Origin: Paenibacillus sp. MAEPY2
GTDB lineage: Bacteria; Bacillota; Bacilli; Paenibacillales; Paenibacillaceae
Reading direction: 5' to 3'
DNA: 64,000 nt
NCBI RefSeq assembly: GCF_000499205.1
Contig: NZ_AWUK01000038.1
Span: 186,001-250,000, forward strand
Shown here: piece after piece, positions 1 through 64,000 of the stretch
Layout of the letters: the number at the start of each line of letters is the position of its first letter
Numbering within the stretch: position 1 is the first letter of the stretch
Program-made: the position numbers and the translations under genes
Notes under the pieces: generated by a model
What the model was told of the DNA's origin: nothing
What the model saw: the letters and a program-made list of their open reading frames with translations, nothing else
The model's database searches: none

Positions 1-920
1 TATGGCCAGTGGATGAGTATACCAAAAACGATAAAGTGTTTAACCAGAAAACAACGAACCAATACATGCAGTATGAAGGTCGGGGATATGGCTTCACAGA
101 GGACCAATCTTCATTCATAAGCGGTATTTTCTATAATCGCACACTCATGCAGGAACTGGGTATGAAGCCGTTACAGGAATACGTGGACGAAGATCAATGG
201 AGCTGGGATACGTTCATTGAAGTTGCCAAAAAGGCGAACAAGGATCGCAATAACGATGGCAAGCTCGATACCTGGGGTTTGGCACAAACAGGGCTGCTTG
301 AACCTGTGCTGTACTCCAATGAGGCCTCGCTGACCAAGGGTGACAAGCAAAACCTGGATGATCCAAAAACAAAAGAAGCGCTGAAATTCGTGTCCAGAAT
401 GGCTACGGAAAAAGTGGGAAGAGCTTCGGAAGGCGGCGACTGGACGGAACCGGCTACCTTCTTTCGGCAAGGCAATACGCTGATGTATTCCGGCGCCATG
501 TACGAGATTGAAGGAATTAAGACAGATATGCAGGATTATGATATCGGCTTCCTTCCGTTCCCGAAAGGACCAAGTGCGACCACCTACCACTCCGGTGAAT
601 CGCAATATCAGGCACTTACCATTCCGAAAGCGGTTGAAAATCCGGAACAACTGATGTACATCTGGGAAAAAATCAACGAGATTGACTCCATCTACGATTA
701 CCCTAGTCAGTCTACCCTGGAGACTCACCTGACGGACGAAGCCGATATTGAAAATGCAAAAACGGTTGCCGAGGGCATGCTGGTGCTGGACCATAATACG
801 TTCCCATCTCTGCCGTTCTGGGATTTTAACGGTGAGCTGGTCGATGGTGTTTCCGTTTCCACCGTTATTGAAAAATATAAAGCACCCTTCCAGGCAGCCA
901 TCAGTGAGGTATACAAATGA
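1..920 (+). CDS. Sugar ABC transporter solute-binding protein, C-terminal part (5' end outside window)
   Basis: The reading frame is open from the window edge (codons from base 3) to the TGA at 918-920, so this is the last ~305 residues of a longer protein; the GTG at 9 is not a credible start because no ribosome binding site precedes it and the frame continues upstream. The composition and order of motifs (aromatic-rich middle with GGDWTEPATFF, then NTLMYSGAMYE, a GFLPFPKGP segment, and a C-terminal helix with PFQAAISEVYK) are those of family-1 carbohydrate SBPs that lie outside the membrane and deliver oligosaccharides to a permease pair. It is followed 59 bases downstream by a second, much larger SBP and then by permeases, so it heads or belongs to the operon ending near 12273. 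The substrate cannot be told from sequence; plant oligosaccharide is inferred from context. Confidence 0.85.
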   Translation, partial: WPVDEYTKNDKVFNQKTTNQYMQYEGRGYGFTEDQSSFISGIFYNRTLMQELGMKPLQEYVDEDQWSWDTFIEVAKKANKDRNNDGKLDTWGLAQTGLLEPVLYSNEASLTKGDKQNLDDPKTKEALKFVSRMATEKVGRASEGGDWTEPATFFRQGNTLMYSGAMYEIEGIKTDMQDYDIGFLPFPKGPSATTYHSGESQYQALTIPKAVENPEQLMYIWEKINEIDSIYDYPSQSTLETHLTDEADIENAKTVAEGMLVLDHNTFPSLPFWDFNGELVDGVSVSTVIEKYKAPFQAAISEVYK

Positions 921-979
921 GTCATTTGCTAAATCCAATTGATGCAAAATGCTGAAATAAAAGGGGGACATATGGGAAC

Positions 980-3877
980 ATGCGGTCACGAAAGAAAAAG
1001 GGACTAATTGTGCTGCTCGCCTTTGCCATGATCTTCTCCTTATTGAGTCTGTACCCTACGCGAGATCGCGGTCCGGGCATTGCACAGGCGTACGAGGACT
1101 TTGAAGCGGTGTCGGGTACAGCTGATTCCCGCAGCTATGAGCACTACATCTCCACTCTCTCAAACATAGATACACCTGATCAGATTATACGAATTGAGGG
1201 GGAAGCTTTCCTGCAGGCTGCGGACGGGGAGTTTGAGGTTATTGATGGCTACGCAGGGCTGGACGGAAAGGCTGTAGTCACACCTGAGTCTGGCACCATC
1301 AGTTGGAATGTTCCTGTGCAGTCCAGTGGTTTATACCAACTACGCATTCATTATTATCCAGTAGCAGGCAAAAGCTCCGCGATTGAACGGAAGCTGGAGC
1401 TGAATGGAGAGGTTCCTTTCAGAGGAGCGGATGTGCTGCTTTTTGACCGAGTATGGGGGAATCGCGAAGACACGATACGAAGAGACGATCGTGGCAATGA
1501 TCTCAGACCCCGGCAGGTCGAAACACCAGCTTGGCAGCTTGCCTCCTTCAAGGACAGCGCAGGTTATTTCGAAGAGCCCTATCAGTTTTATTTTGAAAAG
1601 GGCAACCAGCAGCTGTCGCTAACCTCGCTGCGCGAAAGTATGGCGATCGATTATATCGAGCTATATCAGGAAGAGAGTATCCCGGCTTACGAAGAGCTTC
1701 AGGCTGGTTATGAATCGGCGGGCTTGAAGCCGGCTGAGCCCGTCATGCTCAAGCTGCAGGGAGAACAGGCAGTGAGCAAATCCTCACCAACCCTTGCTCC
1801 CATCTCGGATCGCTCAAGCCCATCTCTTGAACCATATGACGTCTCCAAGATCCGTATCAACGCCATTGGAGGCCTCAACTGGAAGCTTCCTGGGGAATGG
1901 ATCGAATGGGATGTCGATGTACCAGCTGACGGCCTGTATCAAATTGCGCTCAAAGTGAAGCAGGATCAGCTTCGCGGCGTGTATGCCACGCGGAGTCTGA
2001 TGATCGACGGTAAAGTTCCATTCAAGGAAATGGAGCGTATTCGCTTCAACTACAGCCCTGATTGGCAGACGCGGGTGCTGGGCACGAGTGAAAGTGAACC
2101 TTATCTGTTTCATTTGAAAAAAGGAACGCACCGTTTGCGAATGACCGTTACGCTGGGGGATATTGCCCCACTACTGCGAACGGTGGAATCCAGCGTGCTG
2201 GAGCTAAATGAAATGTATCGCAAAATTTTGATGATTACATCCAACAAGCCTGATCCGCTCAGGGATTATCAGTTGGAGCAGCGCATTCCTGAGATGACGG
2301 AAGTATTCAAGCGGCAGGCCGGCATTCTCCGTTCTGTTGCGGATTATTTGGAGAAGGCAACTGGTGAACAGAGTGACAAGGTAGCCGTATTACACGCCAT
2401 GGTTGTTCAACTGGAGGATATGGCGGCAAGGCCGGAGACGGTTCCGAAACGTCTGGATACCTTCAAGATCAATGTGGGCGGGCTGGGAACATGGATTTTG
2501 TCTGTCCGTGAACAGCCTATAGCGCTGGATTATCTCCTGGTGTCCTCGCCTAATCATGAGCTGCCCAATGCTGAGGCTAACCTTTTACAGCGGATGAAGC
2601 ACGAAGTGGGTGCCTACGTCGCTTCCTATACAGAGGATTACGACAGTATTGGCAATATGAAGCAGAATACGAATTCCATTACCGTGTGGATTACTACCGG
2701 ACGCGACCAGGCACAGGTTTTGAAAAGCCTGATTGATGATTCCTTTACTCCTGAAACTGATATTTCAGTCCAGCTGCGTCTCGTTCCGCCCAATATTTTG
2801 CTGCCTGCTACGCTTGCTGGAGAAGGGCCGGATGTAGCCATGCAGATGGGCGAAGATATTCCCGTCAATTACGCCATGCGGAATGCAGCGGCTGATCTGA
2901 GCGGCTTCCCGGACTTTGTTAAGGTTGCGGAGAGGTTCCGAGAAAGCGGACTGACGCCGTACCGATTCAACAACGGGGTGTATGCCCTGCCGGAGCAGCA
3001 GCATTTTCCAATGCTGTTTTATCGGAAAGATATCTTGAATGAACTTGGCCTGGAGCCACCCCAAACATGGCAGGACGTTTATAATGCCATCTCGGTATTG
3101 CAAAAACATAATATGGAGTTTTACCTGCCTATCGAGGATGCGACGAACAATGCCAACATGATACCGAACGCAACGTTTGCCATGTTGCTTTATCAGAACA
3201 ATGGCGAATTTTATGCGGAAGATCAGAAAGCAAGTGAGTTGAATTCAGAGATTTCCATGGATGCGTTCAAGCGGTGGACCCAATTCTACACCAATTACAA
3301 ATTCCCGCTTAAAGCCGATTTCCCCAACCGCTTCCGCACCGGAGAGATGCCAATTGGAATTGCGGACTACACAACCTACAACATGCTAACCGTCATGGCG
3401 CCGGAAATTCGCAATCTGTGGGATTTCACAATCGTACCTGGCACGGAGCTGGAAGATGGGTCCGTAAGGCATGAGGTGGCAAGTGCCACAAGTGCAGTCA
3501 TGATGCTGGAAAATGCCAAAAACAAGGATGCTGCCTGGATGTTCATGAAATGGTGGACTGACAAGCAGACCCAGATTGAATACGGCAGGGAAATGGAAGG
3601 CCTGATGGGCGCTGCGGCTCGTTACCCGACCGCCAATATCGAAGCACTGGAGCAGCTGCCTTGGCCTGTTAAGGATTACCAAAACCTGGAGAAGCAATGG
3701 GAGTGGGTGCAAGGCATTCCTCAAGTTCCCGGTGGATATTTTACAGGCCGACACCTGGACAACGCGTTCCGCAAAGTGGTCAATGCGAATGAGAACCCGC
3801 GCGAGGCCTTGTCAGACTACGTTCTGTATATCAACGATGAGATCGAACTCAAGCGAAAGGAATTCAATCTGAAGTAG
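980..3877 (+). CDS. Large extracellular solute-binding protein with two N-terminal carbohydrate-binding-like domains
   Basis: A 965-residue protein. Residues ~8-30 form a hydrophobic segment after an RKKK stretch, but there is no lipobox cysteine, so it is probably anchored by an uncleaved signal helix or secreted. Residues ~70-235 and ~290-410 are beta-rich modules sharing the pattern GLYQ(L/I), (L/M).(L/I)(N/D)G(E/K)VPF and a late (Y)LFHLKKGTHRL/FYFEKGNQQLSL strand, typical of CBM6/CBM35-like sandwiches. A helical stretch (~410-560) leads to an SBP fold at ~560-965 (GPDVAMQMGED, LPEQQHFPMLFYRKDILNELGL, DAAWMFMKWWTD). The ATG at 980 follows AAGGGGG at 961-967. Ordinary SBPs are 420-560 residues, so this is about twice the usual size. 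It sits between another SBP and a permease pair, which suggests polymer or large-oligosaccharide capture next to the importer. The domain assignment is by eye. Confidence 0.8.
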   Translation: MRSRKKKGLIVLLAFAMIFSLLSLYPTRDRGPGIAQAYEDFEAVSGTADSRSYEHYISTLSNIDTPDQIIRIEGEAFLQAADGEFEVIDGYAGLDGKAVVTPESGTISWNVPVQSSGLYQLRIHYYPVAGKSSAIERKLELNGEVPFRGADVLLFDRVWGNREDTIRRDDRGNDLRPRQVETPAWQLASFKDSAGYFEEPYQFYFEKGNQQLSLTSLRESMAIDYIELYQEESIPAYEELQAGYESAGLKPAEPVMLKLQGEQAVSKSSPTLAPISDRSSPSLEPYDVSKIRINAIGGLNWKLPGEWIEWDVDVPADGLYQIALKVKQDQLRGVYATRSLMIDGKVPFKEMERIRFNYSPDWQTRVLGTSESEPYLFHLKKGTHRLRMTVTLGDIAPLLRTVESSVLELNEMYRKILMITSNKPDPLRDYQLEQRIPEMTEVFKRQAGILRSVADYLEKATGEQSDKVAVLHAMVVQLEDMAARPETVPKRLDTFKINVGGLGTWILSVREQPIALDYLLVSSPNHELPNAEANLLQRMKHEVGAYVASYTEDYDSIGNMKQNTNSITVWITTGRDQAQVLKSLIDDSFTPETDISVQLRLVPPNILLPATLAGEGPDVAMQMGEDIPVNYAMRNAAADLSGFPDFVKVAERFRESGLTPYRFNNGVYALPEQQHFPMLFYRKDILNELGLEPPQTWQDVYNAISVLQKHNMEFYLPIEDATNNANMIPNATFAMLLYQNNGEFYAEDQKASELNSEISMDAFKRWTQFYTNYKFPLKADFPNRFRTGEMPIGIADYTTYNMLTVMAPEIRNLWDFTIVPGTELEDGSVRHEVASATSAVMMLENAKNKDAAWMFMKWWTDKQTQIEYGREMEGLMGAAARYPTANIEALEQLPWPVKDYQNLEKQWEWVQGIPQVPGGYFTGRHLDNAFRKVVNANENPREALSDYVLYINDEIELKRKEFNLK

Positions 3878-3895
3878 AGGAAGGGAGGGGAACGG

Positions 3896-4852
3896 TTGCA
3901 CGCAGAAACCACCAAGGCATCGACTGCTCCTGCCATTCACGCAAGACAGGACAGTCGGTGGTCCCTTATGAAACGGGATTTGTATCGAAGCAGACACTAT
4001 TACGTTCTAATGGCACCGTTTATGCTGATCTTTTTCATGTTTACTGTCATTCCGGTAGGTATCTCGCTGGGACTCAGTTTTTTCCACTTCAACATGCTGG
4101 AGCTCCCTCGATTTATTGGCTGGCAAAATTACTCGCGCCTGTTTCTGAATGACGATGTTTTTTTGATTGCGCTTAAAAATACGCTGCTGTTTGCCGTTAT
4201 TACGGGGCCTGTCAGCTATATTGCCTGCTTTTTATTTGCATGGATTATCAATGAGCTGTCCCCGAAAATCCGTGCAGTCATGACACTCGTATTCTATGCA
4301 CCTTCCATTTCAGGAAACGTTTTTTTCATCTGGTTAATCGTGTTCTCCGGAGACAGCTATGGGTATATGAACGGCTTTCTCATGCGCCTTGGCGTTATTC
4401 TGGAACCGATCCAGTGGCTTTCGAATGAGAAGTACGTGCTGGCAATTGTCATCCTCGTACAGTTGTGGCTCAGTCTCGGCACGAGCTTCCTGGCCTTCAT
4501 TGCGGGTCTGCAAACGATTGACCGTTCTCTGGTCGAAGCGGGTACGGTGGACGGTATCAAAAACCGTTGGCAGGAGCTTTGGTATATTACACTGCCTTCG
4601 ATGAGACCACAGCTCATGTTTGGGGCGGTCATGCAGATTACAGCCTCGTTCGCTGTGGCCGAAATCTCCATCGCACTGGCCGGTTTTCCGAGCGTTAACT
4701 ATGCAGCGCATACCGTTGTAACCCACTTGATGGACTTCGGCACCATTCGGTTCGAGATGGGCTATGCGTCCGCGATCGCAACTGTTTTGTTCGCCCTGAT
4801 GCTGGGAACGAACATACTGACACAAAAAATGCTGAGAAAGATAGGTGAATGA
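3896..4852 (+). CDS. Sugar ABC transporter permease (UgpA/LplB type)
   Basis: A 318-residue membrane protein with about six hydrophobic segments and the permease signature (EAA-loop) as EAGTVDGI at roughly residues 220-227, followed by the usual LP at the end of the loop; this loop docks on the ATPase. The start is a TTG after AGGAAGGGAGGGG. The gene is 18 bases downstream of the large SBP and overlaps the next permease by four bases (ATGA), so the two are translated together as a heterodimer. There is no ATPase gene nearby, which is the rule for this importer class in Bacillota, where a shared MsmX-type ATPase energises many permeases (family knowledge). The N-terminal cytoplasmic tail of ~35 residues is longer than average. 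Confidence 0.9.
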   Translation: MHAETTKASTAPAIHARQDSRWSLMKRDLYRSRHYYVLMAPFMLIFFMFTVIPVGISLGLSFFHFNMLELPRFIGWQNYSRLFLNDDVFLIALKNTLLFAVITGPVSYIACFLFAWIINELSPKIRAVMTLVFYAPSISGNVFFIWLIVFSGDSYGYMNGFLMRLGVILEPIQWLSNEKYVLAIVILVQLWLSLGTSFLAFIAGLQTIDRSLVEAGTVDGIKNRWQELWYITLPSMRPQLMFGAVMQITASFAVAEISIALAGFPSVNYAAHTVVTHLMDFGTIRFEMGYASAIATVLFALMLGTNILTQKMLRKIGE

Positions 4853-5730
4853 CAATGACCAGCAAGGTACGTGCCGTTTTTGGCATGCCGAGAAGACTCA
4901 ACCGGTCATTTTCCGTCAGCCTGATGCTGTTTGCGCTGCTGGCGCTGTTCGGGTCATTCATGGTATTGCCGCTGATCTACACGGTTAACAATGCCTTCAA
5001 ACCGCTTGATGAGCTGTTTATATTTCCGCCACGCTTTTGGGTAAACAATCCGACGATGGAAAATTTCTCGGATCTGATCAATCTGATGGGTAACTCCTGG
5101 GTTCCTTTATCCCGGTATATTGCCAATACACTGTTGATTACGCTGCTCGGGACGGCGGGCCATATCCTGTTGGCCTCCGCGGCGGCATACCCGCTGGCTA
5201 AATATCGGTTTCCCGGCTCGAATGTGCTGTTTACCATCGTCATCCTGTCGCTGATGTTCTCGCCACACGTCACGGCGATTCCGAACTACATGGTGATGTC
5301 CTGGCTTGGATGGATCAACACACATGCATCCATCATTGTGCCTTCTCTCGCATTTTCCCTCGGGCTCTTCCTGATGAAGCAGTTTATGGAACAGATCCCC
5401 GATGCGCTGCTGGAGGCCGCCAAAATCGACGGGGCAAATGAATATCGTATATTTTGGAGCATCGTGATGCCTAACGTGAAGCCAGCCTGGCTGACGCTTA
5501 TGATTTTACAATTTCCGGCCCTATGGGGAACAGACGGCGGAAGCTTCATTTACAGCGAAAATCTGAAAACACTGCATTATGCGCTTAGTCAGATTATCCA
5601 GGGGGGGATTGCCCGAGCAGGGGTCGGTGCTGCAGTGGCACTGCTGCTTATGATCGTGCCAATCACGCTGTTTATCATCTCCCAGAGCAGTGTCATGCAG
5701 ACGATGGCAACTTCCGGTATGAAAGAGTAG
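4849..5730 (+). CDS. Carbohydrate ABC transporter permease (MalG type)
   Basis: A 293-residue membrane protein with six predicted membrane spans. Its EAA loop reads EAAKIDGA in the second half of the protein and ends in MP, as in MalG-like subunits. The ATG overlaps the stop of the preceding permease (ATGA), indicating translational coupling and a 1:1 complex. It would form half of the channel for oligosaccharides delivered by the SBPs encoded upstream. Downstream, only 16 bases separate it from the NHL-propeller protein, so the propeller protein is in the same transcript and may be an accessory of this importer. Confidence 0.9.
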   Translation: MTMTSKVRAVFGMPRRLNRSFSVSLMLFALLALFGSFMVLPLIYTVNNAFKPLDELFIFPPRFWVNNPTMENFSDLINLMGNSWVPLSRYIANTLLITLLGTAGHILLASAAAYPLAKYRFPGSNVLFTIVILSLMFSPHVTAIPNYMVMSWLGWINTHASIIVPSLAFSLGLFLMKQFMEQIPDALLEAAKIDGANEYRIFWSIVMPNVKPAWLTLMILQFPALWGTDGGSFIYSENLKTLHYALSQIIQGGIARAGVGAAVALLLMIVPITLFIISQSSVMQTMATSGMKE

Positions 5731-5746
5731 AAGGGGGGCAGCAACA

Positions 5747-7207
5747 TTGAAAAGCATGTGGAAAAGATGCGGATGGATCACCATGGCTCTTGCCTGCCTC
5801 CTTTACTTGGGGAATGCGGCGTCAATAGCTTACGCCGACGGACAGACGAATGCGTACAATTATTCGTACTGGGGAGAGGCGGTTCGTTCTCCTGCCGCAT
5901 ATGAGGCGACAACAATCATTACAGGCACGGGGCTGAAGATTGACGCATTCAAAGAACCGACTGACATGCACGTTACGGCTGATGAGCGAATTTACGTGCT
6001 GGATTCAGGCAACAGCCGAATCGTTGAGTTGGATCGGGATTTTAATCTGACACGGATTATCGATTCATTTGATCATGATGGACAGAAGGATCACTTCAAA
6101 CATCCGCAAGGATTATACGTTTCGGACGACGGCCAACTGCTCATCGCCGATTCGGATAATCAACGGATTGTTCATCTGAATGAGCAGGGGCAATTGATTA
6201 AAATGGTGGACCTGCCTCAATCCGACCTCCTGAAGGAAGATTTCCAATTCAGACCCATACGCGTTGTTATGGATAAAGGAGAGCGGATCTATGTCATGGC
6301 GGAAGGTGTCTTCGACGGTTTCATGGAGTTTAATTCCGACGGTTCATTCGCCTCGTTTATCGGCGCTAACAGAGTTTCGGTCGATCCGGTGGAATATCTA
6401 TGGAAAAGATTCGCCACTCGTCAGCAGCGCAGTCAGATGGTCATGTTCACACCAACCGAGTTTACGAATATGGACATTGACGAGGAGGGCTTCATTTATG
6501 CAACCAGCGGTGACCAGACCGGACTCCCCATCAAGAAACTGAATGCACAGGGCGCGGATATTCTAAGAAGGGAAGGATACTATCCGCCCCAGGGTGACTT
6601 GTTGTACAGCAATGAGAAAGGGCCTTCGCGGCTGATTGATGTCGATGTCGGGGACAGCGATATGTATTCCGTGCTTGATGCCAATATGGGTCGGATTTTC
6701 ACCTATAACGGGGACGGATATTTGCTTCACATGTTTGGAGGTATCGGCAATCGGCTCGGACAATTTAATACGCCTGTTTCTCTGGAGCGTGCCGGGGATC
6801 GGATGCTGGTGCTGGACAAAGCACTTGGAGAAATCACCGTTTTTCAAACTACTGAATACGGGCGTACGCTTCATGAGGCAGTACGCAGTTATTTCAATGG
6901 GGACGAGGAAGGCTCTGCGAAGCAATTTGCCAAAGCTGCAGACATGAATGCCAATCTCGAATATGCCTACGCAGGTATTGGAAAAGCGCTGTTGCGGCAG
7001 AAGGATTATGCCGAATCTACGCAATACTTTAAACGAAGCATGGAACGAGAAGGGTATTCCAAAGCGTTTCTTCTGTATCGAAAAGACCTGCTCCGCGAGC
7101 ATTTTTCATGGATAATGTCCGGGCTGATTCTGGTTGCTGCCGGGCTGGTAGCCATAACCATCGTTCGCAGACAGAGAAAGGGGACAACGAATGCAGGCAT
7201 CAAGTAG
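5747..7207 (+). CDS. NHL-repeat beta-propeller protein with TPR segment and C-terminal membrane anchor
   Basis: A 486-residue protein starting with TTG after AAGGGGGG. A signal peptide (~1-28, ending near SIAYA) is followed by NHL-type blades across ~50-365, seen as repeated (P)x(G/D)(L/M).V..(D/E)..(I/L).VLDSGNSRIV / LLIADSDNQRIV patterns. A TPR-like helical pair lies at ~380-440 (FNGDEEGSAKQFAKAADMN, LEYAYAGIGKALLRQKDYAES), and a membrane helix at ~457-475 is followed by positive RRQRKG. The topology implied is propeller and TPR outside, anchored by the C terminus. NHL propellers bind proteins or ligands; the role here is unknown. It overlaps the following YIP1 gene by 17 bases, and permeases flank both, so a scaffold or sensor for the importer is a reasonable inference. 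Confidence 0.8.
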   Translation: MKSMWKRCGWITMALACLLYLGNAASIAYADGQTNAYNYSYWGEAVRSPAAYEATTIITGTGLKIDAFKEPTDMHVTADERIYVLDSGNSRIVELDRDFNLTRIIDSFDHDGQKDHFKHPQGLYVSDDGQLLIADSDNQRIVHLNEQGQLIKMVDLPQSDLLKEDFQFRPIRVVMDKGERIYVMAEGVFDGFMEFNSDGSFASFIGANRVSVDPVEYLWKRFATRQQRSQMVMFTPTEFTNMDIDEEGFIYATSGDQTGLPIKKLNAQGADILRREGYYPPQGDLLYSNEKGPSRLIDVDVGDSDMYSVLDANMGRIFTYNGDGYLLHMFGGIGNRLGQFNTPVSLERAGDRMLVLDKALGEITVFQTTEYGRTLHEAVRSYFNGDEEGSAKQFAKAADMNANLEYAYAGIGKALLRQKDYAESTQYFKRSMEREGYSKAFLLYRKDLLREHFSWIMSGLILVAAGLVAITIVRRQRKGTTNAGIK

Positions 7208-7826
7208 ACAATGGGTCCGATATCCGCTGCATCTTATTTTTCACCCGTTTGACGGCTATTGGGAGCTGAAATACGAGCGAAATCAGAAAACAACGCTGAT
7301 GATTGCGTTGGTCATTCTGGGATTGCTGGCGATCACGACGATCCTTCAGGCACAATATAGCGGGTTCCTGGTCAATTATAACAATCCGAAACGGTTGAAC
7401 AGTCTGCTGGAAATGGTCTATGTCATTGTTCCGGTATTGTTCTGGTGTACAGCGAATTGGTCGTTAACCACACTCATGGACGGTGAAGGCAAATTCTCGG
7501 AAATCTTCATGTCCACCTGTTTCGCATTGGTTCCGCTGATTCTGATTCAGTTTCCGTGGATTTGGCTCAGCCTAATGATTTCCGGGCAGGAAACGGCCTT
7601 TTATTATTTTTTCAACCTGGCTGCAACAGCTTGGACGGTATATCTGTTATTTGTAGGCAATATGACTGTGCATCAGTATTCGCCGGGCAAAACGGTGCTT
7701 ACCATGCTTTTGACGCTGGTTGCCATGGCCTTCATGGCATTTCTCTGCCTGCTGTTCTTCAGTCTGGTGCAGCAGATTGTGTCCTTTGCAGCCACCATCT
7801 ATCAGGAACTTGTACTCCGGGGCTAA
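7191..7826 (+). CDS. YIP1-family multi-span membrane protein
   Basis: A 211-residue protein with a short N-terminal region containing HLIFHPFDGYWELKYE, the usual opening of bacterial YIP1-domain proteins, followed by about five hydrophobic helices. No enzymatic motif is visible. Its ATG lies inside the end of the propeller gene, 14 bases after AAAGGGGAC, so the two are translationally coupled. Bacterial YIP1 proteins have no settled function. In this operon it separates the propeller protein from the DUF5696 lipoprotein, which suggests a membrane partner for one or both. Confidence 0.75.
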   Translation: MQASSRQWVRYPLHLIFHPFDGYWELKYERNQKTTLMIALVILGLLAITTILQAQYSGFLVNYNNPKRLNSLLEMVYVIVPVLFWCTANWSLTTLMDGEGKFSEIFMSTCFALVPLILIQFPWIWLSLMISGQETAFYYFFNLAATAWTVYLLFVGNMTVHQYSPGKTVLTMLLTLVAMAFMAFLCLLFFSLVQQIVSFAATIYQELVLRG

Positions 7827-7841
7827 GGAAGGAGAATGGAG

Positions 7842-10412
7842 ATGATTTTGTACGTGGCCAAAAAAATGCCCGTGATCCTGCTCGTTTTCATCCTGTTTCT
7901 TGGCGGCTGTCAGCCCGACTCTACGCCTGTAACTACGTTGTCGGCAAATGCGGATGAACAAGCAGAAGTGCCTGTACTGCAGCCTGGTCAGAAGCTGGCC
8001 TCATCCTTCAGCGATGCCCGTCTGCCAGACATGCTCGGGCTTGCCCAGAATGATGAGCTGCAGCTACTCATCCAGGAGGATACAGCTGAGATTGCGGTGA
8101 TTCACAAGCAAAGCGGGCAGATCTGGCGCAGCAATCCGGAAGATCGGAAGATCGATTCGCTTGCGTCGGGAATCAATAAGGATCTGCTGTCTGCACAGTC
8201 CAAGCTGAGCTTCTATAACAGTCTGGGTCAGAGCAGCTCGGTCAATTCCTATACGGACAGCGTAGCTCACCAGCAGATAAGCTACGAAGCATTGCCGAAT
8301 GGGGTTCGGGTGAACTACCAGTTCGGAACCAATGAGAGTTCTGTGGAAGATCTGCCTGTAAAAATCAGCAAAGAGCGCTTCGAACAGAAGCTGCTTGCCT
8401 TGCTCGACAAGGCAGGACAACGTGCCTTGAAGATTGGGTATGCAGAGGAGAAGGACGCGGGTGTATACGTTCGGAACGACAAAGCGCTGCAGGGTCTTCA
8501 GTTGACGCGTGCTCTGAAGGCTTTTGAGACAGCCGGCTACACGTCCGAGGACCTTGAGCTGGACAATGCCGAGCATGGCATCGAGCAGGAAAAAAGCGGC
8601 CCCCGATTGTTTATGCTATCCATTGAATATGAGCTGGATCAGGAATCATTGGTTGTACGTGTACCTGCCTCTGGCATCCATTTTCCAGAGCAATACCCGA
8701 TCAACAGCATATCCGTGCTGGATTATTTCGGGGCTGGCGCAGCGGATCAGGAAGGTTCCCTGTTTGTACCTGATGGGTCGGGAGCACTCATTCATTTTAA
8801 TAATGGAAAGGTACAATACCCTGCCTATCAGCAGGATGTATACGGACCGGATCTGACGATGAAGCTTCGTGAAGCGGACTCCTCCGAGGAAAGAGCAAGG
8901 CTGCCGGTATTCGGTCTCATTCGTGAGGGCGGCGCATTTCTTGGCATCATTGAGGAAGGCGCAGCGGTGGCGGTTGTAAATGCAGATATCAGCGGAAAGC
9001 TGAATAGCTACAACAATGTGTATCCGAGCTTCTACCTTGTAAACAAAAGTGATGTAACACTCCAAGCCAGCGACATGGTACGGACACTTCCCAAGTTTCA
9101 GAAGAAGCCGACCGCATCGGATTTTGTCGTCCGTTATGCCTTTGCCGGGGCAGAGAAAGCCTCTTACTCCGGTCTGGCTTCCTTATATCGTGACTACTTA
9201 ATCCAGACGAATGGCCTTCCTGCGAACCAAACAGCTGGGGGAGAAATGGATATTCCGTTTTACCTGAAGCTTATCGGCGGAATGACGACCAGAAAACATA
9301 TGTTGGGCATACCCTACGATTCTACCGAAGCGTTGACCACCTTTGATGAAGCCCGGCAGATTCTGTCGATCCTTAAGAAAAAACAAGTATCCAACATTCA
9401 GGTTCGGTATGCGGGATGGTTTAATGAAGGGCTTCAACATCAGATACCGGATTCCATCAAAGTGGATGGAGCGATTGGAGGACGAAAAGGCATGCAAGAA
9501 TTCAGCGACTATGCTCGTAAGGAGGGAATTGGATTTTACCCCGATGTCGCTGTACTAAATGTACATTCCAAGACAGGATTCAGTCCTTCCAAGGAAGCTT
9601 CACGCACACTGACGCAGGAGCCTGCACTTCTATATCCGATGGACCCGGCAAGACAGCGGCGTGACCGGGATCGACTTCCGTCCTATATCCTGTCTCCGCA
9701 TTTGCTGGGAGATGTGACTCAAGACCTGCTGAAAGCACTCCAGCCCTATGAGCAAGGGGGATTGTCGGTGCGTGATCTTGCTGATCAAGTGAACAGTGAC
9801 ATGAATCCGAAGAAACTGCTGGATCGCACAGGAGCACAAACAGCCGTCACCGAGAGCTTGAAGCAGATTGCGCAGCAAGGGCTATCTGTTGTTGCCGAAG
9901 GCGGGAATGCGTATGCACTGCCCTATGTGACAGATCTCACGGATGCCCCAATGTCCAGCAGCCGCTTCAAGCTGGAGGATGAGGAGATTCCGTTCTTCCA
10001 ACTGGTTGTACATGGTGGCATCAGCTATACGGGAGCTTCTTACAACCTGTCAACCTATACGGATGCGAGACAGTATGTACTAAAGCTCGTGGAGTATGGG
10101 GCAAGCCCGTATTTTACTTGGTTTAACGCACCGAATCATGTTGTGAAGGAAACGGATTACGACAATCTGTATGCTGCGCACTATGGACAATGGATTGATC
10201 TCGCTGCGGAGATGTATGAAGAGGTCAATCAGGCCAATCGTCCTTTCGCAGGGCTTCACATGGTGGCACACGAGAAGCTGGCTGAAGGGGTGTATCAAAC
10301 GACATATGAAAACGGAAGCTTCGCTCTGGTGAATTATAACGACTTCCCGGTGCAGGCAGGCGGTCATAACGTGGAACCCAAAAGTTACGTGACAGGTGGT
10401 GAGCAACTCTGA
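7842..10412 (+). CDS. DUF5696-type lipoprotein, possible glycoside-hydrolase-like TIM barrel
   Basis: About 856 residues. The ATG at 7842 is preferred over 7836 because AAGGAAGGAG ends at 7834. A signal peptide ends in LGGC, so Cys23 would be lipidated and the protein displayed on the outer face of the membrane. The N-terminal ~400 residues are beta-rich. From ~475 there is an alternating strand/helix pattern with strand-like cores VSNIQVRYAGWFNEG, GIGFYPDVAVLNVH, LSVRDLADQVNSD, LSVVAEGGNAYAL and IPFFQLVVHGG, and a late SPYFTWFNAP, which resembles the barrel of polysaccharide hydrolases of the GH31/36/101 type. That resemblance is my inference, and no catalytic residue is proven. The protein is common next to sugar ABC transporters of Paenibacillus. 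It sits between the YIP1 gene and a permease pair. Confidence 0.75.
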   Translation: MILYVAKKMPVILLVFILFLGGCQPDSTPVTTLSANADEQAEVPVLQPGQKLASSFSDARLPDMLGLAQNDELQLLIQEDTAEIAVIHKQSGQIWRSNPEDRKIDSLASGINKDLLSAQSKLSFYNSLGQSSSVNSYTDSVAHQQISYEALPNGVRVNYQFGTNESSVEDLPVKISKERFEQKLLALLDKAGQRALKIGYAEEKDAGVYVRNDKALQGLQLTRALKAFETAGYTSEDLELDNAEHGIEQEKSGPRLFMLSIEYELDQESLVVRVPASGIHFPEQYPINSISVLDYFGAGAADQEGSLFVPDGSGALIHFNNGKVQYPAYQQDVYGPDLTMKLREADSSEERARLPVFGLIREGGAFLGIIEEGAAVAVVNADISGKLNSYNNVYPSFYLVNKSDVTLQASDMVRTLPKFQKKPTASDFVVRYAFAGAEKASYSGLASLYRDYLIQTNGLPANQTAGGEMDIPFYLKLIGGMTTRKHMLGIPYDSTEALTTFDEARQILSILKKKQVSNIQVRYAGWFNEGLQHQIPDSIKVDGAIGGRKGMQEFSDYARKEGIGFYPDVAVLNVHSKTGFSPSKEASRTLTQEPALLYPMDPARQRRDRDRLPSYILSPHLLGDVTQDLLKALQPYEQGGLSVRDLADQVNSDMNPKKLLDRTGAQTAVTESLKQIAQQGLSVVAEGGNAYALPYVTDLTDAPMSSSRFKLEDEEIPFFQLVVHGGISYTGASYNLSTYTDARQYVLKLVEYGASPYFTWFNAPNHVVKETDYDNLYAAHYGQWIDLAAEMYEEVNQANRPFAGLHMVAHEKLAEGVYQTTYENGSFALVNYNDFPVQAGGHNVEPKSYVTGGEQL

Positions 10413-11311
10413 AAGCGCTACTAAAGGGGAAGTGGGGACGCCGAACCTACGCTCAGCAGAAAGCGGTCTGGGGAGTCATCTATGTGCTTCCCTGGCTCGT
10501 CGGTTTTGTCCTGTTCTTCCTGGTTCCGCTGCTGGCTTCCTTGCGCTACAGCCTGAGTTCAATTCAGGCGAATGCACAGGGGATATCCATCCAGTTCACA
10601 GGTCTCGCCAACTATATCCAGGCAATGACGGTAAATACCAGCTTCAACCGGGCACTGATCGAATCCATCACAGATGTGCTCGTTAATGTGCCTCTGATCG
10701 TAATATTCAGCCTGTTCCTTGCAGTTATTCTGAATCAGAGGTTTCCGGGGCGAGCAGTAGCGAGATCCATATTTTTTCTGCCGGTGATTCTGGCATCCGG
10801 CGTCATCATGACGCTGGAAAGCACCAGTCTGATCGAGGCTGTGAACCAGAGCAATACAGGTGGCAGCGCCTTGGGAACCTTTGAGATTGAAAAGCTGATG
10901 CTGGATGCGGGGTTGAGCGAATGGGTCGTGACATATCTGAGCGGTGCGGTAGACCGGATATATCAGATTGTCAGTCAATCCGGTGTACAGATTCTCATAT
11001 TTTTGGCAGGTATCCAAACGATATCGCCCCAGCTATATGAAGCATCCAAAATGGAAGGGGCCACTGGATATGAAGCGTTCTGGAAAATCACGTTTCCGAT
11101 GGTCAGCCCACTCATTTTTGTGAACGTCATTTACACCATCGTCGATTCTTTTGCAAACAACGCCATGACCAAGCTTATTCGCGATACAGGCTTCGTTAAA
11201 TTTGATTTTGGGTTAAGCTCAGCCATGGCATGGGTGTATTTCCTGGCTATTGCCGTCATTCTGGTGATCGTTTCACTTATTTTCTCCAAACGTGTCTTCT
11301 ATCAAGATTAG
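10409..11311 (+). CDS. ABC transporter permease with apparent CTG start
   Basis: About 300 residues with six membrane spans and the EAA loop EASKMEGA ending in FP. The first conventional start in frame is GTG at 10484, but it would fall inside the first membrane helix. The same frame is open back to a TGA at 10400-10402 and encodes a basic cytoplasmic tail beginning LKALLKGKWGRR, as in related permeases. The only start-like codon that keeps the tail is CTG at 10409, overlapping the stop of the DUF5696 gene as CTGA and preceded by AGGTGGTGAG. I therefore place the start there; translational coupling would explain use of a rare codon. It pairs with the next permease. Substrate unknown. Confidence 0.8.
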   Translation: MKALLKGKWGRRTYAQQKAVWGVIYVLPWLVGFVLFFLVPLLASLRYSLSSIQANAQGISIQFTGLANYIQAMTVNTSFNRALIESITDVLVNVPLIVIFSLFLAVILNQRFPGRAVARSIFFLPVILASGVIMTLESTSLIEAVNQSNTGGSALGTFEIEKLMLDAGLSEWVVTYLSGAVDRIYQIVSQSGVQILIFLAGIQTISPQLYEASKMEGATGYEAFWKITFPMVSPLIFVNVIYTIVDSFANNAMTKLIRDTGFVKFDFGLSSAMAWVYFLAIAVILVIVSLIFSKRVFYQD

Positions 11312-11331
11312 AAAAGGGGGTGTGTGCGTTG

Positions 11332-12273
11332 ATGATATCAAGACTGTTGTCGCTGGAGCAGTGGAAAAGCTGGCTGTGGTCTGTTGTGAGATTCACACTC
11401 ATTGCAGGGCTATCCTTCGTTATTTTGTTTCCTATCTTTCAGAAGATATCAACGTCCATCAAGGATAAAAGTGATTTGTATTCCGCGGTTGTCGTCTGGA
11501 TTCCACAGAATTTCTCTATCGACAATTTTCGAGAGGCTATTCGTGTCATGGATTACTGGGCAACGCTGTTCAATACGTTTGCGTTGTCTGCAACAACGAC
11601 TATTTTGACCACGCTTTCCTGTGCACTTGCCGGATACGGGTTTGCCCGCTTGAAGTTTAAGGGAAGTAATCTGTTGTTCGCCGGAGTCATTCTGACCATA
11701 CTGGTGCCGCCCACCACGATCCTGATCCCGGTGTATCTGAATCTGAAGAGCTTCGATCTCATGGGACTGATGACGCTGATTGCAGGCAAACCCGTCAATC
11801 TGCTGAATACGTACTGGCCGTTTATTTTGACTGCCATAACAGCCAATTCGCTCAAAGCAGGTTTGTACATTTTTATCTTTCGCCAATTTTTCAGGGGCAT
11901 TCCCAAAGAGGTGGAGGAAGCCGCTTACGTTGATGGTGCAGGGATCAGCCGAACCTTTACACGTATTATGCTCCCAAATGCAATTCCATCAATCGTTACT
12001 GTACTGCTGTTTTCTTTCGTCTGGCAATGGAATGACAGCTTCTACACGACAACCTATCTGACGTCCAGCAAGGTGATGTCAACGCAGCTGTCTTCTCTTC
12101 CATATAATCTGGCACAGCAGGTTAGTGATGGCGCATCCAAAGCCGATCCATTCTATCTGAGCATGATTCAGGATACAGGCATTCTGCTGGCGATCCTGCC
12201 TTTAATCATCATTTATCTGTTTGTGCAGCGTTATTTCGTTGAAAGTGTTGAACGTACTGGCATCGTTGGATAA
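11332..12273 (+). CDS. Carbohydrate ABC transporter permease
   Basis: A 313-residue MalG-type permease. The ATG at 11332 is chosen because AAAAGGGGGTG precedes it by about nine bases and because the open frame upstream overlaps the previous permease. There are six hydrophobic spans and an EAA loop EAAYVDGAG ending in LP. It is the last gene of the long operon; 15-20 bases after its stop there is a small GGGGCT/AGCCCC hairpin. With the preceding gene it gives this operon a second complete permease pair, so the locus carries two channels but no ATPase. Confidence 0.88.
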   Translation: MISRLLSLEQWKSWLWSVVRFTLIAGLSFVILFPIFQKISTSIKDKSDLYSAVVVWIPQNFSIDNFREAIRVMDYWATLFNTFALSATTTILTTLSCALAGYGFARLKFKGSNLLFAGVILTILVPPTTILIPVYLNLKSFDLMGLMTLIAGKPVNLLNTYWPFILTAITANSLKAGLYIFIFRQFFRGIPKEVEEAAYVDGAGISRTFTRIMLPNAIPSIVTVLLFSFVWQWNDSFYTTTYLTSSKVMSTQLSSLPYNLAQQVSDGASKADPFYLSMIQDTGILLAILPLIIIYLFVQRYFVESVERTGIVG

Positions 12274-12290
12274 TGATTCTCTCTTGAATG

Positions 12291-12316
12291 GGGGCTGGAA
12301 GGTCTAGCCCCTTTAT
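12291..12316 (+). terminator. Short hairpin after the long transporter operon
   Basis: GGGGCT (12291-12296) pairs with AGCCCC (12306-12311) across a 9-base loop and is followed by TTTATAG. The U tract is poor, so termination is probably incomplete and some read-through into the GH5 gene is possible. Confidence 0.4.
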
Positions 12317-12377
12317 AGTAAAGGAGGTGTTGCCTTCCGTTTTAACGTTTTACACTTTAAGCTCAGGAGGGATTATA

Positions 12378-14072
12378 TTGAAGAGATGGTTGGTATCTTG
12401 TAAATTTATGATCATTCTCGGTTTGCTATTGTCTATTATGCCGTTCGGAACCGAACGTGCGGAAGCGTGGGTCGGCATGCCGATGGGCAAGCTTCATGTC
12501 AGCGGCAAAAACTTGGTGAACAGTAGTAACCAGCCCGTCGTGCTAAGTGGCTGGCATCAGCCTTCAGGCGCCTACTGGACATATCAGAACAGCAATTATT
12601 ATCTGAATCTTCATGGCAACAACCGTCATGCTGCCACATTGGCTTACCTGAAGGATATTACGGATACATTCACAAGTACAAGCCCGAAATACGGAAGCAG
12701 CCACGGCTGGAATATGAATCAGATTCGGCTGTTCATTGACCGTGAGGACATGGGCGATGTGGCGGCAGGCACCTACAATTTTGCAGGTGTACAAGCCGTG
12801 ACACAGAACGTCATTATTCCTTATATACAATATGCCAAAACCAAAGGCGTCTATGTTACGCTTGGACTCGATTTCACACTGAAGGATGATCAGGCCACCA
12901 CTTCGGCCAATCTGCAAAAGTTCAATCAGATCTGGGGTTATCTCGCTGCTCGTCCAGAGATAAAAAGTGCCGATAATGTACATTTCGAGCTGATCAACGA
13001 GCCGGTAAAATCCTATGCGAACGGACATTGGGGTGGTTATAACGGCGAGAACGACTTTGTGGACCACTGGAACGACTTGCGCAATTTCCAGAATTCCATC
13101 ATCTCGACCATTCGGAGCCAAGGCGCGGATAATGTCATCTGGGCCGCTGGTTTGGGATATAACCAATTCTACAGTCTGACAGCAAGCCATCCGTTGACAG
13201 ACCCGCTGAACAATTACGGTTATGCCGTTCACTGGTATCCGGGTTACGGAGCATATGACAACATGTCCATTCTGCAAGATCAATGGAATACCAATGTAAA
13301 GGCAGCTGCTGATAATTATCCGATTAACATCACCGAAGTCACTTGGTTCAAAAAGAAAGCCGGCGATTCCGAATACTGGAATCTGTTCAATGGCAGCAAT
13401 GAAGGCTTTGGTAACAATACGAAGACCATTTTCAACGCGGCAGGCAATGTAAGTATTGCAGCTCACATGAACGGTTTTATTCTGGATGCTGGACAGCGAA
13501 GCTCCTTTGCTGATCCTACGGCAGGATTGAAATGGGACGGTGATGCTTCAAGAAGCGCAATGGGACGATTTCTCTTCGAATGGTTCTATGAACGTGCTCA
13601 GACCTATCCAAACGGTGGCACTCCATCAAGCGGTCTAGTCTCGGGTGCGACCTACAAGATTGTGTCCAGACATTCGAACAAGGTTATTGATGTACCGGGT
13701 GGGGTAAACGAGAACAACTTGCAGCTTCAGCAATGGTCTGATCTGGGGGGCAATCCTCAAAAGTGGGTCCTGAATCAAATAGCTAGCGGAATTTACAGTT
13801 TGACGAGTGTGAATTCGCCTGATAAGGTGATCGACATCCGAAATGGCACCAGTACCAACGGAGAGGCAGTACAGCTTATGAGTAATTTAAACACCACTGC
13901 GCAGCATTTCAAAATCAATGATCTGGGCAATGGGTACTGGAGTATTATTAACGTGAATAGCAATAAAGCCATTGAGGTAACCGGTTCTGCGACGACAGAC
14001 GGTGCAAAATTGCAGCAAAACGATTACACAGGCGGAACCAACCAGCAATGGAAGTTTGTAGCCGTCAATTAA
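12378..14072 (+). CDS. Secreted glycoside hydrolase family 5 with C-terminal ricin-type (CBM13-like) domain
   Basis: Start TTG at 12378, seven bases after AGGAGG (12365-12370), giving 564 residues. A signal peptide (LKRW... to ERAEA, cleavage near residue 30) sends it out of the cell. The GH5 barrel spans about 40-420, with the acid/base glutamate in LINEPV (Glu208) and the nucleophile in ITEVTW (Glu320). The C-terminal ~145 residues form a beta-trefoil with repeated (K/R)VIDV/KVIDI/KAIEV and QQW-type motifs, typical of sugar-binding ricin lectin modules. The subfamily and substrate (beta-glucan, mannan or xylan-type) cannot be fixed by eye. It follows the 1-12273 operon and ends at a terminator, so it may be co-transcribed or have a promoter in the 100-base gap. 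Confidence 0.85.
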   Translation: MKRWLVSCKFMIILGLLLSIMPFGTERAEAWVGMPMGKLHVSGKNLVNSSNQPVVLSGWHQPSGAYWTYQNSNYYLNLHGNNRHAATLAYLKDITDTFTSTSPKYGSSHGWNMNQIRLFIDREDMGDVAAGTYNFAGVQAVTQNVIIPYIQYAKTKGVYVTLGLDFTLKDDQATTSANLQKFNQIWGYLAARPEIKSADNVHFELINEPVKSYANGHWGGYNGENDFVDHWNDLRNFQNSIISTIRSQGADNVIWAAGLGYNQFYSLTASHPLTDPLNNYGYAVHWYPGYGAYDNMSILQDQWNTNVKAAADNYPINITEVTWFKKKAGDSEYWNLFNGSNEGFGNNTKTIFNAAGNVSIAAHMNGFILDAGQRSSFADPTAGLKWDGDASRSAMGRFLFEWFYERAQTYPNGGTPSSGLVSGATYKIVSRHSNKVIDVPGGVNENNLQLQQWSDLGGNPQKWVLNQIASGIYSLTSVNSPDKVIDIRNGTSTNGEAVQLMSNLNTTAQHFKINDLGNGYWSIINVNSNKAIEVTGSATTDGAKLQQNDYTGGTNQQWKFVAVN

Positions 14073-14091
14073 ACAAAATGTACAAAAGGAG

Positions 14092-14127
14092 CCTTCCAGC
14101 TATTGCGGCTGGGAAGGTTTCTTTTTG
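14092..14127 (+). terminator. Rho-independent terminator after GH5
   Basis: CCTTCCAGC (14092-14100) pairs with GCTGGGAAGG (14108-14117, one bulged G), followed by TTTCTTTTT. Confidence 0.75.
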
Positions 14128-14187
14128 GTGTTCAGAAGTAGTCCTCTATTAACCGCTAGTGGTTTAGTACAAAAATTTCAAGTATTT

Positions 14188-14241
14188 GTACCAAAAAGAT
14201 TAAGGTGTACCTTCACCACACACAAATGAAAGGTGTATTAT
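14188..14241 (+). promoter_or_regulatory. Promoter of the AraC regulator with paired GTACC half-sites
   Basis: GTACC at 14188 and again at 14207 (19-bp repeat unit, GTACC-N14-GTACC) lead directly into TTCACC (14212-14217, -35), an 18-base spacer and TATTAT (14236-14241, -10). An additional GTAC occurs at 14167. The same layout recurs at 16623-16676 before the transporter operon, so the repeats are probably the target of the AraC regulator encoded at 14286. Confidence 0.6.
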
Positions 14242-14256
14242 GAAACAAATCAATTT

Positions 14257-14270
14257 TGTAAACGTTTACC
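14257..14270 (+). promoter_or_regulatory. cre-like operator overlapping the start of the AraC regulator transcript
   Basis: TGTAAACGTTTACC differs from the cre consensus TGWAANCGNTNWCA only at the last base and contains the perfect palindrome GTAAACGTTTAC. It lies 16 bases after the -10 and just before the AAGGAGG at 14274-14280, a position where CcpA (or another LacI-family protein) would block elongation. Confidence 0.6.
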
Positions 14271-14285
14271 AAAAAGGAGGTACAA

Positions 14286-16607
14286 ATGCAGCGTCTATGG
14301 TTCAAATTCACGCCGTTATTCCGCAGATTTATGGTTTCTTATCTCATTATTCTGATGATTCCTCAAATTGCCGGATATGCCTCCTATAGGGCATCCATTG
14401 AAGCAGCGAGGACAAGCTCCATTGAAAACAGTCTGAAATCGCTCAACCTGGGCAAGGAAATTATTGAACGAAATCTCATGCAGGTCGAGGATTTCACAAG
14501 GCAGTTAGCGATTAACCAGGAGTTGTACCGTTTAATTGCTGATCCCAAGCCGCTCGATGCTAATAATGTTTATGGTTTGGGCCGTATGCAGCGCAGCCTG
14601 TCTATGTACAGCAGCACCAATGATTATTTGTCTCATTTCTTCATATATATTCCGAATTATAATGTCATCATCACGCCTACCACCGTTTACTACCGACCTG
14701 AGCATTATTACGCCACCAATGCGCTGGAAGGCATGACGTTCGAAGAATGGAAAGAAAACATTTTGAAAAAGCCACATTTAAACGAGATTATTCCCCTTCG
14801 GAACTACAAGCAGGAGATTCGCAGTAATCTGCTTGTGGACGCTCCGGCCATTACGTTTCTTCAATCGCTTCCTTTAAACAGCTTCAACAAACCTCAGGCT
14901 ACCATCGGTGTCATGATTGATGAGAATCAGATGGCGAGCCTGACTCAACATATTGTGGAGCAATATGGAGGGTGGACACTGGTAACAGACGCCAATGGGA
15001 ACATCATTTTTTCGCGTGGCATGAGTACAAGTGAGGCAAAGCAACTGAAGGATATTCCTGCTGCCAAGGATCGTGAAGTGCAGCCTATGGGAGACGGTCG
15101 TCTGCTGATTTCCATTCGCTCTGATCAAAATGGCTGGAATTACATGGCTGGCATTCCCGAACGGGCGTTAATGATAAAAGCAGACCAGATCAAGCAGGTT
15201 ACCTTTACCTTCACGTTAGCCACACTTGGTTTCGGACTAATCATTGGACTTTTACTGGCTTACCGCAACAGTGCGCCGATTCATAAGCTTTTGTTCGTGT
15301 TTCGGGATCAGAATATCGGACTACCGGGAAAAATAAGTAATGAGTACGATTTCTTGGCCAGCAATATTACGAGTCTTATTACGAACAACCATCTTCTCAA
15401 AAATGCCTTGAATGAGCAGCTCCCGATGCTGCGAGACGGGTTCATCAAGCGTTTGTTGAACGGTGAGTTTTATACAACCCGTGAGTTGGAGGCGATCTCT
15501 TCCCAGACAGACATTTCGCTTCATACCAGTCGTGGGGTTGTGGGGATTATGAGAGTGGATGGCTATGGCAGCCCGGATAGCGAAGAAATTATTCAAGAAT
15601 TAAGTGTTGCGAGGCTAATCGTGCGTGAAGCGCTGACGACATGGAATGCGGATGTTTTGATAACGGAGTGGGGAACGGATCAGATTGCTTTTGTGCTACC
15701 GCTCAGGGATGAAGCTTTGGATCAAACCTTGCTCACATGTGAAGCCCAATTGATGAAACTGATGGATTCTGTGTATCAGGACTACCGGGTATCGACGACC
15801 ATCGGTATCGGTTCTTCATATGATGTATGGAATGACGTTGGCCGTTCGTTCAACGAGGCCAGACAAGCGCTCGAATATGCCATTCACATCGGGGCGGACC
15901 AATTAGTAAAATTCGAAAACGCTGTAAAGGAAACCGAATTGTACTACTATCCGATGGAGTCCGAGCAGCGGCTGATAAATACGCTTAAGGCGGGAGAGAT
16001 GGAAGAATCCAAGCGTAACTTGGATCAACTGTTTAGCCGAAACTTCGCAGAGCAAGAGCTGTCGTACGATATGACACAGCAATTTATAATGGAATTAAGG
16101 GGAACATTTCTAAAGCTGGAGCCTAAGATCATGCTGGATGAAGCGCTTGTCGAGGAGTTCAAGAATCGGATCACTGGGATTCAGGTCACGGACAGTGTTG
16201 CCGTATTGCGGGACAAGTTCCATCAGCTGGCGGAAGAGGTCTGCCAGAACGTGCAACGTAAAAAATCCAACATGCATGCGGAAATTGTCAATGAAACAAT
16301 GGCTTACATCCAGAAGCATTATACCGATGCGAACCTGACGGTGTACCGGATTGCGGAACAAATGGGCAAACCGGAAAAATATATCTCCCAATTATTCAAG
16401 GAGCATACCGGAGAGAACCTTTCCGACTATGTAGAGGTGGTGCGAATCAGCAAAGCAGCTGAGTTGCTGCTTGAGAGCCAGCAGACGATTGATGAGATTG
16501 CACAGACAACCGGATATAATAGCGCACATTCGTTCCGAAGAGCCTTCAAACGCGTTAGGGGCATCTTGCCAAGTGCATTTCGGCAGATGGAAGATCAAAT
16601 GAAATGA
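14286..16607 (+). CDS. Membrane-bound AraC-family transcriptional regulator
   Basis: A 773-residue one-component regulator. A first membrane helix at ~16-35 (FMVSYLIILMIPQIAGY), an extracytoplasmic sensor region ~36-300 and a second helix at ~303-325 (TFTFTLATLGFGLIIGLLL) are followed by a cytoplasmic region. The C-terminal ~100 residues are an AraC-type double helix-turn-helix (TVYRIAEQMGKPEKYISQLFKEHTGENL and IDEIAQTTGYNSAHSFRRAFKR). The ATG follows AAGGAGG by five bases. This architecture is common next to sugar ABC operons in Paenibacillus, where it senses a ligand outside and activates the operon. The next three genes encode such an importer, and the shared promoter elements support control of both itself and that operon. 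Confidence 0.9.
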   Translation: MQRLWFKFTPLFRRFMVSYLIILMIPQIAGYASYRASIEAARTSSIENSLKSLNLGKEIIERNLMQVEDFTRQLAINQELYRLIADPKPLDANNVYGLGRMQRSLSMYSSTNDYLSHFFIYIPNYNVIITPTTVYYRPEHYYATNALEGMTFEEWKENILKKPHLNEIIPLRNYKQEIRSNLLVDAPAITFLQSLPLNSFNKPQATIGVMIDENQMASLTQHIVEQYGGWTLVTDANGNIIFSRGMSTSEAKQLKDIPAAKDREVQPMGDGRLLISIRSDQNGWNYMAGIPERALMIKADQIKQVTFTFTLATLGFGLIIGLLLAYRNSAPIHKLLFVFRDQNIGLPGKISNEYDFLASNITSLITNNHLLKNALNEQLPMLRDGFIKRLLNGEFYTTRELEAISSQTDISLHTSRGVVGIMRVDGYGSPDSEEIIQELSVARLIVREALTTWNADVLITEWGTDQIAFVLPLRDEALDQTLLTCEAQLMKLMDSVYQDYRVSTTIGIGSSYDVWNDVGRSFNEARQALEYAIHIGADQLVKFENAVKETELYYYPMESEQRLINTLKAGEMEESKRNLDQLFSRNFAEQELSYDMTQQFIMELRGTFLKLEPKIMLDEALVEEFKNRITGIQVTDSVAVLRDKFHQLAEEVCQNVQRKKSNMHAEIVNETMAYIQKHYTDANLTVYRIAEQMGKPEKYISQLFKEHTGENLSDYVEVVRISKAAELLLESQQTIDEIAQTTGYNSAHSFRRAFKRVRGILPSAFRQMEDQMK

Positions 16608-16622
16608 AGTCGTACGTGATTC

Positions 16623-16676
16623 GTACCTCATTCGATAAAGTGTACCTTTACGCAATCGGGGAAGCGCTCTTATGAT
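16623..16676 (+). promoter_or_regulatory. Promoter of the LplB/LplC/SBP operon with paired GTACC half-sites
   Basis: GTACC at 16623 and 16642 (19-bp repeat) run into TTTACG (16647-16652, -35), an 18-base spacer and TATGAT (16671-16676, -10). Order and spacing equal those at 14188-14241, and the stretch AARGTGTACCTTYAC matches at 13 of 15 positions. Confidence 0.6.
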
Positions 16677-16684
16677 TACCAACA

Positions 16685-16698
16685 AGAAAGCGCTATCA
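16685..16698 (+). promoter_or_regulatory. cre-like site downstream of the operon promoter
   Basis: AGAAAGCGCTATCA matches the cre consensus TGWAANCGNTNWCA at all but the first base. It begins nine bases after the -10, near the expected transcription start, fitting CcpA-mediated glucose repression. Confidence 0.6.
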
Positions 16699-16759
16699 AA
16701 AATGCGTTATCCAAAAAAAGCGGTCTGCCAAAAAGTCTTACTGGCCACCGCATGGGGGG

Positions 16760-17731
16760 ATGAATCTGAGAACGACAATATCTAATGTGGCTTCGGCAAC
16801 AAGGCAGAGCAGACGCTCGGCTGTCAAGCGAGCCGTATCCAGAAGTCTGCGGAGGCATTGGCAGCTCTATCTGCTAATCCTTCCACCGGTCGCTTACTTC
16901 ATCATTTTCAAGTATGTTCCGATGGCTAATGCGGTCCTGGCATTCAAGGATTACAACGTTATCAAGGGGGTATGGGGCAGCCCGTGGGTAGGCACCAAGT
17001 ATTTTGAATTGCTTTTCCAAAATCCCGCCTTCGCCACCCTGATCAAAAACACGCTGTATATTTCCTTCTATCAGTTAATTGTCGGCTTTCCGGTGCCCAT
17101 TTTGCTGGCGCTGGCACTGAACGAAGTCAAGAGCGCAACGTTCAAGAAAACCGTTCAGATGGTTACCTACGCTCCCTACTTTATTTCGACCGTGGTTATG
17201 GTATCCATAATCATGTTATTTCTTTCTCCCCGGCTTGGCATCGTTAATACGATTCTGGGCGCTCTGGGGTTGGAAGCGGTGAATTTCCTGGGAGAGCCGG
17301 GATTGTTCCGGTCTTTATATGTGTTCTCCGACGTGTGGCAAAGCATGGGATACTCCGCAGTGATTTATTTGGCAGCGTTGGCTGGCATCGACCCTTCGCT
17401 GTATGAAGCGGCTAAAGTCGACGGCGCAAGCCGTTTCCAAAAAATATTGAACGTTGATCTGCCTGGCATACTGCCTGCGGCAGTGATCATTCTGATCCTG
17501 AGCGTTGGCAACATCATGGCGGTCGGATTTGAGAAAATTTATTTGCTCCAAAATCCGTTGAATTTGTCGGCTTCTGAAATAATTTCTACCTACGTGTACA
17601 AAATGGGGCTGCTGAACGCCAATTACAGCTTTGCAACGGCGGTTGGCCTGTTTAATTCCCTGATTAACCTGATCCTGCTGCTGACCGTGAACGCAGCCGC
17701 GAAGCGATTGTCCAATACAAGCCTGTGGTAG
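16760..17731 (+). CDS. ABC transporter permease (LplB family)
   Basis: A 323-residue permease with a basic ~35-residue N-terminal tail, six spans (first LYLLILPPVAYFIIFKYVPM) and the EAA loop EAAKVDGA ending in LP. The FKYVPMANAVLAFKDYN region is typical of LplB-type subunits that work with large LplA-like SBPs. The ATG at 16760 touches a GGGGGG stretch, an unusually short spacing; a CTG or GTG a few codons further in cannot be excluded. First gene of the operon controlled by the 16623 promoter; partner permease 34 bases downstream. Confidence 0.9.
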   Translation: MNLRTTISNVASATRQSRRSAVKRAVSRSLRRHWQLYLLILPPVAYFIIFKYVPMANAVLAFKDYNVIKGVWGSPWVGTKYFELLFQNPAFATLIKNTLYISFYQLIVGFPVPILLALALNEVKSATFKKTVQMVTYAPYFISTVVMVSIIMLFLSPRLGIVNTILGALGLEAVNFLGEPGLFRSLYVFSDVWQSMGYSAVIYLAALAGIDPSLYEAAKVDGASRFQKILNVDLPGILPAAVIILILSVGNIMAVGFEKIYLLQNPLNLSASEIISTYVYKMGLLNANYSFATAVGLFNSLINLILLLTVNAAAKRLSNTSLW

Positions 17732-17765
17732 TGCACTAGGCCTCAGAAGGGAGGAAGTTCATCTG

Positions 17766-18695
17766 ATGAGCGAGTTACAGACATACTTACGCCGTTCGAC
17801 GAATAAAGGGAAACCCACGATCAGGGAGTCCTTTGGGGACCGAATATTCATGACCATCATCTACATCGCTCTGATTGTCATTTTAATTGCCGTGCTTTAC
17901 CCGCTAATCTATATCGTTAGCTCTTCCCTAAGCAGTCCAGCCGCTGTCTCTTCCGGGAAAGTCTGGCTGTGGCCGGTTGACTTGACGCTGGATGGATACA
18001 AGGCGGTATTGCAGAACGATCAGGTCATTACCGGATATGCCAATTCCTTGTTTTACACCGTAAGCGGCACGCTGATCAGCGTAGCGCTGACGATCATGAT
18101 CGCTTACCCGCTTTCCAAAAAAACCTTTGTCGGACGCAGCCCACTGATGATGTTCATCACGTTCACCATGCTCTTCTCCGGCGGATTGATCCCAACTTAT
18201 CTCGTAGTCAAAACACTGGGATTGATCGATACCCGCTGGGCGCTGCTGATCCCCAATGCCATCTGGGTGTGGCAGGTCATCATAGCGCGCACGTTCTTTC
18301 AAAATTCCATTCCAGAGGAACTGTCCGAAGCAGCCGACATTGACGGATGCAGTGATATCCGTTTTATTTTCAGCGTCATTCTGCCTCTGGCGAAGCCAAT
18401 CGTTGCGGTGTTATCGCTGATGTATGCAGTCGGGCAGTGGAATGCGTACTTCGATGCATTGATTTACTTAAAATCGCAATCGCTTTATCCGTTGCAGCTA
18501 ATTTTGCGGAGCATCCTCATTTTGAACAATGGTACCGGAAACATGGACGCGGGGGAAATGTTGAAGCAGCAGCAAATGGCGGAGTTAATGAAATTCTCGT
18601 TAATCGTCATGGCCAGCTTGCCGGTGCTGGTTATCTATCCCTTCGTTCAGCGCTATTTTGTGCAGGGCATGCTGATTGGCTCGGTCAAAGGCTGA
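17766..18695 (+). CDS. Carbohydrate ABC transporter permease (LplC/YtcP family)
   Basis: A 309-residue permease with six spans, the opening GDRIFMTIIYIALIVILIAVLYPL typical of LplC/YtcP subunits and an EAA loop EAADIDGC ending in LP. GAGGAAG precedes the ATG. It pairs with the permease encoded at 16760 and precedes the lipoprotein SBP by 35 bases. There is no ATPase in the operon. Confidence 0.9.
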   Translation: MSELQTYLRRSTNKGKPTIRESFGDRIFMTIIYIALIVILIAVLYPLIYIVSSSLSSPAAVSSGKVWLWPVDLTLDGYKAVLQNDQVITGYANSLFYTVSGTLISVALTIMIAYPLSKKTFVGRSPLMMFITFTMLFSGGLIPTYLVVKTLGLIDTRWALLIPNAIWVWQVIIARTFFQNSIPEELSEAADIDGCSDIRFIFSVILPLAKPIVAVLSLMYAVGQWNAYFDALIYLKSQSLYPLQLILRSILILNNGTGNMDAGEMLKQQQMAELMKFSLIVMASLPVLVIYPFVQRYFVQGMLIGSVKG

Positions 18696-18730
18696 CGTTT
18701 TACAATCATCAGTAAAGGAGAGGATTTTTT

Positions 18731-20377
18731 TTGAGAAAACCAGGGTCCATCATATTTGCCTGCCTGCTTCTTCTTGGCGTGGCGCTCACGGGATGTTCAT
18801 CCACCGAACGAGGCAACGGATTGAAGGGGGAGGGTACCTCCGGCAATAAAGTTTCTATTAATGTATTTGCACATCAAGGTTCGGATACGAATCTTCAAAC
18901 CAATAAATTCACCAAAAAGATGGAAGACAAGTTCAACATCCATTTTAATTGGACGACAGTTCCGTTTGACGGAGCATCGGAGAAGAGACAAATCTCGTTG
19001 GCTTCGGGAGACTATCCCGATCTGTACCTGCTCATTCCATGGGTAGATCGATTTTCGCAAACGGACTTGTTGAAATTCGGCCAGCAAGGTGTCATCGTGC
19101 CACTCAACGATCTGATCGACAAATATGCTCCGAATATTAAAAAGGTGCTGGACAGCAACGAATATTATAAAGCGATTAACACGGCTCCTGATGGCAATAT
19201 CTATGGTCTGACGGGCTTGAATGAATGCTTCCACTGCTCCTATCCTAACAAGATGTGGCTCAATACAAAATGGCTGAAGCAGCTTGGATTAGCTGAGCCC
19301 AAAACCTTGGAGGACTTCAAAGGGGTGCTTGAGGCGTTCAAAACAAAGGACCCCAACGGGAATGGCAAGGCGGACGAAGTACCGCTTAGCGGCTCCATTG
19401 AAAATTTTGGCGTGCACATTATTCCGTATCTGATGAATGCCTTCATTTATGACGACGACAGAACGTATCTTCTCGTTAAGGATGGCAAGGTAGACACTGC
19501 TGCCAATAAATCGGAATGGAAGGAGGGACTTGCCTATATCCAATCCCTCTACGAAGCAGGTCTGATTGATCCAGGTGCCTTTACACAGAATTCGGGCGCA
19601 TTCAAGAAAATCGGTGATAATGCTGATGCACAACTGTTAGGCGCAGGTGCAGCCATGCACCCGGCCCTTTTTGTGAATACCGATGAGGGCTCGCCTTATG
19701 GCAAGGACTATAACGCGATTCCTCCACTGCAAGGACCGCATGCCAGCTATGCAACCTACAACTATCCGATTGATCCTGGGGCGTCGTTTGTGCTGACGAA
19801 CAAGGCAAGCGAAGAAACGCAGATTGCAGCCATTCAAATGCTGGATTATCTCTACACAGAAGAAGGAGCCATGAGTGCATATCTTGGTGAGGAGGGCACA
19901 AGCTGGCGCAAGCCGCAAGAAGGGGAAGTGGCCCTGAATGATCAAGTGCAGCCACTCTACAAAGCAATTCCACTCCCAACAGGAGCAGAGCCACGCAATG
20001 ACAGCTGGGGTGCGCTGAGTCAGTACAATCACCACAGGGCATACCGTGATGCCGAAGTTCAGGGCAAGGACATCTACGCAGGTGACGGATATGAGCGACG
20101 ACTTTATGAGGCAACGCTGTTGATGGAAGGCAAAGAACCCGATGAAGTGTTTCCGCATTGGGCGCTATGGGTGGATCCGGCAAGCGCCGATGAAACAAGC
20201 ATGATGCAGACAAATCTCAAGGATTATATTGACCAGAATGCGCTGCAATTCATTACAGGAGCGAAGAGTCTGGATAAGGATTGGGATGATTACGTGAAAG
20301 GGCTGGAGGGCCTGAACATCAAGCGTTATCTGGAAATCATGCAGTCTTCGTATGATTCTTCATCCATTTCTAAATAA
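18731..20377 (+). CDS. LplA-type extracellular solute-binding lipoprotein
   Basis: A 548-residue SBP. The TTG start follows AAAGGAGAGG. The signal peptide ends in LTGC, so Cys22 is the lipidation site. The body contains the family pattern of long LplA-like SBPs: FNIHFNWTTVPFDGASEKR, LASGDYPDLYLL, GLNECFHCSYPNKMW and a C-terminal region with WDDYVKGLEGLNIKRYLEIMQ. These proteins bind oligosaccharides outside the membrane and feed the LplB/LplC channel encoded just upstream. The GH127 gene follows 25 bases later in the same transcript, hinting at an arabinose-containing oligosaccharide as ligand (inference). Confidence 0.9.
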   Translation: MRKPGSIIFACLLLLGVALTGCSSTERGNGLKGEGTSGNKVSINVFAHQGSDTNLQTNKFTKKMEDKFNIHFNWTTVPFDGASEKRQISLASGDYPDLYLLIPWVDRFSQTDLLKFGQQGVIVPLNDLIDKYAPNIKKVLDSNEYYKAINTAPDGNIYGLTGLNECFHCSYPNKMWLNTKWLKQLGLAEPKTLEDFKGVLEAFKTKDPNGNGKADEVPLSGSIENFGVHIIPYLMNAFIYDDDRTYLLVKDGKVDTAANKSEWKEGLAYIQSLYEAGLIDPGAFTQNSGAFKKIGDNADAQLLGAGAAMHPALFVNTDEGSPYGKDYNAIPPLQGPHASYATYNYPIDPGASFVLTNKASEETQIAAIQMLDYLYTEEGAMSAYLGEEGTSWRKPQEGEVALNDQVQPLYKAIPLPTGAEPRNDSWGALSQYNHHRAYRDAEVQGKDIYAGDGYERRLYEATLLMEGKEPDEVFPHWALWVDPASADETSMMQTNLKDYIDQNALQFITGAKSLDKDWDDYVKGLEGLNIKRYLEIMQSSYDSSSISK

Positions 20378-20402
20378 AGAGCGGGAATGGAGGTGACCGA
20401 TA

Positions 20403-22229
20403 TTGTTTGCCAATTTTGGATTGAATGAAGTGAGGTTAAATAGAAATGAATTTGCTACCCGCCGGCAATACATCAAATCGTACCTTGCTTCATTTGATGT
20501 TAACCGGCTTATGCATACATTCAAACATAATGCGGGAATAGCTTCTCATACCGAGCCGCTTGGGGGTTGGGAAGCTGAGGATTGCGGCCTTAGGGGACAT
20601 TTCGCTGGACATTTCCTTTCGGCTTGTGCCAAATACGCCTTTGCCGATCAGGATCAGGTGCTTCACAGCAAAGCCAGCGAGATTGTGGACATCATGGAAT
20701 CCTGTGCTCAGCCCAACGGATATGTGAGTGCATTTGGTGAGGATCAGCTCGATCTGCTGGAAAGCGAGGAGAATCGGAAAGTATGGGCCCCGTATTATAC
20801 TCTGCACAAAATTATGCAGGGACTTATCGATTGCCATGTTTACCTGAGCAACTCGAAGGCACTGAAGATTGCTGTGAACCTGGCCCTCTATATTCATGGG
20901 CGGTTCACAAAGCTCTCCTTTTGGAAAATCGATGGTATTCTCCGCTGCACACGGCTGAACCCGGCTAATGAGTTCGGAGGCATGGGAGATGCGCTGTACT
21001 CACTCTATAATCTCACAGGAAGTGCCGAAATACTGGAGCTTGCCCAGCTGTTCGACAGAGACTATTTTGTAGGTCGCCTTGCCAAGGGTCAGGATGTACT
21101 TGCAGATTTGCACGCCAACACTCATCTCCCCATGATCATAGCGGCCATGCACCGTCATGATATTATTGGCGAGGAGCAATACAGAGCGGCAGCCTTACAT
21201 TTTTACGAATGCTTGAAGGGGAGAACATTTGCAAACGGCAATAGCAGCTCAAAGGCTGCAGCTCCTGTTGAAGGTGGAGTTTCCGAAAAGTCGGAACACT
21301 GGGGAGGATTCGGAAGACTGGAGGATGCGTTGACAGGTGGAGAGAGCGAGAGCTGCTGCGCGCACAACACAGAGCGAATACTGGAGAGATTGCTGTCATG
21401 GTCAGGAGCAGTTGAATATCTGGATCATATGGAATCATTGAAATATAACGCGATTCTGAACAGCGCGAGCAGCCAAACGGGGCTATCGCAATATCATCAG
21501 CCAATGGGGAGCGGTGCAACCAAAGCCTTCAGCAGCGCGAATGATTCCTTCTGGTGCTGTACGGCTTCCGGAATCGAGGCGATGAGCGAGCTGCAGAAAA
21601 ATATCTGGTTCAAAAGCGAAAACATGCTGCTGTTGAATGCATTCATATCGTCAACGGTGGAATGGAGCGAGCACACCAGCATTGTGCAGCATACCCGTTT
21701 TCCTGATGGGTTTACGTCCACCCTGGTGATTGAGACGCTCATACCCGTGACACTAGCATTGCTCCTGAAAGCAAAGTCTGTCAAAGCGGTGAAGATCAAC
21801 TCGGTGCCGGTGGAACTGGAACATAACAACGGGTACATCGTCATTCAGCACGAATTTCATGATCGGGATATAATCGAGATCGCAATCGCTGCCGAGCTGC
21901 ATCTGGTCCCACTGCAAGGCTCGGACAGCATGGCAGCGGTAATGTATGGCAGTATTCTGCTTGCACAACTGGGGGAATACACAATATTGAAGGGAATTAC
22001 CGAGGGCAATCTGCATGAGAAAATCGTCAGACTTCCCCAGGAACAACTGGCATTCGCCGCAGAGAGTGAGCAGGGGAATCAAGTGAAATTCATCCCGCTG
22101 TTTCGCGTGGAGGAAGAACAGTACTCGGTCTATCTGGATTTGAAAAATGATTCTCCTGGTGTCCAACGATTCTCAATGGCCGAGGTGGGCAGCGCGGCTT
22201 ATGAGCAAGAAGGGACAACTTGTCCTTGA
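20403..22229 (+). CDS. GH127-family (DUF1680) beta-L-arabinofuranosidase-like glycosidase
   Basis: A 608-residue protein, TTG start after GGAGGTG. No signal peptide, so cytoplasmic. An alpha/alpha toroid is recognisable (LGGWEAEDCGLRGHFAGHFLSA, APYYTLHKIMQGL, EFGGMGDALYSLY). GH127 enzymes use a zinc-coordinated cysteine nucleophile; the matching residues are Glu316 and Cys318 in ESESCC and the vicinal Cys385-Cys386 in FWCCTASG. All are present, so the enzyme should be active. The characterised members release beta-L-arabinofuranose; other specificities exist in the family. It is the last gene of the AraC/cre-controlled operon and would degrade the imported oligosaccharide inside the cell. Confidence 0.88.
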   Translation: MFANFGLNEVRLNRNEFATRRQYIKSYLASFDVNRLMHTFKHNAGIASHTEPLGGWEAEDCGLRGHFAGHFLSACAKYAFADQDQVLHSKASEIVDIMESCAQPNGYVSAFGEDQLDLLESEENRKVWAPYYTLHKIMQGLIDCHVYLSNSKALKIAVNLALYIHGRFTKLSFWKIDGILRCTRLNPANEFGGMGDALYSLYNLTGSAEILELAQLFDRDYFVGRLAKGQDVLADLHANTHLPMIIAAMHRHDIIGEEQYRAAALHFYECLKGRTFANGNSSSKAAAPVEGGVSEKSEHWGGFGRLEDALTGGESESCCAHNTERILERLLSWSGAVEYLDHMESLKYNAILNSASSQTGLSQYHQPMGSGATKAFSSANDSFWCCTASGIEAMSELQKNIWFKSENMLLLNAFISSTVEWSEHTSIVQHTRFPDGFTSTLVIETLIPVTLALLLKAKSVKAVKINSVPVELEHNNGYIVIQHEFHDRDIIEIAIAAELHLVPLQGSDSMAAVMYGSILLAQLGEYTILKGITEGNLHEKIVRLPQEQLAFAAESEQGNQVKFIPLFRVEEEQYSVYLDLKNDSPGVQRFSMAEVGSAAYEQEGTTCP

Positions 22230-22281
22230 AGAGAATAGGGTGAGGGCAGAAAAGTGACATTGGTTGCCTGGATTTGCATAC

Positions 22282-22333
22282 CCCAAAACGTTCCCGATTC
22301 GCAGGAATACGATGCGAGCGGGAACGTTTTGGG
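22282..22333. other. Perfect 15-bp inverted repeat with nested inner stem
   Basis: CCCAAAACGTTCCCG (22282-22296) and its exact reverse complement (22319-22333) flank a 22-base loop that itself contains TCGCA/TGCGA. It lies between the GH127 stop and the padC remnant on the opposite strand. No U tract follows on either strand, so it may be a transcription barrier between convergent units or an RNA 3' end stabiliser rather than a classic terminator. Confidence 0.55.
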
Positions 22334-22369
22334 TTAGATATATTGAAATTTTATGTTGCAATGAAGCGT

Positions 22370-22820
22370 CTATTTCAGTTTTCCGGCACGAATATCGTCG
22401 GTCATACCGGGATAAGGCGCGATGGAAATAAGCTTCTGATTGTCGATCCCGGCATTTTCCATAAATGTGATATCGGCAAATTTGGGAACGACGTATTTAG
22501 GATATGTTTCATACTTTTCGCGTGACTCGATCATGAGATCGATATAGTCGTTCTGGTAGCAGACGGTAATTTCCGGATGCTCATGAACCCATTTCGGGAA
22601 AAAAATAATCCCGTGCATCCGCTTCTCGCGCGGCATAAAATTAAGGGAAACATCTGTTCCCAGTCGGCTCGGTCCATGATACTTTGTAGACACCCTCGGT
22701 TAATTTCACAATGTTGACTTCCTGATCCCGCACCCAACGTCCTGCAACCATCCCGCTGTGAATGCGATAATCAATGGTATGATCGTTTTTGATGTAGATT
22801 TCGTATTCCCAGCCGTTTTC
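22370..22820 (-). pseudogene. padC: Phenolic acid decarboxylase remnant (5' truncated, frameshifted)
   Basis: Read on the minus strand, 22820 down to ~22662 encodes [35 protein letters not shown] and KVSWTEPTG. After a one-base insertion (GGG at about 22658-22662) the frame shifts and continues as [41 protein letters not shown] and [11 protein letters not shown]-stop. This is the Bacillus-type phenolic acid decarboxylase (PadC, ~161 residues), which converts ferulic and p-coumaric acids to vinyl phenols. The first ~13 residues, with the two active-site tyrosines, are missing, and the gene is broken by the frameshift, so it is non-functional unless the base is an assembly error. Ferulate is what esterases release from arabinoxylan, so loss beside an esterase gene is notable. 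The rest of 22821-22938 shows nothing recognisable. Confidence 0.85.
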
Positions 22821-22938
22821 GGCTTTTGTCCCGTCAGAATTTCAATGGCGTTGAGGGGAGTGACCCACCTATCTCAATCCTGTAGACAGTTTACGTTTAC
22901 GGCTTGAAATAGGCGGAAATATGGCCCTGAAATCTATA

Positions 22939-24081
22939 TTAATAGATACGATAGTTGCCGCTCAAAGCCAGCAGACTAAAGAAATAAAGACAGTTGTCAT
23001 AGTATCGGCGCACACCTTTGCGCAGCGGCGTGTTCCAAAACTGGTGCACGAACTGGCTTGCATGTGGACCGTCTGCTGCCAGAGAAGCCATGGCATTGGT
23101 AGCGAGGAGCCCAACCGGATGCAGCGATGGCTCGTCGAAAGGCTCACCTTCAATGGTATAGCGACGATAATCAGATACTTCAATTTCACTGAAAAAAGTC
23201 TGTATGCGATTGGACTGCTCCACTTGCCAGTGATCCTTACGGAACCATTCCCAGTCGAGGGCTATATTGGCCGCAACCCGGTAAGCATCACTGTAAAAGT
23301 GTCTGAAATCTCCATGACGTTGTGGCGGTGCGGGTGTGCCGTCAAAATTGGCGTACTCGGGTGAGAGTCCGGTCACCGGGTGACAGGCTTTGTGCAGATA
23401 CGCCCGGCTGGTTGCCGCAGCCTTTTTCCAAAAAGCTTGATCGCACTCATCTGCGTATTTTGCGAACAGTTCATAAAAATGGGGCAGATGATAGGAGGGG
23501 TCGCTAAACGGTGATTCCGGTATGAACTTGATTAATTTCGTTTCCGGGTCCCACATCGGATCGCCTTCGCCATGTTCTCCTTGATGCAGGCATGCATGTA
23601 ATACTGTTCTCGCTTGCTCTGCATAATCATATGGCGGGGGTCCATCTCCCCAGCGGTTGGAGGCAAAGAAAAGGGCCATTGCAAAAAATTCTTCTCCGTC
23701 CGGTGCTGGGCCTTGCGATATTCGCGTGCCATCAGGTTTGCAATGCCATGCAAAATAATCCTTGTATCGACCTTCCGCATGCTGCATGAATGTTTTCGAG
23801 AAATTCCAGAGTCGATCGAACTCTTCTTTTTTGTTCATTTGCACAGCCATCATCATGCCGTAAGACATGCCTTCGGAACGCACATCAAGATTGCCAGTGT
23901 CAAGGATGTATCCTTTGTCCTCACCCATGGGGTGATAGATGCGTGTATCCGGGTCACCGTAGAACAGTTCGGTCCAAGTGTCCTTGATTCTTGCCTTGAT
24001 TTCCTCATCCGTATAACCGAGTTCCAAAAACATATTTCTGTATTCAGAGGTAGTGTAAGCGCCTTCAATAGTGTGAGTCAA
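22939..24081 (-). CDS. GH8 reducing-end xylose-releasing exo-oligoxylanase (Rex type)
   Basis: A 380-residue GH8 enzyme without a signal peptide. The catalytic acid motif SEGMSYGMMMAV places Glu70 at the same number as in the characterised Bacillus halodurans Rex, and the base is Asp265 in FYSDAYR. The length also matches Rex (about 390). Such enzymes act inside the cell, removing xylose from the reducing end of xylo-oligosaccharides. The ATG follows AAAAGGAGG. It is divergent from the GH95 gene, with a 242-base shared control region. The assignment of family is firm; the exo-oligoxylanase activity is from family likeness. Confidence 0.88.
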   Translation of the reverse strand: MTHTIEGAYTTSEYRNMFLELGYTDEEIKARIKDTWTELFYGDPDTRIYHPMGEDKGYILDTGNLDVRSEGMSYGMMMAVQMNKKEEFDRLWNFSKTFMQHAEGRYKDYFAWHCKPDGTRISQGPAPDGEEFFAMALFFASNRWGDGPPPYDYAEQARTVLHACLHQGEHGEGDPMWDPETKLIKFIPESPFSDPSYHLPHFYELFAKYADECDQAFWKKAAATSRAYLHKACHPVTGLSPEYANFDGTPAPPQRHGDFRHFYSDAYRVAANIALDWEWFRKDHWQVEQSNRIQTFFSEIEVSDYRRYTIEGEPFDEPSLHPVGLLATNAMASLAADGPHASQFVHQFWNTPLRKGVRRYYDNCLYFFSLLALSGNYRIY

Positions 24082-24130
24082 ATTCGTTGCCTCCTTTTAG
24101 TCAATCATACTTGCTAAAGTATATCATGCG

Positions 24131-24180
24131 GGCTACTTATCAAATTAAAGCATTCACTTATAAAATTACAGTATTTTGGC
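24131..24180 (+). promoter_or_regulatory. 50-bp element shared with the region before the 60715 response regulator
   Basis: This stretch matches 60464-60513 without gaps at 37 of 50 positions, including a 14-base identical core CAAATTAAAGCATT and then CTT..AAAATTA. It lies between the divergent GH8 and GH95 genes. A regulator binding site is the likely meaning, possibly for the YesN-type protein encoded at 60715. Confidence 0.45.
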
Positions 24181-24323
24181 CCGAGCTATTGGCATGAAGA
24201 AAAATATACATATCATGAAAGAGTACTGATTGGCTGGATTACGTCATTTTCTTTCCATATTTGAATGTTAAAATGAATTATAGCCCTAAAAGTTGTATCG
24301 AATATGAATATGGGAGGAACACA

Positions 24324-26570
24324 ATGACAGAAGCAAATCAGAATCATCAACGCATGTGGTACAGCAAACCTGCCAAGGTGTGGAACGAGGCTCTGCCAAT
24401 TGGAAATGGTCGCCTTGGTGCAATGATATTTGGAGGCGTAGCCGAGGAACGCTTGCAGTTGAATGAGGATTCCATGTGGTACGGTGGAGCTCGTGATCGT
24501 AACAATGAAGATGCACTCCCTAATCTGCCTCGTATCCGCAAGTTCATTATGGAAGGGAAACTTCGGGAGGCTGAAGAGATTGCTTCCATGACGATGGCGG
24601 GACTTCCAGAGGCGCAGCGACATTATGTGCCACTTGGGGAACTGCAGTTATCGTTAAGCCATCATGATGGTCCTGTCGAGGATTATGTACGTGAGCTTGA
24701 TTTGGAACGGGGCGTTTCAAGGGTAAGCTATCAGGTCAACAGCATCCGTTATTCACGTGAGCTGTTTGCCAGCCACCCGGATCAGGCCATCATACTTCGA
24801 ATCTCCGCAGATACAAAGAATGCAGTATCGATAAAAGCCCGATTCAACCGACAGAATTGGAGGTACATGGAAAAAACAAAGAAGTGGGACCAGAGCGGCC
24901 TGATCATGCTTGGTGAATGCGGTGGTAAAGAGGGTAGTTCTTTTGCTGCTGTTATGAAAGCGGTACCAAAAGAGGGTTCCTGCCGCCTTCTGGGCGAGTA
25001 CCTGCTGGTGGAGGGCGCGACCTCGGTCACACTGATGCTTGCTGCGGGAACGACTTTCCGTCAGGAAGATCCGGAGTCACACTGTAAACTTCTCCTGGAA
25101 GAGCTTGGCAGGATTCCTTATGATACGCTGCTTGAAAGGCACACAACGGATTATGGTGAACTCTACAACAGAGTAGCATTGGATCTGACAAAGAGCTCTG
25201 ATCGTAATGAACTTCCAACTGACAAAAGATTAGAAGAATTCCAAAAGGGATCAGAGGACCCGGGATTGATAGAGACCTATTTTCAGTATGGCCGTTATCT
25301 GCTCATTTCCTCCAGCCGACCAGGCTCTTTGCCTGCAAATCTTCAAGGGATATGGAATGACAGTTTTACACCTCCGTGGGATAGTAAATTTACGATCAAC
25401 ATTAATGCACAAATGAATTACTGGCTGGCCGAAAACTGCAATCTTGCAGAGTGTCACGAGCCATTGTTCGATCTGATTGAGAGAATGCGGGAGCCGGGCC
25501 GAATCACGGCACGGGTTATGTATGATTGCCGAGGGTTTACGGCACATCACAATACGGATATTTGGGCAGACACAGCGCCTCAGGATACCTATCTTCCAGC
25601 TTCGTTCTGGCCGATGGGAGCTGCTTGGTTATGCTTGCATTTGTGGGAGCATTATCGCTATAGTCAGAATCGCATTTTTTTGGAACAGGCCTATGAAACC
25701 ATGAAGGAATCGGCCGAATTTCTCCTGGACTATCTGATCGAGGATGCAGAAGGCCGTCTGATTACTTGTCCATCCGTCTCTCCTGAGAACAGCTATAAGC
25801 TGCCTAGTGGCGAGATTGGGGTGCTTTGCGCTGGGGCTTCAATGGATTTTCAGATCATCGAAGCACTGTTCAACGCTTGTATTCGCAGTGCCGAGATGAT
25901 TGGAAGAGACCATTCATTCAGGAAAGAACTCGCTGATGCCCTGAAGCGAATCCCGAAGCCGCAGATCGGCAAGAACGGCCAAATTCAGGAGTGGATGGAG
26001 GATTATGAAGAAGTGGAACCAGGCCATCGACACATCTCGCATCTATTCGGGCTGTATCCTGGAGAATGTTTCACTCCAGCACATACGCCGGAATTGGCGA
26101 AGGCTGCACGAATCACGCTTGAGCGCAGGTTGGAAAATGGCGGTGGACACACGGGCTGGAGCCGTGCCTGGATCATTCACTTCTGGGCACGCCTTGAGGA
26201 TGGAGAGATGGCTTACGAAAATGTCAGAGCTCTGTTGGAGCACTCAACGTTGCCTAATCTTTTTGACAATCACCCACCGTTTCAGATTGACGGCAACTTT
26301 GGTGGAGCATCGGGAATTGCCGAGATGTTACTTCAGAGTCACACTGACGTGATTCGGCTTCTGCCTGCTGTACCTGTCCAGTGGCATGAAGGGAGTGTTA
26401 GAGGCCTCAGAGCCCGAGGCGGATATACACTCGATTTCTCCTGGAAGATGGGGGAGGTGACTACAGTAACCGTAAAAAGTACAAACACTGGTGTTTGTCA
26501 GTTGCAAGGCCCTGGTCTCAAGCCCATTTCCTTTAATGCAGAGGCTGGACAGTCCTATACTTTCACCTGA
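24324..26570 (+). CDS. GH95-family alpha-L-fucosidase/alpha-L-galactosidase-like enzyme
   Basis: ATG at 24324 with GGGAGG at 24312-24317, giving 748 residues; no signal peptide, so cytoplasmic. The N-terminal beta-sandwich opens with WYSKPAKVWNEALPIGNGRLGAM, the GH95 hallmark. In the barrel, the catalytic asparagine pair is NIN in FTININAQMNYW (Asn359, Asn361), the acid glutamate is in SPENS (Glu488) and the aspartate is in FQIDGNFGG (Asp656), corresponding to the four residues defined in the Bifidobacterium AfcA enzyme. GH95 members cleave terminal alpha-1,2-L-fucose or L-galactose from xyloglucan, glycans or related hemicellulose. Its partners here (GH8, GH127, esterases) point to plant cell-wall oligosaccharides. 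Confidence 0.9.
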   Translation: MTEANQNHQRMWYSKPAKVWNEALPIGNGRLGAMIFGGVAEERLQLNEDSMWYGGARDRNNEDALPNLPRIRKFIMEGKLREAEEIASMTMAGLPEAQRHYVPLGELQLSLSHHDGPVEDYVRELDLERGVSRVSYQVNSIRYSRELFASHPDQAIILRISADTKNAVSIKARFNRQNWRYMEKTKKWDQSGLIMLGECGGKEGSSFAAVMKAVPKEGSCRLLGEYLLVEGATSVTLMLAAGTTFRQEDPESHCKLLLEELGRIPYDTLLERHTTDYGELYNRVALDLTKSSDRNELPTDKRLEEFQKGSEDPGLIETYFQYGRYLLISSSRPGSLPANLQGIWNDSFTPPWDSKFTININAQMNYWLAENCNLAECHEPLFDLIERMREPGRITARVMYDCRGFTAHHNTDIWADTAPQDTYLPASFWPMGAAWLCLHLWEHYRYSQNRIFLEQAYETMKESAEFLLDYLIEDAEGRLITCPSVSPENSYKLPSGEIGVLCAGASMDFQIIEALFNACIRSAEMIGRDHSFRKELADALKRIPKPQIGKNGQIQEWMEDYEEVEPGHRHISHLFGLYPGECFTPAHTPELAKAARITLERRLENGGGHTGWSRAWIIHFWARLEDGEMAYENVRALLEHSTLPNLFDNHPPFQIDGNFGGASGIAEMLLQSHTDVIRLLPAVPVQWHEGSVRGLRARGGYTLDFSWKMGEVTTVTVKSTNTGVCQLQGPGLKPISFNAEAGQSYTFT

Positions 26571-26763
26571 CGGATTGACATTCAAAATTGGCTGCCAGAA
26601 GGCTGGGTATTGGAATACAAACTATACTTTGTCAGGTAAAGACATAGCATTTAACAGGTTGTCTGCTTTACGTGCGAGCGTTAGACTTTAAGTTAATAAA
26701 GTATAAAAGACATCTGTTAGCATACGATGTTACTCTCATTTATCCGGGAAGGGATGATTTTTC

Positions 26764-27978
26764 ATGCAGGACATGAGTGAGACATCCTTGAACTTCGAGT
26801 CGCAAGCTTATCGTAATCTAATTGCAAAATCGCTGCTGCATAAAGGTCATAATGTCAGACTGAAGAAGGCTATCGAGAAAACAAAACGCGGTGAGCATGT
26901 AACGATTGCATACATCGGTGGCTCGATTACTCAAGGTGCCGGGGCTGAACCGATTCATATGAATTGTTATGCATATCAATCCTTTCACCTTTTCAAGAAA
27001 ATGTTCGCTCCAACAAGTAACAGCTCACTACGTTTTATTAAGGCCGGGTTAGGCGGAACACCTTCCGAGCTTGGTGTAATCCGCTATCATCGGGATGTAC
27101 TTAGAGAAGGGGAGGTCAAGCCAGATATAGTCATTGTGGAGTTCGCCGTGAACGATGCCGATGATGAAACCGAAGGAACATGTTATGAAAGCCTTGTGCT
27201 GCAAGCGCTAAGAGCTGACAATGATCCTGCTGTCATTCTGCTATTCAGCGTATTTAAGAACGACTGGAATCTGCAGGATCAGCTGGCACCTGTAGGTTGG
27301 CACTACAACCTCCCGATGGTAAGTGTGAAAGATGCGGTTGTAGAACAGTTTCAACTTCCCTCTGAGGAAGGAAGACTCATCTCCAAAGAGCAATACTTCC
27401 ATGACATCTATCATCCGACCAATGCCGGGCATCTCATCATGGCCGACTGTCTGGGCTGGCTGTTTGAGGTAACGGATCGTTCTGACCTGGATCATGGAAA
27501 GGATATGATTAATAAACCACCACTAATCGGAAATGCATTTGTCGATGTGAAGCTGCTGGACCGACTGAATGGCGAGAGCGTCGCCCGCATCGATGTGGGA
27601 GGTTTTGGAGAAACGGATACGGATCTGCAAATGGCTGAGATGGATGATGATCCATACGGCACGGCTCATTTTCCTAATAACTGGATGTATTCTAGAGAGA
27701 GCGGGAGTCAAGCTGGCAGCTTCAAGATGATTCTGCGGAGCAAGCGGCTCATTCTGATTTTCAAGGATTCTGCAAGTGATGAGTTTGGTACCGCAAATAT
27801 ATGTTTGGACGGGGAGCTGGTCCATAAAGCTGACCCGCATCAAATCAATTGGACGCATTGTCATGTGCTGCTCCTGTTCGATGAGAAGCAGTCCAGCGAG
27901 CACATCATTGAGATTGGAATGGCCGAAGGTCATGAAGACAAATCGTTTACGATATTGGGGTTTGGTTATGTCGATTAA
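26764..27978 (+). CDS. SGNH/GDSL-family esterase with C-terminal beta-rich domain
   Basis: A 404-residue protein without a signal peptide; ATG nine bases after AAGGGA. SGNH blocks are clear: Ser54 in IGGSITQG, Gly in GLGG, Asn130 in FAVND, and Asp214/His217 in DIYHPTNAGH. The ~150 residues after the hydrolase core are beta-rich (DVGGFGETDTDLQ, FKMILRSKRLILIFKD) and may be an accessory sandwich. Carbohydrate esterases with SGNH cores remove acetyl groups from xylan or xyloglucan oligosaccharides; that is the probable role given the surrounding GH8, GH95 and CE1-like genes. The GH95 gene ends 193 bases upstream; the gap holds a weak TTGTCT-N17-TAGACT promoter-like pair near 26659. Confidence 0.82.
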   Translation: MQDMSETSLNFESQAYRNLIAKSLLHKGHNVRLKKAIEKTKRGEHVTIAYIGGSITQGAGAEPIHMNCYAYQSFHLFKKMFAPTSNSSLRFIKAGLGGTPSELGVIRYHRDVLREGEVKPDIVIVEFAVNDADDETEGTCYESLVLQALRADNDPAVILLFSVFKNDWNLQDQLAPVGWHYNLPMVSVKDAVVEQFQLPSEEGRLISKEQYFHDIYHPTNAGHLIMADCLGWLFEVTDRSDLDHGKDMINKPPLIGNAFVDVKLLDRLNGESVARIDVGGFGETDTDLQMAEMDDDPYGTAHFPNNWMYSRESGSQAGSFKMILRSKRLILIFKDSASDEFGTANICLDGELVHKADPHQINWTHCHVLLLFDEKQSSEHIIEIGMAEGHEDKSFTILGFGYVD

Positions 27979-28020
27979 CAATGGCATCTGGCTCAATAGA
28001 AGCTTGAGATGCAAGTGTAG

Positions 28021-28803
<783 letters not shown>

Positions 28804-28844
28804 TTTAGATCTCTTGGATCACTTAACTTAGTGAAACCTGATTT

Positions 28845-28880
28845 AAACGGTTAGACTCTATCCTGTCAAACCGTTTTTTT
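28845..28880 (+). terminator. Rho-independent terminator after the esterases
   Basis: AAACGGTT (28845-28852) pairs with AACCGTTT (28869-28876), followed by a T run. Confidence 0.75.
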
Positions 28881-28935
28881 GTTGTCTGATCATTCGGGGG
28901 ATCAGGTGATCCGAATCCTGATTAGGTTTTGCCAT

Positions 28936-28972
28936 TTGACATCTACATCACTATATCGTAATATTACAATAT
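28936..28972 (+). promoter_or_regulatory. Promoter with ArsR-type operator
   Basis: TTGACA (28936-28941), 17-base spacer and TAATAT (28959-28964) make a near-ideal sigma-A promoter. The -10 is embedded in ATATC-GTAATATTAC-AATAT (28953-28972), a 20-bp palindrome with one mismatched pair. That is the size and placement expected for the operator of the ArsR/SmtB-type repressor encoded immediately downstream. Confidence 0.75.
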
Positions 28973-28987
28973 AACGTTTTAGGAGGA

Positions 28988-29308
28988 ATGAGTTTGAATA
29001 CACCTGCCTTTGATAGTAGTGATCTTAAGCAGTTCGACGAACCTGCTAATCTGCTGAAAGCTTTATCTCATCCCATTCGTTTGTGCATTGTACGTGGGCT
29101 GATGCGCAAAAAGAAATGTAACGTTTCATATATGCAGGAGTGTCTTGATCTGCCGCAATCAACCGTATCTCAGCATTTGCAGAAGCTGCGCAGTGCAGGT
29201 ATTGTCGCCACTGAGCGCAATGGCCTTGAAGTGAATTACGTGCTTGCGGATCAACGGATTGAACAGATTATACCTATTCTTTTTGGAGAGGACGATTGTG
29301 AATCATGA
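28988..29308 (+). CDS. ArsR/SmtB-family transcriptional repressor, probable sulfane-sulfur or redox sensor
   Basis: A 106-residue winged-helix protein; ATG after AGGAGG. The recognition region is LDLPQSTVSQHLQKLRSAGIV followed by the wing ERNGLEVNYVL. It lacks the ELCVCD metal motif of arsenic/cadmium sensors but has cysteines at 33, 44, 52 and 104. Members of this family such as BigR/SqrR sense persulfide through cysteine pairs; the neighbouring gene is a persulfide-handling fusion enzyme, overlapping by four bases (ATGA), so a reactive-sulfur or thiol signal is the best guess. The palindrome on its own promoter suggests autoregulation. Confidence 0.85.
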   Translation: MSLNTPAFDSSDLKQFDEPANLLKALSHPIRLCIVRGLMRKKKCNVSYMQECLDLPQSTVSQHLQKLRSAGIVATERNGLEVNYVLADQRIEQIIPILFGEDDCES

Positions 29309-31806
29309 GCAAAAAAGTATTGATTGTTGGTGGCGTAGCAGGGGGCGCATCTGCTGCTGCTCGCCTGCGCCGCCTGGATGAACACGCCGAAATCATTATA
29401 TTTGAGAAAGGACCCTATATTTCATTTGCCAATTGTGGGTTACCTTATTATATTGGAGGCACGATCGCTGACCGCGATCGTCTGTTGGTACAAACACCCA
29501 AAGGAATGGCGGATCGTTTTCGAATCGATGTACGTACGAAGAGTGAAGTCATCGCGATTAATCCGGACAATCGAACGGTTCAGGTACAGAGCCATGAGCG
29601 CGGACAATATGAAGAAAGCTACGACGAGCTAATTTTGTCACCAGGTGCACGGCCTATTATTCCTGATCTGCCGGGGAAGGACAACCCGCTTATTTTCACC
29701 GTTCGCAGCATACCGGATATTGACCGCATCAAAGAGCAAGTGAATTCAGATAACAACGCTTCTTCAATCGTTATTGGTGGTGGATTTATCGGTGTTGAAA
29801 TGGCAGAAAATTTAAAAGAAGCAGGACTGGACGTCACACTGGTCGAGGGTAACGGACAGCTGCTCACCCCATTTGATCCCGAGCTGGCAGCGGCACTGGC
29901 ACAGGAAATGGAGCAGCATGGCGTTAAGCTGCTATTTTCACAGCGTGTTCAGGGTTTCCAATCACGTGAACAAGGGATTGGTGTGGAGCTTGCCGATGGT
30001 CAGATTCTGTCCGCAGATCTGGTCATTCTGGCGATAGGCGTAGCTCCGGATACTTCTTTTCTGCAACATAGCGGTGTTTCCCTGGGTGCACGTGGACATA
30101 TTATGGTCAACGAAGCGCTGGAGAGCAGTGTACCGCATATCTATGCAGTCGGTGATGCCATTGAAGTAAATGATTATATTCATGGAACGAAGACTGCGAT
30201 TCCGCTGGCTGGACCTGCCAATAAGCAAGGACGCATTGTTGCCGATCGGATTGCGGGATTACATTCAACGTACAAAGGAACACAAGGGACGTCCATTATT
30301 AAAGTATTTGGAATGACCGGTGCTTCAACCGGCAGTAATGAAAAAACACTAAAACGTCTCGGAATTGATTATCGCACGGTTATCGTACACCCTGGCTCTC
30401 ACGCCTCGTATTATCCAGGTTCCAGCGCGATCACTCTCAAGCTGCTGTTTGCACCGGATGGTAAAATTCTTGGCGCTCAGGCCGTCGGTTATGACGGAGT
30501 GGATAAACGAATAGATGACATTGCGGTAGCCATACATTTTGGCGGTCACATCAGCGATCTGGCTGAGCTTGAGCTGAGTTATGCACCGCCATATTCCTCT
30601 GCGAAAGATCCGGTTAACATGGCTGGATATGCAGCAGAAAATATCATGACTGGGCGGGTAGACACGTTCACCTATGATCAGTTGTCTGCACGCGAACCCG
30701 AACAGTCTATATTGCTCGATGTGCGCAGCGAACTGGAGTATCGTAATGGGAACATTCCGGGTTCATTAAATGTTTCAGTGGATGAGCTTCGTCAGCGTAT
30801 TCATGAATTGGATTCCTCTAAAGAAATCTGGGTCTACTGCCAGGTCGGCTTGCGCGGATATACAGCTTCGCAAATTTTACGACAGCATGGCTTTAAAGTG
30901 AAAAACCTGAGTGGAGGCTATAAAACATACCGTCAAGCGCAATTTATGCCCACACCATTTTTTACAGAAAGTCATGATAATACAAACGGTCAGAGTTCTG
31001 TCGAACAACTGCCTGCTACCAAAGAAGCTGCATTGGAGCCGACCCAGCCGTCGTTAATGCAACCTTTGCATATTGATAATGAACTGAACGTATGCGGTTT
31101 AAGTTGTCCCGGTCCGCTAATCCAGGTCAAGAAAAAAATGGATCAACTGACAGACGGACAGACCCTGCGCGTAAAAGCTTCCGATCCGGGATTTTATGAA
31201 GACGTCAAGGCATGGGCAACCATGTCAGGCTCCACACTTCTACAGTTGGAACGTGGGAAGGGGAGCATTATTGAGGCGGTACTTGCCAAGAACACAGCCC
31301 AACCCGTATCCTCAGCTAAGCAAACTCCTGAAGCTGAGCCTGCAAGTACGTTGGTTGTTTTCAGCGGCGATCTGGATAAGGCCATTGCGTCATTTATTAT
31401 TGCGAATGGGGCAGCGGCAAGTGGACGAAAAGTAACGATGTTCTTTACCTTCTGGGGATTGAATATCATCCGCAAGCAGCAGCCACAACCTGTATCCAAA
31501 ACAGGGATAGGCCGAATGTTTAACATGATGCTGCCAAGCAGCAGCCGCAAGCTGGGTATGTCCAAAATGAACATGCTGGGAATCGGGCCAAAAATGATCC
31601 GCGGTCTGATGAAAAATAACAATGTTGCTTCTCTGGAGGAACTGATACAGACCGCAGCTGAGCAAGGCGTTGAGATGGTGGCTTGCCAGATGTCCATGGA
31701 TCTAATGGGCATTCAACGTGAAGAAATAATGGATCAGGTTACCATTGGTGGCGTGGGTTATTATTTGGGACAAGCGGCTCAGGCAAATCATAACCTGTTT
31801 ATATAA
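29305..31806 (+). CDS. CoA-disulfide reductase-like flavoprotein fused to rhodanese, TusA and DsrE domains
   Basis: An 833-residue cytoplasmic fusion. Residues 1-~330 are a class-III flavin disulfide reductase (VGGVAGGASAAARLRR FAD motif; single redox cysteine Cys44 in FANCGLPYYIGG), ~335-450 the dimerisation domain and ~460-550 a rhodanese domain with active Cys512 in VYCQVGLRG. Residues ~595-670 are a TusA-like domain with CGLSCPGP (Cys597, Cys601), and ~690-833 a DsrE/DsrF-like domain with Cys794 in VACQMSMDLMG. Enzymes of this kind reduce CoA-persulfide/polysulfide with NAD(P)H and pass sulfur between cysteines. All sulfur-carrying cysteines are present. It is co-transcribed with the ArsR-type repressor. 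Confidence 0.92.
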   Translation: MSKKVLIVGGVAGGASAAARLRRLDEHAEIIIFEKGPYISFANCGLPYYIGGTIADRDRLLVQTPKGMADRFRIDVRTKSEVIAINPDNRTVQVQSHERGQYEESYDELILSPGARPIIPDLPGKDNPLIFTVRSIPDIDRIKEQVNSDNNASSIVIGGGFIGVEMAENLKEAGLDVTLVEGNGQLLTPFDPELAAALAQEMEQHGVKLLFSQRVQGFQSREQGIGVELADGQILSADLVILAIGVAPDTSFLQHSGVSLGARGHIMVNEALESSVPHIYAVGDAIEVNDYIHGTKTAIPLAGPANKQGRIVADRIAGLHSTYKGTQGTSIIKVFGMTGASTGSNEKTLKRLGIDYRTVIVHPGSHASYYPGSSAITLKLLFAPDGKILGAQAVGYDGVDKRIDDIAVAIHFGGHISDLAELELSYAPPYSSAKDPVNMAGYAAENIMTGRVDTFTYDQLSAREPEQSILLDVRSELEYRNGNIPGSLNVSVDELRQRIHELDSSKEIWVYCQVGLRGYTASQILRQHGFKVKNLSGGYKTYRQAQFMPTPFFTESHDNTNGQSSVEQLPATKEAALEPTQPSLMQPLHIDNELNVCGLSCPGPLIQVKKKMDQLTDGQTLRVKASDPGFYEDVKAWATMSGSTLLQLERGKGSIIEAVLAKNTAQPVSSAKQTPEAEPASTLVVFSGDLDKAIASFIIANGAAASGRKVTMFFTFWGLNIIRKQQPQPVSKTGIGRMFNMMLPSSSRKLGMSKMNMLGIGPKMIRGLMKNNNVASLEELIQTAAEQGVEMVACQMSMDLMGIQREEIMDQVTIGGVGYYLGQAAQANHNLFI

Positions 31807-31894
31807 AATTCGATATTAATTGGATCTCTGTTACAACCTGAACATCCTAATCTTATAAAAAAATCATCTATTTGAGTCTGTACGTTTTCCGATG

Positions 31895-31921
31895 AAAGCC
31901 ACTAATGTAGTGGCTTTTTCT
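31895..31921 (+). terminator. Rho-independent terminator after the sulfur operon
   Basis: AAAGCCACTA (31895-31904) pairs with TAGTGGCTTT (31908-31917), followed by TTC and a T-rich stretch. The rest of 31807-32152 is AT-rich and holds the xynC control region. Confidence 0.85.
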
Positions 31922-32074
31922 TTATATACTTTTTCTTTACGAACCAAACTTCGCTCTTGTTGTTTATAAATGAACCTTCTTGTCCTTTCACGCAATAAAC
32001 GGAACGGAATATGCAATGAAAATGTTCCTTAATTACCTTATTATGTAATAAACCTGCCATGATTCAGTTCATAT

Positions 32075-32088
32075 AGTAAGCGCTCTCC
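32075..32088 (+). promoter_or_regulatory. cre-like site upstream of xynC
   Basis: AGTAAGCGCTCTCC fits the cre consensus TGWAANCGNTNWCA except at the two end positions. It overlaps a TATAGT (32072-32077) and lies about 20 bases before a second possible -10 (TACAAT, 32110-32115). Glucose repression of the xylanase is the expected effect. Confidence 0.45.
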
Positions 32089-32152
32089 AATTAGTTTCTC
32101 ATGGGTTAGTACAATGTACAGGATTCTTTATTTGAAGAGGAGGATGAGGTTA

Positions 32153-33502
32153 ATGAGTGTACGTTTCAAAAAAACGATTAGCGTAATACTTGCCTGCTTG
32201 ACTGCTCTGCCCGTTATGATCACGGCACAAATGCCAGTGAAGGTGTCTGCAGCCAGTGATGTAACGATTAACCTGTCGGCAGAAAAACAGATTATACGGG
32301 GCTTTGGAGGAATTAATCATCCTGCCTGGATCGGAGACCTTACAGCGGCGCAACGGGAAACCGCTTTTGGTAACGGTCAGAATCAACTCGGCTTCTCTAT
32401 ATTGCGAATTTATGTCGACCCGGATCGGAATAACTGGTATCGCGAAGTCCCCACAGCCAAACGTGCCATTGAACAGGGAGCTCTCGTATTTGCTTCACCA
32501 TGGAATCCGCCCAGTGACATGATTGAAACCTTTAATCGCAACGGGGATACAAATGCCAAACGACTCAAATACGACAAATATGCCGCATATACGCAGCACC
32601 TGAATGATTTTGTTACCTATATGAAAAATAATGGTGTAAATCTGTATGCGATTTCCGTACAAAACGAGCCGGATTATGCACATGATTGGACTTGGTGGAC
32701 GCCTCAGGAGATGCTTCGGTTTATGAAAGAAAATGCCGGATCAATTAACAACACCAAGGTGATGGCACCCGAGTCGTTCCAATATTTAAAAAACATGTCT
32801 GATCCCATATTGAATGACCCGCAGGCTCTTGCCAATATGGATATTCTCGGTGCCCATACGTACGGAACACAGTTCAGCAATTTCCCTTATCCGTTGTTCA
32901 AACAGAAAGGCGCAGGGAAAGAACTTTGGATGACTGAAGTTTATTATCCAAACAGCAACAATAATTCGGCTGACCTCTGGCCAGAAGCGCTCGACGTCTC
33001 CTATCATATGCACCATGCTATGGTAGAAGCAGATTTTCAGGCGTATGTCTGGTGGTATATCCGCAGGCAGTACGGTCCCATGAAAGAGGACGGCACAATC
33101 AGCAAACGCGGTTACAATATGGCTCATTTCTCCAAATTCATTCGTCCAGGTTATGTCAGGGTTGACGCAACCAAAAATCCGGATACGAACACATATACCT
33201 CAGCTTACAAAGGAGATAACAAGGTCGTTATCGTTGCAATCAACAGAGGTACCTCGGCAGCAAGTCAAAGATTTGTTTTGCAAAACGGCAATGCTTCTAC
33301 AGTTTCCTCCTGGGTCACGGACGTCAGCAGAAACCTGCAGGCAGGATCACCCATTAGTGTATCCAGTGGTGCTTTTACAGCCACGCTGCCACCACAAAGT
33401 GTTACAACCTTCGTTGCCAGTCTGACAGGTGTTTCGAGTGTTTCCAATACGGATAGTACCTATGAGGTCGAGACGGTTCCTAATCAGGCAGCAGGCAATT
33501 GA
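32153..33502 (+). CDS. xynC: Secreted glucuronoxylanase, glycoside hydrolase family 30 (XynC)
   Basis: ATG at 32153 is nine bases after AGAGGAGG; the product has 449 residues. A signal peptide (VRFKKTISVILACL, cleavage near KVSAAS) exports it. The sequence follows Bacillus subtilis XynC closely: IRGFGGINHPAW, AFGNGQNQLGFSILRI, FASPWNPPSDM, VQNEPDYAH with the acid/base Glu172 and WMTEVYYPNS with the nucleophile Glu262, then the side beta-domain (GDNKVVIVAINR, LPPQSVTTFVAS). GH30 subfamily 8 enzymes cut xylan at sites specified by methylglucuronic acid side chains. About 25 extra residues after the usual C terminus (SSVSNTDSTYEVET) are unlike the Bacillus enzyme. It stands alone between two terminators. 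Confidence 0.95.
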   Translation: MSVRFKKTISVILACLTALPVMITAQMPVKVSAASDVTINLSAEKQIIRGFGGINHPAWIGDLTAAQRETAFGNGQNQLGFSILRIYVDPDRNNWYREVPTAKRAIEQGALVFASPWNPPSDMIETFNRNGDTNAKRLKYDKYAAYTQHLNDFVTYMKNNGVNLYAISVQNEPDYAHDWTWWTPQEMLRFMKENAGSINNTKVMAPESFQYLKNMSDPILNDPQALANMDILGAHTYGTQFSNFPYPLFKQKGAGKELWMTEVYYPNSNNNSADLWPEALDVSYHMHHAMVEADFQAYVWWYIRRQYGPMKEDGTISKRGYNMAHFSKFIRPGYVRVDATKNPDTNTYTSAYKGDNKVVIVAINRGTSAASQRFVLQNGNASTVSSWVTDVSRNLQAGSPISVSSGAFTATLPPQSVTTFVASLTGVSSVSNTDSTYEVETVPNQAAGN

Positions 33503-33560
33503 AATCATTCAATGTTAAAGGAACAGCCTGCTGCATTTAAGGCCAATTCATTCAAGAAAA

Positions 33561-33597
33561 AAAGACGTTCCTGGATTACCGGGAGCGTCTTTTTTTC
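33561..33597 (+). terminator. Rho-independent terminator after xynC
   Basis: AAAGACGTTCC pairs with GGGAGCGTCTTT (small internal mismatch) and is followed by a T run; it may also serve the convergent minus-strand operon ending at 33640, since A-rich sequence precedes the stem. Confidence 0.8.
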
Positions 33598-33639
33598 GTA
33601 TGACTGGTGTAACTTATAACGGGGAGGTGACTGTTCCTT

Positions 33640-34419
33640 CTATAATAATCCAGCCCATTTCAGACCATGCCAAATCCCGTCTTGCTCTGCATGGGTCGTC
33701 ACATGGGAAGCTATTTGTTGCAGAGGATACGGGGCGTTGCCCATGGCAATGCTACAGCCTGCATAGCGAAACATCTCCATATCATTGAAGTTGTCACCGA
33801 AGGCATACACATTTTCAGGGGGAAATCCGATTCGGGCAGCAAGTTTGGAAACACCTTCCGCTTTGGAGCCCCCCGCAGGCAGAACATCCATGGAGAACGG
33901 ATGCCAGCGGACAAAGTGGAGATCACGAAACCTGTCGCGGTAGGACGATTCCTCTTCTGGTGAACAGAACAGCATCGTCTGATAGATAAGTCTGTTTTTG
34001 CAGAATTGCTGATTAACCCCAGGGTGGGTCACGCCAAGCGAAGTTAGGCAAAGGTCTACATGGGGGTGATAATCCTGACTGCAGCTCATTTGCGAATGAT
34101 CAAGATAGACGAGTGGATGTCCGGATAAGCCAGCGAATGCAGACAGTTGATTCAAAGCATCCGACCGGATGGGATTGCTGTGAATGAGTTCCCCTTGATG
34201 AATCACATATTGTCCATTGAAGCTAACATAAGACGACAGTCCAAGTTCAAGGCGAACCTGTTCCAACATGAAAGGAGATCGTCCTGAGGCCAATGCTACC
34301 GTATGACCGGCTTCTTTTAACGTCTGAACGGCTTGCTTCGCGGAAGCGGGAATCCGATTATGACGATCCAGAAGAGTACCATCGATGTCAAAGAAAATCA
34401 GTTTCTTGGTTTGAATCAA
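33640..34419 (-). CDS. HAD-IIB (Cof-type) phosphatase
   Basis: A 259-residue HAD hydrolase. TTG start with AAGGAG nine bases upstream. Motif I is FFDIDGT (Asp11, Asp13), motif II is the Ser in LASGRSP, and motif III/IV lies in AFGDNFNDMEMF near the C terminus; the C2B cap sits between them. Cof-type enzymes dephosphorylate sugar phosphates, nucleotides or cofactors in the cytoplasm. It is the last gene of a six-gene operon, four bases after the ATPase gene, and the operon contains a second enzyme of the same family. That pairing with an importer suggests the transported compound or its product is phosphorylated. Confidence 0.88.
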   Translation of the reverse strand: MIQTKKLIFFDIDGTLLDRHNRIPASAKQAVQTLKEAGHTVALASGRSPFMLEQVRLELGLSSYVSFNGQYVIHQGELIHSNPIRSDALNQLSAFAGLSGHPLVYLDHSQMSCSQDYHPHVDLCLTSLGVTHPGVNQQFCKNRLIYQTMLFCSPEEESSYRDRFRDLHFVRWHPFSMDVLPAGGSKAEGVSKLAARIGFPPENVYAFGDNFNDMEMFRYAGCSIAMGNAPYPLQQIASHVTTHAEQDGIWHGLKWAGLL

Positions 34420-34423
34420 AACG

Positions 34424-35473
34424 TCACACTCCTTCGCCGCTGACGGAAGAAAGACTCAGACTCACTTGGTCGTTCAGGGAGAATGGAAGGGGAGAGATGA
34501 CTTCCCAACGTGTATCATCGCTGCGGATGTCATAATGAAATTCTTTCCCTTGAAACTGGACATTGACAATCTCACCCGATATCCCGGCTTTGCCTGAAGG
34601 CTGCAGTTGGAACTGATCCGGCCTGACGGGATATAAGCCGTGTGATTTGAAATAGTTCGCAACCTGCTTGCCAGGCCAGGAAATATTCGTACCGCCCTTA
34701 GGCATGAAGACATCTGCATCCCAGTTACCTGTGACCAAGTTGGATTTTGAAACGAATCTCGCTACGAATTCGGTCTCCGGCCGCAAATAAATTTCCTGCG
34801 GCGTTCCAGCCTGCTCAATCCGTCCATCTTTCATAACGATGATGCGGTCAGCCATAGCAAGGGCTTCGCCTTGATCATGCGTAACGTAGACTACAGCCGA
34901 TTCGGTATTTCGGTGTACCTGTTGAATCTCACGTCGCATATCCATGCGAAGCATGGCATCCAGACTGCTGAGAGGTTCATCCATCAGCAGCAGTGATGGT
35001 TGGGGAGCGATGGCCCGTGCGATAGCGACGCGTTGTTTTTGTCCCCCGGACAGCTCATGAGGCATGCGGTCTGCCAGATGTGAAAGTCCCGACATATTCA
35101 GAACTTCATGGATCCGGTTCTGTTCGTTATTTTTAATATGAGAAGGTGTTGATTTGTGTGTCCGTATGGGGAAGCGGATGTGCTCAGCCACATTCATATG
35201 CGGCCACAGTGCAAAGGACTGGAATACCATGCCGATTCTTCGTTTTTCCGGGGGAAGCAATGTCCCTGAGCCTGCAACCACCAGGTCATCCATGAGAACC
35301 TCGCCGCTACTCGCCTGCTCGAATCCGGCAAGAATGCGCAGTAATGTAGTTTTCCCACAACCTGACGGTCCAAGGATCGCTACGAATTCTCCATCCTTAA
35401 TCGTTAAGTCAATGGAATGAAGTGCCTGGAAACTGCCGAAGGATTTGCTAACCTGTTTGATCTGGATACTCAT
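34424..35473 (-). CDS. ABC transporter ATP-binding protein (FbpC/PotA type)
   Basis: A 349-residue ATPase with Walker A GPSGCGKT (35-42), signature LSGGQKQRVA (141-150), Walker B LLLMDEP (Asp165, Glu166) and H-loop THDQGEAL, followed by a C-terminal TOBE-like regulatory domain from ~240. It overlaps the permease gene by four bases (ATGA) and is the only ABC ATPase in the whole window. It energises the fused permease encoded just upstream. Confidence 0.93.
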   Translation of the reverse strand: MSIQIKQVSKSFGSFQALHSIDLTIKDGEFVAILGPSGCGKTTLLRILAGFEQASSGEVLMDDLVVAGSGTLLPPEKRRIGMVFQSFALWPHMNVAEHIRFPIRTHKSTPSHIKNNEQNRIHEVLNMSGLSHLADRMPHELSGGQKQRVAIARAIAPQPSLLLMDEPLSSLDAMLRMDMRREIQQVHRNTESAVVYVTHDQGEALAMADRIIVMKDGRIEQAGTPQEIYLRPETEFVARFVSKSNLVTGNWDADVFMPKGGTNISWPGKQVANYFKSHGLYPVRPDQFQLQPSGKAGISGEIVNVQFQGKEFHYDIRSDDTRWEVISPLPFSLNDQVSLSLSSVSGEGV

Positions 35474-37224
35474 GACTTCACTCCCTTACGTGCAGCCCAT
35501 CGCTGAGCGATGAGCAATATTACTCCTCCTGCCGCAATAAGTGCGACAATCAGACTGGACAATGCGGTTGAATAGAGGGTATCCCCTGCCTGCTCAAAAC
35601 TAAATATGGTGACACCAATAGTCTGTGAACCCGAAGAATATAACAGTGCCGATACGGTAAGCTCGGTCAGGGCAGTCAGGAAGACCAACATGCCTCCTGT
35701 CAGAATACCCGGCAGCAATAATGGCAGCAAAACTGCCGTCCACTTGCGCCAGAAACCTGCCCCGGAGATCCGTGCAGCCTCCTCCATCGATGAATCCAGC
35801 TGCATGAATGAAGTGACACTTGAACGAATCTGAAGAATAAGAAATCGACAGATATATGCGATAAACAAAATGGTCATCGTCCCATAGATGCCAGGGTTCC
35901 AGCCAGGGATCGGCTCCATCCATACCAGAATCATGGACAGGGCGAACACGATACCAGGTAAGGTGTAAGGAACAGCAGTGGCCAGCTCGGCCATTTTATT
36001 GAATCGATTAGGCTTACGTACCCGTATATATGCAAATCCTGAGCCTATAATCAGACAAGCGAGCATCGTGACGAGGGCGAGGACAAGACTGTTCTGGATC
36101 GCCTGCCACACACGCTCATTCTCAAAGAGAATATATCTGTAATTGTCTAATGTCATATTGGCACGTGTAAGACCGAGCCCATAGGCTCTTTTGAAAGACA
36201 TCGAGAACATGGAAGACAATGGAACAATAGTAATCAGCAAGAGACCAGACCATATAGCCAATGTTAATGGCTTCCGCATGCGACCCAAAGCATATCTGGG
36301 GGCCAGATCGGGCTGCATCGTGTCGGAGGCATGATTTTTGCGCAAAAGCATCCATTGCAATAGACTTCCGACTATCGCAGCTGCACCGAGCAGCACAGAT
36401 AAGGATGCACCACGGGCGAATGCTGAAGGTCCAAACCCGATAATTTCTTCATATATAAGCGTGCTGAGAACTGAAATGTTCACAGGTGTGCCGAGAAAGG
36501 CTGGTATGCCGAAATTGTCCAGCGAAGCCAGAAATACAAGCAATCCTCCAGCCGTCAGGCCCGGCAGGGCAAGTGGCAATGTAATGCGAAGGAAAACTTC
36601 CATCCTTCCGGCACCTCCAGCTCTTGCAGCCCATTCCAGATCACGCGGGATTTTGCGCAGTACATCCAGTGTGAACATGTACACCAGCGGAAAATGATGA
36701 ATACCCATAACAAATACAATTCCACCTAAACTGTACATACTCCTTGGGGCGAGTCCGGGATGAATCCATTGCAGTACACCCGCAAGCCATCCCTGTGATC
36801 CGGTAAAAGAAGACCAGGACAACGTAAGAACATAGGAGGGTAGAATAAAACAAAGTAAAATCCCCATATGCAGGGCGGACTTATTCCGGATATCCGTGTA
36901 GGCAACGATCCAGGCCAGTGCTGTTCCGAGCACCAGAGAGAGCACAGTAGAACCGGTAACGATAAATACGGTATTGCGCAATGTGGACCAAAAACGGTCC
37001 TGTTGCAGTAATTCGCTATAGTGAGATAGCGTTAAACCTTGCTCGCCCTGAAAACTGAGAAGAACCAGCTTCAGGATGGGGTATACAAAAAATATCAGTA
37101 CGGCTGCTGCACCCAACAGGGCTGCCAGTCGATTCCAACGTAACAGACCGGAGAGGGAGGAAAAGGGCTTGCGCCCTTTTGCTTGTCCCCGCAGAACCAT
37201 TCTATTTGTTTTCACTTTCTCCAT
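35470..37224 (-). CDS. Fused two-domain ABC permease (FbpB/PhnV type)
   Basis: A 584-residue membrane protein made of two homologous permease halves of about six spans each. Each half has its own EAA-type loop: AARAGGAGRMEVF...LPL near residue 205 and AARISGAGFWRKW...LPL near 495. Such fused permeases work with FbpA-like SBPs for ferric ion, 2-aminoethylphosphonate, thiamine or hexose phosphates. It is flanked by the SBP gene (18 bases before its start) and the ATPase gene (overlapping), completing a self-sufficient importer, unlike the sugar systems elsewhere in the window. Confidence 0.92.
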   Translation of the reverse strand: MEKVKTNRMVLRGQAKGRKPFSSLSGLLRWNRLAALLGAAAVLIFFVYPILKLVLLSFQGEQGLTLSHYSELLQQDRFWSTLRNTVFIVTGSTVLSLVLGTALAWIVAYTDIRNKSALHMGILLCFILPSYVLTLSWSSFTGSQGWLAGVLQWIHPGLAPRSMYSLGGIVFVMGIHHFPLVYMFTLDVLRKIPRDLEWAARAGGAGRMEVFLRITLPLALPGLTAGGLLVFLASLDNFGIPAFLGTPVNISVLSTLIYEEIIGFGPSAFARGASLSVLLGAAAIVGSLLQWMLLRKNHASDTMQPDLAPRYALGRMRKPLTLAIWSGLLLITIVPLSSMFSMSFKRAYGLGLTRANMTLDNYRYILFENERVWQAIQNSLVLALVTMLACLIIGSGFAYIRVRKPNRFNKMAELATAVPYTLPGIVFALSMILVWMEPIPGWNPGIYGTMTILFIAYICRFLILQIRSSVTSFMQLDSSMEEAARISGAGFWRKWTAVLLPLLLPGILTGGMLVFLTALTELTVSALLYSSGSQTIGVTIFSFEQAGDTLYSTALSSLIVALIAAGGVILLIAQRWAARKGVKS

Positions 37225-37241
37225 AAGAACAGCTCCAATCC

Positions 37242-38282
37242 TTACTCGCCAAACACATTAATGAATTGCTGTTTGTCTGTTTCGCGATCAACTGCAAGTT
37301 TGGCTGCATCGCCAGGCAAAATCTTCATTTCCGATACACCTTTAAGTCCTTCAGGTGGAGCAACGCCTTCACGGATAGGGGAGTATCCGATCTCGGCTGA
37401 CAGCTTCTGGCCATCTTCAGAGAGAACGAAATCCACAAAAGCCTGGGCAGCAGGAACATTGGCAGCTTCTTTCATGATCCCAATCGGTTCAGTGATGATC
37501 GGAACACCTTCTTCCGGATAGATCAGTTCAACCGGAGAACCTTTCGCTTTTTCTCGGGCCACGAGGTAATCAACAACGACCCCATACGATTTTTCACCGC
37601 TGGCTACAGCTTTTATTACGGCACCGTTACCTTTAATGACGGACATACCATTCATCTTGGACTCCTGCAGAAAATCCCATCCGAATCCATCTGTACGGCT
37701 GAAGACACCAATGTTGTAAGCGGCCGCGCCAGAGTATAGAGGACTCGGCATGATACTTGCATTTTTGCTCTCAGGCATGGTCAGCACTTGCCAGGAAGTT
37801 GGTTGGGCTGTGACTTTTTGGGTATTGGTAGCCAGTACCGTTGCCATCACCTTCGTACCAGCGTACATGCCATCGGGATCAACAAGATCTGTCGGAATCT
37901 GACTTAATTCTGGTGACTTGTAAGCGAGCAGAAGATCATCGCTTTTCAGATTTTCAAAGGTAACTGCATCCGCCAGCAGGAGTACATCCGCCTGAGTTTT
38001 GCCTGCCTGGCGCTCTGCCTGAATTTTGGCTGTGACTTCCTCCGTTCCAGAACGGAAGATGCTAACCTGAACATCGGGATATTTTTGGTTAAAAGCATTG
38101 ATCAGTTTGCCTGCATCCTCTTCAGGCTGAGAGGTATAGAAGGATAGCTTGCCTGATACCGAATTTGAAGCGGCACCTGAATTGCCTTGATCTGGAGTGG
38201 CTTGTCCCTGAGCGGAACAACCACTGAACACAATCATGCCTGCCAGCAGGGGCAGTAGTAACGTCTTTTTAAATGGAATCAC
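37242..38282 (-). CDS. FbpA/AfuA-like substrate-binding lipoprotein
   Basis: A 346-residue type-II SBP. GTG start after AAAGGAGAG. Signal peptide with lipobox FSGC (Cys22). The fold markers are KLSFYTSQPEEDAGKLINAF, FRSGTEEVTAKIQAE, GADVLLLAD-like ADVLLLADAVTFE and a late GVPIITEPIGIM. The adjacent tyrosine pair that ligates iron in classical FbpA is not seen, so ferric uptake is unlikely. In the AfuA and PhnS branches of this family the ligand is a sugar phosphate or a phosphonate. The HAD phosphatases, metallo-hydrolase and sugar-type regulator around it favour a phosphorylated organic ligand (inference). Confidence 0.85.
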   Translation of the reverse strand: MIPFKKTLLLPLLAGMIVFSGCSAQGQATPDQGNSGAASNSVSGKLSFYTSQPEEDAGKLINAFNQKYPDVQVSIFRSGTEEVTAKIQAERQAGKTQADVLLLADAVTFENLKSDDLLLAYKSPELSQIPTDLVDPDGMYAGTKVMATVLATNTQKVTAQPTSWQVLTMPESKNASIMPSPLYSGAAAYNIGVFSRTDGFGWDFLQESKMNGMSVIKGNGAVIKAVASGEKSYGVVVDYLVAREKAKGSPVELIYPEEGVPIITEPIGIMKEAANVPAAQAFVDFVLSEDGQKLSAEIGYSPIREGVAPPEGLKGVSEMKILPGDAAKLAVDRETDKQQFINVFGE

Positions 38283-38351
38283 AGATAATCTCTCCTTTGG
38301 GTGTCTATCTTATCGGTTATTAAGTCATACTATCTCAGAAATGAGAATCGA

Positions 38352-39209
38352 TTAGAGCAAGTAATTGTGGATGGCCTGTGCCACACCGTCTTCAATGTTG
38401 CTGCCCGTAACTATATCCGCGATTTCCTTCACATGAGATTCGGCATTGCCCATGGCTATACCAATTCCTGCCCATTGCAACATATCCAGATCATTATCAT
38501 AATCCCCGGCAGCCGCAACCTGCTGAGGTTTGATATCGTGTGCGCGGCACAATCTCTCCAGGGCTTCACGTTTACTAATACCAGCGGAGTTGACATCGAA
38601 TCGCAACCTTCCAGTTCGCGTGCATTCAAACAATCCTAACCCGCCAAGGGTATGAAATAGTTTCTCGCGTGAGGCATGGTCCTTACAGATGACAGCTGCT
38701 TTGTAGAGCATGTTCGGCATATTGCGTACAAAGGCTCTGAAATCCTGTCCGACCTCGACCAATTGAATAAGATCAGCCTGATCCTTGTACCGTTCTTCCG
38801 ATCCTTCTAATTCGGGTCGGATGACGACATTGTTCAAGGCCCAATACCTGTTGATATCATTGATTTCCTGAACATAGAGCACATTGTATCCATAGAAATG
38901 AATGTAGGCTCCTTCTTGCTGGATGACATCCAACATAAGCAGAATATCTTCCGTTTTCAGTGGAACACCTTCAAGCATTTCACCTGTCACCGGATCTACG
39001 GTCACCGCTCCGTTAAGTGCAACCAGTGGGAAAGTCATGGAGACTTCCCTGGCATGAAGCCATACGGAAGCGGGAAATCGGCCGGATGCAATGGTGACAT
39101 TCACATTCCCTGACATGAGTTGCTTGATGGAGCTTCGTGTCATGGGGGTTATTACTTTGTCCGGATTCAGCATCGTGCCGTCCAGATCAAGGGCCAACAA
39201 TTTGTACAT
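38352..39209 (-). CDS. HAD-IIB (Cof-type) phosphatase
   Basis: Start ATG at 39209, where GGGGGGATC precedes it and the family opening YKLLALDLDGTML begins; the frame extends further upstream but would overlap the metallo-hydrolase gene. It has 285 residues. Motif I Asp8/Asp10, motif II Ser in IASGRFP, motif IV in AAGDYDNDLDML. It is similar in type to the HAD at 33640 but clearly not a recent duplicate. It lies between the metallo-hydrolase and SBP genes in the minus-strand operon; likely cytoplasmic dephosphorylation of an imported compound. Confidence 0.88.
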   Translation of the reverse strand: MYKLLALDLDGTMLNPDKVITPMTRSSIKQLMSGNVNVTIASGRFPASVWLHAREVSMTFPLVALNGAVTVDPVTGEMLEGVPLKTEDILLMLDVIQQEGAYIHFYGYNVLYVQEINDINRYWALNNVVIRPELEGSEERYKDQADLIQLVEVGQDFRAFVRNMPNMLYKAAVICKDHASREKLFHTLGGLGLFECTRTGRLRFDVNSAGISKREALERLCRAHDIKPQQVAAAGDYDNDLDMLQWAGIGIAMGNAESHVKEIADIVTGSNIEDGVAQAIHNYLL

Positions 39210-39234
39210 GAGAAGATCCCCCCGATTAAATAGC

Positions 39235-39969
39235 TTACACGGTATACATTCGCAGTGGCACGGGTATATCCACAAGCCCCCCATAGGAACGACTTGCTTC
39301 ATGGCGCATCAACTCGAGATTGCCATCCCCGGGAAGATGAACCAGGACGAGCTGTTTTACATTGGCTTGTCCAGCAATCATGCCTGCCTCAAGTGCATCC
39401 ATATGTCCCTGGCCGGTGGTATGTACACTGCCTTCACAGATGGTAGCCTCGCATAAAAAAATGTCAGCATCCCGTGCAAGTTCGATAAGAGAATCACAAT
39501 AGGAGGTATCGCCGGAATACACCAGCACCTTGCCTTTATATGTGATCTTGACGGCATAACACGTAATGGTATGCTGCACCTGTACAAATTCAATCTCTGC
39601 ACCTGCTAGTCGAATCGTGGTTGAAGGGTCAATGGTAATGACCTCGGTATGCTCACCACGCAGACCACTCAGGAGCTCAACTGGATTATCCGGAGCATAC
39701 AGCTTCAGTTTATGCAACATACGTCCATTGCGAATGGCGCCGGCAGCAGCATATTGGAGCACACCAAGATCTGCGATATGATCATGGTGTAAGTGAGACA
39801 GAATAACACCAGATAATGCCTCTACACCTGTCTCGGAGGGAAGCTTACTCATGACGCCACTGCCACAGTCCAGCAAAATTTGTCCTTCATCTGTGGTTAC
39901 AAGGTAACCCGCAGTGGCTCCCCCTGCGGCGGGATATCCCCCCCAGTAACCCAAAATTTTCACATTCAT
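39235..39969 (-). CDS. Metallo-beta-lactamase-fold hydrolase (RNase Z/PhnP-like)
   Basis: ATG at 39969 is preferred to the GTG at 39978 because GAGGTG lies directly on the latter; product 244 residues. The zinc signature HxHxDH is SHLHHDHIAD (His59, His61, Asp63, His64), with further ligands in VYSGDTSYCDS and EGSVHTTGQGHMD. Proteins of this type hydrolyse phosphodiesters (RNase Z, PhnP cyclic phosphate esterase) or related esters. First gene of the minus-strand operon. PhnP-like function would agree with uptake of a phosphorylated compound but is not proven. Confidence 0.85.
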   Translation of the reverse strand: MNVKILGYWGGYPAAGGATAGYLVTTDEGQILLDCGSGVMSKLPSETGVEALSGVILSHLHHDHIADLGVLQYAAAGAIRNGRMLHKLKLYAPDNPVELLSGLRGEHTEVITIDPSTTIRLAGAEIEFVQVQHTITCYAVKITYKGKVLVYSGDTSYCDSLIELARDADIFLCEATICEGSVHTTGQGHMDALEAGMIAGQANVKQLVLVHLPGDGNLELMRHEASRSYGGLVDIPVPLRMYTV

Positions 39970-40022
39970 CTTTTGCACCTCAGTCTGTCTTGTTCTACAC
40001 CCTTTACAAATGTTCCGTACAG

Positions 40023-40034
40023 TTACAATTGTAA
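40023..40034. promoter_or_regulatory. Palindrome between divergent MBL operon and SorC-type regulator
   Basis: TTACAATTGTAA is a perfect 12-bp palindrome 54 bases upstream of the metallo-hydrolase start; a TTGACA for the minus strand lies just beyond it (near 40053-40058). Candidate operator for the neighbouring regulator. Confidence 0.35.
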
Positions 40035-40107
40035 GAAGGCTTTATTACTTACGTGTCAAACGAATGTCAATCTTGTGTAAAATGCTATTGGGGCATATCT
40101 TCCTTGC

Positions 40108-40137
40108 TTGACTCGACTGTGAGTGCCATTCTATAGT
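40108..40137 (+). promoter_or_regulatory. Promoter of the SorC-type regulator
   Basis: TTGACT (40108-40113), 18-base spacer, TATAGT (40132-40137); about 48 bases before the GTG start. Confidence 0.55.
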
Positions 40138-40185
40138 GGGACATATGTACGGATGGAACTATAAAATTAAAAGGCGGACTTGTAT

Positions 40186-41142
40186 GTGAACATAGACGAA
40201 CGCAAAAATATGGTAAGAGTCTGTAAAATGTATTATTACGAATCCTGGACACAGGAGAAGATTGCCGAGAAGTTGGGTGTATCCAGGCCAGTCATATCCA
40301 AGATGCTCCAGCGTGCCCGTGAAGAAGGAATTATTGAAATTGTCATTCACGATGATGACCATGAAGTCTCCAAATTGGAGAACGAGCTCGAAGCTCTGTT
40401 TAATCTGAAGCAGGCGTTAGTTGTTCCAACCAAGGATCTCAACAAAGAATTGTTATCGAGTGCCGTGGGTAAGGCATCAGCACAATTTGTTCTGAAATTA
40501 ATCAAAAACGGAGATCGTGTAGGTGTTTCTTGGGGCAATACGCTGTATCATATGGTTCGGGAATTTCCTCTGGAGAAAAAAGAGAATGTTAAAATCATTC
40601 CACTCGTTGGCGGAACAGGAAATTATCGAAATGAAATGCATTCAAACCAAATAGCTTATGAGTTATCCAAAAAGTTGGGCGTGACCTGTGATACATTGTA
40701 TGCTCCTGCGGTCGTTGAAACAGAAGAGCTGCGAGAGCAAATTATCGGCATGCCCAATATCTCGGCCGTGCTTCAAGAGGGAGAAAATATCGACCTCGCA
40801 CTGGTAGGGATCGGGAATCCGTATTCGATGTCAACAATGGAACGCTCCGGTTATCTCAACGAGCAAGTATTAGATGAGTTAGAAGAATTGAATACGGTTG
40901 CGGACATTAATTCTGTTTTTATCACCCGTGAAGGCACGGTTACGGAACACCCCATCAATCACAAAGTGATTGGTCTTGGACTTGAGCAGTTAAAGAAGAC
41001 AAAAACAGTGGTGGGTATGGCATTTGGTCTTCACAAAATTGATTGCATCCTGGCAGCTGTACGTGGAGAGTACATCAATATGCTGATTACGGATGAATCT
41101 ACAGCAAGTCATATTATTAAGCTCACCAATGCAAAAAAATGA
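40186..41142 (+). CDS. SorC/DeoR-type sugar-binding transcriptional regulator
   Basis: About 318 residues. GTG at 40186 is favoured because AAGGCGG ends at 40177; a TTG two codons earlier is possible. N-terminal helix-turn-helix (YYYESWTQEKIAEKLGVSRPVISKMLQRAREEGII) followed by a sugar-phosphate-isomerase-like effector domain (VGVSWGNTLYHM, IIPLVGGTG, DLALVGIGNP, GLGLEQLKKTKTVVGMAFG). Regulators of this family (CggR, DeoR, SorC) respond to phosphorylated sugars. It is divergent from the importer/HAD operon and probably controls it, which strengthens the case for a phosphorylated sugar ligand. Confidence 0.9.
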   Translation: MNIDERKNMVRVCKMYYYESWTQEKIAEKLGVSRPVISKMLQRAREEGIIEIVIHDDDHEVSKLENELEALFNLKQALVVPTKDLNKELLSSAVGKASAQFVLKLIKNGDRVGVSWGNTLYHMVREFPLEKKENVKIIPLVGGTGNYRNEMHSNQIAYELSKKLGVTCDTLYAPAVVETEELREQIIGMPNISAVLQEGENIDLALVGIGNPYSMSTMERSGYLNEQVLDELEELNTVADINSVFITREGTVTEHPINHKVIGLGLEQLKKTKTVVGMAFGLHKIDCILAAVRGEYINMLITDESTASHIIKLTNAKK

Positions 41143-41157
41143 GTGCAGAAAGAACCT

Positions 41158-41190
41158 AACGACAGTCAATGATTTGGCTGTCGTTTTTTT
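41158..41190 (+). terminator. Rho-independent terminator after the SorC-type regulator
   Basis: AACGACAG (41158-41165) pairs with CTGTCGTT (41178-41185) and continues into a T run. Confidence 0.85.
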
Positions 41191-41313
41191 ACTCAAAAGA
41201 AAGAGGAGAACACCGCCAACTCCTCATCTAGCGCTTATAATTTACTATTGCGATCAGGCGTAACCTTCAGTAAATTGGGAGGTATACACCGATGGAAGGG
41301 CTGAGCAATAATC

Positions 41314-43149
41314 ATGTGGACCCGATGGCTGCAACGAATAACCCCTGGCACCTTTAAACACCGAATATTATTTTCCTTCCTGTTATTTCTCCTCGCGCCC
41401 ATAGCCATATTATTCCTCTACAACTTCCGAGAATCAGAAATGATGCTTCAGCGGGACGCTTCGGACAGTAACGTCAAGCAGCTCGAAGGCATCAAAGCCG
41501 ATCTTATCGATTTGATGAGTCTTGTGATGAAGACTGGGATGTTGTTGGATCAGGATTCTGTCCTTCGCGAAGTGATGCAGAAGCCGGAATTATACGATGC
41601 CATCCATCGAAAGCGGATTGTGGAAAATAAATTCGCCAGTATTGAAAACAGCTTTTTCCTTACAGGTGCTACGGTATTCTACACATTGATCGATTTAAAA
41701 GGAAACGCTTACACATCGTATACACCGGAGAATTCTCTGAACTATGCCCACATCAGCACCGAGCCCTGGGTACAGGAGCTAAAGAGGACTGAGGGACAGC
41801 GGTACGTATGGAAATCCAATGATCTGACGACCGGCGTTCGTGAGAGAAAAGGTAATCGGATGCTGAGCCTTTATGAAGTGCTGCGGGACGACGGATTACA
41901 ACCATTCGCCTACGGACGTTTTAGTATCGATTATGAAGAATGGTTTCAGGAGAAAACGAAAAAAAATCCATTCGGCAGCGATAGGGAAGAAGCCTATTTT
42001 CTGCTGGACGGACATGGAAATACGATGCTTCAATCAAAGTTAGGGGAGGACGTGCCCTCTACCGTGTCATCTGCCATAGCGACAGCAAGTCAGAGCCAAG
42101 GGCAGGAACAGGGACAGGATTCCTCCTCCCAATCCATTGTGAACAATCACATGCTGTATACCTATACCAAAATTCAAGAGCTTGATGGTTATCTTGTGAA
42201 AAAGATTCCTCTTTCCTTGTTATTTGAAGAGGTGAACAAACAGAAGCTAAGGTTTTATACCGTATATGGTGCCATCCTGCTGCTGTTTGTGCTGTTAACT
42301 TACCTCATTTCTTCAACCGTTACCGGTTCATTAAAGCAACTTCAACGCAAGATGGAGACCACAGTGAAATTGAACTTGAAGACAAAGCTGCCGGAACAGG
42401 GCAGAGGTGAATTGCTGGCGCTAACCCGAAGCTTCAATTTCATGATCGCAGACATCAATAATTTGTTGGAGCAGTTAAAGCTTGAGGAGCGGCAAAAGCA
42501 GTTTGTCCGATTTCAGGTGTTGCTGGGTCAGATGAATCCACATTTTTTGCTCAATACGCTGAATACAATTAAGAGCATTGCACTCGATAAGGACGAAGAT
42601 GAGATTTACGAGATTTGTGTATCACTAGGAAAAATATTAGAAACAACGCTGAATTTGGAGGTTGACCTTATTCTGCTGAAGGAGGAAATTGTACTAATTG
42701 AATCCTATATGGATATCCAACGGAAACGATTTGGACATGGTATTGAGCTCCACTATGAAGTGTCCAGGGATCTGGAGTATGCGCTGATTCCGAAATTTTG
42801 CCTGCAGCCGCTGGTAGAAAATTCGTTGATTCACGGGTTTGGTCAAACACAGCTTGAGGGGCGGATCGACATTCGTGCATCATGCGACCATTCGCTGCTT
42901 ATCTTGGAAGTTGTGGATAATGGCATGGGGATTAAGAAATCGCAGGCGAATCAGTCCTACCGGAAACGAAAAAGCATTGGCGTACAAAACCTTCGAGAAA
43001 GCTTGGAGCTTATGTTTAAGAACCAGCCAACAGGACTTCGATTGGAGTCGACGGACGAAGGAACGAAGGTTATCATGCATTTCCCATTATTGTTATCCAA
43101 ACCATATTTGAAGGAGGGGAACACCATTGTGGCGCACATTGATCGTTGA
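41314..43149 (+). CDS. YesM-type sensor histidine kinase
   Basis: A 611-residue membrane kinase. Helices at ~20-38 (ILFSFLLFLLAPIAILFLY) and ~313-332 bracket an extracytoplasmic sensor; HAMP-like region ~335-390; His_kinase motif QMNPHFLLNTLN with phosphoacceptor His410; ATP-binding N-box LQPLVENSLIHG and G-box VVDNGMGI. The ATG at 41314 has only a weak upstream GGAAGGG. It overlaps the start of the response regulator by 23 bases. A TATAAT at 41236-41241 is a possible -10. Such kinases sense oligosaccharides or SBP-bound sugar and drive the adjacent importer, here encoded at 43989-47134. Confidence 0.92.
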   Translation: MWTRWLQRITPGTFKHRILFSFLLFLLAPIAILFLYNFRESEMMLQRDASDSNVKQLEGIKADLIDLMSLVMKTGMLLDQDSVLREVMQKPELYDAIHRKRIVENKFASIENSFFLTGATVFYTLIDLKGNAYTSYTPENSLNYAHISTEPWVQELKRTEGQRYVWKSNDLTTGVRERKGNRMLSLYEVLRDDGLQPFAYGRFSIDYEEWFQEKTKKNPFGSDREEAYFLLDGHGNTMLQSKLGEDVPSTVSSAIATASQSQGQEQGQDSSSQSIVNNHMLYTYTKIQELDGYLVKKIPLSLLFEEVNKQKLRFYTVYGAILLLFVLLTYLISSTVTGSLKQLQRKMETTVKLNLKTKLPEQGRGELLALTRSFNFMIADINNLLEQLKLEERQKQFVRFQVLLGQMNPHFLLNTLNTIKSIALDKDEDEIYEICVSLGKILETTLNLEVDLILLKEEIVLIESYMDIQRKRFGHGIELHYEVSRDLEYALIPKFCLQPLVENSLIHGFGQTQLEGRIDIRASCDHSLLILEVVDNGMGIKKSQANQSYRKRKSIGVQNLRESLELMFKNQPTGLRLESTDEGTKVIMHFPLLLSKPYLKEGNTIVAHIDR

Positions 43150-43894
43150 AGATGAACAGTACGCGAGAGCAAGCTTACGCAAATTGTTTGCGAAGGCGAA
43201 TGTCCCGTTTGAAATTATAGGCGAGGCGGTAAACGGCGAGGAGGGGTTGCAGTTGATCCGTGAACAGCAGCCTGATGTGGTCATTTCGGATATTTTCATG
43301 CCGTTAATGGATGGTGTCCGGTTACTCCAGCTGACGAGAAAGGAAGGCTACGAATGTCGGTTCGTTATGTTGACGGTAGTAAGTGAATTCGAATATGCCA
43401 GACAAGCGTTGGAATACGGTGCCTCGGGTTATTTGATGAAACTTTCTCTGGATTTGAAGGAACTTACGCAAACCATGGACAAAGTAGCCGGAGAACTGAC
43501 AAGAATGGATAAGCTTCGCCTGGCAGATAAGTGGTTCCCAGATAAGACTGCCCAAGAACCAACGGATCATCCGGAGCTGAATCGAATGATTACCTACATT
43601 GAGGAGCATTTCGCCGAGGATGTGACATTAAAGAGATTGGCTGAATATGTTCGCATGGATGCCAGTTATGTTAGTGACTTATTCAAGAAAAAGACGGGTA
43701 TCACGATGACGCATTTTATTCAGAACCGCCGTGTTCAAGCAGCAAAAATGCTGCTGACAGTGACAGAGAAAACGGTTAGTGAAATTGGCCGGTTGGTAGG
43801 CTTCGAGAACGACAATTATTTTATTAAAATATTCAAACGGTGGTGCGGATTAACTCCGAACGAATACCGGAAAGAACAAAAAATCGTTCTATGA
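43127..43894 (+). CDS. YesN-type response regulator with AraC DNA-binding domain
   Basis: A 255-residue regulator. TTG start after AAGGAGGGG, inside the end of the kinase gene. Receiver domain 1-~120 with acidic pocket Glu9/Asp9 region VEDE and phosphoacceptor Asp55 in VVISDIFMP; no long linker; AraC-type HTH at ~155-255 (TLKRLAEYVRMDASYVSDLFKKK, VSEIGRLVGFENDNYFIKIFKR). At 255 residues it is about half the length of the usual YesN (~500), lacking the middle domain. It would activate the SBP/permease genes that begin 95 bases downstream. Confidence 0.93.
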   Translation: MWRTLIVEDEQYARASLRKLFAKANVPFEIIGEAVNGEEGLQLIREQQPDVVISDIFMPLMDGVRLLQLTRKEGYECRFVMLTVVSEFEYARQALEYGASGYLMKLSLDLKELTQTMDKVAGELTRMDKLRLADKWFPDKTAQEPTDHPELNRMITYIEEHFAEDVTLKRLAEYVRMDASYVSDLFKKKTGITMTHFIQNRRVQAAKMLLTVTEKTVSEIGRLVGFENDNYFIKIFKRWCGLTPNEYRKEQKIVL

Positions 43895-43988
43895 ATATCC
43901 AAACACCGTTCATACCCCCAATGGCAGGCTGGTGATAAAGTTAAAGACGTAGCAAGCAGCTTATCAACTCGATAAGGGGGGACTGTAC

Positions 43989-45299
43989 ATGAAACGTAGA
44001 AATTGGTTAAAGGCAGCTTTGATTACGACCTTGGCAGCTTCGATGCTCAGCGCGTGCGGAAACGCTAACAGCAACGAGGGAGCAAATGCAGGATCGGCAA
44101 AAGAAAATTCCGGTGAGACTATCAACCTCACGCTTTGGGGAGCTGTTCCTGCTGAGGCTGGACCTCAAGAAGTGATTGACAGCTGGAATAAGGAAAATCC
44201 AGATATTCAGGTCGAGTACTTCCGTTATGTAAATGATGACCCCGGCAACCTGAAGCTGGATACAGCGCTCATGACGGGTCAGGATGCGGATTTGTTTATC
44301 AACTACACCATTAACCGCTTACAGAAGCGTGTTGATGCAGGAGTCGCTTTGGATCTGAGCAGCAGAACAGATTACAACATCGACGAGCAAATGGGAGTGG
44401 ATGCCGCTCAATGGAAAATAGGAGATAAATACTATGGCATCCCGACAAAGAAAAATATGTTGTTCATCTGGCTAAACAAAAGCATGCTGGATGAAGCCGG
44501 TTTACCGATTCCTCCCGTCGATTGGACCTGGGACGACTTGAGAGAATATGCGAAAGCGCTAACAAAATCGAATGTGTACGGTCTAATGCAGCATGATGCT
44601 GCCTTTACCGCTGCAATCGATGGTACCATCGCGGGTCTTGGTGTAACCACACCGGAAGGAACATCTAACTTTAATAATGACCTTTGGAAAAAGCAGCTTC
44701 AAATCGTGCATGATATGATGTTTGTGGACAAATCGACACCGGAATATGGAGAACAAGTAACAAGCAAGATGCCGGTAGATACCATGTTCCTGAAAGGTGA
44801 AGCAGCCATGTTAGCCGCAGGAGAATTTATTTTCCGCAACGCCAATAACCTGAAGGAATTTCCGCATGACTTCAAAATCGCATTCGCAACGATTCCGAAA
44901 ATATCCGCCGATCAAAAGGATTATAAATATGCTGGCGGTTTAGGTGACATGCTCTCCGTTAATGCAAAATCCAAGCATCAGGATGCGGCATGGAAATTCG
45001 CAAAGTGGTATGCCGACGGCGGAATGCTGCCGATGGCAAGCGGGGGACGCCTTCCATCCTCAAAGAGTGTTGATAACAAGCAGGCAATGGACTTACTGCT
45101 CAAGGGTGTTGAAGACAAATACGATACAGAGTCCATGAATAGCGTAGTGTTCGGTGAGTTCCCATCGTTCCAGCTGAATGTACGGCAGCAAGCACTGGAT
45201 GCCCGCAAGGAAGAATACGAGAAATACTTCCTGAATGAGCAGGATATCGATACAACGCTTAAGAATATGGCCAAACGCCATCAGGATTATATCAAATAA
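43989..45299 (+). CDS. Sugar ABC transporter solute-binding lipoprotein
   Basis: A 436-residue family-1 SBP. ATG after AAGGGGGG. The signal peptide ends in LSAC (Cys23). Markers: INLTLWGAVPAEAGPQEVIDSWN, DADLFINYTINRL, YGIPTKKNMLFIWLNKSMLDEAGL, DAAWKFAKWYADGG. Exported and lipid-anchored; delivers a sugar to the permeases downstream. Located directly after the two-component pair and separated from the permeases by a strong hairpin, which would give more SBP than permease. Confidence 0.92.
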   Translation: MKRRNWLKAALITTLAASMLSACGNANSNEGANAGSAKENSGETINLTLWGAVPAEAGPQEVIDSWNKENPDIQVEYFRYVNDDPGNLKLDTALMTGQDADLFINYTINRLQKRVDAGVALDLSSRTDYNIDEQMGVDAAQWKIGDKYYGIPTKKNMLFIWLNKSMLDEAGLPIPPVDWTWDDLREYAKALTKSNVYGLMQHDAAFTAAIDGTIAGLGVTTPEGTSNFNNDLWKKQLQIVHDMMFVDKSTPEYGEQVTSKMPVDTMFLKGEAAMLAAGEFIFRNANNLKEFPHDFKIAFATIPKISADQKDYKYAGGLGDMLSVNAKSKHQDAAWKFAKWYADGGMLPMASGGRLPSSKSVDNKQAMDLLLKGVEDKYDTESMNSVVFGEFPSFQLNVRQQALDARKEEYEKYFLNEQDIDTTLKNMAKRHQDYIK

Positions 45300-45321
45300 T
45301 CGAATATCGATAATAGTCCTT

Positions 45322-45360
45322 AAGAGAGAAGAAGGATCTTCCGCTTCCTTCTTCTCTCTT
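45322..45360 (+). terminator. Strong intra-operon hairpin between SBP and permeases
   Basis: AAGAGAGAAGAAGGA (45322-45336) and its exact reverse complement (45346-45360) form a 15-bp stem with a 9-base loop. The T tract after it is short (TGTTGT), so partial termination or 3' end protection of the SBP message is likely. Confidence 0.65.
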
Positions 45361-45406
45361 TGTTGTATCTACAACGTTCCATACGAGAAGAAAGGCGGCG
45401 TTTTCT

Positions 45407-46291
45407 GTGAAAAGGAACAGCTGGATTCGGAAACAAGGCTGGGTTGGCTACGCATTTATTTTGCCTAATATGCTGGGTATTCTGGCATTTTTTATTCTGC
45501 CTGCCTTGTATTCTTTCTTTATGATGTTCACGGACTATCAATTCGCTAATCCGAATTGGACGTTCACCGGATTAGATAATATCAAACGCCTTTTTGGTGA
45601 TGATCAGTTCTATGCTTCAATCAAATATACGCTCATATTCCTCTTGTCCGTTCCCGTCTCATTAGCCATTGCGTTTCTTGTTGCCCTTGTGCTCAACCGG
45701 AACGTGTATTTGAAGGGATTGCTTAGAGGAATGTTCTTCCTGCCATACATCTCGAGCGGGGTTGCCGTTGCTTTTGTATGGATGCTGCTGTTCCAGCCGT
45801 CCCAGGGGCCAATAAATCAAGCCCTTCGCTTTATCGGAATTGAATCACCTCCAGGATGGTTCGCTGATTCAAGCTCGGCGATGTATGCAATTGACGTTGT
45901 GCAAATCTGGTTTATGTTAGGTTACAACATGATTATCTATTTGGCGGCCCTGCAGGAGATTTCGACCGAGCAGCTTGAAGCGGCACGTATCGACGGTGCA
46001 GGGAGAGCGACTATTACATGGAGAATTGTATGGCCACTTGTGAGTCCAACCACATTTATGCTTTTGATTACGGGGCTGATTATGACCATCAAATCCTTCT
46101 CTCTCATCCAGGCGATTACAGGCGGCGGCCCAAGCGGAAGCACCACGATTCTGTCGCTGTTCGTCTACAAAACGGCATTTAGCTATTATGAGATGGGTTA
46201 TGCGTCAACCATTTCCTGGTTCCTGTTTGCGGTTATTCTCATCATTACCATTATCCAATGGGTCGGCCAAAAACGCTGGGTCCATTACTAG
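45407..46291 (+). CDS. Sugar ABC transporter permease
   Basis: A 294-residue permease of the MalF/UgpA type; GTG start after AAAGGCGG. Six spans starting with GYAFILPNMLGILAFFILPALYS; EAA loop EAARIDGAG ending in WP. Pairs with the permease encoded 15 bases downstream. No ATPase gene follows. Confidence 0.92.
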   Translation: MKRNSWIRKQGWVGYAFILPNMLGILAFFILPALYSFFMMFTDYQFANPNWTFTGLDNIKRLFGDDQFYASIKYTLIFLLSVPVSLAIAFLVALVLNRNVYLKGLLRGMFFLPYISSGVAVAFVWMLLFQPSQGPINQALRFIGIESPPGWFADSSSAMYAIDVVQIWFMLGYNMIIYLAALQEISTEQLEAARIDGAGRATITWRIVWPLVSPTTFMLLITGLIMTIKSFSLIQAITGGGPSGSTTILSLFVYKTAFSYYEMGYASTISWFLFAVILIITIIQWVGQKRWVHY

Positions 46292-46306
46292 AGAGGAGAT
46301 GGCTCT

Positions 46307-47134
46307 ATGTTTAGAACAACTAAGATACGCTCGGTTAAGCTTTCCGTCACAATCCTTATGCTGATTGCAGGGTTGTTTATGATCGTCCCTTTTTTATGGA
46401 TGCTCAGTACTTCCTTCCAGACCCCAAGTGAAGTATTCCGTCAATGGCTCCCTTCGAAGCTGGACTGGACCAGTCATAAGCGGATCTGGACGGGAAACTA
46501 TAGTTTTTTCCCTTACTACTTGAACTCCCTTAAGATTGCCGTGATTGGTACAGCAGGTGCCGTTTTTATGTCTGCTTTTGCTGCTTATGGCTTTGCACGT
46601 ACGGAATTTAAGGGACGCAATACACTCTTCTTGGTGTATCTATCCATGATGATGATTCCTCCTCAAGTCGTTTTTGTTCCGAAGTTTATCCTGTTTAACT
46701 GGTTTCATATTTATAACACGCATTGGGCATTAATACTGCCTGCCATGTTCTCGATCTTTGGCGTATTTATGCTGCGCCAATTCTTTCTTAGTATCCCGAA
46801 GGAGATTACAGAATCTGCGTTTCTCGATGGTGCCGGTCATTTTCGAATTTTCTTCAAACTGGTGTTACCGTTAGCCAAACCCGCGCTTGCAACGTTTGCA
46901 ATTATCGATTTTTCCTGGCAATGGAATGATTATGAGAATGCGCTGGTATTCTTACAGAGTCCAAAGCTTTATACAATTCCTCTAGGTCTACAAAATTTCG
47001 TGCTGGAAAACAACGTAGACTATAACGGCATGATGGCAGCTTCTTCGGCAGCAATCATTCCTATGATTTTGATCTTTCTGCTTGGTCAGAAATATATCAT
47101 TCAGGGCGTATCCAGTTCGGCTGTGAAAGGCTAA
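46307..47134 (+). CDS. Carbohydrate ABC transporter permease
   Basis: A 275-residue MalG-type permease; ATG after GAGAGGAGA. Six spans and an EAA loop ESAFLDGAG (Ala of the usual EAA replaced by Ser) ending in LP. It completes the SBP/permease set controlled by the YesM/YesN pair upstream. The FAD oxidoreductase gene follows 16 bases later. Confidence 0.92.
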   Translation: MFRTTKIRSVKLSVTILMLIAGLFMIVPFLWMLSTSFQTPSEVFRQWLPSKLDWTSHKRIWTGNYSFFPYYLNSLKIAVIGTAGAVFMSAFAAYGFARTEFKGRNTLFLVYLSMMMIPPQVVFVPKFILFNWFHIYNTHWALILPAMFSIFGVFMLRQFFLSIPKEITESAFLDGAGHFRIFFKLVLPLAKPALATFAIIDFSWQWNDYENALVFLQSPKLYTIPLGLQNFVLENNVDYNGMMAASSAAIIPMILIFLLGQKYIIQGVSSSAVKG

Positions 47135-47150
47135 TTCAAAGGAGGCTTAT

Positions 47151-49415
47151 ATGATGAAACGTGAAACGATATCATTCGATGTTACGGTCATTGGCGGAGG
47201 ACTTTCCGGGATTTGTGCTGCTATTGCAGCAGCAAGATTAGGACAAAAGGTAGCGCTCGTTCATAATCGTCCTGTACTTGGCGGCAATTCCAGCTCCGAG
47301 GTACGTGTATGGGTATGCGGTGCAACCGGGCATGGCGTGAACCGTTATGCGCGGGAGACCGGTATTATGGGTGAATTGTTCATTCAGAATCAATACCGGA
47401 ATCCGGAAGGAAATCCATATTTGTGGGACGTTACGCTGCTGGAGGCGGTAAGAGCCGAGCCTAATCTGACGCTGTTTATGAATACGGATGTTAGAGAAGT
47501 AGAAGCAGACGGTGAGAAGAATGCAAGGATCATTCGCAGCGTGAAGGGCTGGATGATGGGCTCCGAGCGTGAGATTACGTTTGAAAGCGAGATGTTCCTT
47601 GATTGTACAGGTGACGGACTCATCGGATTTCTCGCTGGAGCAGCATACCGGATTGGTCGTGAAGCCCGTCATGAGTTCGGTGAAGAATGGGCACCGGATG
47701 TTGCTGATGATATTACCCTAGGCAGTACAATGTTGTTCTATACGAAAGATACCGGAAAACCGGTACGATTTGTTGCTCCATCGTTTGCTAAAGACATTAC
47801 GACAACCTCTATTCCGATAAAGCGTGTGATCCGTAGCGGAGATTCCGGCTGTCATTACTGGTGGATTGAATGGGGCGGTGAGCTGGATACGGTACATGAG
47901 AACGAGCAGATCCGGGATGAGTTATGGTCTGTTATTTATGGCATTTGGGATTATATTAAGAACTCCGGCAAGTTTCAAGCCGAGAATATGACGCTGGAAT
48001 GGGTAGGCTCGATTCCAGGCAAACGCGAATACCGCCGCTTCCTTGGTGATACGATCCTGACGCAAAATGATGTCATCTCTCAGCGCCCATTCGAAGACCG
48101 GGTCGCCTTTGGCGGTTGGTCCATCGACCTGCATCCTCCACAAGGGATGTATGCAACCGAGAGTGGATCCAAGCATCTGCATGCGGATGGCATTTATCAT
48201 ATTCCGTTTGGATGTCTGTACTCCCGGAATGTCAGCAATCTGCTGTTTGCGGGACGTAATATCAGTGCATCGCATGTTGCATTCGGAACAACCCGTGTCA
48301 TGGCAACTTGTGCGGTAATGGGAGAAGCGGCAGGTGTAGGCGCTGCCTTGTCGGTAATCAAGGGCATCACGCCTCGTGAACTGCGTGAGCTGCATTTGAC
48401 CGAATTGCAGCAAACGATGCTGCGGACCGACGCTTCGATTATAGGTCTGCACAATGTTGATTCTGCTGACCTTGCGAGAAAGGGAACCATCACGGCTTCA
48501 AGCACGATGACCCGAATTTGGCTCAATGAACCTTCCGAGGAGTACCGTCTGGTCGCTGACGTTGGATGGCTGTTTCCGGCCGATGGTGGATTTGAAGGAT
48601 TGACTCTCTTGGTCTCCGCCCATGAGGTGACAAGTCTGACTATAGAACTGTGGGATACGGGTCGCCCTGAGAATTATGTACCGGCAAACTTCAAACAAGC
48701 TTTGCAGATCCAGGTCGATATAGGTGAACAGCAATGGCTGGATGTGCCTGCAGATCGTGCAATGTTTGGAGGCGATCCTTGTAATGTATTTATCATTGTT
48801 CGTGCGAATGAAGCAATCAGTCTCTTTACATCAGCTGTCCCGGTTAGCGGCGTCCTCGCGTTCGAGCGGGAAGTCAAACCCATAGTCAGCTCGGATCTGG
48901 AGGAGCATCAGCCGGATCAGCCCGTTATCGAATGGTCAATGAAGGGCCTTGTCCGAAAACCATTCTGTTTTGCAGTGGAGACCGGTGCTTATTTACCTGA
49001 TAAAGTCATCAACGGCTACGTTCGTCCGTTTGGCGGTCCGCAGCTGTGGGTATCGGAGCCAATCACTAACGACCGTGAAGAATGGATTGAAGTCAAGCTC
49101 CCAGAACCAGTGGATATCCGGGAAATCCACCTTACCTTTAATGACGATGTTAATGAGGATTTGATTAATTTGCATCATCACGAAACACCGTTTTTGATTA
49201 TTCCGGAGATGGTTAAGACCTATGAGGTGCAGGCATATATAAATGGGGAGTGGGAAACGCTTGCTGGTGATAGTCATAACAGTGCTCGCAAAAAGATCCA
49301 TCGACTTGAGAATCCGATACAGTCAGACCGGATTAGAGTTGTCATCAATGAAACGCACGGCGGAGATCGGGCAGAAGTGATTGAAATTCGACTATATGAT
49401 GTTCATAGAAAATAA
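47151..49415 (+). CDS. FAD-dependent oxidoreductase (FAD_oxidored type) with two C-terminal beta-sandwich domains
   Basis: A 754-residue protein without a signal peptide; ATG after AAAGGAGG. Residues ~8-440 hold the FAD domain: VIGGGLSGICAAIAAARLG (dinucleotide motif from Gly15), HNRPVLGGNSSSEVRVWVCG, FLDCTGDGLIGFLAGA, and NLLFAGRNISASHVAFGTTRVMATCAVMG. After this, ~445-590 is a beta-rich module and ~600-754 resembles a discoidin/F5-8C domain (VINGYVRPFGGPQLWVS, WIEVKLPEPVDIREIHLTF, IRVVINETHGG). This family is frequent in bacterial glycan loci, but its reaction is not established as far as I know. Its place at the end of the sugar importer operon suggests oxidation of the imported sugar or of a derivative. 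Confidence 0.85.
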   Translation: MMKRETISFDVTVIGGGLSGICAAIAAARLGQKVALVHNRPVLGGNSSSEVRVWVCGATGHGVNRYARETGIMGELFIQNQYRNPEGNPYLWDVTLLEAVRAEPNLTLFMNTDVREVEADGEKNARIIRSVKGWMMGSEREITFESEMFLDCTGDGLIGFLAGAAYRIGREARHEFGEEWAPDVADDITLGSTMLFYTKDTGKPVRFVAPSFAKDITTTSIPIKRVIRSGDSGCHYWWIEWGGELDTVHENEQIRDELWSVIYGIWDYIKNSGKFQAENMTLEWVGSIPGKREYRRFLGDTILTQNDVISQRPFEDRVAFGGWSIDLHPPQGMYATESGSKHLHADGIYHIPFGCLYSRNVSNLLFAGRNISASHVAFGTTRVMATCAVMGEAAGVGAALSVIKGITPRELRELHLTELQQTMLRTDASIIGLHNVDSADLARKGTITASSTMTRIWLNEPSEEYRLVADVGWLFPADGGFEGLTLLVSAHEVTSLTIELWDTGRPENYVPANFKQALQIQVDIGEQQWLDVPADRAMFGGDPCNVFIIVRANEAISLFTSAVPVSGVLAFEREVKPIVSSDLEEHQPDQPVIEWSMKGLVRKPFCFAVETGAYLPDKVINGYVRPFGGPQLWVSEPITNDREEWIEVKLPEPVDIREIHLTFNDDVNEDLINLHHHETPFLIIPEMVKTYEVQAYINGEWETLAGDSHNSARKKIHRLENPIQSDRIRVVINETHGGDRAEVIEIRLYDVHRK

Positions 49416-49534
49416 AAAAAATTACTTTTAGACGGGTAACATGGACTGATGCTGATCAGCATCAAACCAACATTTACGGCGTTTCATAGTAAAGTAGACG
49501 ATGCTAGTTTAATTTATTTTGGATAATAATGACA

Positions 49535-49563
49535 TTGACAACGAAAGGTTTTTCGAAAATAAT
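49535..49563 (+). promoter_or_regulatory. Promoter of the codBA leader
   Basis: TTGACA (49535-49540), 17-base spacer, AATAAT (49558-49563). Start expected near 49570, giving a leader of about 220 bases. Between 49416 and this site nothing else is recognisable. Confidence 0.6.
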
Positions 49564-49589
49564 GGGATGTAATTGAATACTGGTACCTT

Positions 49590-49746
49590 TAATTCAGTCC
49601 AGAGAGGCTGGCAAGGGCAGCGGATTTTTGTAATCACGCGTGAATCAGGGCATATTCCGTCAGGGATGCTCTGTGTCTTCGCGCGGGTTATGATGTAAAA
49701 AAGAGGCTACTTGTCAGTTTGAGACTTGACAAGTAGCCTCTTTTTT
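49590..49746 (+). promoter_or_regulatory. PyrR-type transcription attenuator (PyrR-binding hairpin plus terminator) before codBA
   Basis: The core AGTCCAGAGAGGCTGGCAAG (49596-49615) matches the conserved PyrR-binding anti-antiterminator loop of Bacillus pyr leaders. Downstream, GAGGCTACTTGTCA (49703-49716) pairs perfectly with its complement at 49727-49740 and is followed by TTTTTTC, an intrinsic terminator 45 bases before codB. In known pyr attenuators UMP-bound PyrR stabilises the first hairpin, which lets the terminator form. The arrangement predicts that cytosine salvage is switched off when pyrimidines are plentiful. The intervening antiterminator pairing was not worked out. Confidence 0.85.
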
Positions 49747-49790
49747 CTGCTTTTTTTGGTATCAGGACACTTTAAGTTGGAGGTATTCTG

Positions 49791-51071
49791 ATGAGCAAAC
49801 AAGATCAAGAGTTTTCGTGGCAAGAGGTGCCGAAAGCACAGAGAAATCATTTTTGGAAGACGTTAGCCGTGATGCTGGGATTCACTTTCTTCTCGGCAAG
49901 CATGCTGGCAGGGGGGACGCTTGGAGTCAGCTTGACGTTCATGGAGTTCATCGGCATCGTCCTTGCGGGCAATCTGGTGCTCGGTATCTATACGGGAGCG
50001 CTGGCACATATCGCAGCCAAAATGGGCCTGTCCACACACTTGCTGGCCAAATACGCGTTCGGTGAGAAAGGATCATACCTGCCTTCGTTCCTGCTCGGCT
50101 TCACACAGGTTGGATGGTTCGGGGTAGGTGTGGCCATGTTCGCGATTCCGGTCGCTAAAGCGATGGATTGGAACGTGTACCTGTTGATCTTCCTGTTTGG
50201 TCTAGCCATGACGGCATCGGCCATCTTCGGCATGAAGTCACTCGTCATCCTGGGTTATATCGCGGTTCCGGCGATTGCCATTCTCGGCGGTTACTCCATG
50301 TTCGAAGGTGCAGGTACATTGGGCGGTCTGGAAGGCATGCTCGATTACACCCCGTCACAGTCGCTCACTGCGGCAGCAGCATTGACCATTTGTATTGGCT
50401 CATTCATTAGTGGCGGAACGCTGACGCCCGATTTTGCCCGATTCTCCCGGACGTCCCGGCAGGCGGTTACCGCAACGGTCATTGCATTCTTTCTGGGGAA
50501 CTCCCTTATGTTCCTGTTCGGTGCAGTCGGTGCAATGGCTTATAACCTGGCAGATATCTCGGAGGTCATGTTCCTGCAAGGCTTGCTCATTCCCGCGATC
50601 ATCGTGCTTGGACTCAATATCTGGACGACCAACGATAACGCCTTATACGCTTCCGGTTTGGGCTTTGCCAATATCACTAAAATTTCGAAAAAATTCTTCG
50701 TTATCGTCAATGGCATCGTGGGTACCGTATTTGCTATGTGGATGTACAACAATTTCGTCAGTTTCCTGAATGTGCTGGGCGCGGCAATACCGTCGATCGG
50801 CGCCATTATCATCGCGGACTATTTCTTCGTGAAGCGCAGAAACTATAAACCGTTTGCTGACATGACTTTTAAAACGGTAAACTGGGTAGCGATGGCAGCT
50901 TGGGCCATCGGTGTTGCATTTGCCCAGCTTGCCCCAGGAGTAACACCTTTAAATGCACTGATCGGTACGGCGGTGGCCTACATCGTGCTGATGCTGATCG
51001 TTCCTTCGAAAGAATCCAACAAAGAAAAGGGGAAAATAAATGATTATACAGAACGCAAAATTGCGGGGTAA
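49791..51071 (+). CDS. codB: Cytosine permease
   Basis: A 426-residue NCS1-family transporter with about 12 spans; ATG ten bases after GGAGGT. Opening [33 protein letters not shown] and the later [14 protein letters not shown] and [13 protein letters not shown] segments are characteristic of CodB. It imports cytosine with a cation. The cytosine deaminase gene starts within its last 32 bases. The PyrR attenuator lies in its leader. Confidence 0.93.
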
Positions 51072-52308
51072 AGAAGGTCTATGGAATATCGTCGTGAAGG
51101 ACGGGAAGTTCGTACAAATTACGCAGGAGCTGCAAGCAACGGCAAATGAGGAAGTACTTGACGTCAACGGTTCACTTGTACTGCCGCCGTTCATTGAACC
51201 TCATATTCATCTGGATACTACATTAACGGCAGGCGAACCGGAATGGAATTTGAGTGGAACGCTGTTCGAAGGCATCCAGCGCTGGTCGGAACGCAAGGCT
51301 TCCCTGACGCATGAAGACGTCAAAATACGTTCCAAAACGGCACTGAAATGGCAAATGGCCCAGGGCATCCAGCACGTACGGACGCATGTGGATGTCACCG
51401 ATCCAAGCCTTACCGCTGTTAAAGCGATGCTTGAAGTAAAAGAGGAAATGGCACCCTACATGGATATCCAGCTTGTCGCTTTCCCTCAAGAAGGCATTCA
51501 CTCTTATCCGAACGGTGTGGAGTTGTTGGAAGAGTCGCTGAAAATGGGCGTTGACGTGGTCGGCGGTATTCCACACTTCGAATTTACAAGGGAATACGGC
51601 GTCGATTCGATGAAGGTCGCGTTTGATCTCGCCGAAAAATACGACCGTCTTATCGACATCCATTGCGACGAAATTGATGACGAGCAATCCCGTTTCGTGG
51701 AAGTCGTTGCCAAAGAAGCCTATGAACGCGGACTGGGCTCCCGCACGACGGCAAGCCATACAACGGCGATGGGGTCATATAATGATGCCTATACGTACAA
51801 ATTGTTCAGATTGCTGAAGATGGCTGACCTGAATTTCGTCTCCAATCCGCTCGTCAACATCCACCTACAGGGACGCTTCGACACGTATCCGAAAAGAAGA
51901 GGGCTGACTCGTGTCAAAGAATTGCAGGAAGCCGGCCTTAACGTGTGCTTCGGTCACGATGACATCTTCGATCCATGGTATCCGCTAGGTACGGGCAACA
52001 TGCTTCAGGTGCTGCACATGGGCATCCATGCTTCACAGCTGCTCGGTTACGACCAAATCGTGAACTCGATCGATCTTATTACGAAAAATAGCGCAAGAAC
52101 GCTGCATATCGAAGAAGTGTACGGCATTGAAGAAGGTAAGCCTGCCAACTTCATCGTTCTTGAAGCAGAGAACGAATATGAGGCTATTCGCAAACAGGCC
52201 GGCGTACTTTATTCGTACAGAGGCGGCCGTAAAATCGCGGAAACGAAGCCGCGGGACACATCTATTATTCTTGAGAGTGGTTCGGAGAATGTCACGTTCA
52301 ATAAATAA
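51040..52308 (+). CDS. codA: Cytosine deaminase
   Basis: A 422-residue amidohydrolase; ATG at 51040 overlaps codB by 32 bases after AAAGGGGAAAAT. Metal ligands: HIHLD (His55, His57), the histidine in [10 protein letters not shown], a histidine in [14 protein letters not shown] and the aspartate in [33 protein letters not shown] is a CodA signature. It converts cytosine to uracil and ammonia in the cytoplasm, feeding pyrimidine salvage together with CodB. Confidence 0.95.
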
Positions 52309-52343
52309 TTCAATGTTTTGATTGAGACAAATCAAAATCAAAG

Positions 52344-52403
52344 CACCTTCAAGAAAATGAAACCTTGTCGACAGATAGGGAAATCTTCTTGGAGGTGTTT
52401 TTG
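52344..52403 (+). terminator. Hairpin after codA
   Basis: CACCTTCAAGAA (52344-52355) pairs with TTCTTGGAGGTG (52386-52397, one G-T wobble) and is followed by TTTTT. The loop is long (30 bases). Confidence 0.6.
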
Positions 52404-52427
52404 CTTAATCTGCTTTAAAATTATGAT

Positions 52428-52458
52428 TTGACTTACAGTTAACTCTATGTCTTATACT
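52428..52458 (+). promoter_or_regulatory. Possible promoter of the MFS exporter
   Basis: TTGACT (52428-52433), 19-base spacer, TATACT (52453-52458). The ~220-base leader that would follow has two direct copies of GATCAAACT (52519-52527 and 52550-52558, 31 bases apart). Confidence 0.35.
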
Positions 52459-52592
52459 CCGAATATGAAAGAAAAAATAAGTGGCTTTTCTGGGGTAGGG
52501 CAGTTACAATTTGTTGGGATCAAACTAAATCTATGAAAAACCGTAGATAGATCAAACTCATTTGAATTCTTTGCCTTTAAACTAATGGGGGT

Positions 52593-52682
52593 GTGAACAG
52601 GAAAAGGAATGAACGCCAAATGTATTGCAACGGGGATTCAAATAAAATAAATGAAGTAATGAATTGGAGATTTATTGAATAA
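52593..52682 (+). CDS. Small upstream ORF coupled to the MFS exporter (tentative)
   Basis: GTG AAC AGG ... encodes 29 residues (starting MNRKRNERQMYCNG) and its TAA stop overlaps the exporter ATG as TAATG. A GGGGGTG stretch precedes it, though rather close. The exporter itself has only a weak TGGAGA 12 bases before its ATG, so translation of this short frame could supply ribosomes to it. No similarity recognised; it may be chance. Confidence 0.3.
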   Translation: MNRKRNERQMYCNGDSNKINEVMNWRFIE

Positions 52683-53914
52683 TGACAAAGAGTAATAATT
52701 GGAATGTATATGGCCTGGCCTTGTTGCTGGGTTTATTTTCAACATTAGGTCCATTTACGATTGATATGTATTTACCGGCATTTCCTGAGATTGCAAAAAA
52801 CTTCAATACAAACGCATCACTCGTACAGTTTAGTCTTACAGCTTGTTTATTAGGGCTAGGTATGGGACAACTCGTTATGGGTCCTTTGAGTGATGCTCAC
52901 GGTAGACGTAAACCGCTGTTAATCTCCATGGCAGCCTATATTATTTGTTCCTTGGCGTGTGCTTTTGCTCCTAATATCGGACTATTGATTTTATTCCGTT
53001 TCACTCAAGGATTTGCAGCTTCAGCAGGGATTGTCATCTCTCGTGCGATAGCTAGAGACCTTTACAGTGGACATGAACTCACTAAATTCTTCTCTCTACT
53101 TTTGCTTGTAGGGAATTTGGGACCTCTGGCAGCACCGATCGCTGGAAGTGGCATTCTTTCATTCACGTCATGGATTGGTGTGTTTATCTCACTCTCAGTT
53201 TTGGGCATTTTCTTATTAATCATGACAAAATGGGGCTTAAAGGAATCAAACCCACCTGAACGACGTATGGCCCCTGACTTCAAACAACAGTTGGGGAACT
53301 ACAAAACACTTCTACGTGACCGCAAGTTTGTTGGTTACATGCTGGCACAGGGAATCATGACAGCTGGGGTATTTGCATATGTAGCAGGAACACCATTTAT
53401 TTACCAAAATATATATGGAGTCACACCTACTGTATTCGCTATATTGTTTGCTTCAAACGGAATCAGCTTGATCATCGGTTCCCAAATTGTAGGTCGATTG
53501 GCACAACGTATACCTGAGCAGACCCTTCTATTATCTGGACTGTGGCTTGCTTTAGCGGCAAGCGTTGCTGCTCTGGCGGTAACTATAGCTCATGGCCCGC
53601 TTTTCGCTTTGGTCATTCCATTGTTCTTCTTTGTTTGTTCCATAGGTATTACATCTACTGCGGCATTCCCACTTGCCATGGAGAGCCAAGCCAAGATGGC
53701 CGGAAGTGCAGCAGCACTGCTCGGCGTTGTTCCCTTTCTTCTAGGCGCGTTGGTGGCTCCTCTGGTAGGTATTGCAGGAGAAGACACTGCGGTCCCGTTA
53801 GGACTCACTTTATTAATGACCAGTCTCGTTGCGATTCTCACGTACTTCCTATTAGTTAAAAAAGTCTCGCATCACACGCCTCAACATACGCAGTCTGATC
53901 CTGATTTTAATTGA
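52682..53914 (+). CDS. Bcr/CflA-family MFS drug exporter
   Basis: A 410-residue, 12-span major facilitator. The family marks are FTIDMYLPAFPEIA near the N terminus, MGPLSDAHGRRKPLLIS in the loop 2-3 motif A, and SAGIVISRAIARDLY in helix 4-5. Bcr/CflA proteins are proton-driven exporters of bicyclomycin, chloramphenicol-like drugs or small metabolites. It stands alone between a terminator and its own terminator. Its AT-richer leader differs from the flanking operons. Confidence 0.92.
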   Translation: MTKSNNWNVYGLALLLGLFSTLGPFTIDMYLPAFPEIAKNFNTNASLVQFSLTACLLGLGMGQLVMGPLSDAHGRRKPLLISMAAYIICSLACAFAPNIGLLILFRFTQGFAASAGIVISRAIARDLYSGHELTKFFSLLLLVGNLGPLAAPIAGSGILSFTSWIGVFISLSVLGIFLLIMTKWGLKESNPPERRMAPDFKQQLGNYKTLLRDRKFVGYMLAQGIMTAGVFAYVAGTPFIYQNIYGVTPTVFAILFASNGISLIIGSQIVGRLAQRIPEQTLLLSGLWLALAASVAALAVTIAHGPLFALVIPLFFFVCSIGITSTAAFPLAMESQAKMAGSAAALLGVVPFLLGALVAPLVGIAGEDTAVPLGLTLLMTSLVAILTYFLLVKKVSHHTPQHTQSDPDFN

Positions 53915-53940
53915 GAATATATTGATCCTAGATGAATTTA

Positions 53941-53980
53941 AAACCGTTGAACTTTAATTCAAAGATTCAACGGTTTTTTT
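53941..53980 (+). terminator. Rho-independent terminator after the MFS exporter
   Basis: AAACCGTTGAA (53941-53951) pairs with TTCAACGGTTT (53966-53976), followed by a T run. Confidence 0.85.
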
Positions 53981-54020
53981 ATTGTGTGTAATCAAGGGAA
54001 AAAGGGGGGATTTCCGCGGA

Positions 54021-54917
54021 CTAGCCTTTTGGAATCTTCCGATAGCTGGAAGGGGAGAATCCCGATATCTTCTTGAAAAGCCGGGAGAAATAATAGGGAT
54101 CACTAATGCCTACTGCCGAACTGACTTCCTTGATGCTCAGCTCGGTAAGATCGAGAAGATGACCAGCCCGCTGAATTTTGAGCCGTAGGAAATATTCGAT
54201 CGGAGCGATGTCAGTTTCAGAATTAAATAGAAAGATCAGATGCTGTTTCGATACCCCGACATGATTAGCCAATTCCGCAAGAGAAATAGAACCATTCATA
54301 TGTACATTCATGTATTGAATCGCCTGTTCCAGATAAGTTTCACGTTTCTTCTCTTGTGCCGATTTGATGGCATTCAAGCCAATCCCGGAGAGCAGCTGTC
54401 TTGTAGTTTGGGCCACATGTACATGGGTAGTCAGGGCGTATGTCCGCTCGGCCAGCATTTCATAGGTAGGTACGAACCATTCCATTAAACGGGCCTTGCC
54501 GCTTGGTGATAAAGAGAGTGAAGCGTTAGACAAACCAAACATCTTCACCAATCTATTCGCATGACTTCCTTTGAAATGAAACCAGTAGATACTCCATGGA
54601 TTTTCCTGCATTGCCCCGTAACGGTGTACAGTTTCGGGTGGGATTATCACCATATTGCCTTGCTGCATGATTAATCGTTCTCCATGATTCAGCTCGACCC
54701 ATCCTTCTCCCGCTTCGCAAAAGATGAAAATATGCGACGAGCTGCCTTCCAGACGCTCTCTGAAATGATATTGAGCATTAGCAAAATAACCGATATCCGT
54801 AATAAATAAGGTAGAAGTCAGTTCCTCCTGTTCCAGTTCTCTCATCCAGTATTCCGGAAGTACATATAACTTTTCCTCTACAAATCCTTCAGGCTTGCGT
54901 ATATGGTCAGGACTCAT
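54021..54917 (-). CDS. AraC-family regulator with N-terminal cupin
   Basis: A 298-residue regulator. ATG after GGGGGT. N-terminal ~20-170 is a cupin sensor (IFIFCEAGEGWVELNHGE, MVIIPPETVHRYGAMQENPWSIYWFHFKG), and the C-terminal ~100 residues are the AraC double HTH (SLAELANHVGVSKQHLIFLFNSETD, IKEVSSAVGISDPYYFSRLFKKISGFSPSSYR). Cytosolic, likely sensing a sugar directly. It is divergent from the DUF5107-TPR gene with 127 bases between the starts, so that operon is its probable target. Confidence 0.92.
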   Translation of the reverse strand: MSPDHIRKPEGFVEEKLYVLPEYWMRELEQEELTSTLFITDIGYFANAQYHFRERLEGSSSHIFIFCEAGEGWVELNHGERLIMQQGNMVIIPPETVHRYGAMQENPWSIYWFHFKGSHANRLVKMFGLSNASLSLSPSGKARLMEWFVPTYEMLAERTYALTTHVHVAQTTRQLLSGIGLNAIKSAQEKKRETYLEQAIQYMNVHMNGSISLAELANHVGVSKQHLIFLFNSETDIAPIEYFLRLKIQRAGHLLDLTELSIKEVSSAVGISDPYYFSRLFKKISGFSPSSYRKIPKG

Positions 54918-54983
54918 TCCAGTTACCCCCGTAATTAATAATCAGAATAAGAATATAATCCATCACTTCCCGTATTTCGTCAA

Positions 54984-55012
54984 TTGGAACCTTTCTTGCC
55001 AGAAGATACAGT
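54984..55012 (+). promoter_or_regulatory. Probable promoter of the DUF5107-TPR operon
   Basis: TTGGAA (54984-54989), 17-base spacer, TACAGT (55007-55012); 33 bases before the start codon. Confidence 0.4.
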
Positions 55013-55044
55013 ATAACTATCAAGATAAGGGAGGCCATTCTAAC

Positions 55045-58000
55045 ATGAAGCATGAGGCTGTGGATCGTACGCTGGAGGAGAAACCAACCGGATCCAGTCA
55101 GGTTCAAGTGTGGGAAACAAACGTGTTGATACCTACATATGAGGCGGGTAAAGCTGACCCCAATCCTATGTTTCTGGAGAAAAGAGTCTATCAGGGAAGT
55201 TCCGGCCGTGTGTATCCGCATCCGGTGATTGAGAGTATATCGGATGTGAAGCATGATAAAAATTACAAATTGGTTATTCTGGAAAATCAATATATCCGTA
55301 TTGAGATCATGCCAGAAATCGGGGGCAGAATCTACCGCGCGCTTGATAAGACGAACAATTATGACTTCGTCTATTATAACCGCGTCATTAAGCCTGCGTT
55401 GGTGGGCCTTGCCGGTCCTTGGATCTCCGGGGGAATTGAATTTAACTGGCCCCAGCATCACCGCCCGAATACGTTCGGTCCGGTTGAATACAAATACGAA
55501 GCAACGGAAGATGGCAGTGCTACAGTATGGGTAAGTGAGATTGACCGGATGTACGGAACGAAAGTTACAGCGGCTTTCAAGCTCTATCCGGACAAGGCTT
55601 ACTTGGAGATCAATGCTCAATTATACAACCGGACATCTGAGCCGCAGACCTTCCTGTGGTGGGCAAATCCGGCTGTAGCGGTTAATGAATATACGCAATC
55701 CGTGTTTCCTCCAGACGTAACGGCTGTATTTGATCATGGCAAAAGGGATGTCTCGCGTTTCCCCATCGCTACCGGAACCTATTACAAACAGGATTACTCG
55801 GAAGGCGTAGATATTTCCCGGTATAAGAACATCCCGGTTCCGACTTCGTATATGGCTTACAAATCCGATTATAATTTCGTCGGTGCATATGATCACAGTG
55901 TAGAGGCAGGATTGCTGCATGTGGCGAATCATCATATTTCTCCCGGCAAGAAACAGTGGACCTGGGGGAACGGAGAGTTCGGTCAGGCGTGGGACCGTCA
56001 ATTGACGGATGAGGATGGCCCGTACATTGAACTCATGACTGGAGTGTACACAGACAATCAGCCAGACTTCACTTGGCTTCAACCTTACGAGGAGAAGACC
56101 TTCAGCCAGTATTTCATGCCTTACAAAAACATAGGTGTCGTAAAAAATGCCTCCATTGAAGCAGCCGTCAATCTGGAGGTTGACGTTAAAGCCGGAGAGG
56201 CAGTGATTAGGGTATATGCAACCTCTGCACTTGAACATGCCATTGTGGAGTTGAGCGGAGCAGCAACCCGGTATGTGCAAGAGAACGTTAAATTATCCCC
56301 GGTAGATGCATATCTGAAGGTCGTACCGCTGGAAAGCGGGGAGAAGGAGCATGATTTGAAGCTTTCCGTCCGAAATAGGGAAGGCAGATTACTGATTTCC
56401 TATCAACCGAAACGTCCGGATATTGAGCGGGTCCCCGAAGCTGCGAGACCACTGACAGCACCAGAACAACTGCGTTCGACCGAAGAGCTGTATTTGGCGG
56501 GCCAGCATCTGGAGCAATACCGGCATGCTACGTTTGAGCCCGAAGCCTACTATCTGGAAGGCTTGAATCGGGATAGCGGTGATATCCGATTAAATGTAGC
56601 TTATGGAACCCTACTGATTCGCCGTGGATTATATGTAGACAGCGAGCAATATTTCCGCAAAGCAATCGAGCGTTTGACCTGGCGCAATCCGAACCCATAT
56701 GACAGCGAGGCCTACTATCAGCTGGGAGTAGGCCTTCGTGGCCAAGGCCGTTTGGATGAAGCTTTTACTGCTTTTCACAAATCGGTATGGTCGGCAGCGT
56801 GGCAGGATGCAGGGTACTTCTCTCTAGCTCAGATTTCCAGCATGAAAGGCCAGTACGCCGAGGCAATGGAGCAGATTGAGCGTGCACTCATCCGTAATTC
56901 ACGAAACTACAAAGCACGTAATCTGAAAGCCGCTTTGCTGCGCAAGCTTGAGCTGATTGATAAAGCAAAAGGCTATGCGCTTGAGACCATCGAACTGGAT
57001 GTCGCGGATTTTGGAGCTTATAATGAGTTGGCCTTGGCTCATACAGCTTTAGGGGATAACGCTGCTGCACAAGGTATTCTGTCTGAATTGCAGCGATTGA
57101 TGAGAAATGATGATCATAACTATTTGCATGTCATCGCAGACTATATGAACAGCGGTTTCTATGAAGAAGCCATTGCCGTAGGTGAAAGAATAGTGAACCC
57201 GGAAAAATCCGTCTATCCCATGCTGCATTATGCACTCGCAGAATTATATAAACGTACCGGACAACATGAACATGCTCATGAAGCTCGCCGTAAGGGACAA
57301 TTGGCTAATCTAACCTATTGTTTCCCGAACACGTTGTTTGAACTTGAGCTACTGGAAAGTGCTGTTCATGCTAATCCGAAGGACGACAGGGCTCATTACT
57401 ATCTCGGAAACTTCTATTATGATAAGAAACGGCCTGTCGAGGCGATTGCGAGCTGGGAGCGTTCACGTGAACTGCGAGATGATTATCCAACTGTACACCG
57501 CAATTTGGGGTTGGCCTATTATAACAAACAGAACAATCCCCAAGCAGCTCTGACTTCGCTTGAACAGGCCTTTGCCTGTGCACCGGATGATGGTCGTATT
57601 TTCTTCGAACTGGATCAGCTTCGTAAAAAGCTCGCGTGGTCAGCAGACGAACGCCTCCATATCCTTGAAGAGAGGCGAGATCTGGTCGAGAAACGGGATG
57701 ATCTGTATGTGGAATACGTAACCCTGATAAACAATGCTGAATGTTATCAAGAAGCAATTGCTGCCCTAACTCAGCGCAATTTCCATCCGTGGGAAGGTGG
57801 AGAGGGGAAAGTGACAGGGCAATATAAGTTGGCTCATACCGAGCTTGGTAAACAAGCGCTGCAAAACGGTCATTATGAAGCAGCAGCTCAGCATTTACAA
57901 CAAGCATTAGTTTATCCGTTGAATTTGGGTGAAGGAAAGCTGGAAGGAACTCAGGAGAATCATATTTATTATTATCTCGGCATGGTCTACGAAGGTCTGC

Positions 58001-58434
58001 AGCGGGAAACAGAAGCCATCTCCAGTTACACCATAGCTTCACAGGGCCTTGCTGAGCCGACAAGTGCGTTGTTCTACAACGATCAGCCGCCAGAGATGAT
58101 CTTCTACCAAGGGTTAGCTTGGTTGAAGCTTCATAACGCGAAGGAAGCCAAGCGCTGTTTCAATAAACTGATTGATTATGCTGAAAAGCATATGTTTGAT
58201 GACATCAAAATGGATTACTTTGCCGTATCCTTGCCAGACTTCCTGGTATTTGAAGATGACCTGAACCGTCGCAATGTAATCCATTGCCGGTACATGAGAG
58301 GCTTGGGACTTCTGGGGCTTGGCCGTGATGAAGAAGCCGAAACCGAACTTGAGTTGGTTCTCGAAATGGAGCCTAATCATCAAGGGGCGATGGTCCATAG
58401 AAGGTATCCTCGGCAATTGCGCGAAGGAGTTTAA
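55045..58434 (+). CDS. DUF5107 beta-domain protein with long TPR array
   Basis: Start ATG at 55045, ten bases after AAGGGAGG, giving 1129 residues; no signal peptide. Residues ~1-350 are a DUF5107-type beta-sandwich (VYQGSSGRVYPHPVIE, MPEIGGRIYRALDKTN, GPWISGGIEFNWPQHHRP, FLWWANPAVAVN), resembling the galactose-mutarotase/GH sandwich fold. From ~480 to the C terminus there are many TPR-like helical pairs (YYQLGVGLRGQGRLDEAFTAF, HYYLGNFYYDKKRPVEAI, IYYYLGMVYEGLQRETEAI). Found in sugar-utilisation loci of Paenibacillus; function unproven. The conserved HxR-rich patch at FNWPQHHRP suggests a sugar-binding or catalytic site in the sandwich (inference). Followed 90 bases later by a clan GH-A-like hydrolase. 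Confidence 0.85.
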   Translation: MKHEAVDRTLEEKPTGSSQVQVWETNVLIPTYEAGKADPNPMFLEKRVYQGSSGRVYPHPVIESISDVKHDKNYKLVILENQYIRIEIMPEIGGRIYRALDKTNNYDFVYYNRVIKPALVGLAGPWISGGIEFNWPQHHRPNTFGPVEYKYEATEDGSATVWVSEIDRMYGTKVTAAFKLYPDKAYLEINAQLYNRTSEPQTFLWWANPAVAVNEYTQSVFPPDVTAVFDHGKRDVSRFPIATGTYYKQDYSEGVDISRYKNIPVPTSYMAYKSDYNFVGAYDHSVEAGLLHVANHHISPGKKQWTWGNGEFGQAWDRQLTDEDGPYIELMTGVYTDNQPDFTWLQPYEEKTFSQYFMPYKNIGVVKNASIEAAVNLEVDVKAGEAVIRVYATSALEHAIVELSGAATRYVQENVKLSPVDAYLKVVPLESGEKEHDLKLSVRNREGRLLISYQPKRPDIERVPEAARPLTAPEQLRSTEELYLAGQHLEQYRHATFEPEAYYLEGLNRDSGDIRLNVAYGTLLIRRGLYVDSEQYFRKAIERLTWRNPNPYDSEAYYQLGVGLRGQGRLDEAFTAFHKSVWSAAWQDAGYFSLAQISSMKGQYAEAMEQIERALIRNSRNYKARNLKAALLRKLELIDKAKGYALETIELDVADFGAYNELALAHTALGDNAAAQGILSELQRLMRNDDHNYLHVIADYMNSGFYEEAIAVGERIVNPEKSVYPMLHYALAELYKRTGQHEHAHEARRKGQLANLTYCFPNTLFELELLESAVHANPKDDRAHYYLGNFYYDKKRPVEAIASWERSRELRDDYPTVHRNLGLAYYNKQNNPQAALTSLEQAFACAPDDGRIFFELDQLRKKLAWSADERLHILEERRDLVEKRDDLYVEYVTLINNAECYQEAIAALTQRNFHPWEGGEGKVTGQYKLAHTELGKQALQNGHYEAAAQHLQQALVYPLNLGEGKLEGTQENHIYYYLGMVYEGLQRETEAISSYTIASQGLAEPTSALFYNDQPPEMIFYQGLAWLKLHNAKEAKRCFNKLIDYAEKHMFDDIKMDYFAVSLPDFLVFEDDLNRRNVIHCRYMRGLGLLGLGRDEEAETELELVLEMEPNHQGAMVHRRYPRQLREGV

Positions 58435-58524
58435 CCTTGATAGTCCATTATCAATGAGATATTGTCCATTGGTTGGCTTATAGAGGAAGAAAACGGTATT
58501 GCTAAAACAAAAAAAGAAGGTGTG

Positions 58525-59817
58525 ATGATAATGGATGTCGTGCCTGGCAGGTTGCCGCGCAAACTGACCATCACTATGTGGGATTTCTCCTGGTACACCA
58601 TGACCCTACCGGGAGAGCCGTACAGCGATCTTGAGGCAAGATTTAAGGAAGCGGTGGAGAGAGGCTACAATACGATCCGAATCTGTGCGATGCCTTTCTT
58701 ACTGTTCACGGCGGAAGGCAAGCGGCCAGGCCCGCTACACTTTGGCAGCCTTGGAGAGATCGGGCAGCGAACACGCTGGTACAACTGCCGGGGCGGCGCC
58801 GTGCTGGACGGGCATGCGCATTTGCTAGAATTGTTCAGACAGGCCAAGGCCCATGGTTGTTATATCATGTTATCTTCGTGGGAATATCAACAGAGCCCCA
58901 GCTTCCTGACCTTTCCCGCACTGCGTGACGAGCTGGCTGCCATCGCTCCGGAGAACCGGTTTATGGCTATTGCCAAATCCCTGGATCAGCTTATCCGCTA
59001 TTTAAAAGCGGAAGGATACGAGGAACAGATCATCTATGCGGAGCTGCATAATGAGGTGGAGTTCGGGCAATTGACCGCCATAGGAATCACTCAAGGCATT
59101 GTCCCATCCAATATACCAGCACTTGTGGAAGCCATGCAGCCGTATATTGAAGAGGCTGTCAGATATCTCAGAAGGGTCCATCCGGATATCCTGATGACAG
59201 CAAGCTATACATTAAACGAAGCATATCCCAAATGCTATGTAGCGGGAAATTTACAGGTTGCACATTTCCATCTGTATATCAAAGGGGTATTGAATGAATT
59301 AACCGAAGCAGCCGGACTGGATGATGAGCAGGCGCCTTTTCCGGGCATGCTCGTCCAATCGATCCTGCGGGAGGATGCGCCTCCATTCAAAGAGTATATG
59401 CTGCCGCGCGGCCAGGAATGGAGGATGGAAGGCAATCCGGTAGGGCTAAGACTGCTCTATCTGCATGACTGGGTGGAGCCGGATAAATGGGATCTTTTTT
59501 TATACGACAATTATAGTAAACATAAGCTGGCTATGCTGCAAAAGGCAGATATGCGCTTGGAGGAAGCGCACGAATGGGCCGTTCATTCCGGGTTACCGGT
59601 CGTTATTGGAGAAGGTTATGTCGGTTATACGCCGCTGTTAGCCGGATTTGAGGAAGGGCCTGTCGGGAAATTTATTGCAGAGTACGCTGTACGAAAAGGA
59701 ATGACTCTTGGCTTCTGGGGAATGACTCTGTGCTCTAACTGTGCGCCGCATCATCCCTTCTGGGACGATATAGCCTGGCAGCAGAAATGGAATCGATACA
59801 TTCTTGAATCGAAATAG
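58525..59817 (+). CDS. Cellulase-like glycoside hydrolase (clan GH-A type)
   Basis: About 430 residues; AGAAGGTG lies at 58515-58522 and the ATGs at 58525 and 58531 are both possible, while the longer upstream frame has no binding site. No signal peptide. A TIM barrel is indicated by LTITMWDFSWYTM, YNTIRICAMPFLLF, YIMLSSWEYQQSP and LMTASYTLNEAY. The acid/base glutamate is probably in YAELHNEVEFG and the nucleophile in VVIGEGYVGY, the order and spacing of clan GH-A enzymes. Annotated relatives are called cellulase-like proteins without known substrate. It shares the operon with the DUF5107-TPR protein, so both probably act on one intracellular oligosaccharide. Confidence 0.82.
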   Translation: MIMDVVPGRLPRKLTITMWDFSWYTMTLPGEPYSDLEARFKEAVERGYNTIRICAMPFLLFTAEGKRPGPLHFGSLGEIGQRTRWYNCRGGAVLDGHAHLLELFRQAKAHGCYIMLSSWEYQQSPSFLTFPALRDELAAIAPENRFMAIAKSLDQLIRYLKAEGYEEQIIYAELHNEVEFGQLTAIGITQGIVPSNIPALVEAMQPYIEEAVRYLRRVHPDILMTASYTLNEAYPKCYVAGNLQVAHFHLYIKGVLNELTEAAGLDDEQAPFPGMLVQSILREDAPPFKEYMLPRGQEWRMEGNPVGLRLLYLHDWVEPDKWDLFLYDNYSKHKLAMLQKADMRLEEAHEWAVHSGLPVVIGEGYVGYTPLLAGFEEGPVGKFIAEYAVRKGMTLGFWGMTLCSNCAPHHPFWDDIAWQQKWNRYILESK

Positions 59818-59870
59818 CTGAGAAATAGATGTAGCGTTTTTAACTAAATATGTAATCGATAACAAAATAT

Positions 59871-59918
59871 AAAAGACCTTGGCGCCCGTATAAATTACAG
59901 CGAGCTATGGTCTTTTAC
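59871..59918 (+). terminator. Probable terminator after the GH-A-like gene
   Basis: AAAAGACC (59871-59878) pairs with GGTCTTTT (59909-59916) over a 30-base loop. Weak T tract. The rest of 59818-60080 shows nothing else. Confidence 0.4.
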
Positions 59919-60080
59919 GTTTCTATGTAGAATCCCCCCAATCAAGATAGGGATTACAAAACCTATTCAAAACCGATTTCTTGGTTTCCAATTGAATAAC
60001 GTGGTACTAGATGATAATGTAAAATAAGGATTAGGCTTTGGGCTTGCGAAGAATATACGATTTGAATCGAGGTTCTGAAA

Positions 60081-60434
60081 ATGAGGGTAAAACGAATTGT
60101 CACTAATATTAATACGCAGAACATTCCAGCAGCAAAAAGCTTTTACCAGGACGTGCTTGAACTTGATTTATTGATGAATCATGGCTGGATTGAAACATAC
60201 GGATTACTAGGAAAGGAGAACGTTCAAATAAGTATCGCCACTCAAGGTGGCTCCAATACACCTACACCTGATCTTTCGATTGAAGTCGATGATGTTGATG
60301 TAGTGTATGAACGCATGAAAAGTGCTGGTTACACAATAGAATATGATCTTACGGATGAGCCCTGGGGCGTTCGTCGATTCTATGTCCGCGATCCATTTGG
60401 TAAGCTGATCAACATCCTTGCTCATAGACATTAG
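60081..60434 (+). CDS. VOC-superfamily (glyoxalase/bleomycin-resistance-like) protein
   Basis: A 117-residue single VOC domain with two beta-alpha-beta-beta-beta units: IVTNINTQNIPAAKSFYQDVLEL and IEVDDVDVVYERMKSAGY, ending in RRFYVRDPFGKLINILAHR. GAGG at 60068-60071 precedes the ATG. The family covers metal-dependent lyases, dioxygenases and antibiotic-binding proteins; the exact role cannot be told. It stands alone with no functional link to its neighbours visible. Confidence 0.88.
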   Translation: MRVKRIVTNINTQNIPAAKSFYQDVLELDLLMNHGWIETYGLLGKENVQISIATQGGSNTPTPDLSIEVDDVDVVYERMKSAGYTIEYDLTDEPWGVRRFYVRDPFGKLINILAHRH

Positions 60435-60463
60435 ATCAGTTGTCAGGGTGTGCATTCAAGCCG

Positions 60464-60513
60464 GGTTACTCTTCAAATTAAAGCATTTTCTTTAAAAATT
60501 ATTGTGAATTGGT
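60464..60513 (+). promoter_or_regulatory. 50-bp element shared with the GH8/GH95 intergenic region
   Basis: Matches 24131-24180 at 37 of 50 positions without gaps, with the identical core CAAATTAAAGCATT. It lies 202 bases upstream of the YesN-type gene. The remainder of 60435-60714 is AT-rich with no other feature seen. Confidence 0.45.
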
Positions 60514-60714
60514 TTGAAGTGTTGGTTTTCTTTTCACGGATGTTATGCTTATATAAAAGTCGCTACTTGAGGTGTACAGTGACAGAATTGAACCTGAATA
60601 ATCGTCGAATGGGTACATAAAGCTACAGGTAAACATTTTCCAGTGTGCAATGATCCATGATTGTGTCCAAGGTAAAAGCAGATTATTCATCACTATTAAC
60701 GGGGGGAAACAAGA

Positions 60715-62241
60715 ATGATGAATGTTGTGTTGGTGGATGATGAGCCATGGGTACTGGAAGGTCTGCGAACAATGGTAGATTGGAACAAATACGGTTTTCA
60801 AATTTGTGGAGAGGCCGAGAACGGGAACGCTGCATGGGCCATTATTGAAGATCTTCAGCCAGACCTGGTGTTTACAGATATTCATATGCCTTCGGTGAGC
60901 GGACTTGAACTGATTGATCGTTCTATACAAAAATTAGCCAAACCACCGCGATTTGTCATATTAAGCGGATACGAACGCTTCGATTATGCGAAAACAGCGC
61001 TGGAACAGCGTGTAGAGGATTATTTGCTCAAACCCATTGATGAGGTTGAAATTGAAAACGTATTAGAACAGATGAGTCGTAAAATTCAGAACGAGCTTGT
61101 CTCAGAGAAATTGCATCAACACGAGCGTACTTTATATGTAAACTGTTTGTTCAACCGCCTGTTTCAGGGTGAGGAGAGCAGCGAACTTCAAGCTGAAGTG
61201 AAAAGTATAATGCAAATGGAGGGCCATGAGAACATGGCCTGCCTTTTAATTGAAACAGATGCTTGCCATGAGGACATCAAGTCACAGGTACAGCGTTTTG
61301 CTAGCGCTCAGCACTACGAACTTTATATGGATACTGAAGGAAGAATTGGGGTCTTTGCTGCTGGAATGGATGATTCTCTAAGTTGGCTTGAGAGGTTAGG
61401 TAGCACCCTGTTTGAGATGTACTCCAGTCAAGCAACAATTATTGTGGCATTTGCATATCATTCAGGTGGAGTAGTCGCTATGCGGACGGCCTATGAAAAA
61501 GCATTTTCTGCGCTAAAATGGAAGCGTTATCAGATAGGGAGCGGCATTATTTACGATCAAGATCTGCCAAGGGATGGTAGCATGGCGACTGTGAACCAAA
61601 AAGCTTTGACTAACCTGTTTAAAATCATTTTAACGGGTCAAGAGGATGGACTGGAGAAAGAGGTATATGAACTGCTGGTGAATCCAGACTCAGGGCTTCC
61701 TGCGTCGGATATAGAATATGTTCGGGTGCAATTGCTTGCCCTTGAAATGGGAGTTCTCAAGCAACTGAAGGAGCTGGATGGAGATGTGGAGAGGTTTGTG
61801 TTGCAGCTACAACATACGTTGGGCGTCTTAACCGACATTGAATCCTTTCCTGCATTTCGGGAATATGCACTTATATTAAGTCTCAAAGCTTTGAGAGCTC
61901 TGCAGGAGCAGCGGAGAGAAAAGGAATGCTGCACCATTTTTCGTGTGGTGCAGTATGTTAACCAAGAGTTTCGGGAGAAGCTTCAGCTTCAAGAACTTGC
62001 ACAGAAATTTCATATGAATGCCAATTATTTGGGGCAAGCCTTCAAACAGCAGACTGGCAAGTCTTTTCGGGAATATCTGAATGATAAACGGATCGAGGAG
62101 GCCAAGAAACTGTTGCGTCAGAGTTGTTCCAGCATAGCCGAAGTTGCGGTCAACTCAGGGTACCCCAATGCCGACTATTTTGTAAGTCAGTTCAAGCGCA
62201 TGACGGGCATGGCTCCTTCTGCATATCGGAAACAACCATAG
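60715..62241 (+). CDS. YesN-type response regulator with AraC DNA-binding domain
   Basis: A 508-residue regulator, the normal YesN length; ATG after a GGGGGG stretch. Receiver domain with VDDE and phosphoacceptor Asp55 in LVFTDIHMP, a ~270-residue middle domain, and the AraC HTH at ~405-508 (KLQLQELAQKFHMNANYLGQAFKQQTG, IAEVAVNSGYPNADYFVSQFKRMTG). It precedes its cognate kinase by 42 bases, the reverse order of the 41314 pair. The target genes may lie beyond the window or, judging by the shared 50-bp element, include the GH8/GH95 genes. Confidence 0.93.
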   Translation: MMNVVLVDDEPWVLEGLRTMVDWNKYGFQICGEAENGNAAWAIIEDLQPDLVFTDIHMPSVSGLELIDRSIQKLAKPPRFVILSGYERFDYAKTALEQRVEDYLLKPIDEVEIENVLEQMSRKIQNELVSEKLHQHERTLYVNCLFNRLFQGEESSELQAEVKSIMQMEGHENMACLLIETDACHEDIKSQVQRFASAQHYELYMDTEGRIGVFAAGMDDSLSWLERLGSTLFEMYSSQATIIVAFAYHSGGVVAMRTAYEKAFSALKWKRYQIGSGIIYDQDLPRDGSMATVNQKALTNLFKIILTGQEDGLEKEVYELLVNPDSGLPASDIEYVRVQLLALEMGVLKQLKELDGDVERFVLQLQHTLGVLTDIESFPAFREYALILSLKALRALQEQRREKECCTIFRVVQYVNQEFREKLQLQELAQKFHMNANYLGQAFKQQTGKSFREYLNDKRIEEAKKLLRQSCSSIAEVAVNSGYPNADYFVSQFKRMTGMAPSAYRKQP

Positions 62242-62283
62242 ATCCACTCGACAAGTAACGAATGAAGGATGGCGATTGAAGAC

Positions 62284-64000
62284 ATGTTTAAGAAATTCCG
62301 ATTTCGCGGCATCGTGAACGATATTCCTTTGAACTACAAGTTTACGCTGATATATGTTATCGGTATTTTACTTCCGATTATTGCAAGCAATTATTTGTTC
62401 ATGGATCGTATGTCAGGGCTGATCAAGGAACGGGAAGAACAGAATTTGCAAATATCGCTGGAGCGGGCTAGAAAGGACATTCACACCATGATTGACGGGG
62501 GTATCGCTGTCAGTCACGCCTTAATCACGGACAAGCTGTTGTCCGAATCCATGGATCGTGTGTACAATGGTCAACTGGATTTCTATAATACGTTCGATGA
62601 ACAGCTTCGCCATAGGGTGACATCTTATATTCCCGTGAACAACCAGATCCAGCGAATCGGCATCTACACGAATAACCCAACCATCGTGTCTGGAGGAGAT
62701 TATTATTATTTGGACAGCTCAATGTATGCGAGTGCTTGGTTCAGACAATGGGAAAAGGCAGGGGAATCACTGAGTGTGCTCGCTTATCGCGATCAGGCGG
62801 CGAATGATCGCGCGGCGACCTCATCATATTTTAGTGTGATTGAAAAAATGGACTATTACAACGTAGACAATTCTTACGAGAAGCTGGTGCGGATTGATTT
62901 TTACCTTAATCGATTCTATGACGTTATTGCGAGAGAGAAAAGTTCGCTGGACCTGTATCTGGTCAACGCCAAGAATCAGATTATTGTGTCTGCAGATGAC
63001 AAGTACCAGGGCGAGGTAGACAGTGATTATGCGTTGTTCGATATGAGCAAGACAGCGGAAAAGGATCTACATATCGTTCCGATTGGTAATGCCAGCTATG
63101 TGAAAGGTTGGAAGCTCATCGGCGTGCCTCAGGAAACACGTGTCAAACAAGCGATGTTCTCCATGAAGCTTTATTTTGGCATGTTGGCCGGTATCATTAC
63201 TTTGGTTACCTCGATCTTCATCTATGTCATGCTGCGTTCATACAATTATCGAGTAAAGCGTCTGTCCAGACATATGCAAAAGGTGGGGAACGAGAAATTT
63301 GATCTGATCAACATTGATGGTGGACAGGATGAGATAGGTCATTTAATTCGTAATTTCAATATGATGACCGCGCAGATCCATTCCTTGATCAATAATGTGT
63401 ACAAGCTTGAAATTCAGCAGCGGAGTCAGGAGGCCGAGCGCATTCGCGCTGAGCTAAATTTGTTGCAAAGCCAGATGAATCCTCATTTTTTATTCAATAC
63501 GCTTAATGCGCTGCTGGTGGTCAGCACCAAAAACAATTACGCGGATGTCAAAGATATTATCAAGGACCTATCCAAGTTGCTTCGTCGCCTGTTGAATTGG
63601 AAGGATGATGTGGTCACTCTGGAAGAGGAAATGAGTTTCACGGTCATGTATCTGGGAATTGAAAAATTCCGTTTTCGAGATAAGTTTGAATATTACATTG
63701 AAATTAGCGATGAGGCGGGGCAGTATAGAATTCCAAAAATGAGTATCCAGCAGTTGGCCGAGAATGCTTGTAAACATGGAATTCAGGCTATTGAAGGACT
63801 TGGCTATGTGAAGATTAAAGCAGAAGTAGTAAGCGAGCGCTTGCGTGTTGTTGTATCCGATAATGGTAAAGGCATGGATAAGGAACGGCTACAAGAGGTT
63901 CTGTATCATATGCGGAGCAAAGAGGAGGATGGAGGAAGTAATATTGGCATACGCAACGTATATCGTCGTCTTGAATTGTATTATGACGATAAAGTGAGCT
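62284..64000 (+). CDS. YesM-type sensor histidine kinase (3' end outside window)
   Basis: The frame is open from the ATG at 62284 (AAGGATGG eleven bases upstream; the ATG at 62269 in the same frame is an alternative) to the window end, at least 572 residues. A membrane helix at ~20-42 (FTLIYVIGILLPIIASNYLF), an extracytoplasmic sensor, a second helix near ~298-320 (LYFGMLAGIITLVTSIFIYVM), HAMP-like region, the motif QMNPHFLFNTLN with phosphoacceptor His401, N-box QQLAENACKHG and G-box VSDNGKGM are visible. Only the last few dozen residues are missing. Cognate partner of the response regulator encoded at 60715. Confidence 0.92.
   Translation, partial: MFKKFRFRGIVNDIPLNYKFTLIYVIGILLPIIASNYLFMDRMSGLIKEREEQNLQISLERARKDIHTMIDGGIAVSHALITDKLLSESMDRVYNGQLDFYNTFDEQLRHRVTSYIPVNNQIQRIGIYTNNPTIVSGGDYYYLDSSMYASAWFRQWEKAGESLSVLAYRDQAANDRAATSSYFSVIEKMDYYNVDNSYEKLVRIDFYLNRFYDVIAREKSSLDLYLVNAKNQIIVSADDKYQGEVDSDYALFDMSKTAEKDLHIVPIGNASYVKGWKLIGVPQETRVKQAMFSMKLYFGMLAGIITLVTSIFIYVMLRSYNYRVKRLSRHMQKVGNEKFDLINIDGGQDEIGHLIRNFNMMTAQIHSLINNVYKLEIQQRSQEAERIRAELNLLQSQMNPHFLFNTLNALLVVSTKNNYADVKDIIKDLSKLLRRLLNWKDDVVTLEEEMSFTVMYLGIEKFRFRDKFEYYIEISDEAGQYRIPKMSIQQLAENACKHGIQAIEGLGYVKIKAEVVSERLRVVVSDNGKGMDKERLQEVLYHMRSKEEDGGSNIGIRNVYRRLELYYDDKVS

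Follow-up and report, generated by a model that had tools for sequence, protein, structure and literature searches.

A conserved Bacillota gene module that may form a glycan-capture platform for ABC importers

To our knowledge, the handover of long, branched oligosaccharides to ABC importers in Gram-positive bacteria is poorly understood. The 64,000-nucleotide stretch of Paenibacillus sp. MAEPY2 DNA analysed here (the window) opens with a packed run of genes in which importer components adjoin proteins not expected of a sugar importer, raising the question of whether these products work together in glycan uptake. Pfam and profile searches recovered every part listed in an earlier note on this DNA, namely two solute-binding proteins (SBPs), two permease pairs, an NHL/TPR protein, a Yip1 protein and a DUF5696 protein. 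They are encoded by nine genes, A to I, all on the + strand, with a further gene, J, beginning 14 nt past the end of I.

Organisation of the locus and its products

The features of the locus, in window coordinates, are as follows.

1-920, + strand: gene A, lipoprotein-like SBP (Pfam SBP_bac_1), with 436 bases at its 5′ end falling before the window
980-3877, + strand: gene B, 965 residues, with an N-terminal hydrophobic segment, two beta-sandwiches (CBM-like), a helical part and a C-terminal SBP
1181-1672, + strand: domain 1 of B (residues 68-231), CBM6/CBM35-type fold (residues 21-184 of model mb11da7ce2527)
1748-2152, + strand: domain 2 of B (residues about 257-391), a second beta-sandwich with no family label, from the secondary structure of the model
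2717-3874, + strand: solute-binding domain of B (Pfam SBP_bac_1 at 580-865; 5ysb by profile)
3896-4852, + strand: gene C, permease (Pfam BPD_transp_1)
4849-5730, + strand: gene D, permease (Pfam BPD_transp_1), overlapping C by 4 nt
5747-7207, + strand: gene E, NHL propeller, TPRs and C-terminal hydrophobic segment (profiles)
7191-7826, + strand: gene F, Yip1 membrane protein (Pfam PF04893), overlapping E by 17 nt
7836-10412, + strand: gene G, DUF5696 protein (PF18952, 708 bits), lipoprotein-like, GH129-type fold, residues 67-858 aligned
10409-11311, + strand: gene H, permease (Pfam BPD_transp_1), probable CTG start within the stop of G (mechanical ORF from 10484)
11230-12273, + strand: gene I, permease (Pfam BPD_transp_1), given as ORF limits; the real start is probably past the end of H
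12288-14072, + strand: gene J, variable cargo, a secreted GH5-like domain with a ricin-B lectin domain
14286-16607, + strand: AraC-type regulator with a GGDEF-like domain (Pfam)

Gene A, truncated by the window, encodes 451 residues at full length (L003, 13565-14920). The start of H is most likely the CTG at 10409, overlapping the stop codon of G, rather than the GTG at 10484, as judged by hand from frame and homology; given this start, G and H overlap by 4 nt, in addition to the overlaps of C-D and E-F. The operon may extend into J, and the AraC-type gene would be a plausible regulator of the locus. The catalytic part of J (12372-13560) gave weak profile matches to GH5 endoglucanases (E 5e-6) and no Pfam match at E <= 0.001, and J possibly represents an undescribed GH5-like subgroup. 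Elsewhere in the window, the AraC-type gene is followed by another permease-permease-SBP importer (16760-20377), a similar run being found 3′ of the module in several relatives. A gene for a 1179-residue protein with DUF5107 and many TPRs (54895-58434) precedes a cellulase-like gene (58462-59817). A 462-residue secreted-looking protein (32114-33502), without a Pfam match at E <= 1e-5, presumably resembles a GH30 enzyme.

The expectation that the additional parts face outwards or sit in the membrane is in keeping with A, B, E and G, whose signal or anchor segments fit exposure on the outside: E, in which profiles detect NHL blades and TPRs, has a single C-terminal hydrophobic segment at 455-473, and G has a lipobox-like LGGC. 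The description of B as an SBP fused to CBM-like domains agrees with its AlphaFold model (pLDDT 85.0), in which two beta-sandwiches lie in tandem, the first of them CBM6/CBM35-like (Z 14-15 over 118-126 residues). A Cry protein headed the Foldseek list for this domain (E 9.8e-8), followed by a CBM35, with Cry-protein beta-sandwich domains scoring Z about 12.5-13, and no CBM family in Pfam matched B at E <= 0.001. By profile, the SBP part of B resembles SBP structures. The window permeases gave UgpA/UgpE/GlcU-like matches below the equivalog cut-offs. No ATPase gene was detected by Pfam among A-J, and two UgpC-type ATPases above the curated cut-off are encoded elsewhere in the genome.

Distribution, gene order and cargo of the module

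The MAEPY2 genome carries a second nine-gene copy in identical order (L004) on a different contig, placing the operon beyond chance grouping. The two copies share from 34.7% (G) and 35.0% (A) up to 71.8% (C) identity, and the second is followed by a gene for a GH26 protein, which matches an endo-mannanase best in the PDB. Above the cut-off, DUF5696 was present in 46 of the 60 genus genomes (a fragment in the case of G007) and in 26 of 299 genomes sampled across the phylum; the frequency of the module in the latter sample is thus about one in eleven. When 552 relatives with named genomes were scanned, the best 80 were mostly Paenibacillus and Cohnella and also included Gracilibacillus, Evansella, Amphibacillus, Lederbergia and others; the phylum and named-genome scans thus extend the range of the module beyond Paenibacillus. 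Eleven weak DUF5696 matches below the cut-off were rejected as members: most of the seven examined look GH13-like in sequence, and such matches are taken as a shared TIM-barrel signal.

Since all loci had been found via DUF5696, the profiles of E and F were searched independently against the 299 phylum genomes. The F profile (E <= 1e-20) matched 26 genomes. The E profile matched 45 at E <= 1e-15, 26 of them above 400 bits; the other 19 comprise a fragment (200 bits) in G301, which has no G, and sub-80-bit matches resembling general NHL proteins. The E, F and DUF5696 sets, compared by eye, are the same 26 genomes. The B profile (E <= 1e-40) matched 35 genomes, including all 26 (partially in G161, at a contig start). 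Its other matches are full-length in G162 and G212, cover 435 positions in G138 and are confined to the SBP in six genomes. G162 and G212 have a full-length B yet no match to E, F or G, and in both the contig ends within 710 bases on the downstream side of B.

Gene order was compared in 122 loci, all seeded on DUF5696 and consisting of the two MAEPY2 copies, 40 hand-picked loci (20 from the genus and 20 from the phylum) and the 80 from named genomes; the last were the top-scoring relatives, Paenibacillus for the most part, so the sample is biased, and two duplicate pairs leave 120 loci distinct by the end of G. The order B-C-D-E-F-G-H-I was kept in 112 loci, with EFGHI in eight, HIEFG in one and FG in one, in a count that merged repeated letters and scored fragmented genes (e.g. 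L041, L103) as present. The genes are thus mostly together in these loci, and the separate occurrence in most relatives by which the earlier note would have been refuted was not observed. Additional importer genes, seen as extra terminal C or I letters, are present in 16 of the 112. Three of the ten exceptions (L026, L062, L100) stop at contig edges; the remaining seven, all from families f45 and f60, have at least 1.7 kb upstream of E without B-C-D.

The reading of the module as a fixed nine-gene unit was weakened by 13 additional phylum loci. The order B-C-D-EF-G-H-I was found in three (two from f45/f60), EF-G-H-I in five and B-C after I in one, while L138, L142 and L144 are cut by contig ends and L132 (G301) gave no profile match; taken together with the 122, twelve loci have no B-C-D beside E. 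As B-C-D is absent or moved in these loci, the constant core is E-F-G-H-I, to which B-C-D does not belong. The permuted locus is L136 (G263, family f54; 8506-19499), which reads EF-G-H-I and then B and C. The module seems greatly expanded in some f45/f60 genomes of 2.2-3 Mb (G099, G121, G140, G193), with at least ten Yip1 matches each; G223 has eight. Genes for an ABC exporter-type protein (a cluster of 8 genes) and for a DUF1854 protein (a cluster of 7) recur beside the module, downstream of I in L010 and L065 (one locus) and likewise in others.

A single fused protein replaces separate E and F in 18 of the 122 loci, and the fusion state changes at least six times on a FastTree phylogeny of 121 G proteins; these fusions lend support to a partnership of the two proteins. 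Where unfused, the E and F reading frames overlap in 101 of 103 loci, compared with 56 of 112 for C-D and 86 of 120 for G-H. The last four letters of G, in 121 loci, are ATGA in 58, CTGA in 26, TTGA in 12 and GTGA in 9; a start of H inside these letters was frame-checked in the window and is also seen in L004. The 26 loci ending in CTGA form a natural set on coupled CTG initiation. Partial correlations of evolutionary rate, computed from pairwise distances over the 84 loci in which all nine genes were called apart, were highest for E-G (0.61), A-I (0.58) and C-D (0.49), which ranked first in 142, 56 and 2 of 200 subsamples, respectively, and low for E-F (0.04), H-I (-0.02) and B-C (0.06); raw correlations (0.89-0.98) did not discriminate. 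We rejected rate correlation as a contact map because these last three pairs, which are obligatorily in contact, lie near zero. By mean identity, G (0.47) and A (0.49) are the least conserved products, and C (0.74) and D (0.76) the most.

The enzymes encoded beside the module are variable. Downstream of I, the first gene on the same strand (up to 400 bp away, counted in 121 loci) encodes a GH5-like protein in 23, an SBP in 23, GH10 in 16, GH30 in eight, GH29 in three, GH26 in two, GH2 in two and GH106, GH31, GH5, GH43 or PF10091 in one each, with 15 others and 24 where there was none or it was not placed; GH classes derive from one Pfam-scanned member per cluster and the GH5-like class from profile matches, and the names of some SBP clusters come from phmmer labels or from visual inspection. 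This first downstream GH class changes at least ten times on the G tree. As the cargo enzymes vary while the core stays constant, the core resembles an exchangeable platform, found intact beside many different enzymes. Around the window module are genes for GH127, GH8, GH95 and an esterase, with GH43 upstream, from which its substrate is probably xylan or arabinoxylan; that of the second copy is probably beta-mannan.

Fold and catalytic residues of the DUF5696 protein

To the above distribution can be added a structural context for G. Its model (pLDDT 84.9, pTM 0.83) matched DagB (E 2.7e-32) and NagBb (1.8e-26) best in Foldseek, with Z scores of 31.7 and 31.2, respectively, and 20.5 for the first row of another kind. 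A profile built from 20 diverse DUF5696 members likewise matched DagB (3.8e-13) and NagBb (2e-9), and hhalign aligned GH129 with DUF5696 at a probability of 98.7 for this 20-row diverse set (540 columns) and 95.9 for a 56-row close set. In the window G protein, PF18952 was the sole Pfam match, PF11308 (GH129) not being detected at E <= 0.001; PF11308 has no match in the MAEPY2 genome and matches 18 of 148 genomes of the family.

The earlier note had raised the possibility that the assembly trims its polymer, and we therefore compared the catalytic positions. In alignment A7, which holds nine of 17 GH129 proteins, NagBb Asp435, placed by hand count in the motif YLDVF, corresponds to D385, present in all nine. 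Glu at position 429, which we take to be the acid/base of NagBb, is likewise found in 9/9. At the nucleophile the alignment may be off by some two residues, the Asp column falling on R646 with the 20-row set and on S644 with the 56-row set. Counting any acid at 644-647, 11 of 20 diverse members and 53 of 56 rows of the window's clade (D647) are acidic. Column 688 is Glu in 7 of 20 and 24 of 56, respectively; the window protein itself has E688, and its second copy has Ser. By this loose count, both canonical places are acidic in six of 20 diverse members and 35 of 56 clade rows, compared with 9/9 in GH129. Only D313, D339, D655 and E753 of the window's acids are acidic in at least 90% of the 20 diverse members, and D655, D715 and E716 are nearly invariant in the window's clade.

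As judged from these alignments, DUF5696 as a family does not conserve the catalytic Asp/Glu pair of GH129, which speaks against trimming as a family-wide property and makes a glycan receptor likelier than a trimming enzyme as the function of G. The window's clade appears to retain candidate catalytic acids, and G could be an enzyme there. The strongest rival explanation follows from this point: DUF5696 might form a new GH family near GH129 and act as a membrane-bound exo-glycosidase, using a different catalytic pair to trim oligosaccharides before import. The GH129-type fold of the model, the profile match to DagB, which is an active enzyme, and the conservation of D647, D655, D715 and E716 in the window's clade, together with the acids at both canonical places in 35 of its 56 rows, all favour such activity. 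Moreover, DagB is described as retaining only the Asp of NagBb's two catalytic residues (PMC5698469), implying that the catalytic machinery shifts within the superfamily. Against it stand the small number of acids kept across the 20 diverse members and the variability of column 688, including the Ser in the second copy; overall, we consider an enzymatic role of this kind unlikely. A word search of the open-licence literature for DUF5696 found no paper.

A putative capture platform and its relation to known systems

The module is well established as a conserved unit. Our preferred explanation, to which we give about even odds, is that it acts as a glycan-capture platform feeding CUT1-type ABC importers, and the scheme would run as follows. 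Secreted enzymes encoded beside the module would cut the polysaccharide, and B, anchored by its N terminus, would hold chains or long fragments through its CBM-like domains while its SBP domain supplies C/D. Lipoprotein A may supply the permease pair H/I. G, a GH129-shaped lipoprotein, would serve at the importer as an oligosaccharide-binding receptor or gate; the propeller of E, supported by its TPR stalk and membrane helix, would dock G; and F, often fused to E, would anchor this E-G arm in the membrane beside the permeases. An ATPase encoded elsewhere would energise both permease pairs. The minimal form would be EF-G-H-I, usually with an SBP gene nearby, B-C-D being an optional second importer. 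The module products may form one physical complex, and the role of G would be to bind glycan.

Two further explanations were weighed against this scheme. E-F-G could be a sensor, in which the propeller and DUF5696 bind glycan outside the cell and signal via Yip1 and the neighbouring regulators, controlling the operon rather than transport. An AraC-type regulator lies just downstream, histidine-kinase and response-regulator ORFs were noticed upstream by a look at the sequence, and E gave a profile match to the NHL domain of the kinase PknD; however, in the loci read, E, F and G have permease genes as neighbours, and the two copies in this genome have different regulators (AraC-type in the window, LacI-type in the second), so that a sensor seems improbable. 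Least probable is that two ordinary importers and three unrelated accessory proteins share one inherited operon without a common machine, since, although B-C-D is absent or moved in some loci, E, F and G have identical 26-genome profiles, E and F are repeatedly fused and the E-F-G-H-I order is constant in families far apart in the phylum.

Returning to the capture platform, its most specific form is a new multi-subunit uptake machine of the Bacillota, in which a catalytically retired GH129-fold lipoprotein on a propeller/TPR/Yip1 arm acts as the receptor-gate of ABC importers, exchangeable across polysaccharides, as a Gram-positive counterpart of SusD-like capture. We propose this tentatively, as a possibility that falls short of being probable. 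It would predict the conversion of a glycosidase fold into a receptor for a transporter, and the module places DUF5696 and a bacterial Yip1 family in a functional setting. A word search of titles and abstract openings in the open-licence literature found no description of the module among the matches listed.

The importer parts resemble CUT1-type systems of the Ugp/Msm/XynEFG kind in their SBP_bac_1 proteins, their paired BPD_transp_1 permeases and the location of UgpC-type ATPases outside A-J, but the module differs in having two SBPs, two permease pairs and E, F and G. The module is present in a record under the name Paenibacillus sp. LS1 (L060). The paper on Paenibacillus sp. LS1 describes a plain XynEFG with one SBP and two permeases (PMC10269863). 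G is most like the GH129/DagB-like proteins (NagBb, DagB), and then GH101, in its N-terminal beta-sandwich, TIM barrel and C-terminal beta domain. Unlike GH129, DUF5696 is a separate Pfam family, appears to be without the conserved Asp/Glu and, in the loci read, has importer genes next to its own. Gram-positive polysaccharide utilisation loci (gpPULs) also unite enzyme, transporter and regulator in one locus, elements represented in the window by J (GH5-like profile), the importers and the AraC-type gene (both by Pfam), and the definition consulted (PMC12827396) names no E-F-G core. In contrast to gpPULs, the core of the module is constant while the enzymes change. None of the ten module-region proteins scanned has a Pfam match to the TonB-dependent SusC or SusD families. 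In SusD of the Bacteroidota and in the ectodomains of 4F2hc/rBAT, a non-catalytic binding protein or an enzyme-fold ectodomain serves a transporter; G would resemble them in function, by analogy and with no claim of sequence relation.
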